NCBI RefSeq assembly: GCF_030463535.1
Contig: NC_132881.1
Location: forward strand, 8,332,026-8,396,025
Origin: Salminus brasiliensis
Taxonomy: Eukaryota; Chordata; Actinopteri; Characiformes; Bryconidae
DNA: 64,000 bases
Direction of reading: 5' to 3'
Of this stretch, positions 1-64,000 are shown piece after piece (within the stretch, counting starts at the first letter, position 1; the number at the start of each line of letters is the position of its first letter). The position numbers and the translations under genes are program-made. A model generated the notes under the pieces. The model worked only from the letters and a program-made list of their open reading frames with translations, was not told where the DNA came from and did not search any database.

Positions 1-379
1 CCATGCACTTTTAAAAACAAAGGTGCCTCATATAGTCCTCTGAGTGGTGCAGTAGAAGAACCATGTGAGTGTAAAGAACCTTTTAGAGGTGGATTTACGG
101 TGAATTAAAAATATCTATAAATATATATAAATATTATATATATATTATATATATATTTGCTTTTTTAAAGCAAAAAAAAAACATAAACGTAAACATAAGT
201 CATGGCAATATTGGGCTTTTAATGATTTAATGAATATTTTCATATTTAATATTTTCATTATTTATAAGTCATTTACTTAAAAAAAAATTGGTGCATTTTT
301 TTTCTAAAATCAATACAGGGTCAGAATTACACATATGTGCTCAAAAATATACATTAGTACCCTTAGTATGTTGCAATGT

Positions 380-1025
380 GACCCTAACGCTTTTGGTAGC
401 CATCAGCAAGCTTCCGGCAGAGTTCTAGTTGGATATTTGCTCTTCTAGGCAGAATTGGTAGATTTCAATGATTCAGTGTGCTGTCATGGACCCAACTTTT
501 AGGCACAGTTCACATATTGTCTATAAGGTTGAGGTTAGGACGTTGGTAACGCCATTGTATGTTTGGGGTCGATGGCCTCATTCACCAACTATTCTTAAGA
601 AGAAAATACTTCTTTAAACTCACTCACAGTTTTTACAAAGATTCGGACATCCGGTATATTTACAAATTGGAGAATGAGGTCCATCGTCCTGTTGGATCAT
701 CCAGTTGTGTCCAAGTTTCAACCGTCTAGCTTATGGTTTGTGGTTACGCTGAAGAAATCTGAGGTGACAGAAAAACAGCCCGGAGCATGATGCTACCACC
801 ACCATGCTTAACAGCTGGTACAGTGTTTTTGAGGTTGAATACCTCACCTTTACTCCTCCAGGTGTCTTACCTAACCGGAAAGTGTTCCTTCTGAAGGCCT
901 TTTCTTCAGCTGCAAACTCAATTGAGCTTGAAGGTGGCAGTTTTTGCGCAGGGGCTCTACAAAAAGCACAGCAGTTGCAAGAAAAAAATAACTGCTTCCC
1001 AAAAAGGAAACTCTGATAATCTCAG
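380..1025 (-). mobile_element. Decayed Tc1-like transposon fragment
   Basis: Read on the minus strand, the stretch around 780-870 still resembles the part of a fish Tc1 transposase between the first and second catalytic aspartates: a remnant of the KHGGGSIM motif lies near 790-815. Farther along, near 555-580, is a remnant of the DPKHT motif around the second aspartate. Frameshifts and stops interrupt it throughout, so it is a dead relic. The ends are not clear. Identification rests on remembered family motifs. Confidence 0.6.
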
Positions 1026-2890
1026 ATGACCTATTTGCATTCTATGCCATGAAGGTCTATGATCTAGCTGTAATGATAGGTGGTGGAGGTAGCAGCTGCA
1101 GTAGGAGCTGGAGCACCATTGCTGTTATTTCGCCATAACAGCACGATTTCCTTACAAACGCTGAACACCATCCCTATAAATCATATAGTGAGCCTAAAAG
1201 AAGTAACGATAATGCCCTGAGCAGAAGAAAATAAGAATGATCTAAAACAAACGAAAAAAAGATTAAGACACGAATAAACAACAACAACAAAATAACAACA
1301 AAATAACAAGAAAGAAAGTGAGTTTAATTTGTTGGACTATGTACTGAGCTGGAAAAGGAAACAGCAAACACTGTGATAGGCTGTTCACTATAAGCTATTA
1401 GGGATTTTACTGGTACTGCTAAGACCTGTATTTAATAAATAATAATAATAATAATAATAATAATAATTTTAAATAAAATGCTATATATCATATTTAATGC
1501 ATTGGGGTTAAACAGATCAGCTGTTTATCCCATTACCTTTCACCCCATGCCTGTAAAGAGTGGGGGAAGAGGAGGAGGAGGCTCAATCACATTTTTAGAC
1601 CCTGTCAAGAGCACCATCTAGCGGCAGGTAGCAGTTCTACCAAGTAGGATTTCTTTTATTGGATGGTCACCCTTCACTCCTCCCTGAGTTTTCACAAGCA
1701 CAGTCACTGGCGCCTGCTTATTGTTGTCAGGGAAGGACTACTCCGTACAGGGTGGGTGCATATTCCATAAACTCCTTGCGGATACTCATCTAAAAAAGAA
1801 AGGAACTAATACATGAATGCAGCACATTCTGCTAGATACTGAATAGTCATATCACCATGCTGCTACGTTGATGCAATTAAATTAGATTTTTTGAGAAACA
1901 AAAAAATGTGAAAAAGGTTTGGACACTTCCAGGCAGTTATTAATGCAGGTCAAGAACAGTCACTGATAACTGGATCTGAAAATGTCTATGAAAAGTCTGA
2001 TCACATGCCTAGGACTGTGACAAAATAATAGATCTGCTCCTATTCTTGGGAGAAAGGCAAGGCAAAGGTGACATTGGTTGACATTGGTTTGGTGGCGCTC
2101 TGTTCTGCTCCGATTCACCACAAGGAAACCTTACCTGTGACTTAATCACCAAAGTTAACGTCTCAAGTATGGAACACAGAGCCATTTTGGCAACAAGAGC
2201 TATGGCCTGATGAAATTAGAATAAAGACAGCAGCATTAGATGAAATGATGGAGGCAGAGGTGGACTGCAAATTCTGGAAGCAAATGTGACACAGTAAGTA
2301 AAGGAACTGAAGCTGTGTAAGTAGATGTTACTACTGAACAAATGACCAAGATATCAAAAATCTGTGCGTTTTATTTGTTATGATGTTGCCCCCCCCCCAG
2401 AATCAAAGCTTCGGTCAATAATCACCCCACAGCGACAGGTCTGTTGTTATTCAGTAATGGTGCTTACCCATCCATTAAATCAATAAATAAACTTTCAATG
2501 TGTATAAAGAAAATCAGCATGTTCATCTGAATCAGGCAGATAATATTTAGAGTTCAATGAAAGCCAATTGCCAATAAATTTTATCTCAAAAAAAAAAAAA
2601 AAAAAAAAAGACGGAACTCTGCTCCTTGCCTGACACTACAGAGGAACGTGGTGAGAACCGGTTCTCCCCATTGCGGCTGTTATCAAAAGCTTAATGACTA
2701 AGTAAAATACAGAAATATTAATCCCTGTTAATTATTCAGTACCGCAAACTAGTAGACCCTTATAGGATCACATACTCATATAAAACACATCTCTTACAGT
2801 CATGAGTATTTTATAGCTGGAAGTCTCAAATGAGTTTGAAGACAGTTCCTACAGTGACCCTGCACACTTTTGAATTATTTATTTATTTTT
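1026..2890. other. Non-coding stretch downstream of herc4
   Basis: No gene recognised. It contains a (TAA)n microsatellite at about 1434-1467, a run of 22 A at 2588-2609, and probably the herc4 3' untranslated region, which would run leftward from 2890. Minus-strand AATAAA motifs occur just after the stop codon (about 2874-2886) and again near 2370; which is used cannot be told from sequence. Confidence 0.5.
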
Positions 2891-19337
<16,447 letters not shown>

Positions 19338-20424
19338 GGCTACTGCCTCCTGTGGCCTGTCCTCCACTTCCCGATATCTTCACCCTCAAGAGGTCCAAAA
19401 CGCTGCTGCAACAAAGTATAAATATGTTAACAACAGCACAAAGCAAGCATCTCAATTTTTACATTAAATAGACATCCAGCATTTCATGTATTTAAAAACT
19501 GCATGCTATAACTGGATAATTAGAAATGTTAAAGCATATTAAAACAAAACACCTAAAAATAACTAGCAAAAAAGATTGGTTTCATTTTTCCAAGACAATC
19601 ACTTCTCATGCTGTAAAATGATGGTCATCTAAACATGACTTCTGGTTCAAACATCAAGATCAAACGTCAAGATTAAGCTAATGACCACATCTACATCTAA
19701 TACTGTTAAAGTGGAAATATTTACTAAATTGGGTAGCACACAATCAGGAGAAACAGGATACAGGGGTACTAACCAGTTCCAAACACAGCCAGAGTTCTTA
19801 GAGAGTTCTTAACTTGCAATTAGGCTGATGTTTTAATGTTTAATTAACTTGCTAGTAATATACCTGTTTATGGCAGATTTGGGGTGTCTGTGGAAGAAAT
19901 AGAGGAACAGGTGGGGAAAACCTCTACTAGTAGAGTAGTAGTTACTATTGACAATTGTAATCATTATTGTTGACGTAAATAAATGAATGAAAATCAACAG
20001 TATCCATCAAATGATTCAAGTGGCAGTACTTGTTTACCAGTAAGACTCTGTCCCACTTCAATAGTGTCAATATGTGAGTGGTTAACTAGGAATAAAGGAA
20101 TAAAACAATTACATTCCATATTTCCTACTTTACTTATATCCCACAAATGTAACATTTAAAACTCTAAATAAAAAATTATTCATAGACTGTTTCTTTATAA
20201 CCTTAATATGATTAGCCTCATATTGCTAAGTTATAGCAATCCTTTAGTAAACCACTCCCTTAGAAATACATGACATTCATAGAGCCCCAGCAGTACATGC
20301 AAGTAAAAATGCATGTGAAATTATGGAGGAGTAAGCTAAAGTAGGCCCCACTTTACCAAAACTCACATAATAAAAGGTACTAATGCATCTTAAAAAATAG
20401 AACACTGAAGTATACACATCAGAA

Positions 20425-21550
20425 ATTCAGCATCTCAAAATGATTGCATTATTTCCTAAGATCAGCAGATAGAAAATGTACAATATATAAATGTTCAACA
20501 ACTATGTTCAGTAACATACTCAACACTGGATTGGGGCTCATTTACCACAGATTACTGCATCAGTGCAACAAGCATGGAGTCAATCAGCTAAATTGCTAAT
20601 AAATTGTTGTGTGGCCTTCAGCTCGTCTGGTTCTCATTTTGCTCTTGACAATACCCTGTAGATTCTCTACGGGAGAGTTTCACAGTAACGTCATGGTCAG
20701 CAAACCATGTGGTAGTAGTTTTGCCACTGTGAACAGGGGCTAGGTCCTCCTGGAAAAGGGCCTCAGCATCTCCATAAAGCCTGTCAGCAGATGAAAGTGT
20801 GAAGTGCTCAAAAATCTCCAACAGGACCAACACCAGCAGATCTTGCACCCCAAACCTCCAGACTCTAGGACCTTGATATCCAAATGAAATGTGTCTGAAA
20901 ACAGGACTTTGGACCACTGAGCAACAGTCCAGTTCTTTTTCTGCTTTGCCAATGTTAGATGCTTCTGTTGTTGTCTCTGGCTCAGGAACAGCTTGGTGTT
21001 AGTATTGCGGCAGTTGTTCCACCTTTCCTGAAGACGCCTGTGCATGGTGGCTCTTGATGCACTGAAACCAGCCTCCTTCCAAATTCCTGAATGACTTTTC
21101 AGGCCGTGGTCACCCTTGACTGCTCATGAACCTTTTCCTACCACATTTTCCCCTTCCAGACAACTCACCATTAAAATGCTTTGATACAGCACTCTGTGAA
21201 CAGCCAGCCTACTGTGGCTTACCCTCCTTGTGGAGGGTGTCCAGTAAGTCTTCTGGACAACTGTCGAGTCAGCAGTCTTCCCCATGATTGTGGTTGTGTG
21301 TGCTGGACTAGACCAAGAGATACACTATGTTTATGCTGTTTGAATAGTAATTTACTCAAACTACAAATGAAATATTATAACCATTTAAGATTTAATTCTT
21401 ATTTTCATGTAATGTAAAACAAAAAATACTTGATAAGTCACTTCTTAAAAAATAAAAAAAGACAAATGAAATAGTAAATTGATAAATGAATTAAATTCTA
21501 AACAAAAACGAACTTTTTCATGATGTTCAAATTTTTTGAGCTGCACTAAA
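20425..21550 (-). mobile_element. Decayed Tc1-like transposon (nearly full length)
   Basis: On the minus strand the start MGKTADSTVVQKT lies near 21285-21247. Later pieces include RRLQERWN, KKNWTVAQWSKVLFSD and LFQEDLAPVHSGKTTTTWF, in the order of a fish Tc1 transposase, but several frameshifts and stops separate them. The first catalytic aspartate region and the second (EDLAP) are visible; the ENLW region is degraded. The ends carry short inverted repeats: gcatctcaaaa near 20429, ttttttgagctgc near 21533. A second copy of the same family is at the right edge of the window. Confidence 0.75.
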
Positions 21551-22334
21551 AATTAATAGCGGAAATTACATAGAATTTTATTTCCATTATCAATTTATCC
21601 CATCCATGCACTGGTTCTGGTGGTCTTCTTTAAAAGTTTGATTTCCTTAAATCACATTTTATTTTGTCTATTTAACAGAAGAGATAAAATACTGGCAGAT
21701 ATTTCAGCAATATTAATGTACAATTTATTAAAACCTATATTGGTTGGAAGAGCTCTCATACTGTCCAGAGTACAAAATCAACATGTGTCTGAGAGCCATT
21801 TAATAACACAAAACAGTATTTTTTTGTTAATAATGCATTTATTTACTTTGTATGTCGACATATTCTGGTAACACTTCACTTGATCCATTGTTGATGCCTC
21901 GTAGATATTCACCGGACGTTCAACTAACAATGTATTAAATGCAACTGAACTCTATGACTGTCTAATGAAAGGAACCCTACACGCAACCCTAACTAGACTC
22001 TGGAATTATAGAACTACAAAGTAGTGACGAGGAGCTGGGCAGAGGTCATGATATTCCATGGATGCCCTGATTATAATCGAAGCTTAAATAAAGTCAGTTC
22101 ATTCTGCAGCTATCTGAGCAAAGCTCCCAGAGCAGTTATATAGGGCTCTATGATTTCTGTGATGCGGAGAACATCCCCCCTGTTCTCTGTGGGGGCATGT
22201 TTTCTGTAATGCAGAGAACTAACCCCTATCTACCGCAATGAGGAGAGAGCTAAAAACCCTAAACTGAAAGCCAGACTAAAGTTTCAGAAACCCATTTATA
22301 ACAGAAAATAAATTCTGAAAAAACAACAACAACA

Positions 22335-22520
22335 ACAACAACAACTATTAAGCACTGTGCACATATTTCCTATAAGGTTGAGGTCAGGACTGGAAAGGTC
22401 ATTGCAAAAGCTAGCTGCCTGTAAGCCAGGCATGTGGTCTGCTGCAAACTTTAGTTGAGCTTGGAGATGTCAGTTTTGCAGCAAATGCTTCTTGGACGGC
22501 AGCCTCTCAGGCAGCGACAC
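22335..22520 (-). mobile_element. Short Tc1-like remnant
   Basis: The piece 'cctataaggttgaggtcagg' and the following 100 bp match the corresponding part of the relic at 500-560 and 905-950 in this window. It is too decayed to translate. It is intronic in herc4. Confidence 0.45.
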
Positions 22521-23869
22521 CGGGAATCCAGCAGGTCAGTTCATGACAGGTATTAGATACACAGACAGCATTATTATTATTATCGATGAATTAATGTTTG
22601 ATCACTGATTTGATCACCATTTTATTATTGCAATTACATTTTCTCCCCAATATCGTGCAGCCCTACAAAGCACCTTTAATTTAGGGAGTACATTACATGT
22701 ACACAGCATTGCCACTGGAACCTTAACTGTGTCTAAAACTGGGCCATATTCATTATACAGTGCACCATCTCAGGGCTCCGCCATTCTGTAGCAGTGTCCA
22801 AAAACATAGTTTAAAATTTTCAGCTCACTGTAACAATCCCATAACGCACCATATATAAACGGATATGGATTACCCATAACCCTTCACATTGTTTCGTTTG
22901 AAGATTCGTGAACAGCTTCTCTGAGGAAGGCTGATGTTCAGACTGTTAATGTGACACACTCTGCTGTTGCACAGCAATGAGCTCATACACACACAGACGC
23001 ATCCAAAATCCTTCACTACCTTGCCAAATTCTGTTCCCTATGACCATGCTCTATATAGTGTTCTGGATTTTCGCATGTAGGGGATTGTGAATAGGGCACA
23101 GCTTGGGTCATTTGTCCAAAATGGTTACAGAAAAAAGTTTAAAATAAATAAATAAAAAGATAAATAAATAAATCAGTAATTTTTAATGTTCAAATATCCA
23201 GCTGAACACAACAGCTTTGTCCAGCATGTATTCCATATTGGTCTAAAATGGTCTAAGCTGGTTTATGCTGGTCTGATTTGACGTATTTGACATAAAAGCT
23301 CAGCAGTCAATTATCCATTAAGACACCTAGCATGTCTTCATGAATTCAGTGGGGATTTTCTTACCTTTACAGCAGTTGAAGCCAGTATTAAAGCCAATAT
23401 TTACTGCTGGAAAGCCAAATTCACATCACAGTGATATTCTTTTTTTGCTGGGATGGCAGCCTAAAGTTATGATTCTCCATGAGGGGGGTGGGGTGTAATT
23501 AAAAAGAAATTATGGCATGACTAACCACATCAACAGCCACACTTCCGAACTTCACGCTTACTTAAAAACAAACCATTTTACATTAATTACTTATTTTTTT
23601 CCACTATTCCTGTAACGGAATACAGCCACTGATTTATTTTTTGTATCCTGATTACGCAACGCAGCGACGACATCTCCGTTTCTACACAACCCAGTTTCTA
23701 GGGTTTGGGTCTTCTTCCAGACTTACTTACTCCCAATAATGTGCACTTATGTCTACTCGTTTGAACAGTTGGTCAATGACAAAATCATCTACAATCATCT
23801 TTCTCAGCTCCTCGGACCTTCCCAGTGTACTTGGGGGGGAAATCTACTGTCAAACAACCCCCAAACAAC

Positions 23870-24046
23870 TGTAGCCAGTGGTCACCTTACCGACTTGTGC
23901 TTGGTAATGTCTAAAGCTTAAAGGTATATTTGAACTATTAGTCTATTCAAACTAGCTGAGGTTTTTCTTGAGTAAACAGTGAAGCACTTTGGTAAGTCGC
24001 TCTGGATACGAGCGTCTGCTAAATGCCGTAAATGTAAATGTTAAAT
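23870..24046 (+). mobile_element. L2-type LINE 3' end
   Basis: It ends in aagtcgctctggatacgag followed by cgtctgctaaatgccgt and aaatgtaaatg, the 3' stem-loop and short tail typical of fish L2/UnaL2-type LINEs and their partner SINEs. The preceding text (gctgaggtttttcttgag) matches the longer copy at 39450-39560. Only the 3' end is present. Confidence 0.65.
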
Positions 24047-24435
24047 ATAGCCAATCATGATCACTACCAAAGTTAAGAGGCCTTGGCAAGACATTTTGAG
24101 ACTTTAAGCACCACTAAATGAACTAAATAAGTGAGTGTATGTATTTTTTGACCCTGTGTTGATTTCTGTGTTGAAAACCCACAAAAAACTAGACCTTGTG
24201 TAGGGGTGTGCATTAATGTTGCGTTGAGTGTTAAGCACGTCACAGCCATTGAATTCCCTTACAGATTTTTGTCACTACTCTATTTCTACGCAGACTGTGT
24301 AAGTCATGCCTCTAATGAACACAGATACTGGATGAAAATGAAACCTTTCCAGTTATTATTTTCATATATGGCTTCTTTTCTGGGTCAATTCTGAACTAGA
24401 ACACAGATCCTGGCCCTTTATGTGTTTGCGGGCCA

Positions 24436-25918
24436 GTAAACTAGCCTTACTCACCCAACAGCCACCTCATTTACACAGCCTTAGGATTGCCCCTGTTCCA
24501 CAGGAGTGCTGAGTGAGACCTTTGACGAACCCTCTACTCAGCGCTTAGAGCGCCGGGCCATCGACAACAGGGTTGTGGGTTCGATTCCTGGGCTCGGCCA
24601 GTAAACTAGCCTTACTCACCCAACAGCCACCTCATTTACACAGCCTTAGGATTGCCCCTGTACCACAGGAGTGCTGAGTGAGACCTTTGATGAACCATCT
24701 ACTCAGCGGTTAGAGCGCCGGGCCATCGACAACAGGGTTGTGGGTTCGATTCCCGGGCTCGGACAGTAAACTAGCCTTACTCACCCAACAGCCACCTCAT
24801 TTACACAGCCTTAGGATTGCCCCTGTTCCACAGGAGTGCTGAGTGAGACCCTTGTTAAACCTATACTCTGCGCTTAGAGCGCCGGGCCATCGACAACAGG
24901 GTTGTGGGTTCGATTCCCGGGCTCGGCCAGTAAACTAGCCTTACTCACCCAACAGCCACCTCATTTACACAGCCTTAGGATTGCCCCTGTTCCACAGGAG
25001 TGCTGAGTGAGACCTTTGATGAACCATCTACTCAGCGCTTAGAGCGCCGGGCCATCGACAACAGGGTTGTGGGTTCGATTCCCGGGCTCGGCCAGTAAAC
25101 TAGCCTTACTCACCCAACAGCCACCTCATTTACACAGCCTTAGGATTGCCCCTGTTCCACAGGAGTGCTGAGTGAGACCTTTGACGAACCCTCTACTCAG
25201 CGCTTAGAGCGCCGGGCCATCGACAACAGGGTTGTGGGTTCGATTCCCGGGCTCGGCCAGTAAACTAGCCTTACTCACCCAACAGCCACCTCATTTACAC
25301 AGCCTTAGGATTGCCCCTGTTCCACAGGAGTGCTGAGTGAGACCTTTGATAAACCATCTACTCAGCGCTTAGAGCGCCGGGCCATCGACAACAGGGTTGT
25401 GGGTTCGATTCCCGGGCTCGGCCAGTAAACTAGCCTTACTCACCCAACAGCCACCTCATTTACACAGCCTTAGGATTGCCCCTGTTCCACAGGAGTGCTG
25501 AGTGAGACCTTTGACGAACCCTCTACTCAGCGCTTAGAGCGCCGGGCCATCGACAACAGGGTTGTGGGTTCGATTCCCAGGCTCGGCCAGTAAACTAGCC
25601 TTACTCACCCAACAGCCACCTCATTTACACAGCCTTAGGATTGCCCCTGTTCCACAGGAGTGCTGAGTGAGACCCTTGTTAAACCTATACTCTGCGCTTA
25701 GAGCGCCGGGCCATCGACAACAGGGTTGTGGGTTCGATTCCCGGGCTCGGCCAGTAAACTAGCCTTACTCACCCAACAGCCACCTCATTTACACAGCCTT
25801 AGGATTGCCCCTGTTCCACAGGAGTGCTGAGTGAGACCTTTGACGAACCATCTACTCAGCGCTTAGAGCGCCGGGCCATCGACAACAGGGTTGTGGGTTC
25901 GATTCCCGGGCTCGGCAA
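24436..25918 (+). repeat. Nine-copy tandem array of a 165-bp unit with a tRNA-like (pol III box A/B) core
   Basis: Units begin at about 24436, 24601, 24766, 24930, 25095, 25260, 25425, 25590 and 25754 (period 165, twice 164). Each contains about 100 bp starting gtaaactagccttactcac, then a tRNA-SINE-like head of about 65 bp with a box-A-like ctactcagcgcttagagcg and a box B ggttcgattcc (first copy at 24578-24588). Copies differ by only a few bases. The last copy runs into a normal SINE body (gcaagctgccactgtt), so the array probably grew from the head of a resident SINE. It sits in the first intron of herc4, about 0.5 kb from the promoter. Confidence 0.9.
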
Positions 25919-26060
25919 GCTGCCACTGTTGGGGTCTTGAGCAAGGCCCTTTACCCTCTCTGCTCGCCGGGTGCTGGCGTTGGCTGCCCACCGCTCTGGG
26001 GGTGTGTGTGTGTGTGTGTGTGTGTGTGTTCACTACCACAGATGGGTTCTTTTCACCTTT
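25860..26060 (+). mobile_element. tRNA-derived SINE body with (GT)n
   Basis: It continues from the last array unit: tRNA head with box B, then gcaagctgccactgttgggg, cttgagcaaggcccttta, and a (GT)n tract at about 25999-26029. The same SINE occurs in reverse at 30690-30945 and 56050-56222. Confidence 0.7.
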
Positions 26061-26448
26061 TCACCTTTTCTGTCCATATCAGCTCCTGCTGCCCATGAAC
26101 GATGAGCAGATCTGCTGCACGTCTGTGGAGTCAAAACACCATGCAAAGCACATCTCTACACCCCCCCCCCCTCCACTCCCCTCTCTGTTTCTCCAGGTTG
26201 TAGAAACGAAGCCACCCCTGCTCTCCCACATGACTCGACAGCTTTGCATTGCTAAGACCGCTGAGACAGGTCCCTAAATGGATCCTCTGTCAGACTGAGC
26301 TGCTGCTTGTACAGCAGGACAGCCCCACCTTGCCTGCAGCTAGTTAACATTAGCTGAAGCCTGTCAGCGCTGGTGCTTGTGGGACTAAGCTGCAGCTAGC
26401 CAGCTAGCTAACGCCGCCGTTACTGACAGGCTAACGGGCTCCACTTAC

Positions 26449-26820
26449 CTGTTGATGGGCAGTACGGCAGTGAGGCGCTCGGGATATTGTGCTATTCCGG
26501 CCGCGTCTGCGTTTTTACATCGCAAAGCTCCCAAAACTGAAACAGAGACGCCCTCAGCAGCCGGGACTGACCCTCATCGCGAGCACGAGGCGGGTCCGCT
26601 CTGTCAACAAACGCTCAAAAGCCGTGTTATCCACCGAGCGGTGACGTCACGCCCCCTCCTCCCCCCCCAGCACGCGAGCACGCGAAGCTGCTCCACAGTT
26701 CTGCAACATTCTAGAGGCTTCATATCCCGGACGTGACGTCGCGACTGCCGGAGAAGCAAACGAAAAGTCCTGCGTTTCCGGGTACGAGCGCGTCTCCTCA
26801 TAGAGTAGCTAGTCAAAATA
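26449..26820 (-). promoter_or_regulatory. herc4: herc4 promoter region and non-coding first exon
   Basis: A CpG-rich block follows the SINE. On the minus strand a first-exon donor is evident: ...CATCAACAG then gtaagtgg at 26448-26441, so exon 1 ends at 26449. The next exon starts at about 19405 and carries the ATG, giving a first intron of about 7 kb. A perfect cAMP-response-type palindrome TGACGTCA lies at 26642-26649 and a near match TGACGTCG at 26734-26741. The transcription start cannot be fixed by eye. Confidence 0.65.
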
Positions 26821-27244
26821 TCATAATAAATAATTTTAAAATTTTTCGGTCATCTTAAAGAGTTTTTCACAGTTAATAATGACATCCCAAAGTCGCAGTA
26901 TTTTTTTTTTCCGAAAAAAAAAAAAATCAAATGTATATGCGTAGTAACAGATAATCACTGTCTTTACATAGCTAGCTAAATGTGGTAAAAGATTCTGACA
27001 TTTTAGTGAAAAAAAATGAATCGATTAAAAAGATTTATTTATTTTTTATATTTATTTATTTAAAAACATACCCGTATTTGAAATATATATCAGTATATAT
27101 TTAGTTGAATTTTATGTAGCTTCATTTGTGACCCCTCTTGCCTTGTTCTTGCTCTTGATTGTATATTTCTTAATACATTAACAGCTTGTGGCACATAGCA
27201 AACTAGCTGTGTATACCGCCCCCTGCTGCCTGATTCAGGAACCA
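26821..27244. other. AT-rich intergenic stretch
   Basis: Low-complexity AT-rich DNA with poly-A and poly-T runs. No gene, RNA or named repeat recognised. Confidence 0.5.
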
Positions 27245-27445
27245 CTCAGCAGGGCACAGTGAGACAGTTCTGGAGAATTCAGTTTGAGAACTCTCCAGAT
27301 TGTAGAAAGTTGCCAAATGCTCCTCTGACGTCACTCATGACCCAGGGTAGACGAGGTAAGGAAATCCTGCACATGAGTGAAAGTACAGCACTGTTACTAG
27401 ACCTCTTTAGGAAAAGTACTCTCCTCTATTTAGTCCATTGGAGAG
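27245..27445 (+). repeat. Copy 1 of a diverged direct duplication
   Basis: It starts near ctggagaattcagtttgag (27270) and is matched by 28650-28800 at roughly 70-75% by eye. It includes a perfect TGACGTCA at 27326-27333. It can be read as an open frame (WRIQFEN...RKLPNAP), but see the findings; I do not call it a gene. Confidence 0.6.
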
Positions 27446-27794
27446 TGTAATTCTGCAGTGAAGACAACAGGCTTTGAGGCGTTTCCAAACCTTTGCATAT
27501 AAATGTATCCTAGCTGTTCTAGTTGCTGCTATGTTATTCTTAACTTCTAAAGTTCTTTATCAAACACATTTTTAAAATATCCAATATTTCAGCATAGCTG
27601 AAATAGCCTGTAATACATAAGTGATATGTGGATGTGAATAACATTTTACATGTATTTATTTATTTATTACTAATTTAAATGTTCTGCGCACTTAATCACT
27701 TTTAAAAACCCGTTTCTTTCTGGACAAAGTACTAAAGTATAGTGTATATGTATAAGTATATGTATAAGTATATGTCGCTATATGTCTATATGTC

Positions 27795-28390
27795 AAACTC
27801 ATAAAGAGGGCCGGCTCTGTCCTGGGGTGCTTCTTAGACCCAGTGCAGGTGGTGGGAGACAGGAGGATGACAGCCAAGCTGGCAACCATGCTGGAGAACA
27901 GCTCCCACTCCATGCATGAGACTCTGGCAGCACTGGGCAGCTCCTTTAGTGACCGGCTGTTTCACCCCAAGTGTGTGAAGGAGCGGTATCGCAGGTCCTT
28001 CCTTCCTGCTGCCGTCAGACTGCACAACCAGCACTGCTCCCAGCGGACCACATACACACACACTTAACTACACACACATGTTCAGGGAACAGAGATCCCT
28101 CAATGTAAAAATACTATGTGCAATACCCCCCCCCCCCCCACACACACACACACACATATACACACATGTGCAATTAAGAGTCATTTGCAATAAACTGTAT
28201 ATAATATTGCTATTGCTTTTTTAATTCTTATTTATATTGTGTATATAGTGCAAATTATTTATCTGTCTTATTTATCTGAGTGTCTTGCTATCCCTTTCTG
28301 CTGTGACACTGAGAATTCCCCCACTGTGGGACTAATAAATTAGATTAGATAGATTAGAATAGATTATTTTATCTTATCTTATCTTAATTT
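27795..28390 (+). mobile_element. Non-LTR retrotransposon 3' end with (CA)n and ATCTT-type tail
   Basis: A 74-codon open piece (27843-28067) contains ERYRRSFLPAAVRLHNQH, the usual C-terminus of a fish LINE reverse-transcriptase protein. It is followed by 'gaattcccccactgtggga', 'ctaataaatt' and a tail drifting into atcttatctta repeats. A C-run and (CA)n lie at 28126-28158. The 5' part is missing. A minimal tail of the same family is at 46225-46266. Confidence 0.7.
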
Positions 28391-28627
28391 AACAAATGTT
28401 TTCCATTTCCCAAGTCAAGTAAATAGACTTTTATGTATTTATATATATTTATGTCTTAATATAACTTGTGAAAATGTACAATAGGCAATTAATATGGCTT
28501 ATTAATGTCAATGGTAGTAATAAATGCTGAAGTTTAATAATCAGAAAAATCCTGCTTTATCTTATGTGCCTTACAGCTTTTGATAAACCAGATGCACACA
28601 CTGCCCTCTACTATACTATAGAAGGAC

Positions 28628-28805
28628 CAGGAAGCAAAAGAAAATGGTAAAGTTATGGAGAATTCACTTTGAGAACCCTTCAGGTTCTAGAAAGTTGCCA
28701 ACAGCTCCTCAGACGTCCCTCATGACCAAAGGTTGGACAAAGTACAGAAAGCACAGCACTTTTGGGAGACTGTTACTCCTTGGAGACACTGCTCTCCTCT
28801 CCATT
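28628..28805 (+). repeat. Copy 2 of a diverged direct duplication
   Basis: Partner of 27245-27445 in the same orientation, about 1.4 kb away. The shared core runs from atggagaattcactttgag to about gggagactgttactcct. The TGACGTCA of copy 1 is changed to AGACGTCC here. Confidence 0.6.
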
Positions 28806-29759
28806 TACTCTGCTATTTATATTAATATTCTATATATGTTTATATTTATATTAAATGTACTTAAGTATCATCATTACAATTCCTCAGTCACAGTCTTGTG
28901 TAAACGCTTGTTCTTCAGAAGTTCTTCAACATTGTCTTCCAAACATGCACGCTGGTTGCTTGGTCAGTGGTCAGAGGTTTCTATGGCTGACACAGGTGTT
29001 CATTTGCACATTCACGGCTTGAATAATCTCCATAGAAAAGCATTGCCGGTAGAATGGGAGCAGCTGGACATGAGCCTAAGTCATCATGCACAAACCCAAG
29101 CGTTGGCTAGAAGGCCGTGAAGCTCCCTGGCATGAGCCAAACTGTGTTCTTGTATCCTATTGGTCTGTCATGTGCGCAGTAGACCAATCAGTGTTCAGTG
29201 TGTGCGGGATTTACACTCGACCGATCTCATTCATTGTTCATTAGTTCGGTTCAGTTGTGCAGTAAGTCCGTGGCAGAACTGTGATGAAACACTGAGACTG
29301 TAACTCACACACTACCCCAGCATATAGGCTCTAAACCATGGCAGTGTTGCAACAGTCACGTTTTTGTTGCCCATGGTGGTTAAATGACTGTAAAAGACTT
29401 TTTAAAGCTTTACAGGTGCCTTTCTTTCATTAGCTTGGCTATCAGCTAACTGTATTTGAACTAATCTGTGTTTTTCCGCTGCTGTTCTTTGTAAAGACGC
29501 CATACCATGTAGACTTGCTTAAAGCTGTGAGAAGAAAATTTGCAGATCACATTAATATATTTATTTTAATGGGTCGTATTTTAATGCCACATTTTCTGAC
29601 AAGACAAGACAACCATTGTCAAATATGCCACGCCCAGCAAAACACACCGCCCCCAGCTTAGTTCACACATTACATACAGCGTATTAAATAAGATGATCTC
29701 CACTCCAATTCCAAAAGTATTAGACGAAGCACCATCCATCATTCCAGAGAACACAGTTC

Positions 29760-30460
29760 CACAGCTACTGTTCCACAGTTACATTTAAGGCCTTTAGCAG
29801 ACGCTCTTATCTAGTTTACTCAAAAAATAAATACCCTTAGCTAGTTTGTACAGAAGACTAGAATCCGAAGATACCTCTTAACCCTACATACTACTAAACA
29901 CAAAAGTCAACATGGAGACCATAATACTCGACACTACACTTCGCCCAAGTTCTCTCAGAGGAGGAGGGTCTTCAGTCTGCGTTTGAAGACAGCGAGTGAC
30001 TCTGCTGTTAGGACACCCAGGGCAAGTTCATTCCATCACTTTGGTGCCAGGACAGAAAAAAGTCTGGACGCTTGTCTTCCGTGGATCTTACATTTACATT
30101 TACAGCATTTAGCAGACGCTCTTATCCAGAGCGACTTACAAGGTTACTCACATTACAGAGGTGGGTCAGTGTAGTGTTAGGAGTCTTGCCCAAGGACTCT
30201 TATTGGTGTAGCGCAGCATAGTCACCCAGACCAGGAATCGAACCCCAGCCTCCCACATGGTGCGGTAGCTCACTGGCAGGTAGTGCTGTTATCTGTTGCG
30301 CCACACCAACCACAGATCTTAAGGGATGGCGATCAGGCCGAGCCGTACTCTTGGTAATGAACAGCTTTTGACCATTGCCATCAAGTATGGAGGGCCTGGT
30401 CCATTCTTGACATTGTAGGCCAGCGTCAGGGGTTTGAATCTGATGTGGGCAGTATATTGT
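29760..30460 (-). mobile_element. L2-type LINE 3' portion, interrupted by a SINE
   Basis: In reverse it carries the protein-end signature seen at 39300-39440 (lysine/arginine-rich ...FKRRLKTLLL...) and the 3' tail 'tagcagacgctcttatct' near 29793. The LINE text stops at 30090 and resumes at 30315 with the 7-bp duplication gatctta on both sides. Heavily mutated. Confidence 0.65.
30091..30314 (-). mobile_element. tRNA-derived SINE inserted in the LINE
   Basis: It begins catttacatttacagcattt with the L2-type tail (read in reverse) and contains a reversed box B (aatcgaacccc near 30236). It is flanked by gatctta at 30084-30090 and 30315-30321. A second copy is at 55845-56050. The shared tail suggests mobilisation by an L2-type LINE. 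Confidence 0.75.
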
Positions 30461-30689
30461 GGATATGGTCAGTGCTTAGAGAACACTGATTAATTAGTCC
30501 TAATTAATTCGAGTATTTAGAAAAATGTTTATCCTGTTGGTGCATTTTGTCTACATGACAAAATACTGCGTTAAATATCATATTTCCTAAAAAAATGTCT
30601 TTAAATATTGTAATATAAGATTTTTCCACATCAACCAGCTGGAATATTACCATATATGGTGTAACCCAGCACTGGGTTGTTGAAGGTGC

Positions 30690-30945
30690 AGGTGCATGTA
30701 TTTGTCACTGTACAGCGAAATGTGTCCTCCACATTTAACCCATCTGTGGTAGTGAACACACACACTAGTGAACTAGGGGCAGTGAGTACACACACCCCCA
30801 GAGCGGTGGGCAGCCAACTCCAGCACCCGGGGAGCAGAGAGGGTAAAGGGCCTTGCTCAAGGGCCCAACAGTGGCAGCTTGCTGAGCCCGGGAATCGAAC
30901 CCACAACCCTGTTATCAATAGCCCGGCGCTCTAACCGCTAAGTAA
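30690..30945 (-). mobile_element. tRNA-derived SINE
   Basis: Reverse copy of the SINE at 25860-26060: gggaatcgaacccacaacc (reversed box B, near 30890), gcaacaagctg-type body and a degenerate CA tract near 30755-30800. Apparent open frames on both strands are part of this repeat. Confidence 0.75.
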
Positions 30946-31323
30946 GTGGGATTTTTACCAACTTAGTATGGAGGCTGTTGCTGCAGGAAAGAAGGGAACA
31001 ACCCCTCTATGAAAACTTCTGGATATGTAGGTTTCAGACATGAGGTTCTGCTTTAGTCTAGATCTTAGAGTGCCAGCAGAAAGGCAACAATAGGACAACT
31101 CTATTGAAGTCTTGCTTCAATAAGACGCTCTGTGTTCTGTGAGGTCATGGGAAATCCTGTGACAGTTGTTCAGCTCTGTTACACTGTCGTGTCAGAGGTG
31201 ATTCACATATGTTGCTGAACCTGCAGGTCAAGTTCTTTTGTCATGTGTCTGACTCTGTGGAACATTTCAATCACAGAGGTGGAGTGAGAAGAGCATGTAC
31301 AAGACAAAGGCAGGAAAGCAGAG

Positions 31324-34300
31324 ATGTTGTACCTGTTGGGGGTAAGTGGAAAAGGTCTTTTTGTTATGTATAGTTAACGTATATACAGAAATACAAGTGA
31401 CTGTAGTAGTCAGAAGTAGAGACATTGATCCTAAAATGTTATATTAAGGAGGAACGTGAGCGGTGAGAAGAACCTTCACGGGTTAAAAACAAAACAGGTT
31501 GTCAGAAACTTGCGTTTTGGCTTCCTTAGGGAGATGCCAGACACCACTTTCAAGCCTTAAAGAAGCTTTTAATAGAACCATTTTTTGCAAACGAGATATG
31601 GGAGAGCGTTAATAATTCCAAAATAAATTTTTATGGGATTTTCATTGAAACTGAAATCCAAGCTAATAACCAATAAGGATCATTTACGATATATGAAAAG
31701 CAGCATTTATTTATTTTTTGCTCCTGGGCTCCCCCTACAGTTGTGGAGCATAATTCACTTTTACACCTGAGAGGTAAATACAAATTGTGCTTTGTGCTCT
31801 GACTCCTGGATAGTTGTACATGTACAAATGTTGAAGGGGATGTAAAAGAAGCATGTGGACTGGATGGAGTAGTAGTATTATAGGATTTTACACAGTTCTC
31901 ATGAGAGGTCTTGTCCAGCTTCATTAAAGCTCCAGCCTGGGGTTACAATGATGATTCTGAAGCTGCTGTTTTATTTTCTAGAACTAAAAATGCTACTAAT
32001 GTTGCTTAAAAACTAGAATAATTAGAAATTAGAATAATTTATTTTTTAAACTACTTCCACTAACTATGTTATCTTCTTTTTTGGAACCCCAAAACTCAAT
32101 ATTTTGTTATTCAAAAGAGGAAATAGAGAAACACCCCAAAGTACAAAATTCCTCATCACTTATTTCCTCTTCTCTTCTTTTATCTTGACTCATTTGTTAA
32201 TCTGTTAAATCAGTTCTAAAATAAATTTGTTCCTCTAAATCTGATCTGTGATCTGTGTATTTAAATTGTACAATAAACCTTTTAAGCATATCATCACCGT
32301 CATCTCCAAAACAAAAAAAATCATCACATTATCAAATGTAAAGAACAACCGTCAGATTAATATTTTTGTAAAAACTAACAAACAGAGGTGATATGATTGT
32401 GGGATGGTTGTGGAGAGACTGTTTTTTTCTTTGAAATGGAAATGTGAGGACTAAAGCCGGAGCAAAAAGTCCCCTGAACGAGGTGTAAACGATCCCTTGG
32501 GCATTCAACCATTACCATTTCTAGTTATGGGTCGCAGTGGGTCTGGAGCCTACCCAGAATAATTGGGTGTAATGCAGGAATACCATTTATTTGGAAACAA
32601 CAGCTGCCAGATTATGTGTTTTTCCTTTTTTCCCACCTTGCAGATCATATTTGGCCTTATTTGCATCATTATGTGTATGACCAATGGCCTTAGGCAGGTA
32701 AGCAGAACATTTTCATCTATTAATTTCTTGTAATTTGTACTTTCGTTCATTGTGATGATTAAACAGCCTATCGTGGGGCAGCATTGCAGTGCATTAAATA
32801 ATGTAGACATGGGCCAGCAGCTTCAGGTTCTGTTCACATAAAAAAGAAACATCCAGTGAGGTCAACGGAGAATGGCCAGATTGACTCAGATAACCACTCT
32901 GTACAGATGAGGTGAGCAGAAAAATATCTCGGAATGGGCCACATGGCCAGGGCTGCAACAGGGGTGGCATTGTGGCCCTGCAGGTCGTGCATGTGTTGTA
33001 CATGTGTAGGTGCCTTGTGGGGTTGTGGGTTCCCGGTCAATCCCCAGTCCGGTTACTGTCTGTGAGGACTTGGGGTGTGTATTCTCCCCATGTCCATGTG
33101 GGTTTCCTCAAAAAAATACACACGGTGAACTGGCTATGCTAAAGTGTGCCTGGTTGTGAATGATTATGTGTGGTACTCTGCAGTGGATGCGAGTCCACTG
33201 TTTTCTTTACACACTTTGGACCGGTTAATACCAATTAATCACTGCTTGAATGCTACAGCCTATTTGAGTTTTGTTGCTGCCGGGATGAGATCCTCAGACC
33301 CATTGTGAGACCATATGATGGTGCAGTGGGCCCTGGGTTCCTTCTGATGCATGTGGCTAAAGTGTGTCAGCAGTTCCTGCATGAAGATGGCATTGATGCT
33401 ATGGACTGGCCTGTTTGTTCCCTAGACCTGAATCTAATCCATCCACTGTCCAGGAGTTGACTAATGCTTTAATACAGGGAGGAGATCCCTCAAAAGAACA
33501 TCCGTCGCCTCATTCTGATCAGAAGTATGCCCAGGCGTTGCAGGGAGCCCACACACACACTACTCAGCCGCATTTTAACTTGTCTTGAGGAATTTCCACT
33601 GAAGTTGGAAGTGCTGTGACTCTCAAGTGACACAACAGACTGAGAAATTCAAGTTTCAGCAATCACAACGACAATCACATTTTTTGCATGCCTTTTTTCA
33701 TTGACCTACATCGACAGCCACAAAGGTGCCACCTGTCACGATCACTGCCATTTTATTACGTAAACCACACCGGCACTTTATTTAGATTAACTAGTGCACA
33801 ATCAGTATAGCATTCTCAGAAAATATACTTACATCCGGACACTCCTGTTACATGGCAGCAGTCAGGGGTACGGCCAATGCCCCATATGCAGAACAGCAGA
33901 GGAAGGTAACCTCACAGTACTGGGAGTGGCTTGTTGTTGAATTTGACTTGTAGAGATGTTTGTATTTACACTTGTATATAATATTTGCCTAAATGCACCT
34001 CATATCACCTCTTGAAGTGATGTGAATTTATTTTAAAGGCATCTTGAGTGCCTTTACCTCTGCATTTTTATATGAGACAATCTCTATTTTGAGATTTACA
34101 CCAAAGACCAGGGGTCATATTTAGAAGATTTGGGTATAGTGTTAAGCTAAATGTGTTCAGTGTGGAATCTTCAATTCTACATACCTGTACATAATGTAAA
34201 CACACACCTTTAAAAGAAAAAAATAAACGATGGGAATTCAGAGGGCAGAGTTACATAAATAATTCCATTATCCAAATGTTTGCTAGCAATGCTACAGGAA

Positions 34301-37300
34301 TGCTACACAGGAATCTGGGGGACTGTAAGGTCAGGTTTATCAGGTTTATATCATGTAATATTCTGGTTGTTTTTGATCAATCACTGCACTTAAAGAGTGC
34401 TAAAATGGACCAACTATTATTAAAACACATTTAATAAGGATTACAACTGCATCACTATGACACATCAAGTGTTTTAGAATTGTACTACACATAAACATTG
34501 AATATATTGACATTAAAGTCCCAATATACTACTACAAAAAATGAGAATATTGTAAAAAAAAAAAAGTGTATATGTAGTCATACTTTCAAAAAGTTAAACT
34601 GTTATATATTTTATATCCAATACATTTAGGGACATATTTAAAGATTCTTTTGTTTTTATGTAGATACTGTTTCATTTATTAAATGGTTAGTTAAACAATT
34701 AGTTTGGATTTCTGATTTTCATGCCAATGAAAGCCATGAATCTAAAACATGTAACTTTTTAAGTTTAACTTAAGTTGAGATTATGATAGCAAATAAACTT
34801 TTCTACAATACTAAATGTTGTTTTTAGATGCACTAGTATAAACATAAACATAAATGCACTAAAATGTCAGTACTTCCATATTGTTAATATGTCAGAAGAA
34901 TAGGATGGGAACTGTAAATATGACTTTTATAAAGGAAAGTTTGGAAAATGAGTAAGCATAAATGCTTACACACATCAGGTCACAGTGTATTGTTAATTTG
35001 CATGTATTGTAATATTTGCTGCTATCTGATATTTTCTCAACATTTGCACAGTACATTTTGTACACCTCAGGGTTTCAGACAGCTTATATAAAAGAGAAAC
35101 AGAATGGATTTCCATTGATGTGTGATATTAAAGCATAACAGCTCATCTTTCCAGTCCTAGCTTGCCTAATCCTAAGCACAACGTTTCCACACCCTGTAAT
35201 TTAAAGTGAAAGAATCAGACTATAATGAGTGAAATGGTATTTAGATATTGGGATTCTAGACCAGTAAGAGTTTTGTAACTCAGGCAGAAATAAATGGGTG
35301 CTTCAGTATGTTTTTTTAAACAATGCTATAGAAGAACCACGTTTGGTTCCAAAAGCAACTATGTTTGTAATGTGATGTGTAAGTGTAAAAAAACGGTAAA
35401 TTGGTAAAGGTCCTTACCATTGAATTGGAACATTTCTACAATTCTCTTCAACAGAGAACACAAAGAGGTGCTAAAGGTAGCCGATGCAACTTGGACAAAA
35501 AGAAGGTAAAGGGATTTTCTAATCATTACCTAATCTGCTTTCTTCTTGTTTGTCTGTAATGATTAGTATGATGCAGAAATCACATTATAGCTTGCTTTGC
35601 TTGCAAAGTTATTCCATACACTCCCTCTCCCTTTTTCTTAAGGAACCAAACCTCTATATTCAATACTTAATAATTAAACTGAATATTCTTTTGTGGAATG
35701 CAATTAGAAGAAGCACTTTTGGTTTCCTAAAAATATTTCAGTGGATGCTTCTTTAGAGAGCCATTTTTGTATGAGATGTGTGAGCATGAAGAACCTTTCT
35801 GAAATTAAAAAAAACTTCATAATGTAAAGGTTAATTAAAGTTCCTGAGCACATCTAATGCCTCCTTTATGACTTGCAGTTGAACATTTACATTCCTATAG
35901 TCATTTTACTAGAAGTTAACCATAGTACTCTTAGCACCATTGTAACTGCTCATCAAGTTGCTTTAGTTTGATGTAAATTAATGTGAAATAGTCTTATTTA
36001 TGTTACATTTTCATCTTTTATGATGATTGTGTTGGCGGTTTGATCCTAGATTGCCCCAGAGTTTGAGAATACCTGTAATAACATACTCTGTTTTTTGCCC
36101 AAGCTTTATTGCCAAGATTTATATCACTACTAAATAGTCATTAAAGCCATGAGCCTAAGCTCCACTATCCATCATTAACAACTGACTTGAAATAGCCTTA
36201 ATAGCTAACTACTACTGAAGTATGTAAATGCTTGAAGATGTAGCCTTAGTAACTACTGAATGTACTCAATATGCAAAGAAGTATACCTACTTAAATATGA
36301 TCTAACTACTTAATATGCTACACTGCCTATGTTAGATACAAACACTTACTAGAGGCTGAAATGAAACAATACGTTTGTACTTATTACATTTAATTAAAGC
36401 CTAGCTTTAATTGTGTGTACTAAAAAATTGTACTAATTTAAAAATGTTCTATTTTAGATACCTAGTTAAACATACTACTACACATGTATTTAAATCTACA
36501 TGTTTAATATAATCTATATGTTCTAATATGACCCTAAAGTGAAATTTATAACACATGAAAAAGTGCTTTAACTTTATGACTGTTATATATTGATATATAT
36601 ATATTATACTAGACGTACAAATATACTCCTGTCATACCAAAATGGTGCATATCTAGGGATACGCTGTGGTGCATAATAAATGTGTTTGAATATTCTGCAC
36701 TACACTTTTTAGTATGTTACAAATACAAATACTTACATAATTTCATGCACGTGTTTACAATTAAGTGCATTTTCACTAGAGGGATGTAAATGTCATTAAG
36801 CCTAACCTTAAGAACACATTTCAATGGATGTTTCTTTAGATAAACATTTATTTGTATCAGAAATGCGTGTGAAGATCCTCCACATAATATAAATGTTATA
36901 GAAAAAGATATATATTACGTTATTTAACCCATAAATGAACAAATTACCATTTTAGATTTCCATACTTACATTACCTTGAACTTAGGACATGGTCGTCCAG
37001 CAATCCCTTGCCATACTGTGTGTTTTTTTTGGGGGGGTTGGGGGGGGGTCCTATAGCAAGTATATAGCACATATTTAATCTTGTATTAAATGTTAAGAAT
37101 TCCTTTGAAGAATCTCCATTTCCAGTCATTACCAGTGAAATCACTAATAAAACAGAGGGGCTGAAGTTAATAGACTTTCTTCTCTCACAGAAGGACTTTA
37201 GTGAACAGGAACTTCACTTCATTACCAGAATCCTGTCCATTGGGTTGGTGGATGCTGACCCCGACACTCTACACCACCTCAAAGAGTACAGAGATCTCCA

Positions 37301-37316
37301 TGGAGGTTCAACCTGA
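31324..37316 (+). CDS. Candidate four-exon gene for an 82-residue protein with hydrophobic N-terminus (no family recognised)
   Basis: Four exons join with no frame break, all at phase 0: 31324-31341, 32644-32697, 35455-35505, 37191-37316. Donors are gtaagt, gtaagc and gtaaag; acceptors have good pyrimidine tracts (cccaccttgcag, ctcttcaacag, cttctctcacag). The product starts MLYLLGIIFGLICIIMCMTN, a signal peptide or single membrane anchor (about residues 2-20). A short basic stretch follows (RTQRGAKGSRC), then four lysines across the exon 3/4 junction (residues 39-42). The rest is a charged, probably helical tail (DFSEQELHFITRILSIGLVD ... EYRDLHGGST). An in-frame TGA lies about 40 nt upstream of the ATG. 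A secreted prohormone cut at the lysine cluster or a small membrane protein are both possible. AATAAA motifs follow at 38283 and 38481. I do not recognise a family; the gene model is an inference. Confidence 0.6.
32820..33690 (+). mobile_element. Patchwork of Tc1-like and SINE-like remnants
   Basis: Pieces of a Tc1 family (gaggtcaacggagaatggcc near 32856; ttaataccaattaatcact near 33223) are separated by a SINE-like piece (33000-33195). From 33330 to 33640 comes another transposase-type remnant (cagttcctgcatgaagatgg, then ctagacctgaatctaatcc, then aacatccgtcgcctcatt). All are decayed. They lie in intron 2 of the candidate small gene. Confidence 0.5.
33700..35440. other. AT-rich intronic stretch
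   Basis: Intron of the candidate small gene. Apart from short tracts and a 'gaagaaccacgtttggttcc' type motif near 35330 related to the fold-back element at 48.1 kb, I see no gene or named repeat. Confidence 0.4.
35690..36900. repeat. Weak copies of a 'gaagaacc/ggttctt' dispersed repeat in AT-rich DNA
   Basis: The pieces 'cagtggatgcttctttaga' (35740) and 'caatggatgtttctttaga' (36820) are related, each followed by a 'gtgtgaagatcc/gcatgaagaacc' motif. The intervening DNA is AT-rich and unremarkable. Confidence 0.35.
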
Positions 37317-38282
37317 GAGTGACCACATTCACTGGTGTTTCCAGTGTCAGGCAGCGTCCTTAGGAACATGTACTCATTTGTACTATCTGTGTCTGGGAGG
37401 AGGAACTGTTCTTCTAGTTAGTTGTAACACTTCTTGTTAGTTGTATGGCAGCTGCTATAGAAATGAAACGGCATTGGATAAGGAATGGGAGCGACTGGTG
37501 ATTTAGTATTTAATAAGTCAACCCAAAATTGTGATGGGAGCATGTCCCTGATCACATTATCATGTCATCATCATTTACTTCAAACTTTATTCTTGTTTTC
37601 CCTTAATTTTCCTTTAAAATATAACAACCTGTATACATCACCGTGCACCAACAGGCGATTTACAGGGAAAATAATATTATCAATCAACATTCTCATGTTT
37701 TACGTTCTCCGCAACCTATCATTTAGTGAAATACTCATTCTAGACCAGGGTTTTCAGTATTTTTCAACATATCTCTAAGTACTGAAAGCTACAAATTATT
37801 GTTACAATTTACAATATGCCTCTTTATTATTACATGGACTTCAGCCCTAGTCTGTAATTTCCTAAGAGAGGAAAGAGGGGGAAAAAAAAGACATGGCAGA
37901 TCCAGACAGAACAAGAGGACAATACCCCAGGACCATGAAAATTGAATCCCACTCAAGCCATATAATTCAGTAGCATATTACATCCTCAGGCTTATAATTC
38001 AGTAAGCACAGGGAAAACAGCACATCGACTGGGCTCATCCAAAGCCACGGGAGAGAGCTGATGCCTAAAGGTTGGAGAAGAGGGCTTAGTAGCACATGGT
38101 CACCAGATCAATCCCCTGGACCAGCAGGAAATAGGAGCCGGGTTTGTTGAGGAACAATTTTGAGTGTATGCACTTACTGCTCCTATTTGTGAATGTGTGA
38201 GTGTGTGTGTGTGTGCAAGGCTAGAATCTGTTGAATTGCTGTGCAAATGCAGAGAGGTGTAAACCAAACAAGTCTGAACTCA

Positions 38283-38486
38283 AATAAACAACTAACCGAG
38301 CTCTGGGTTCATGTCATGATTATATGACTGATACTGTTACAGCTACTGTTACTTCTGCCTGGTTTTGAATAGGAAGTAAAAACCTTATGCTGTTATGAAT
38401 ATTGTGTTGGCATACACAGTAAGTGCTGGAGCACTATCTTGTGTTAAGTCGGTGACTGTGTTGATACTGCTTCTCAATACAATAAA
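38283..38486 (+). terminator. Candidate polyadenylation signals for the small gene
   Basis: AATAAA at 38283-38288 and 38481-38486 are the first canonical signals after the stop codon at 37316. The second is followed by GTG and a T-run (gtgttttttttag), a fair downstream element. Use would imply a 3' UTR of about 1-1.2 kb. Confidence 0.3.
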
Positions 38487-38543
38487 GTGTTTTTTTTTAG
38501 TATTATTTTATTATATTTATAAAAGGAAAGCCTTCTTGGAAGT

Positions 38544-38640
38544 AGAGCTGGACAATATGACACTATTTTATCGTATTATGATATATTATGTTATCATGGT
38601 ACACAATATGCTTTTATGAGTGTATCGTGGATATTGGCAG
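38544..38640 (+). mobile_element. Fragment of a MITE with 'agctgggcaatatga' ends
   Basis: The text gtagagctggacaatatga followed by acacaatatgcttt and 'tatcgtggatattg' matches the left half of the element at 55086-55392. Confidence 0.5.
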
Positions 38641-39059
38641 TGCTGAAAGAGCACCAATAAGCACATTTCATTACAAAGAGTGAATGTATTTTATGTATTT
38701 TATTCCACATCAGCATTTCTATTGGTCCATTCAACAGTGTTTAACACATGTCATACATTGATATAAAAATGGAGATACACAGTTTTTGTACAGAGGTGAC
38801 TATGTAAGTTATGCTCAGTGAAACCACGAAGCTCCAAATGGGAAGGTTTGACAGAAGTGCATTCATTCGATGAATTGCCTGAGGCACTGAGCCTTTATTG
38901 CTTATGCAGGCCCACGCAAGTACTTCCTTACTCTCGGCATGTCTGCAACAGGATATAAACGTACCAGCAACACAGTGTATTCTAATTACACACACCAGAT
39001 ACAAATCACTTGCAAATTAGACACTATGACACTGGTCACCAACCCTCCAACTTTCAGCT

Positions 39060-39620
39060 CCAACACAAATCAGGCACACCTCATTCAGCTAAACCAGAGG
39101 CGTTGGAAGGTAATCATTAGATTATAAAACAGATGAGGGTTAGAGCTCAATTTAGCAGGAAGGTAGAGCTCAGATTCAAAACCCTGACGCTGGCCTAAAA
39201 AGCCAAGAACGGACCAGCCCCTCCATACTTGATGGCAAAGCCCTTCGAGCTTCAAGTACGGCTCAGCTCGACTCGTCATCCCTCAAAATCCACGGAAGAC
39301 AAGCGTCCAGGCTTTTTTTTTCTGTCCTGCACCAAAGTGGTGGAACGAGCTTCCCCTGGGTGTCCGAACGGCAGAGTCCAACGCTCGCTGTCTTCAAACC
39401 CAGACTGAAGACCCTCCTCTTCAGAGAGTACTTGGACGAATAGCAGAGTACTATGGTCACCTTATTGTCTTGTGCTTAGTAGTGTCTCAAGCTTAGAGGT
39501 ATCTTTGAACTAATAGTCTATTCTAACTAGCTGAGGTTTTTCTTGGGTAAATAGCAAAGCACTTTTGAAAGTCTCTCTGAATAAGAGCATCTGCTAAATG
39601 CCTTAAATGTAAATGTAGAT
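39060..39620 (+). mobile_element. L2-type LINE 3' portion
   Basis: In the plus orientation it contains a remnant of the protein end (…tggtggaacgagcttcccc..., ...agactgaagaccctcctct...) and ends in gagcatctgctaaatgcct plus taaatgtaaatg. It is interrupted by small indels. The reading frame is not continuous. Confidence 0.65.
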
Positions 39621-40261
39621 CTCGATGAGCAGGGTTTGTGGCCACTGAATTATGCCAGTTAATCCAAATGTACTAACTACAAAAACTAAATAAAAGTTAG
39701 TTCATACAGAGTGCATTCATGGACCTTCATGGACCTTTGATTGTGTACTTTCAATCCCTTCTTCTAATCTTCAAGTGGTGTTTACCTGTCAAAGTGATTA
39801 GGAGAAAGCAAACATAAATGTATTGTAGTAGTAAACGGTTTAAGATCATTGATTTTATAATTAATCCTTATTTGCAAATGCTGATTTCTGGTCTAACAAT
39901 TGTATAAAGTCACCACAACATGCTAGTGGCATGTTAGTGTGTGTTACTGCAGCTACTTACTAGCCTTCTTATGAGATAAATCTATGATGCAGTATCTCTG
40001 ATCAGCTTTTTCCATTACCATTTAGAAGCTTTAGACCACAAGACCACTGTCAGTTGGATAATTCAGGTGGATTAGCCAGCCCAGCAATGGTATGTGTATG
40101 TGTATGAGATACCAGCACCACACAAGCTCACATGCTACCACCATGGCAGATCTTTCTTTTACTCTTTCCATGAAGTCTGGCCTTATGTCCAGGCATAGTT
40201 ACGATTTATAAATCACACAGTCATGCAACAAAATAACTGAATGGAGATATAATACTACTGC

Positions 40262-40292
<31 letters not shown>

Positions 40293-40325
40293 TAATGTAC
40301 TTGTGTTAAGCGCATCCATGCAGTT

Positions 40326-40745
40326 TGGACAAAAATATTGGGTCACCTGCTCATTCTTTTGAAATTAAGGGTATTTAAAAAGGAGTTGAAGTAAATGTCT
40401 CTACAGTCAAGGGAATGTTTTCTATTAGATTTTGCAGTCTTCAAAGAATTTCATTGCATTCAATGGAAAAAAGCGTAAGTGAGGTCAGGATATTGGAAGA
40501 TTACCACACCACCTCATCCCCAACTCCACAACTCAACCTAAAAGTATTGAGTGGAGCTTCATCATCGAGCTGTGGAGCTTATACCCCTCTAACCCACGCC
40601 TGGCATTAGGCATGATGCCAATTGGATCATGTTCATCTGCTCCAGAAAGTCCTTTTCTTTTAGCAATACCTATCTTCGGAGACTAGACAAGCTATGTGTG
40701 TGCATTTGCACATCTGGATCAGCAATGGGTGTTGCTATGTTTTAC
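40326..40745 (+). mobile_element. MITE, 'ggacaaaa-tattggg' family, copy 1
   Basis: It begins tttggacaaaaatattgggt, contains 'gtgaggtcaggatattgga' and the 'cacgcctggcattaggcat' motif, and ends near 40745. It is about 80% similar to 41824-42268 by eye. No coding capacity. Confidence 0.6.
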
Positions 40746-41409
40746 CAAACAGTACTTCAGCTTCTTTTTGTATTAGAATCTAGACTAAGTTTATGAGATT
40801 TTCTGTCCACGTAGACACTCAAATGGGTGTTAGGCACTGGTCAGTAAAATGCATAAGCTGATTATCATGTCAGGTTTAAGTGTCTGTTCCTGAAGTCAAC
40901 ATCACACTGAGATACGGCACCATAAATTCAAAATGTCTACTATTGTAGACATGTCTAATATTTCTCTACTCTGTACATCTTGTTCAGAATGACCGGAATT
41001 ACTGATGATTAATAAATACAGTATGTTTACCATAGTTATGGTGATGCATTAATGTTGCGCAATCATAGCAAACTGAAAGTAAACTGTAGTAAAATCAAGT
41101 CTTTTTAAGTTACAGTGTGATAATACATAATAACTAACCATTAATAACTGCTCAGGTGCTACAATATAATAGGTATACCTTAAGAAATAGCCAGCGAGTG
41201 TAGACACGACATAGGCTGACCTAATAACTGGCAACTCAGCGTAGTATAAGGCTATAAACAGATAGCAATGGTAAGCCCACGGGGACACAGAGAGAGGATA
41301 GATAAACAAGAATGGTGAATATTAACTAACTAACTAACTAACTGGTGAAGAATTAAAGTTTATGATGACATCACCAAAAACATCACTGTAGGCAAACTGG
41401 CCATAACAG

Positions 41410-41415
41410 TTTATT
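41410..41415 (-). terminator. adtrp: adtrp polyadenylation signal
   Basis: On the minus strand AATAAA lies 55 nt beyond the adtrp stop codon, the nearest canonical signal. Confidence 0.5.
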
Positions 41416-41470
41416 CTATTCTCAGCTGAAACTACTAGTTTTTATTGCTAAACTAGAGGCTATAGGGCCC

Positions 41471-43373
41471 TTAGGTCTTGTGCTTTGCCCTGGTCTCATG
41501 ATCCTTACCCCAGATTCTGAAGTTCAGAGTTTGTCCCAGTAAGTAGAGCATGATCACTACAAATATGTTGGATATGAAGAAGGCCATCAGGCCAACTGTA
41601 CTGAACCGACCAAGTAACGGATACACCCAAATGCCAACGCTCACATACACCCATATAACCCTGTGGGGAAAATACACAAAAAAACTTTGTATCAGCCCCT
41701 GAATGTACAGTCCTTTCAGTAGTTAGTTTAGTAAGAGGGTTGTAGTGTGATCGTGATAATAATTCCACTAAAGAAGAAACTACGGATGTAATACATTATT
41801 GGAAACTGTTATAAACCACATCCGCTATATGGACAAAAGAATTGGGACACCTGATCATTCATTGTTTCTTCTGAAAGGATGTCAAAAAAGTAACTGTCTC
41901 TACTGTCCAGGGAAGACTTTTTATAGGATTTTGGAGCAATGCTGTGAGGGACTAACTGCATTCATTGACCGAGGTTAGGATGTTGAATGATCACCACCCC
42001 ACCTCATCCTCAACTAATCACAAAAGCATTGGATGGAGCATCACCATCACTCCAGAGAACACAGTTGAGCTCCACAGCTCAATACCAGAGGGCTCTAAAC
42101 CCCTCTAGCCCACGCCTGGCATTAGGCATGTTGATCTGCTCCAGAGAGTCCTGTTCTATTGGCTGTGCTTCTCTACAGGGACTAGAAAAGCTGTGTGTGT
42201 ACATTTGCACATTTGTGTCAGCAAGTAGCTTCATGGGGTGTCCCCAAACATTGGGACATACAGTGTACTATATGATAACACCTCACTGCACTCAACAGAA
42301 ACAACATGCACCTACCAGCCTGAGTAAAATAATCCAGCAACCCCCAGGGCAGCCAAACCATTTCTGGTCTTTGGATAGATGTGGGGTTCAAGTATGACCT
42401 CGCCAAGTAAAACTGGAAGAACCAGGGTATGCTGTCACACATAACAGGTGATAGTTAGCAGTTGCAACAGTAGTAAAAGCAGCAGTATTATACAGTTATA
42501 TCCCTTGTTTCTTTGTGCCTCATTAAATCAGGAAATGTTTTGAAAATCATCTGAATATTTTAACTGGGATGCAGTTCAACTCGGGTGGGATGTCATTCCC
42601 GGTTCTGATATCTGACTTCTGAGCTAAATGGAATGCAGCATGACCATCGAAACAATATCAAAGCAAAAACAAAAAAAAAAAGACTATTAAATGAAAACTA
42701 ATTAACAAGACTAACCATGGCGTGGTTTGCCCATGGGGGAAAGAAATTATCCAGAGAGGCTGGGTAAACCAGCTGTCGATCATAGGTAAATATTCCCCAA
42801 AACAGCAGAACAACCAACTAAAGAAAAAGAAAAAAATATTAAGGCATACATCACAAAAATATTTCTCAAAGCCTTTGTTTGCAGTCTTTGTTGTAGGGCA
42901 AAGTGGAAAAGATTAATACATGAAAAATGTTTATGTGCTTATATATATATTTATTCTGAGTAGCACTGTAGGGTCTTTTGTAAAGAGTGTGATCTCACCA
43001 GTCCTAATGGAAAAGCAAAGACGGAGAAGAGCAAGTCCTTAGTTAGGCAAAGTAGTGTTACTTTGGAGCCTTTTCCCAGTGGCTGTAGGTCTTTCATAGA
43101 AGCCAATCCAAAGAACACCATCTGTACAATCTAAAGACAGCATTTACAATATTATACAATACACAACACACAAAAGCAGCACACACAAGTTCAAGCAATT
43201 AAACAGAAGCTAAATCTTACCAGATTTATAAAAGTGAGATATTTCCATGGCCCACCATAGGGAAATATTCCATCAGGTGGATCTTCCTTCCCTTTAGCAT
43301 ACAGATACTGCACAACGAAGGCATACCAACCAAAAGCAGCAACATGATAAAGTTTCTTCACAATGCCAGTCAT
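41471..43373 (-). CDS. adtrp: ADTRP/AIG1 family membrane FAHFA hydrolase (complete, 5 exons, 230 aa)
   Basis: AIG1 and ADTRP are multi-pass membrane threonine hydrolases that cleave fatty-acid esters of hydroxy fatty acids; ADTRP was also described as affecting tissue factor pathway inhibitor. Exons in gene order: 43373-43221, 43130-42999, 42817-42716, 42431-42316, 41660-41471. All junctions are GT-AG; the frame gives 230 residues, the length of human ADTRP. The catalytic Thr is T47 in GGPWKYLTFINL and the catalytic His is H130 in WANHAMHT, matching the family's T/H pair. Other hallmarks are LLFWGIFTYDRQLVYP, EPHIYPKTRNGL and GIWVYPLLG. Hydrophobic segments are spread along the protein; the tail is basic (HETRAKHKT). 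The T47/H130 spacing and length favour ADTRP over AIG1. Intron 4 carries a MITE (41824-42268). Nothing is broken. Confidence 0.93.
41824..42268 (+). mobile_element. MITE, 'ggacaaaa-tattggg' family, copy 2
   Basis: It starts tatatggacaaaagaattgg and ends cattgggacatacagtgta, with internal motifs shared with copy 1. It lies in adtrp intron 4, antisense to the gene. Confidence 0.65.
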
Positions 43374-43850
43374 GCCTACTCATCTAAGTCCTAGAAAAAA
43401 ACTAGAATAGCCCACAAAAATGAACCACAAGAACGTTCTGTACTGAGAAATGCAGAGATGCAGTCTTATTAGATTTCTGAAGAAGCTTTAACAGAAAAAA
43501 ATGTTAATCTTACAGGATAAAAAAAAAGGTTCTGGGGGATTAGGAAGGGGGAAAGTCCAGCTCAAACAAAGGATTCACTGTGGCAGCTTTCTTATAACAC
43601 TTCTAATTTAAAATTTAGGTCATGTGAAATACATCATTTTGGCAAGTTGTGTTGATAAGGCTCATCTCAATTCATGAATTCATTTCGGTATAGAAGTTAT
43701 GTTATATATCAAATCCATGTTATTGTTCAAATTAAGACCTACTAATTATTTCAGTAAATTAGACTGGACACAGAAGCACACCCTAGGTAATTACCCTGGG
43801 TAATTTCCACAACCCAACGCATGCGGAGTTCATAAAAGTAACCCAGATAC

Positions 43851-44339
43851 ACTACGTGGACAAAAGTATTAGGACATCTACATATTACACCTACAGAAGC
43901 TTTTTTATGACATCCCATTCCTAACCCATAGGGAATCATATGGAGTTGGTCCCCCTTTGCTGCTCTAACAGAAGGCATGGTAGTCTGTAGTAACTGAGCC
44001 AGCAGAGCGTTGGGGACATGTGCATTGTCATGTGTTTCGGCACTCTGCGACCCTGCTCTCTAACATAACATGGTCTCCCACTTTCAATAATTACCACTCA
44101 GTTTACTGTGTGAAATCATGGGAGGGAAGAAACTTTGCAGACTGACTGTGACATACTTTTGCAGTGCCATGCTGGAATTTAGTGAGCTCTTTAGAACCAC
44201 CCATTCTTTCACTAATGTGTGTAAAGGTAGACTGCATGGCTAGGTGCTTGATTTTATTCACATGTGGCAATGGGACTGAATGAAACACCCAAATTCAATG
44301 ATTAAGAGGTGAGGTCCCAATACTTTTGTCCATATAGTG
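43851..44339. mobile_element. Tc1/mariner-type MITE with TA target duplication
   Basis: The left end cactacgtggacaaaagta and the right end (reverse) cactatatggacaaaagta form inverted repeats of about 25 bp. TA lies on both sides (43849-43850, 44340-44341). It is 489 bp without coding capacity. It sits just upstream of adtrp exon 1. Confidence 0.75.
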
Positions 44340-44479
44340 TACATGGGTTCTTGAATCCAGCACTGGGTTGTTTTCTTTTGATGTTTTGTTTGTTTTTCCA
44401 TTTCCTATTCATATTAAATATTTCATATAGCAACAAACAGCAATTATGGGATTTAAGCACAAACAACCCTATGGCCTCT

Positions 44480-45210
44480 TTTCTACTGCAGGGCCAAATA
44501 GGTACTGTACTGGTGCAGACCCGTTAGACTGCCTACAGGGTTTTTTGGCCATTTGCTCTCTTGCTAAATCAGGACCTGCAAGTGCACAGAGTCTCTTAAT
44601 AAGTAGGCAACAGTCTTGCACTACACCTTACAGTACCCTTACAGTACCTAACTAACTGAAGCCCCAATTCATTGCTATCATTGTGTAATCTGCAGCAATA
44701 AATAACACTCATTAGGAGGCCATATTATAGATGTAGTCTGCAAAATAATGTTAGAATCTACTTAAATAAGCTGGATGAGGTTTGATACGGGTGTGTAATG
44801 ACTTCAGCATGCAGTTAACACTATGCTAACAGATCGCTACAGAGTTATATAATCACAAAATCATGAACATAGTCCAGCACAGCTGTTACACACCAACTGA
44901 CTAAAGGATGCTAAACTTTTTTTATGCTACAGTGCTAAAGTATACTTGTTGCCACACTAATGATCAGTAGACCTGAGGAGTCCTAAAACAGAACAACTAT
45001 TCTTGTACTTATTAGATACAGTCTCAGCCATTTTCTGTACTGGAAATATAAAGCACAAAGGTGACACAAATACGGAGCCAATCAGCAAATGCCTACATCA
45101 TTAAGTCCTCCCACCGAACCTCTATGCGACCCCAAGTACGGTTTCGTTAACCTTCTGAGTAAACGTTCTGTGCCGAACCATGTCTGTGCGGGAACCCCCT
45201 TTGTGCCTAT
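44480..45210. mobile_element. Possible non-autonomous hAT-like element
   Basis: The left part 'ttttctactgcagggccaaa' followed by aggtactgtactgg and the right part with aagtacggtttcgttaacc and gtgccgaaccatgtctgtg resemble the two ends of fish hAT MITEs. Exact ends and target duplication could not be fixed. Confidence 0.35.
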
Positions 45211-48062
45211 GAAATCCTGATGGATCATAAATCCTGATCATATCAAGATGCTGGGGAGTGATGTGAAACAAGCTGTGGCAAGAAACCCACAAACATCACA
45301 CAACTGAAAGAATTCTGCATGGAGAAGTGGGAAAACCTTCCTTCTAGGTGATGGCAGTCTTAGTAGACAGTCTTAGTAGACTAGTAGACAGTTATAAGAA
45401 ATTTTAAGTTGTTCCAGCTATTATAGCATAGGTGACTTTTATTATTGTCATAGATCATAGTCATGTTACCTTCATCTATCAACATAGTTTAAATATACAT
45501 GTGGAATTAACCAAATATACATATCTTTAAATATGTAAAAAATGTATGTCAGCTATAAATTGACAAGTGTCATAAAATGGGCCACAATTGACCCTCTAAG
45601 ACATTGGAAACAAACCAAATCCAAGTTACTTTTTAGGTGCAGTTAATAAATAAATGAAAATTAACCCATTTACTGGGTCATTACTATAATCCAGCAAAAC
45701 GACCCAACAGGCTCAACTCAGCTTTGTTTTTGTATTTGTTAAGATTTCATCAATAACAGTGTAGCTAGTCTTAATTGAGGTGAAGTTTCAGTTGTGTAAC
45801 ATGAGCATTTAAGAAATTCAAATGCTGATAAATGTTATTTTAATTTTGTCCACTTTTATCCAATATTAATTTGTCGTTTCCCCTATGCTTGAAATGATCC
45901 ATTACCACCCCGTTACACAAAATATACAGAGAAAACAAAACAATATTCAAAGTAAAGCCATACAGTTAACTACTGGAAACAAGATGTTAAAAATAAAAGC
46001 AAATTTACAATTAAATATGGTGTATATCTTTATTTTATATAATACAATGTATTTATATATAAAGTTTATATACAGTATAACAAAGAACTGGATATGACTG
46101 AATAAAACATAACATTCTATAAAGTCCTATAAACTACAAATGTATTTAAAATGAATATACAACATTACGGTTCAATACATCACTTGGTATAAAATTAAAG
46201 CTAATATTCTGTATGTATTTTTGCCCACTGCGGGACTAATAAAGGACTATCTTATCTTATCTTACAACATTTCATTTTTAAACCTAAACTATTTTGGTGG
46301 CCTTTTAAACAACAAAGAAATCTGATGATCAAAGCACTTACCCAGTGCTTTTGGATGGCAGTGTATATGTACTGTATAAAGACACTTGGATTACATCTGC
46401 ACTCATGTAGTAAGCAAACACAACTATCCACAGCAATATACAGACAGTTCCCAACCCATGGCTTTTCAGTTCATTCCACATTCTGCAACTGCTGGGTTAA
46501 CACTACCAGAAACTGAGCAGACCTATCATTTACAGCATCTTGCATCATTTACACATTTTCAGTAAAGAAAATTCAGAAAAAAAGATCAGTAAGCCCAGCA
46601 GCTGTGTTAGTTATGCAGCCAATCTGCATATTTCTGTAATAGTACATCTCTACAAAGGCTGAAATTTCTGAAGCAATCTGATCTGGTACTGAAACAGTTG
46701 ACTTGTGCCGTCAGTCTTCTCTCATACTTGTCAAGGTGTCTACCCAAAACACACACAAAAAACAACAACATATGAATATTTACTAGTAGGCTCTAGACTC
46801 ATTGACTGTTAAAATGACAGTAAAATCACATGCAATACCTACATTCTCTATAATAACTTTATTCATCCTATGTAACAGTAGAAAGTAGAAAAGCATGCTA
46901 AATATATAGACAGTCAATACATTACTTGCAAATAAATGCAAACTTATTATTATTATTATTGTCCCAATATTGAAATTATGGCTGATATATATGATATAGA
47001 CAAATGCACTACACAAAACCCTTCTGCAGCCTCCGGTATAACCATAACAGCTGCTGATAGCCCTAATGTACTGATATGATGTTTATATCGCAATTTACAT
47101 ATCTAGTTCTTTACTATTACACCCTTATTTATATGGAATGCTTTAAAAATGCAGATATATTCAGTATTTCTCAGATATAATTACAGTAGCCTATGCAAAC
47201 ACTGAGTGGATTTCTGTTGATCTGGACAGCAGTGATGACATGGAGCTTTTATGTTTATGTACGTTTAATAAAGGGGGAGGTTCACCGTTCCATGTTTTCC
47301 TGAAAATTGCAGTGGTTATAGAACATATTTTTTTATTTTTAGAAATGATTTTTCAGATCCTACATGAAGCTAAACCAGTTAAAATCTATGATCATGTTAT
47401 TTCATGCACTAAGCAAGTGTGTATTTTTCCATCTGTTTATCACTAAACACGACAGTTACACAACATGATTTTTACTTATTCTCAGTGTGGCAGACTCTGT
47501 GCTGGTTGGCTTTAGTAATTTTCAGATTTGTATCAGTTGAAGTCAACAGTTGGAGAGAGAATTGAGTAGTGTGTGAGTGGCAAAGACCAGTTGAAGCATA
47601 TCAAACGTTTGTCTTTCTTGATCCGACTCGTAATCTTATAGAGCGCCATATCAATAGCCAAAGAAAACTAAGCATGAAAAGTGCTGTTTTTAAGGCAGCT
47701 TCTTATTTAAATTTTACAGTCATACTTAAATGATGCAGCAGCTACATTCTGACACTAGTAATGTCTGATGATGCAGCACCATTTAAATGAAAAGGAAATT
47801 CGTAGAATCTGCCTTCAGAGAGCCTCCAATATGTGCTGTGTTACTCACTTCCAACTCTGCAATCTGTACAGACCACATTGTTGTTGGTCAGTGCAAATAG
47901 TGGAGCAATGATATGGGTTCTATGTAACGCGAGGCAAGCATGTTTGATTTGGTTTCCGCAACAGGTTCCAGCTGTGTAGTGTATAGAGATGGACCATTCG
48001 CCATTAAACAAATAGCAAAACTCAATTAGGAAGTGTATGACACTCAGTCTTTGTATAATTTG
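45211..48062. other. Intergenic stretch between adtrp and fam83h
   Basis: No gene recognised on either strand. It contains a minimal LINE tail at 46215-46266 (cactgcgggactaataaag then atcttatctta) and AT-rich DNA. I searched it on the minus strand for a last fam83h exon and found none that I could support. Confidence 0.4.
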
Positions 48063-48250
48063 CTACACTGTTAAAAGTATAAGATCCTTGAGGGCCATTT
48101 GGAGGTTCTTCCATTTGAAACTGTGGAGGAACCTCTTATGGTGCCTTTAGAAGAAAAAGCTTCCTTGAAGGTTCCTCAAAGCACCTTAAGAGGTTCCTCC
48201 ACAATTTTTAATTGAAGAACCTCCAAAAGTGAAATATTTTTGACAGTGTA
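48063..48250. mobile_element. Fold-back MITE (two inverted arms of about 90 bp)
   Basis: Left arm tacactgttaaaag...; right arm, in reverse, tacactgtcaaaaa.... Both arms carry tttggaggttctt and tgtggaggaacctctta in the same order. The whole can fold into one hairpin. It begins 32 bp beyond the fam83h in-frame stop. Confidence 0.8.
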
Positions 48251-48281
48251 CCAATTTAAAAGTCGTGAAATGTTCATGAGG

Positions 48282-51200
48282 TTATTCATGTTGAATATGG
48301 AAAGTATGCCATATTTTACTCACCTGAAAACGGCTGTAAACTCTCTTCTCTTTCCGCATGCTCTCAATCTTTTTAAGCAGGTTTTCTCGCTCCTCTGGAG
48401 TGGTCTTGGAAGACCAAATCTTGGACTTACTTTGTAGCAGGCCAGAAATCTTTTGATCTTGTTTTGTGGTCCCATTAGCCTCCTCTTCTTTAGTATCACA
48501 ACTGTCAGCGAGACTCATCTTTGATGCTCTTCCTTGGTTCTTAGCGGATATCTGCTCCAGAAGAACTTTTGTGTCATCTCTAAGGTTGCTGCATGAAAGA
48601 ACATTTATAGTAGAGGACTGATGAGTAGGCTTTTGTGCAGCAGGAGGCTGCTGATTTGCTAAATCAGTGCATGGAGCCTCCTTCTGTGGTCTTGGAGACT
48701 GCTCCGCATTGTTCGATCCACCACTTGTTCCATCTGTTGTGGTCTCTTGTATTTTATTTACGCTGTCATTGTCCAGATCTGAGGGAGCTTGAACAGTCAC
48801 ATGGCTCGTCGAGTCAACTGATGCTTCTTGCTGCAGTGTTTGCTCTTTTGTAGGCTCCCCATTTTGATCCTTGTCCTTACTTTCCTCTTTAGGGTCAGGT
48901 GGACAACTGATGTGCTGAACGGTTTGAATCTCTGTTTCTTGCAGGTTTACAGGTTGGCAGACTTCCGCTGAACTATGGCTAGGATTATCAGTCACTGAAG
49001 AGAGACTCATCAATGGGCTAGGGTTTTTGTCACTAGTAAGTGGACACGGAGACTCTGTGGAGGCCTCACCTGGCTCAGAACCTTTCGAATGTTCTATCAA
49101 TGAGCTAGTGTTTGTCAGGCTGACTTTTTGAGATGCCCCGTCATCTGTCTTAGTAGTGTTTGTGAGTGAGCTGGTTTCTGGTAGGCTTTTACATGACTCA
49201 CTTTCTGCTAGAGTGGACTGATCAGATGAAGTAATTTGACTACATGAACTAGTTTCCACTGGACTGTCTTCTGTAGATGCCGTTGTGTCTGTTTGAGTAG
49301 TGCTGGCAACAGAAATAGCTGAGGCATTCACACCCAAGTCCTTTTCTGATGGCATTTTGCTGTTAGGTGAGTTCATCTCTGAGGAGGGTGTGTTGACAAC
49401 GGAAGGAGACAAGTCACATGCAGTATGTTCAGAGCTTTCGTTGGACGGTAAAGTGCTTGTGGCTGGGCCTGTTTCTGTTGGCATTAGGCTTACATCTGAA
49501 CTAGTTTCTGGTGGAAAAACTGTAGTTGATGCAGTGTTCACAGATTGCTGTTTAGTTGAGAGGTCCTCAGGGGATGCAGTAGTTGGTGATGCAGTGTTTG
49601 CCAAGTCAGAGGCTTGATGTTGGGTACACTCTGTCTTTACTTCACTTAGAGGCTGTGAAGGACCAGTCTCTTTGGCAGTGGTATGCTGAGCAGTGTCTAC
49701 CCCTTCAGCATGGTTTGCTGCGCTGGAAGGCTGTGAAGGACCAGTGTCTGCTTCAGTGGTATGCTGAGCAGTGTCTGTCCCTTCAGCATGGCTCGCTGTG
49801 CTGGGAGGCTGTGAAGGTACAGTCTCTTTTGCAGTGGTATGCGGAGCAGTGTCCTTCCTATCAGCATGGCTTGCTGCATTGGGAGGCTGTGAAAGACCAG
49901 TCTCTGCTCCAGTGGTATGCTGAGCAGTGTCCGTCCCTTCAGCAAGGCTTGCTGCACTGGGAGGCTGTGAAGGACCAGTCTTTGCTACAGTGGTATGCTG
50001 AGCAGTGTCTGTCCCTTCAGCAAGGCTTGCTGCACTGGGAGGCTGTGAAGGACCAGTCTTTGCTACAGTGGTATGCTGAGCAGTGTCCGTCCCTTCAGCA
50101 AGGCTTGCTGCACTGGGAGGCTGTGAAGGACCAGTCTTTGCTACAGTGGTATGCTGAGCAGTGTCCGTCCCTTCAGCAAGGCTTGCTGCACTGGGAGGCT
50201 GTGAAGGTACAGTCTCTGCTGCAGGGGTATGCACAGTTGTTTCTGTCTGCTTAGCATTTCCTTTCTCTGCTGGAGCAGAATGTTGGAAATTCCCTGTTTC
50301 TTCTTCTACTGAAGTGGGGTGTTGAGAAGGGCCAGTCTCTTTTGCAGAGGTATGCTGCTGAGCAGTGTCAATGTTAGAATGGCCTGTTGCAATGAGATGT
50401 TGGGAGAGACCACTTGTGAGGGAGACACAGTCTGTTGGACTCTTTTTTGGTGATGGTGAACTGGAATGTCCTGAATCAATAACTTTGGGCAATTTAGTCT
50501 GTGAAGAGACATTTGGAATGGGACTCAACTGGCTTGAAGGTTTAGTTGCTTTATGGAACTGTAGGCCTGGATTTGCACCAGAAGCACTGTTGTCAGTTGT
50601 TTTAAGGGATGAGTCATGCTCTTCAGTAAGCTGTTGCTTCAGCTTGATTTTCTCAGCATCTGTAGCACTTGTAGAAATTGCTCTAAGAGAACTGTCACAT
50701 TTAAGAGGACCGTGTTCCTCTGTCATCTTAGAATCATGGGATTTGTGCTTCAGGTTTTTATCAGGTAAGATTTGTGAGCTTAGTGCCTTAGTATTCGACT
50801 CCTGAGAAGCACCCAATGGACATTTTTGCGAAGATGCAGGTAGCAAAGCTGTTGCAGCCTGTGGAATTTTGGGAGTCTCTTTTTCTTCATTTCTGTCAGT
50901 AGGGAGAGATGCCTTTGACTTATTAGGCTCTTTGGAGACTTTGTCTTTGGTAGACAAGTTTGTTTGTGCAAGTTCAGCTTTTCGTTTGGCGGCTAACTCT
51001 TTAAAATACCTCAGTCTACATTCAGGATCATTCATATCTATGAACGATAATGACCCCTGCGAAATAGCAGGTGTGAGTTGATTTTTTGCACTTTCTGAAA
51101 CTTGAGGTTGAAGCCTCTGAGAAAGAGCTCTTTCTGGTTGAGAATCTTTTTGAGCCACTTCAGTAGCCTCACCTTTATCACCTGCTGATTCTTCCTTTGT

Positions 51201-54200
51201 TTTACCTGGAAGGTCTTCAGATCCAGTCTTCGGTGTGGAATCGAAAGATGATGGCTTTACAAGACTGCTCCACTGAAAAGGTTTTCTTGTGTCAGGTCTC
51301 TTTTTCTCCAAGATATTGGAAACAACAGTTGATTTTTTTAATATGTCATCCTCATTATTCTGACTCGATGAACTGCTTACATCATCTGAAGTGTGCTGTT
51401 CCAGATTAGAGCTAAAAATCAGTGAATGCCTCAATCTTGAGCTCCTCTGTAGAGCTAGATTGGGCCTCCTCCGGAAACTTTCTTCACGAGTCAAATTACT
51501 TTCTTTAGGTTCTTCCTGTTTGTCACCTTCAGTAGTACATGAGGACTCTGAAGTTGTTGTTGGTGTTTGTTTAGCATTTGCTAGATATGTCCTAAAACCT
51601 ACTTGACAGTCAAGTGACTTCTCAGGCAGAGATAAGTTGTCCAAGGTCTTAACGTTCAACTTGGAAGTGGGAGCCTTGGTAAACCCACTGCTGTCTTGCC
51701 TTGTCTCAGAAATTTCAGATTCACAGGGCCTGCCCTGGATGACATGGGGGGCATTATCAAAGGAACCAGTTCTTTGAAGATCTGCCATGTCCTCAAGTCC
51801 TGAGTGCTGAAGTGCAGTGAGATATGAGCTGATCCTCCAATCTCGTAATCCTTCTTTTTGGTCTTGTCGTTTGTGGTGTACATTAAAAAAATGTTTCTGT
51901 TCTGGTAGGTTTGGCTGTGTTGGCGAGGTCTGGCAAGTGTAGCTTTGGCCCATACTATGTCTCCTGGGAGGTGACTGAATGGGCACCAACAAATTCCCAG
52001 CAGGTACTTTTTCCACAGTAGGACAGGAATGTAGGTATCTTTGGACATGGTCATAACCACCTGGTGGTTCTGCATCACCCAGCTCATGAGGAAACTCCGG
52101 TCCTGGATACTGATCTAACTGATTGTAGCTGTAGTCCCTAGATGCCCCATACATTTCATAGCCTGGCTCTGGGCCTGTCCTCTGATTGAAATACTGCTCT
52201 CTAGAAAAGGGGGTACTAATCTCCAAACCCTCAATATTTTGCTCCCCTCTGTGTCCTGTATTAATCTGAGAATAATTTGGAACCCCTGTGTACCCATGTC
52301 TTCTAAAGCCACCCATGTCCTTGTTTGGGCCTTTCATTCTTCTCTGGTCCAAGAAGGAATGTTCCTCTCTGAACTGTTGGCTGGCATGCACTGGAAGAGG
52401 AATATGCTCATCTGTGGAGCTGTGCACTGATTCACCTCTCCTAAAAGATAATATATTGGGTTGAACTTTCACATGGTCTTCAAATGAATGCCCAGGCCAT
52501 TCTGCACGTATGTTTTCAACAGGTGGATGTTCTCTCATAAAGATATTGGTGTTTTCCATCTTATGTTTTCGAGGAATGTTGCCATAATCTTCTACATATC
52601 TCATGGCATTTTCAGCAACCAGCGGCTCTGACTGAGCAAACAGAATTCGAAACTCTTCATCAAAGGTAGCCACAAACTGTCCAATAAATACATGAGCCAT
52701 GCAGCGATTAATCTTCTCGAAAGACCACATAAAGCTTTAAAAAAAAGAAAGAAACACAAACAAAACCACAGATCAGATTAATAAAACTAAATATATAGTC
52801 TAGAACATATTCACAAATGACACAGAAATCATTTTACCTGTAGTTGCCACTCAGAACAATTTTACAGTCCACCAGTATAAAGCGATTCATCATCTGACCT
52901 TTGAAGGACTTCCCTGTGTGGCAAAAGTAGGTGCTGCCAGAGACAGTCCTAACTCGCAGAGACTGTACAGAAAAAGGAGACAGTTAGTTGAACCCTAGTG
53001 ATCAAGTGACCTTATGTTCCTTGTAACAGATATGTGGCTAAAATCAAAAACAGATTTAATGCAGAAGGTCAGGTAAGGCTCAGGTGTGAGAGGGCATAGG
53101 GCATGATCCATCTCCCAAATTTCTGTTATGTTATAACTCCTCCAAGGCTTAAAGCATATATGCCAACATTTACTTTAACACTCACAGGCTCTACTCTAAA
53201 CCCAAAAGTCAAGCATACAAACAGAAAAACCTAGACAAGAAACTGTGAGTAATCCTCTGGTGGGTCACAGTGTGTGGGAAAAATAGGTTGTGAGGCAGCT
53301 GGAATTCATATAGTTAAACCTTTTTTTCCCTTCTGAAATATTTTAGGGCCAAAGAGGAAGTCACTCTGTTGCTGCACTGTAGATACTTGTGGCAAACCCC
53401 ACCAGTTACACAGCATTGCTGTCTGCCTTAGCATGTTTGGGGGAAGGTAGTTATTACTTGAATTACTGTGGTCGCTTTTAGACAAAAGGCTGAAATGATG
53501 CTCATGTTTTCCAAGATCACACTGCCAGTGCAATTTTGTATTTTTAGCTTTTTTTTATTTTTAATTTTAGCTAAATTTATTTTAAAAGCCTAAATGTAAG
53601 TCCCACATAAAATAGAGCAAACGTTGCGTTTCACCTGCTATGCTATACACTGAACTATTTAAATGTAACATTCCTGCCTAGTATTTATTATGTAATGTCA
53701 TTATTTCATAGGTAATTACAGTTCTATGTCTAATTTACCCAAAATTAAGAAACTAATGAGACGAGAGCATGGCCAGTTGTGTTCTCTCAGACTCTGCATG
53801 CTGATGGCAACATAATATGCTCAGAATATGCAGCAGAAGACAGAAACTAATATAGCCAATATAATGAAAAGGTCATGTGACCGGCAGAAGAGTATGTGAA
53901 CATTATATGGCAAGCATCATCATCTAGAATTGGACTCTTAGGAGAAGATAAACATGAACCTAATGCCAGGTGTGAGCTACAATGGTGTAAAGACCCAAGC
54001 ATTCAGCTGTAAAGCAGTGAGACTATGTTTTCTGAAATGATGGTGCTCTATCCAATCCAAATGGGATCATCCTATGACGTTTTCAGCAATGCTCCAAAAT
54101 CTTGTAGATCGCCTTCCCTGGACAGTGAGACAGGTACTTCAACAAAACCAAGATAAAGCAGGGTTTGTATTATACAATATATAGCGTGCCCCTCTCTGCA

Positions 54201-57200
54201 TCCATGATGTCGCAAAACCCATATCACAGGACTATTAAACAACACCAGGCCTTATTCTTTTATACAAGTATTATATGAATATATGATATGAAGTATTCCT
54301 TCCACCTCAGTTCAAATTGTATTACTCTTGTTCCCTCTTTTGATTACGGAGGGACACTGAAGACACTTTGCGGATAAAAGTACTGGCCCACCTGCTCAGT
54401 CGTTGTTTCTTCCAAAATCAAGGGTATAATACAAATCCTGCTTTATCTTGGTTCTGTTGAAGTACCTGTCTCTACTGTCCTACTTTTGGAGCATTGCTGT
54501 GAACATTTGATTGCATTCAGACTAAGAGCGTTAGTGAGGTCAGGATATAGGATGATCCCAACATCCCAAAGTATTGGATAGAGCACCATCATTTTAGTAA
54601 ACACAGGCTCACTGCTTCACAGCTGAATGCTGGGGTCTTTATATCATTCTAGATCACGCCTGGCATTAGGCATGGGGGTCAAGAGGTTCATGGTTATCTT
54701 ATGGTTATACAAGCTGTGTATGTAGCTTTGCATCTCTGTGTCAGCAATGCGTGCAACTTAAAGTACCATTGCTGACACAGAGGCAAATTGACAATTGACA
54801 TTTTTTTGTAAGTAAATCCACAAATCATACAATTATTACTACTACATCTAATTGGAATTATTATTATTATCATCATCTACAAGCTAATATTAAGTAATAC
54901 TACCACCAAGTAGAAGAGACTACAGTTAGAAATTAGTAAGATTGGTACTGGCCAATCTGATGTCAAATCAATATCACTATTAAATGAACATTTTACCTTG
55001 ATTATAATTAATAAACAATTATATAAGCTGCTCGAGTTGCTCGGAGCTTGGTGTTTGAGTTTTCCCCTCAAATTGCTTTCATGTAGAGCTGGGCAATATG
55101 ATGATATTTCATTGTACTGTGGTAAATTTTGCTATTGTAATACACAATATGCTTTTCTAAGCATATCGAGGATATTGTTAGGGCTTAATAAACACTGATC
55201 AACTTCAAAGTTTCTCTACAAACTGTGTAATTAGACCAGTTTTATTAGATGGAGAGCAGCAGATGTGAATGTGACTATCTGAATAGTAGTTATTGTAAGA
55301 ATAAATGATAAATATTGTGTATCGTCTATATACGGTGTAATGTCTTTAAATATTGTGGTATTGTATTTTTGCCATATCGCCCAGCACTTTCAAGTCATTT
55401 GTTGCCTTTAAATGGGATGGGGCAGAGTCACATGGACACACAGGTGGGTAAAGTACCAACAGAAGAGAAAAATAATGGATAAACAAGGGCATAATTACAT
55501 AAATTAGGCATTTTGATTACATTTCGATTATTCGCCCTGCCCTTCGCAAGACCCTAGGTAATATGATATTACAAATATTCTTGTCTTAAGTAAATCAAGT
55601 TATGACTATTTAAACAGGTCATTAAAAGGGAATAATTTAAATTCATAGTGTAATTACTTGAACTGGACTGAGCAAGTAAACATATGTCCTCTGTGGATCA
55701 GTCTAATAATTTGATTCCAATATGCATACTGATATGTAATGCAAACTCTGGCATTGGCATGACCACAGGAAAGATAATGAATCAGTTGTGGTCTAGCAAC
55801 TATAATGTTTCTAACAAACATCTAAATCAATAAAATTGTAAAAATTTATGACATTTAGCTGACGCTCTTATCCAGAACGACTTACAAGGTAACTCGTATT
55901 ACAGAGGTGGGCCAATAGTGTTAGGAGTCTTGCCCAAGGACTCTTATTGGTGTAGTGCAGCATAGTCACCCAGACCGGGAATCAAACCCACGTCTCACAC
56001 ATGGCTCACTGGCAGGTAGTGGTGTTATCTGTTGTGCCACACCAACCACAAAACTAGGGGCAGTGAGCACACGCACACTCCAACTCCAGCGCCCGTGGAG
56101 CAGAGAGGGTGAAGGGCCTTGCTCAAGGGCCAAACAATGGCAGCTTGCCGCGCCCGGGTATCAAACCCACAATCCTGTCATCAACAGCCCGAAGCTCTTA
56201 ACCGCTGAGCCACCACTGCCATCATGTGCAGTCTCTTTAAAAGCAGATCCAACAGAGTTACAGACATCAAGTAACACAGTGTTAACAAAGTTCCTTCTCC
56301 TGAATGAAACTAACAGCTTTCAAAAATGTAGCTGCCTAATGCCATTGTTAGTCCTTTTTGTGATGAGCAGAGACTACTGATCTCAAACGGCTCCCTCCTA
56401 TATGGTATATAGTATTACTTAAAAGTTTACAGGGCTACATGAACCTCTTCAGCAGAGTCACACTGACTGCTCAGGCCTTGGAGACTGGAGAGTGTTTATT
56501 TTTTTTCAGGGGGCTGAGATGTTCTGCTGAACACTGTCATTAGGAAGCTTTTGCTGTGTTGGCAGAATTGAAGCTCGGCGGCAAAAGTATGAACTATGTG
56601 ACAACAAGCTATCAGAGTGACATGATATGGGTATGGCCCCTGCAGGTCTGTTCTACACAGCACTGAGTTGAAATCTTTTTTTCTCATCCACTCAGGTCAT
56701 CTCATTCACCTATTCAGACTTTAAGACTTTAAAAAGTTCTGACGTACAGAGACTTATTGTTCCTGCAGAAGATTCAGTGACATGAGATAACAACGTTTTG
56801 CACATCTGCTGGAGTGGAGCCTTTTACTGTCATCTGAGCTGAACAATAAGATGTTACATAGACACGTAGCCATGTTGACAGATTCCATCTAATCGGTAGG
56901 TTTTGTGCTTTAAAATCCTAGAATTATGAATATATTTGATTCTAATACAAGTCAAATATTGAATCTACATATAATTTGCATGAAGGTATAGTTACTTTAA
57001 CCAAGTCTGTGTTGGTACACGCTTTTGTGAAGGTGTTGACCTGCCGTAATAATTTTACTCCAACACCTTACCTATCGTCACGGTCAAACAGAAACCTTAT
57101 TAAAGTCACATGTGAGTCAGATTTGTAACACATCAAAATGACTAAGGTAATGTACTGGCCTTGATGACGTTATCCTCACATAGCAGAGTAAAAAACTGCT

Positions 57201-59664
57201 AAATAACACTGCTCAAAGGTCAATTTCACACAGTCAGACACAGCCCAGACTCATATGATAAACACAATTCTCACCGCTGTGTTACTGCACCAAGATTTAG
57301 GGACAGCTTTTGTTGTTTTTTTATATTTATGATATACCCAAAAACAAGTATACTTCGAGCATAAGTGCAAAGGTATTTCGTTTGCACTCACTGGTCGTCT
57401 TGGGTGACACGTATGAACTTGTACTTTTCAACAAGGGGTATCAGTGAGTCAATCAATCAGTGACTCAGTAAAAAGACACTGAATCTTACAGGCTGGCCTT
57501 CTGAACTGCTCAACAAAACAAATACCTGTCAAAAAGTTCCTGTCCAGAATAAAGACAAGGTAGAATTCTAGACGTGGTCCTTTTTTTTTTTCTTTTTTTT
57601 TTCCCCCAAACGACTCAGAAAGGCTGTGCAAATGGAGCTTCCAGTAAACAGCTCACCAAATAAATAAGACCAGAGATCTTGCTGCTGCACACACCTAAAA
57701 ATAAGGTCCCAAAATTGGTTCTTTGGAGCATTTTTAAAGAAGGACAACCTATGGTTCACTAAAGAGCATTTCAATTCAAGGTCAGTTGGTGAAACATCTC
57801 TCCCCCTCTTAGATATTCCACGATCAAATGTGAGTCTTATTATTCAAAAAATAGAAGTGTTTAGCAACCACATGAACTTTGCCACAAAAGTATGCTGAGG
57901 TACATAGTGCATACAGGCCCCGGCACTCTTATAAGAGCTGTAAGAGCCGCGTGGTATTAATGCCCATGTATTCAGTAGGGGATATCCTGTGGTGTCCCAG
58001 TACTTTTGTCCATACAGTGCATGTAGCACACAGCCACACACCACTGACTACAGAAGGTCAAGGATCAATATTTTTAGGGCTTGAATCAGTCTGCTTTAGT
58101 CGGAGAACGATTGCATTGACATGAAAGTTGTTTAAGAATCCATAATTTGCTGACTGATGATCTTTTAAAGCAAATTACTGGATAATTAATACCTATATAC
58201 AACAGAAAAACTTTTTAATTACTAGGGCTGCTCTTAGTTAGCTACAGTTTCCGCAGCACACTCAGCACAGTGGACGCATTTAATACTTATCAGGTACATC
58301 TACCATGTAGATGCACTTTGTAGGTCCACAAAACCCCATATTGTGACATGCAACATTTTAGTCATGGTCTACCCTGTATCAAAGGAAAAGGACCATCACT
58401 AGATCTGTGCTGAGCAGATATTATTTGGATGATGAACCATCTTCAGTACAGCAGTGACATGGACGTTGTAGAAGCGTGTTAGCGTGCCATGAATCAGGCA
58501 CAGCAGCATTTCTGGGTATTTTTAAACACTGCGTAATGTGTAAGGCCACTCCTTGGGTGCCCAGCCTTACAAGAGTGCCAATACAAGCTGCAACACCAAC
58601 CTTCCACACCTGGCTATGATATTTAGCTGCCATTTAAGATCATTATACAACTAATTAGTTCAATTATGTGTATTAGGTTCATGTTGGATGTTCTGGAGCT
58701 GGGCTGGGTATCTGCATTTCTGGTTCTTGTTTCACTGGCAGAACATTTTATTTTCTTGGTGTGGTACCTCCTGAGAACAAGTCTGTTATTGCCTCTTAAA
58801 TGATACCGCATATTATTTAACAGCACTTTCCTGAAGCTCCTGAAGTTTTTTTTTTTTTTACTTCTAGTTATTATTTAAACATCTTAGCCTCTGCACTTTA
58901 CACCACAAATCAATATGATCCATTAGCTTTACTCTAGAAATACTTACTTTAATCTCATCCAGATTAACCCTGCAGTTGTTCACCATGGCAACAAAGTGGT
59001 GAGCGTTCACCTCATCCAGCAGAACATAAACAGGTACGTTGCGCATTGCTGCATTCAGGATATCAGCAAAGATGTCCACATCCGTAAACATGTCCATCGC
59101 CACGGCAACCACCTTTGATGAACACACAGGGAGAAAGGCACCTCACTCTCACTGATTTTCGCAACACAACGACACGTCATAATTTCCGCATGCATCAGCA
59201 AAATGAGTACGAAAACCTACTTGTTGTGCATTCTTGATCATTCTGCGGACCTGCTCCTTGATGCTCGGCATCTCCGGGTCGGAGGGGTTGACTAAGGTAG
59301 TGATTTCCGTGGGTCCGGCAAATCTGTGTTCTTGTGGCCACCCCAGGTCAAGACCTGGGGCATCAAGGTCCGAATGAATTGGCCAGTAAGTGTCTGAGGA
59401 ACCATCTCCATCTCCAATCACGTATCTTCTATCTGCTTGCGGCCTCTGGCACGGCACCTGCACCATACCCTTGATGTACTCAATCTCCGGCCGGGATAAG
59501 AAATCCACCACGTTGGCTTCCTGTAGGAATCCATAGTAACCCTCCAAGTCAGCCTCGATTAGGGCATCGATTGCCAGGCGGTATTCCTCGCGGTAGTGTG
59601 GGGGCAGGAAGTTGGGGTCCAGAGGGTTGTCCCCAGCTGAGGAACACTGAGATCGGCGCGCCAT
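48282..59664 (-). CDS. fam83h: FAM83H (DUF1669 protein) with expanded C-terminal region
   Basis: FAM83 proteins share an N-terminal DUF1669 (pseudo-phospholipase D) that recruits casein kinase 1; FAM83H organises keratin filaments, and human truncations cause amelogenesis imperfecta. Coding exons: 59664-59221 (residues 1-148, start MARRSQCSSAGDNPLDP, the FAM83H start), 59112-58948 (149-203, VVAVAMDMFTDVDIF), 52962-52838 (204-245, GKSFKGQMMNRFILVDC), and 52734 to 48324 or 48282 (from FMWSFEKINR). All junctions keep frame. The CK1-binding F-x-x-x-F is F269/F273 in TFDEEFRILFAQ. The active-site HxK of true phospholipase D is absent. Total is 1715 residues to the last motif (MRKEKRVYSRFQ) or 1728 to the in-frame stop, against about 1180 in human. 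The extra length is Ser/Thr/Gln/His-rich and includes a 26-residue tandem repeat. A good donor follows YSRFQ, so a further exon may exist. Intron 3 is about 6 kb. Confidence 0.9.
49651..50218 (-). repeat. fam83h: Seven-copy 78-bp coding minisatellite in fam83h
   Basis: Units start at 49651, 49729, 49807, 49885, 49963, 50041 and 50119, each exactly 78 bp, with a partial eighth at 50197. They encode about residues 1091-1273 of FAM83H as a 26-residue repeat of the type TGPSQPPSAASLAEGTDTAQ followed by HTTVAK. The copies from 49963 to 50196 are nearly identical; outer ones are more diverged. The length is a multiple of three, so copy changes keep the frame. Confidence 0.95.
53961..54668. repeat. 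Large inverted repeat made of two MITE copies
   Basis: The arms are 53961-54173 (reverse) and about 54427-54668 (forward), roughly 85-90% alike by eye, with a spacer of about 250 bp. Both arms carry gctttatcttggtt, ttgaagtacctgtct, ttggagcattgctg, ttggatagagcaccatcat and cacgcctggcatt or a near match. The sequence belongs to the family at 40326-40745. It lies in fam83h intron 3. Confidence 0.8.
55086..55392. mobile_element. MITE with 'agctgggcaatatgatgata' ends
   Basis: The left end agctgggcaatatgatgat and the right end (reverse) agtgctgggcgatatggc are inverted repeats. It is about 300 bp without coding capacity, in fam83h intron 3. A partial copy is at 38544-38640. Confidence 0.65.
55845..56050 (-). 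mobile_element. tRNA-derived SINE (second copy of the 30.1-kb family)
   Basis: It shares gacgctcttatccagaacg, cttgcccaaggactcttat and caccaaccacaa with 30091-30314, and a reversed box-B-like gaatcaaaccc near 55980. Confidence 0.7.
56050..56222 (-). mobile_element. tRNA-derived SINE adjoining the previous one
   Basis: Reverse copy of the SINE at 25860-26060 (gcagagagggtgaagggcc, ccttgctcaagggcc, tatcaaacccacaatcc). Its head reads gctcttaaccgctgagcc in reverse. Confidence 0.7.
57850..58035. mobile_element. MITE fragment, 'ggacaaaagtattggg' family
   Basis: It ends tcccagtacttttgtccat then acagtgca, the terminal repeat of the element at 43851-44339. The left half is degraded. Confidence 0.5.
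58240..58640. mobile_element. Dispersed non-coding repeat (MITE-like)
   Basis: The pieces agatattatttggatgatga, acagcagtgacatggacgt and 'tttttaaacactgcgtaa' resemble a common otophysan fish repeat. The minus-strand open frame of 70 codons inside it is not a gene. Confidence 0.45.
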
Positions 59665-60025
59665 ATCCAGCCTAGGGGGAGGAAGGGTGGACGGTGTGTA
59701 AGACTCATCTCATAAACAAGCTAAATACATACACAGACATAAACAGAGAGACATATAAAGCTTGCAGCTAATAGTTAATAGGTAAACAGTAATCCACATG
59801 ACATTAGAGGCACCTCTTGTAGTCTCAGACTCTGATTACAGCAAGATCCAGGTCTGGGTCGACATTCTTCAATCTGATAGAGCACTACCAAACATCTGGA
59901 CTGGGCACAAATACACAAATATTAGGCCTGTAGACTTTCTGTTTCACTCGACCTGCCACTCCTCGCCAGTGCTGAGCGTCTGCTTGGTTAGATGAAGTGT
60001 AATGGGTGTGTCTTGAAGGACAAAC

Positions 60026-60070
60026 AGTGAAAATAGTGAAAATAGTGAACACAGTGAAAATAGTGAAAAC
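60026..60070. repeat. Short minisatellite of 9-12 bp units
   Basis: About five units of the type agtgaaaat/agtgaacac in the first fam83h intron. Confidence 0.8.
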
Positions 60071-60376
60071 TTTAAAAGACACAATACCTCAGCTGGTTAT
60101 GTCTCAGTTATCCCAGAGCCCTAAAAACACACAGCTAGTTAACTATGGACAACACTGTAGAGCTGAACTGTCTCCTATGAAGAGGAATGGGAAGTTCACC
60201 CTTCTACCCTGGAAAGTTTCAGCGACTGTCTGAAAGAGGACAAAGCTAACCTAGCCTTCAGATTAGTTACATTCACCACTCCGGGACTATATTTTGTCCA
60301 AATGCTCATAAAACAACACGAAAACCAGCAGCTAGCACTAGCTATCCAGCTATCTAATAGCGAACTCCTGACTTAC

Positions 60377-60660
60377 CAGCGGGGCGGCGGGGCGGCGGGG
60401 CTGTGCTTCCTCTGGGTTGAGCTACAGCTACAGTCCCACCGTCTGACGAAATGCTAGCGAGCTACATTCCGGTGGCAGGCAGGACTCGTCTTGATGAAAA
60501 CACGTTTCAGTCGCTCTGCCAGAACCAGTTTTGGAGTGTTCTCGGCAGTAGAGCCGCGGGTATGTCAGAGAAAGAGGAGGAGAACCTCTTGGCCTTTTCC
60601 AGCTTCAGTCCTGGCGTGTTCACGGCTCTCAGGGGAGCAAACTGAGCGCCTACATAGCTG
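60377..60660 (-). promoter_or_regulatory. fam83h: fam83h first (non-coding) exon and promoter region
   Basis: On the minus strand a GC-rich stretch (CCCCGCCGCCCCGCCGCCCC) ends in a donor: CCCCGCTG then gtaagtcagg at 60376-60367. The next exon starts at 59671 after a pyrimidine tract and has the ATG at 59662-59664. The region is CpG-rich. The transcription start is not determinable by eye. Confidence 0.6.
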
Positions 60661-60720
60661 GAAACAGTCGGGCATGCCTCTCCCATTGGACGGCGTTTAC
60701 ACTGCAGGAGAGGTTCTCGC

Positions 60721-60900
60721 TTTAATTAATAAATTAATTAATAAATAAATAAATAAATAAATAAATAACCAGCTCTGTCCCCACGTGTGCACGTGTGGCC
60801 AAATAAATAAATAAATAAATTAATAAATAAATAAATAAATATATAACCAGCTCTGTCCCCACGTGTGGCCAAATAAATAAATAAATAAATAAATAATTAT
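60721..60900. repeat. (AAAT)n array with two copies of an embedded 24-bp module
   Basis: Runs of aaat/taaa units are interrupted twice by ccagctctgtccccacgtgt followed by ggcc (near 60769 and 60847). The first copy has an extra gcacgtgt. It abuts the fam83h promoter region. Confidence 0.85.
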
Positions 60901-63405
60901 TTTTAATATGAACAATATTATAATTTTTTTTTGTTGTATACAGTTTATTTATACAGTTATAAATACAGTTATACAGTATAGTTATAAAGAAATATATAGT
61001 TATAGTTATTTATAAAGAAATACCAAGGGCTCAGATTTGTATATGCTTGTAAGGGCTGTGGCCTTATAACTTTGGGGCTTGGTGCAGAAATGAACCTGCA
61101 AGAAGTAGTGTACAAACCAGGGAGCCTTGGGCGCGACACAATATGCTGCCTCACACACATAACACACATAAGTGTCAAAATTCAGAATTTGTTAACCGCC
61201 CTGCTGTATAATAATAGTAATAGTGCTCTATGAAGTGATCTAGATTCTCACATTTAGGGGATAGTGAACACAGGGCACAGTTTGGAACACAGCTTTTTTT
61301 TTTTTTTCAACAACCATGGGGCAGCCAAGGCCTTCCTTTAATCAGCTGGCTAGTCCTCTGGAAATGTAAATATTTGATGGCCACAAATCCTTTTGTTTCC
61401 TCGGGCTACATCCACTCTACTCTCTTTCCATCCAGAACTACGGACTCTGCGCCTGTGTCATTCTAACACGGCTAACTAAAGCAACCGTCTGAAAGATGAT
61501 GTAGGGGGTCATGAAATTGCCCAGTTAATAAGTTTATGTCCTTCCCCCTCCTCGCAGTCACAAATCGTGTTGTCCAGTGTCCAAATAAATAGAAGATTGC
61601 CTTGTGGCAAATATGCACATGTAACAAATACCATCAAATTCCTGGAAGCAAACATCACACAGTCTTGAAAAATACAACAGTAATAAAAGATGTGAAAATA
61701 ATACTAATAATCTTGAACACACCTCAAAATCCACAATGGACTACCTCGAGAGGCCAGGCAAGGCCCGCACAGTACCCACCCAAATCTTTATCCAAATCTG
61801 TGGATAAAGCAGTGCATGCAAGATGGCCCAAGAGTCTTACAAAACTGGGTACAAATACCCCAATCAAGAATGGCAGGACTCCTAGCTCATTACAAAAAGT
61901 CTTTACAAGCTGTGATACTTGCCAAAGGGGGTGTAATGGCCATGCATGGTGCCCAGATGTTTGCTTCGGGCCTTTTTCTTATTTAGCAACACATGAGCTG
62001 CAAAGCACTGTTTATTAATAGAGGTCATAAACGGAGATGTTCATTCTATCTGATACTAGGGTGATTAACGTAATGCCAATACTGATACTCAAGTCTCCTC
62101 AGGCAAACAGGCAAAATATTTGTGATTTCTATAGTGCAATGTAATTACCATAAAGTATGTGTTCATATAAATATATATATTCATATTAGAGGTTTTAAAA
62201 AGCATGTATCAATTCACAAAGCGACATCATCCTCTATCTGCCCATTCTTATTCTGTAGGTCCTGTTTAGTCCTTCTGAAGCGTGGGGGTCAAGTTTTTTC
62301 TCACGATCTATATGCCCATATGCACGTACACTTAAAGGTCCATTGTAGGACTGAAGAGAATTGAAGAGTAATTGCCTTTTCCTCCTTGCCAGCTGGCTCT
62401 GCTTGGCCAGTACACATCATAAAAGTCTTGGTCTCATATATCAGTTATTGTGGAACGGGTTTGACTTTGCACAGTTTCAACTTTCAGAACTCTGATCTCA
62501 CAGTGCCTACAGCACCTACGGCTATAACACGGATGATGTTTCTGTGGTTGAGCCAGAGAAAACAGCCTGAATTGTCAGTCATGTGATTTCCAGTGACTGA
62601 GGTTGTGCTTTAGAAAAAATAGTTTGCCCCTCAAGGGTAAACTCCAACAATGACCTTGCTTTATCTTTTTGCCAGGCGGTGCCAGTATTTGTCTTGAAAC
62701 ATCTTGCTATTTAACAGAATAAAGGTCAACAACCATTTGCTCACTGGCTCATTTCATCTGTGTGTTCTATGAGTAATAAACTTTGGCATGTTGTGTTACT
62801 TCATACTCTCCTACCTGTCATAGACTCTGCCCTAGGAGACTTTACTCAGCCACTCTTGATTAATGACATAAACATACAGCATAAAACACATACAGTCACA
62901 AAAGATAAGTATCCTTGGTAAAATGACATATTTATGAATCTTTGTTTTTTGGTTACATAAAATACATCATTTTGAATGTTTCCTGTTGCGAGTCACTCTA
63001 AGGAATGGATACTCTTTTCAAAGACAAAAATAATGCAACGACAATTTAAGCCTGTATCAATCCTGTACCGTTCAAGCCTATCACATTCAAAACTGTTATG
63101 AGGTTGAAGGTTTGGTAGTAAAATGGCTAATGCTTTTCTATGCTAGCAAATGCTATTGTAAAAAATGATGTTTTTCACATCCGATGTTTCTGTACTTTGC
63201 ATTAAGCCAGATAAAACTGATATCTAAAAATAGTTTTATATACTAGTTTCACAAAAATTTGTGAAAATTGTGAAAAAAGTACATTTTTGTTCATGATTTG
63301 ATTAAAAAAGATCAAATATTCATACATTAAATGTAAAGTGACCTCAAATTATTAGAATATTTCATAAGATCAAATTATACAAAAATGTTCCATTTCTAAA
63401 AAGTA
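60901..63405. other. Intergenic stretch upstream of fam83h
   Basis: No gene recognised. It includes an open frame of 138 codons at 61602-62018 (plus strand) with no similarity that I can name, low-complexity A/T and a T-run at 61291-61306. Confidence 0.4.
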
Positions 63406-63409
63406 TGTT

Positions 63410-63960
63410 CATCAACACACAACATTGGACTTTGGACTATGAATTACTGCATCAGTGCAACGTGCCATGGAGGCAACCAGCTTGTGGCACTGCTGAGATG
63501 TAATTGAGGCCCAGGATACTCTGAAAGTGGCCTTCAGCTTATCTGTATTGCTGGATAGCGTGTTTCTCATCTTCGTCCTGGCAATACCCTGTAGATTCTC
63601 TACGGGGTTCAGGTCTGGAGAGTTTGCTGTATTGTACCTCCTCCTGGGCAGGTGCTAAGTCCTGCTGGAAAAGAAAAACGGCATGCTGCATTGACTTTGG
63701 ACTTAATAATACACAGTGGACCAACACCAGCAGATGACATGGCACCCCAAACTGGACTTGGATTCTGTGCCTTTCCACTTATCCTCCAGACTCTTAGACC
63801 TCTAGCCCCTCAGACTATCAAAATGTGCTCAAGTCTAGGTTTGACCCACCGCTGACATGTACACTTGAGAAGAGGCTACAGAACAGCAGTGCAAGCTTGC
63901 ACTTGGTGTGCAATTAGGTGAGTTTATGAGGTGAGTTCCTGTCCTCTGACGCACTGGTTG
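63410..63960 (-). mobile_element. Decayed Tc1-like transposon, C-terminal part
   Basis: On the minus strand the pieces LFQQDLAPAQ, SPDLNPVENLQGIARTKMRN and SWASITSQQCHKLVASMARC can be read in order with frame changes. They correspond to the region from the second catalytic aspartate to the C-terminus of a fish Tc1 transposase. The N-terminal part is degraded or beyond the window. Same family as 20425-21550. Confidence 0.75.
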
Positions 63961-64000
63961 CTCCTGTGCTTCAGGCTGCTCTTTCTGCCTTCAAGTGTAC

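Follow-up and report, generated by a model that had tools for sequence, protein, structure and literature searches.

Does the interval that separates the HERC4-like gene of Salminus brasiliensis from its AIG1/ADTRP-like neighbour hold a small gene that has so far been overlooked? We analysed 64,000 nt (the window, within which all positions are given) and found, on the plus strand, what is probably a small four-exon protein-coding gene, a candidate read from sequence and ordinary in kind. The original prediction had proposed four phase-0 exons with an 82-residue product. Joining and translating 31324-31341, 32644-32697, 35455-35505 and 37191-37316 gave exactly this structure, with its three junctions: the exons measure 18, 54, 51 and 126 nt, each divisible by three, all introns are in phase 0, and the joined frame comprises 82 codons, lacks an internal stop and ends with TGA. 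The product reads MLYLLG-IIFGLICIIMCMTNGLRQ-RTQRGAKGSRCNLDKKK-KDFSEQELHFITRILSIGLVDADPDTLHHLKEYRDLHGGST, where hyphens mark exon junctions. Exon 1 (31324-31341, plus strand, phase 0) encodes MLYLLG, and exon 2 (32644-32697, plus strand, phase 0; IIFGLICIIMCMTNGLRQ) carries the remainder of a hydrophobic core. A basic segment follows in exon 3 (35455-35505, plus strand, phase 0; RTQRGAKGSRCNLDKKK), and exon 4 (37191-37316, plus strand; KDFSEQELHFITRILSIGLVDADPDTLHHLKEYRDLHGGST and TGA) is acidic and predicted to fold as a helical hairpin. The four-lysine cluster expected at an exon junction lies at junction 3, which it straddles as KKK/K. About 1 kb past the stop, two AATAAA motifs (38283 and 38481, spanning 38283-38486, plus strand) may mark the transcript end.

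We then asked how well the exons are supported by splice-site and codon scores. Splice sites from about base 1,000 of the window onwards were scored with matrices for vertebrates and ranked within a pool of 3,557 GT and 4,086 AG sites. Four of the six candidate sites ranked between 3rd and 22nd: the exon 1 donor GGG/GTAAGT (6.1 bits, rank 14 of 3,557; start context 2.0 bits), the exon 2 acceptor (7.9 bits, rank 7 of 4,086) and donor (7.7 bits, rank 3 of 3,557), and the exon 4 acceptor (6.5 bits, rank 22 of 4,086). The remaining two, both of exon 3, ranked 105th of 4,086 (acceptor, 3.7 bits) and 80th of 3,557 (donor, 3.2 bits). Averaged over its six sites, the candidate scored 5.9 bits versus 3.6 bits for the eight sites of the AIG1/ADTRP-like neighbour (28.6 in total), a verified gene. 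The predicted HERC4-like chain reached a mean of about 4.2 bits over 36 sites, which were selected by the gene finder and include some from false exons. The codon score was likewise higher in the candidate, at 0.21 bits per codon (16.9 bits for all 82 codons together), than in the AIG-like gene (0.126 per codon). Most of this signal comes from exon 4, at 0.31 bits per codon the highest of the four exons; exon 2 has none (-0.02 bits per codon).

These scores bear on the possibility that no protein is made here: splice-like sites in intergenic DNA may have lined up by chance, or the exons may belong to a non-coding transcript. We regard this as rather unlikely. It is favoured by the missing codon signal of exon 2 and by the finding that about one tenth of nearby open windows reach the codon score of exon 4 (in 19.4-48.2 kb, 513 of the 5,124 open windows of 41 codons do so, and many of these 513 fall within repeats). 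Against it stands the mean splice-site score, which exceeds that of the verified gene. Moreover, no plus-strand open window from 33.5 to 39.2 kb scores as high as exon 4 except its own, 37173-37368, and this stretch was matched once in the genome. As to other readings of exon 4, a second plus-strand frame is open over its 41 codons, and one antisense frame over 33. A generic gene finder never called the candidate as a separate gene; the same finder also fused neighbouring genes.

To judge the chain as a whole, we searched real and resampled DNA for the highest-scoring chain of four exons that opens with an ATG and closes with a stop codon, a test in which the proposed candidate scores about 54. 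Thresholds of 2.5 bits for donors and 3 bits for acceptors were picked post hoc, just under the candidate's weakest sites. With these thresholds, the search of the real local region recovered exons 2-4 exactly, joined to an alternative first exon, with a score of 56.0. Resampled local DNA reached 54 in none of 300 trials, and in 16, 2 and 4 of 2,000 trials with blocks of 125, 250 and 1,000 bases, respectively. Without thresholds the counts rose to 6 of 300 and 19 of 600, and to 232, 96 and 30 of 2,000 for the same block sizes; the top real local chain was then a different one (57.8), which exits exon 2 into a transposon-like stretch. Across the 22-kb gap between the neighbouring genes, resampled DNA reached 54 on the plus strand in 148 of 400 trials with thresholds and 396 of 400 without, and on the minus strand in 160 and 398 of 400. 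We attribute the high gap-wide counts to a block of GC-rich repeats between 24 and 28 kb. In the real gap, the search without thresholds returned a plus-strand chain of 80.6 via repeats at 23.5-28.1 kb and a minus-strand chain of 55.8 at 20.6-26.1 kb. With thresholds, the top plus-strand chain again joined the alternative first exon to exons 2-4 of the candidate, and the minus strand of the gap yielded no chain at all. When the real window was cut into 7.2-kb tiles and searched with thresholds, the candidate topped the chains outside neighbour genes and transposases, about 4 bits over the next such chain, among the 23 listed.

N-terminal hydrophobicity gave a further comparison. Among null chains, equally strong N-terminal hydrophobicity occurred in 1 of 600 and in 0-4 of 2,000, and no null chain combined it with a score of at least 54; the hydrophobic stretch does not enter the chain score, and this test was chosen after the feature had been noticed. 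Thus the resampled DNA bears out the original observation only in part: its anatomy stands, and its excess over chance holds for some of the counts. The thresholded local counts (2-16 of 2,000) and the hydrophobicity counts speak against a chance chain, while the unthresholded local counts, which reach 232 of 2,000 at most, and the gap-wide counts leave room for it. A chance origin is made less likely but keeps some probability. On balance, we consider it a good deal more probable than otherwise that the candidate is a protein-coding gene, a grading that expresses our judgement and was not computed.

The surroundings of the candidate were then examined. A HERC4-like gene (2891-19337, minus strand), recognised by an RCC1 Pfam match on its first exon and by its exon chain, runs away from the candidate; those of its predicted exons that lie within a transposon at 14.1-15.1 kb were taken as false. 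On the other side, the AIG1/ADTRP-like gene (41471-43373, minus strand; Pfam Far-17a_AIG1, E 7.4e-58) is complete, with five exons and 230 residues, and converges with the candidate. It is followed by a FAM83H-like gene (48324-59664, minus strand) with Pfam SACK1 matches on two exons (E 3.1e-36 and 4.8e-11). The names HERC4 and FAM83H (H subtype) were given by comparison with human sequences and are presumptive. On the 5' side of the HERC4-like gene, the genes recognised next are the candidate and then the AIG-like gene. In most vertebrates HERC4 is flanked by MYPN and SIRT1, according to PMC6002735, and by term counts the main text of a study of the AIG family (PMC8394805) mentions neither HERC4 nor FAM83H.

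Three other explanations of the exons were rejected. The gene finder placed an antisense exon at 37226-37392 (minus strand), which the AIG-like gene does not require, as it already has all its exons and a stop at 41471. A repeat origin was dismissed, as the candidate exons lie outside all repeat families detected in 19.4-48.2 kb and the exon 4 region has one genome match; the only Rfam match in 19.0-48.5 kb was a LINE element. A longer gene found no convincing additional exons, and the plus-strand chains at 22-28 kb pass through repeats.

The weak point of the gene model is its first exon. We searched 27.0-32.57 kb for single first exons in phase 0 to exon 2 whose donor scores 2 bits or more and found five. 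The top score, 11.7, went to an alternative first exon at 31147-31197 (plus strand, phase 0 to exon 2), which encodes MGNPVTVVQLCYTVVSE; the proposed first exon at 31324-31341 came second with 9.8. The first exon of the original prediction is less certain than it implied, given this rival and an out-of-frame ATG upstream (31295-31297, plus strand). This ATG lies 29 nt before the proposed start, its frame ends within exon 2, and it could interfere with use of the proposed start. The closest TATA-type motif upstream of the candidate is at 28831.

The gene may also be real but have its N-terminus misread. Translation would then begin at 31147 (MGNPVTVVQLCYTVVSE...) or at an ATG in exon 2 (MCMTNGLRQ...), and the hydrophobic segment would be internal or absent. 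The first-exon scores and the upstream ATG point this way, as does the thresholded chain search, which selected the alternative first exon together with exons 2-4. On the other hand, the donor of the alternative exon is weaker (3.4 versus 6.1 bits) and the proposed exon 1 extends the hydrophobic core of exon 2 unbroken. We think a misread start unlikely. The uncertainty of the start also counts towards the reading in which no protein is made. The N-terminus is the least certain part of the model and, with it, so is any membrane or secretion reading.

With the proposed start, the clean hydrophobic N-terminus, basic middle and acidic tail described in the original prediction were all recovered. 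The hydrophobic core spans residues 2-18, with a mean hydropathy of 2.78 over 17 residues; net charge is +8 in residues 22-42, directly after the core, and -5 in residues 43-82. The product thus has one strongly hydrophobic segment of at least 17 residues, as is characteristic of small single-pass membrane proteins. For exon 4 alone, AlphaFold2 run without relatives predicted helices at exon residues 5-16 and 24-37 (mean pLDDT 75, pTM 0.35), a hairpin that is only suggestive.

Whether such a product would be a small membrane protein or a secreted precursor was left undecided by the original prediction. In the secreted version, MLYLLGIIFGLICIIMCMTNG would serve as a cleaved signal peptide, and cutting at KKKK by a prohormone convertase would free a 40-residue acidic helical peptide. 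Some features are in keeping with this. At the best cleavage position, MTNG/LRQ, residues -3 and -1 are T and G, basic cut-type sites occur as RTQR (residues 25-28), KGSR and KKKK (residues 39-42), and the peptide would be encoded by the last exon, a layout shared with the parathyroid hormone gene. However, using a cleavage matrix, this position scored only 1.6 (usual threshold 3.5), a value equalled or exceeded in 147 of 600 null chains. Among control sequences, the secreted PTH and APELA scored 6.9 and 8.5, and the anchored STMP1 scored 1.4. Further points against secretion are the strong positive charge straight after the core and a would-be peptide without an amidation signal. No Pfam hormone family matched at E up to 10, and when what follows the core was aligned with hormone sequences, the scores were not clearly above those of shuffles (score reached by 196 of 300 shuffles for PTH, 33 for PTHrP, 83 for CRH and 170 for PTH2). 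We hold secretion to be unlikely, about on a par with a misread start. Less probable still, and in our view improbable, is the bolder version in which the gene founds a new, previously undescribed fish family of peptide hormones or receptor ligands, whose leader is hydrophobic, whose pro-segment is basic and cut at KKKK, and whose helical 40-residue peptide is encoded by the last exon.

Since the cleavage score falls below the threshold, an anchor is likelier than a secreted peptide; of the two options, the membrane protein fits better, and a secreted product cut at KKKK agrees less well with the cleavage score of 1.6 and the charge of +8 after the core. The core, the low cleavage score and the charge pattern together suggest an uncleaved anchor with a cytosolic C-terminus, following the positive-inside rule, which is established knowledge. 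In this arrangement, the N-terminal core (about residues 2-18) would act as an uncleaved signal anchor, basic residues 22-42 would hold the remainder of the protein in the cytosol by the positive-inside rule, and the acidic C-terminal helical hairpin of exon 4 may be the part that binds a partner. Transcription, translation, membrane insertion, topology and partner binding are all steps that we infer from the sequence. The likelier product is thus an anchored protein that carries a basic segment and an acidic helical hairpin, rather than a secreted peptide.

Next, we looked for relatives and copies. Pfam, searched at E up to 10, returned a single match to the product, PROL5-SMR (PF15621; residues 5-38, E 0.018, 15.8 bits). 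This match is below the curated cut-off (25.3 bits), weakens to E 0.055 with the alternative start and vanishes from the Pfam search once the hydrophobic part is removed; moreover, the candidate is not proline-rich, residue 65 being its only proline. Within the same limit, Pfam gave no hormone family and neither a HILPDA/G0S2 nor an STMP1 profile, families that we presume it to include, although the HMMER filters may discard weak matches. In the PDB, the best matches (E 0.68 for the product, 0.25 for exon 4) were taken as chance. Searches of viral contigs (10 pattern stretches) and of bacterial and archaeal genomes (183 stretches) confirmed no relative, as is expected of a fish gene. The lack of any known relative in the Pfam, PDB, viral, bacterial and archaeal searches is again compatible with no protein being made.

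In its own genome (1.07 Gb, 103 contigs), a DNA search with the exon 4 region returned one match, and up to E 10 the exon 4 protein found only itself and no paralogue. The 82-residue query gave seven matches, three to its own exons 2-4 and four at E 3.97-7.11 that we read as chance; the genome protein search scores only its best candidates. Literature on HERC4/FAM83H/ADTRP synteny, small secreted peptides from ribosome profiling, unannotated microproteins and zebrafish HILPDA/G0S2, including PMC12234341, offered in its accessible text nothing that could be linked to the candidate. The original statement that no family is recognised is thus sustained, as no Pfam match exceeds its cut-off and exon 4 matches only itself. 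An unrecognised small gene, as originally proposed, is plausible because the splice and codon scores exceed those of the verified neighbour, no family matches above its cut-off and exon 4 found only itself in the genome searches.

In addition, the product was aligned with 12 small proteins, each against 300 shuffles. HILPDA, picked because LYLLG had already been noticed, scored 41, a value reached by 1 of 300 shuffles, and SMIM11 scored 38 (8 of 300). G0S2, STMP1 and PTHrP each scored 33 (26, 5 and 37 of 300 shuffles), and the scores of the remaining seven were equalled by at least 87 of 300. HILPDA, the hypoxia-inducible lipid droplet-associated protein, and G0S2 are lipase inhibitors with intron-free coding regions. 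Both share a hydrophobic N-terminal core with the candidate, but the G0S2 alignment is weak. With human HILPDA the likeness consists of LYLLG and aliphatic residues, gapless over 32 residues, and is confined to the core; after it, 253 of 300 shuffles reach the score. Whereas HILPDA and G0S2 have one-exon coding regions, an intron between exons 1 and 2 divides the core of the candidate, provided that exon 1 is correct. LYLLG is not specific either, since the AIG-like neighbour also carries it. Because the HILPDA likeness is confined to the core and LYLLG recurs in the neighbour, we do not claim homology.

Human STMP1 (short transmembrane mitochondrial protein 1) aligns gapless over 40 residues, from.LLG..FG to LD.KKK. 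However, it has 47 residues, lacks a C-terminal hairpin and has a less hydrophobic core (mean hydropathy 1.39 versus 2.78). Like the candidate, SMIM-type microproteins such as SMIM11 have fewer than 100 residues, one hydrophobic segment and a basic flank, but SMIM-type denotes a descriptive class and not a family, and no homology with the candidate is established. After the core, SMIM11 scored 28 (21 of 300 shuffles), and SMIM13 was at shuffle level (182 of 300). As in the genes of secretory calcium-binding phosphoproteins (SCPPs), all introns of the candidate are in phase 0; SCPP genes, however, carry their signal peptide in one exon after an untranslated exon, whereas in the proposed model the core of the candidate is split across exons 1 and 2.

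Taken together, we give about even weight to the full reading, that is, a real and probably single-copy plus-strand gene between the HERC4-like and AIG1/ADTRP-like genes that makes a single-pass membrane microprotein. Multi-exon genes for proteins of fewer than 100 residues are easily overlooked, since no individual exon stands out. The general picture would be unchanged and nothing here is surprising in kind, but if the candidate is expressed and conserved, fish gene sets would gain one small protein, either membrane-bound or secreted.

The surroundings of the proposed four-exon small gene (82 residues, 31324-37316, plus strand) contain several repeats. A UnaL2 LINE 3' element (30099-30152, minus strand; Rfam RF00436, 62.7 bits) lies about 1.2 kb upstream of its proposed exon 1. 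Further to the left, a 165-bp tandem repeat occupies 24431-25916 with about nine copies and 96% matches, and sequence at the right end of this array (25848-26009) recurs as an inverted second copy at 30788-30949.

Repeat or transposon sequence also lies within the neighbouring genes. The span of the HERC4-like gene includes, on the opposite, plus strand, an open Tc1/Sleeping Beauty-type transposase frame of 340 residues (14088-15110), in which Pfam identified the domains HTH_SB, HTH_Tnp_Tc3_2 and DDE_3. The large exon of the FAM83H-like gene carries a 78-bp repeat array (49649-50232, minus strand; about 7.5 copies), whose unit encodes 26 residues of the SLAEGTDTAQHTTVAKTGPSQPPSAA type, with 90% matches.

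Left of the window, an open frame with MSGASNTLAREFLTDVHQLCSAVAQQ... (about 3097-3423 in the coordinates of L008, minus strand) resembles an exon belonging to a different gene.

According to PMC6002735, HERC4 is flanked by MYPN and SIRT1 in most vertebrates. Here, in contrast, the first genes recognised on the 5' side of the HERC4-like gene are the candidate and then the AIG1/ADTRP-like gene, the whole interval spanning 2891-43373.
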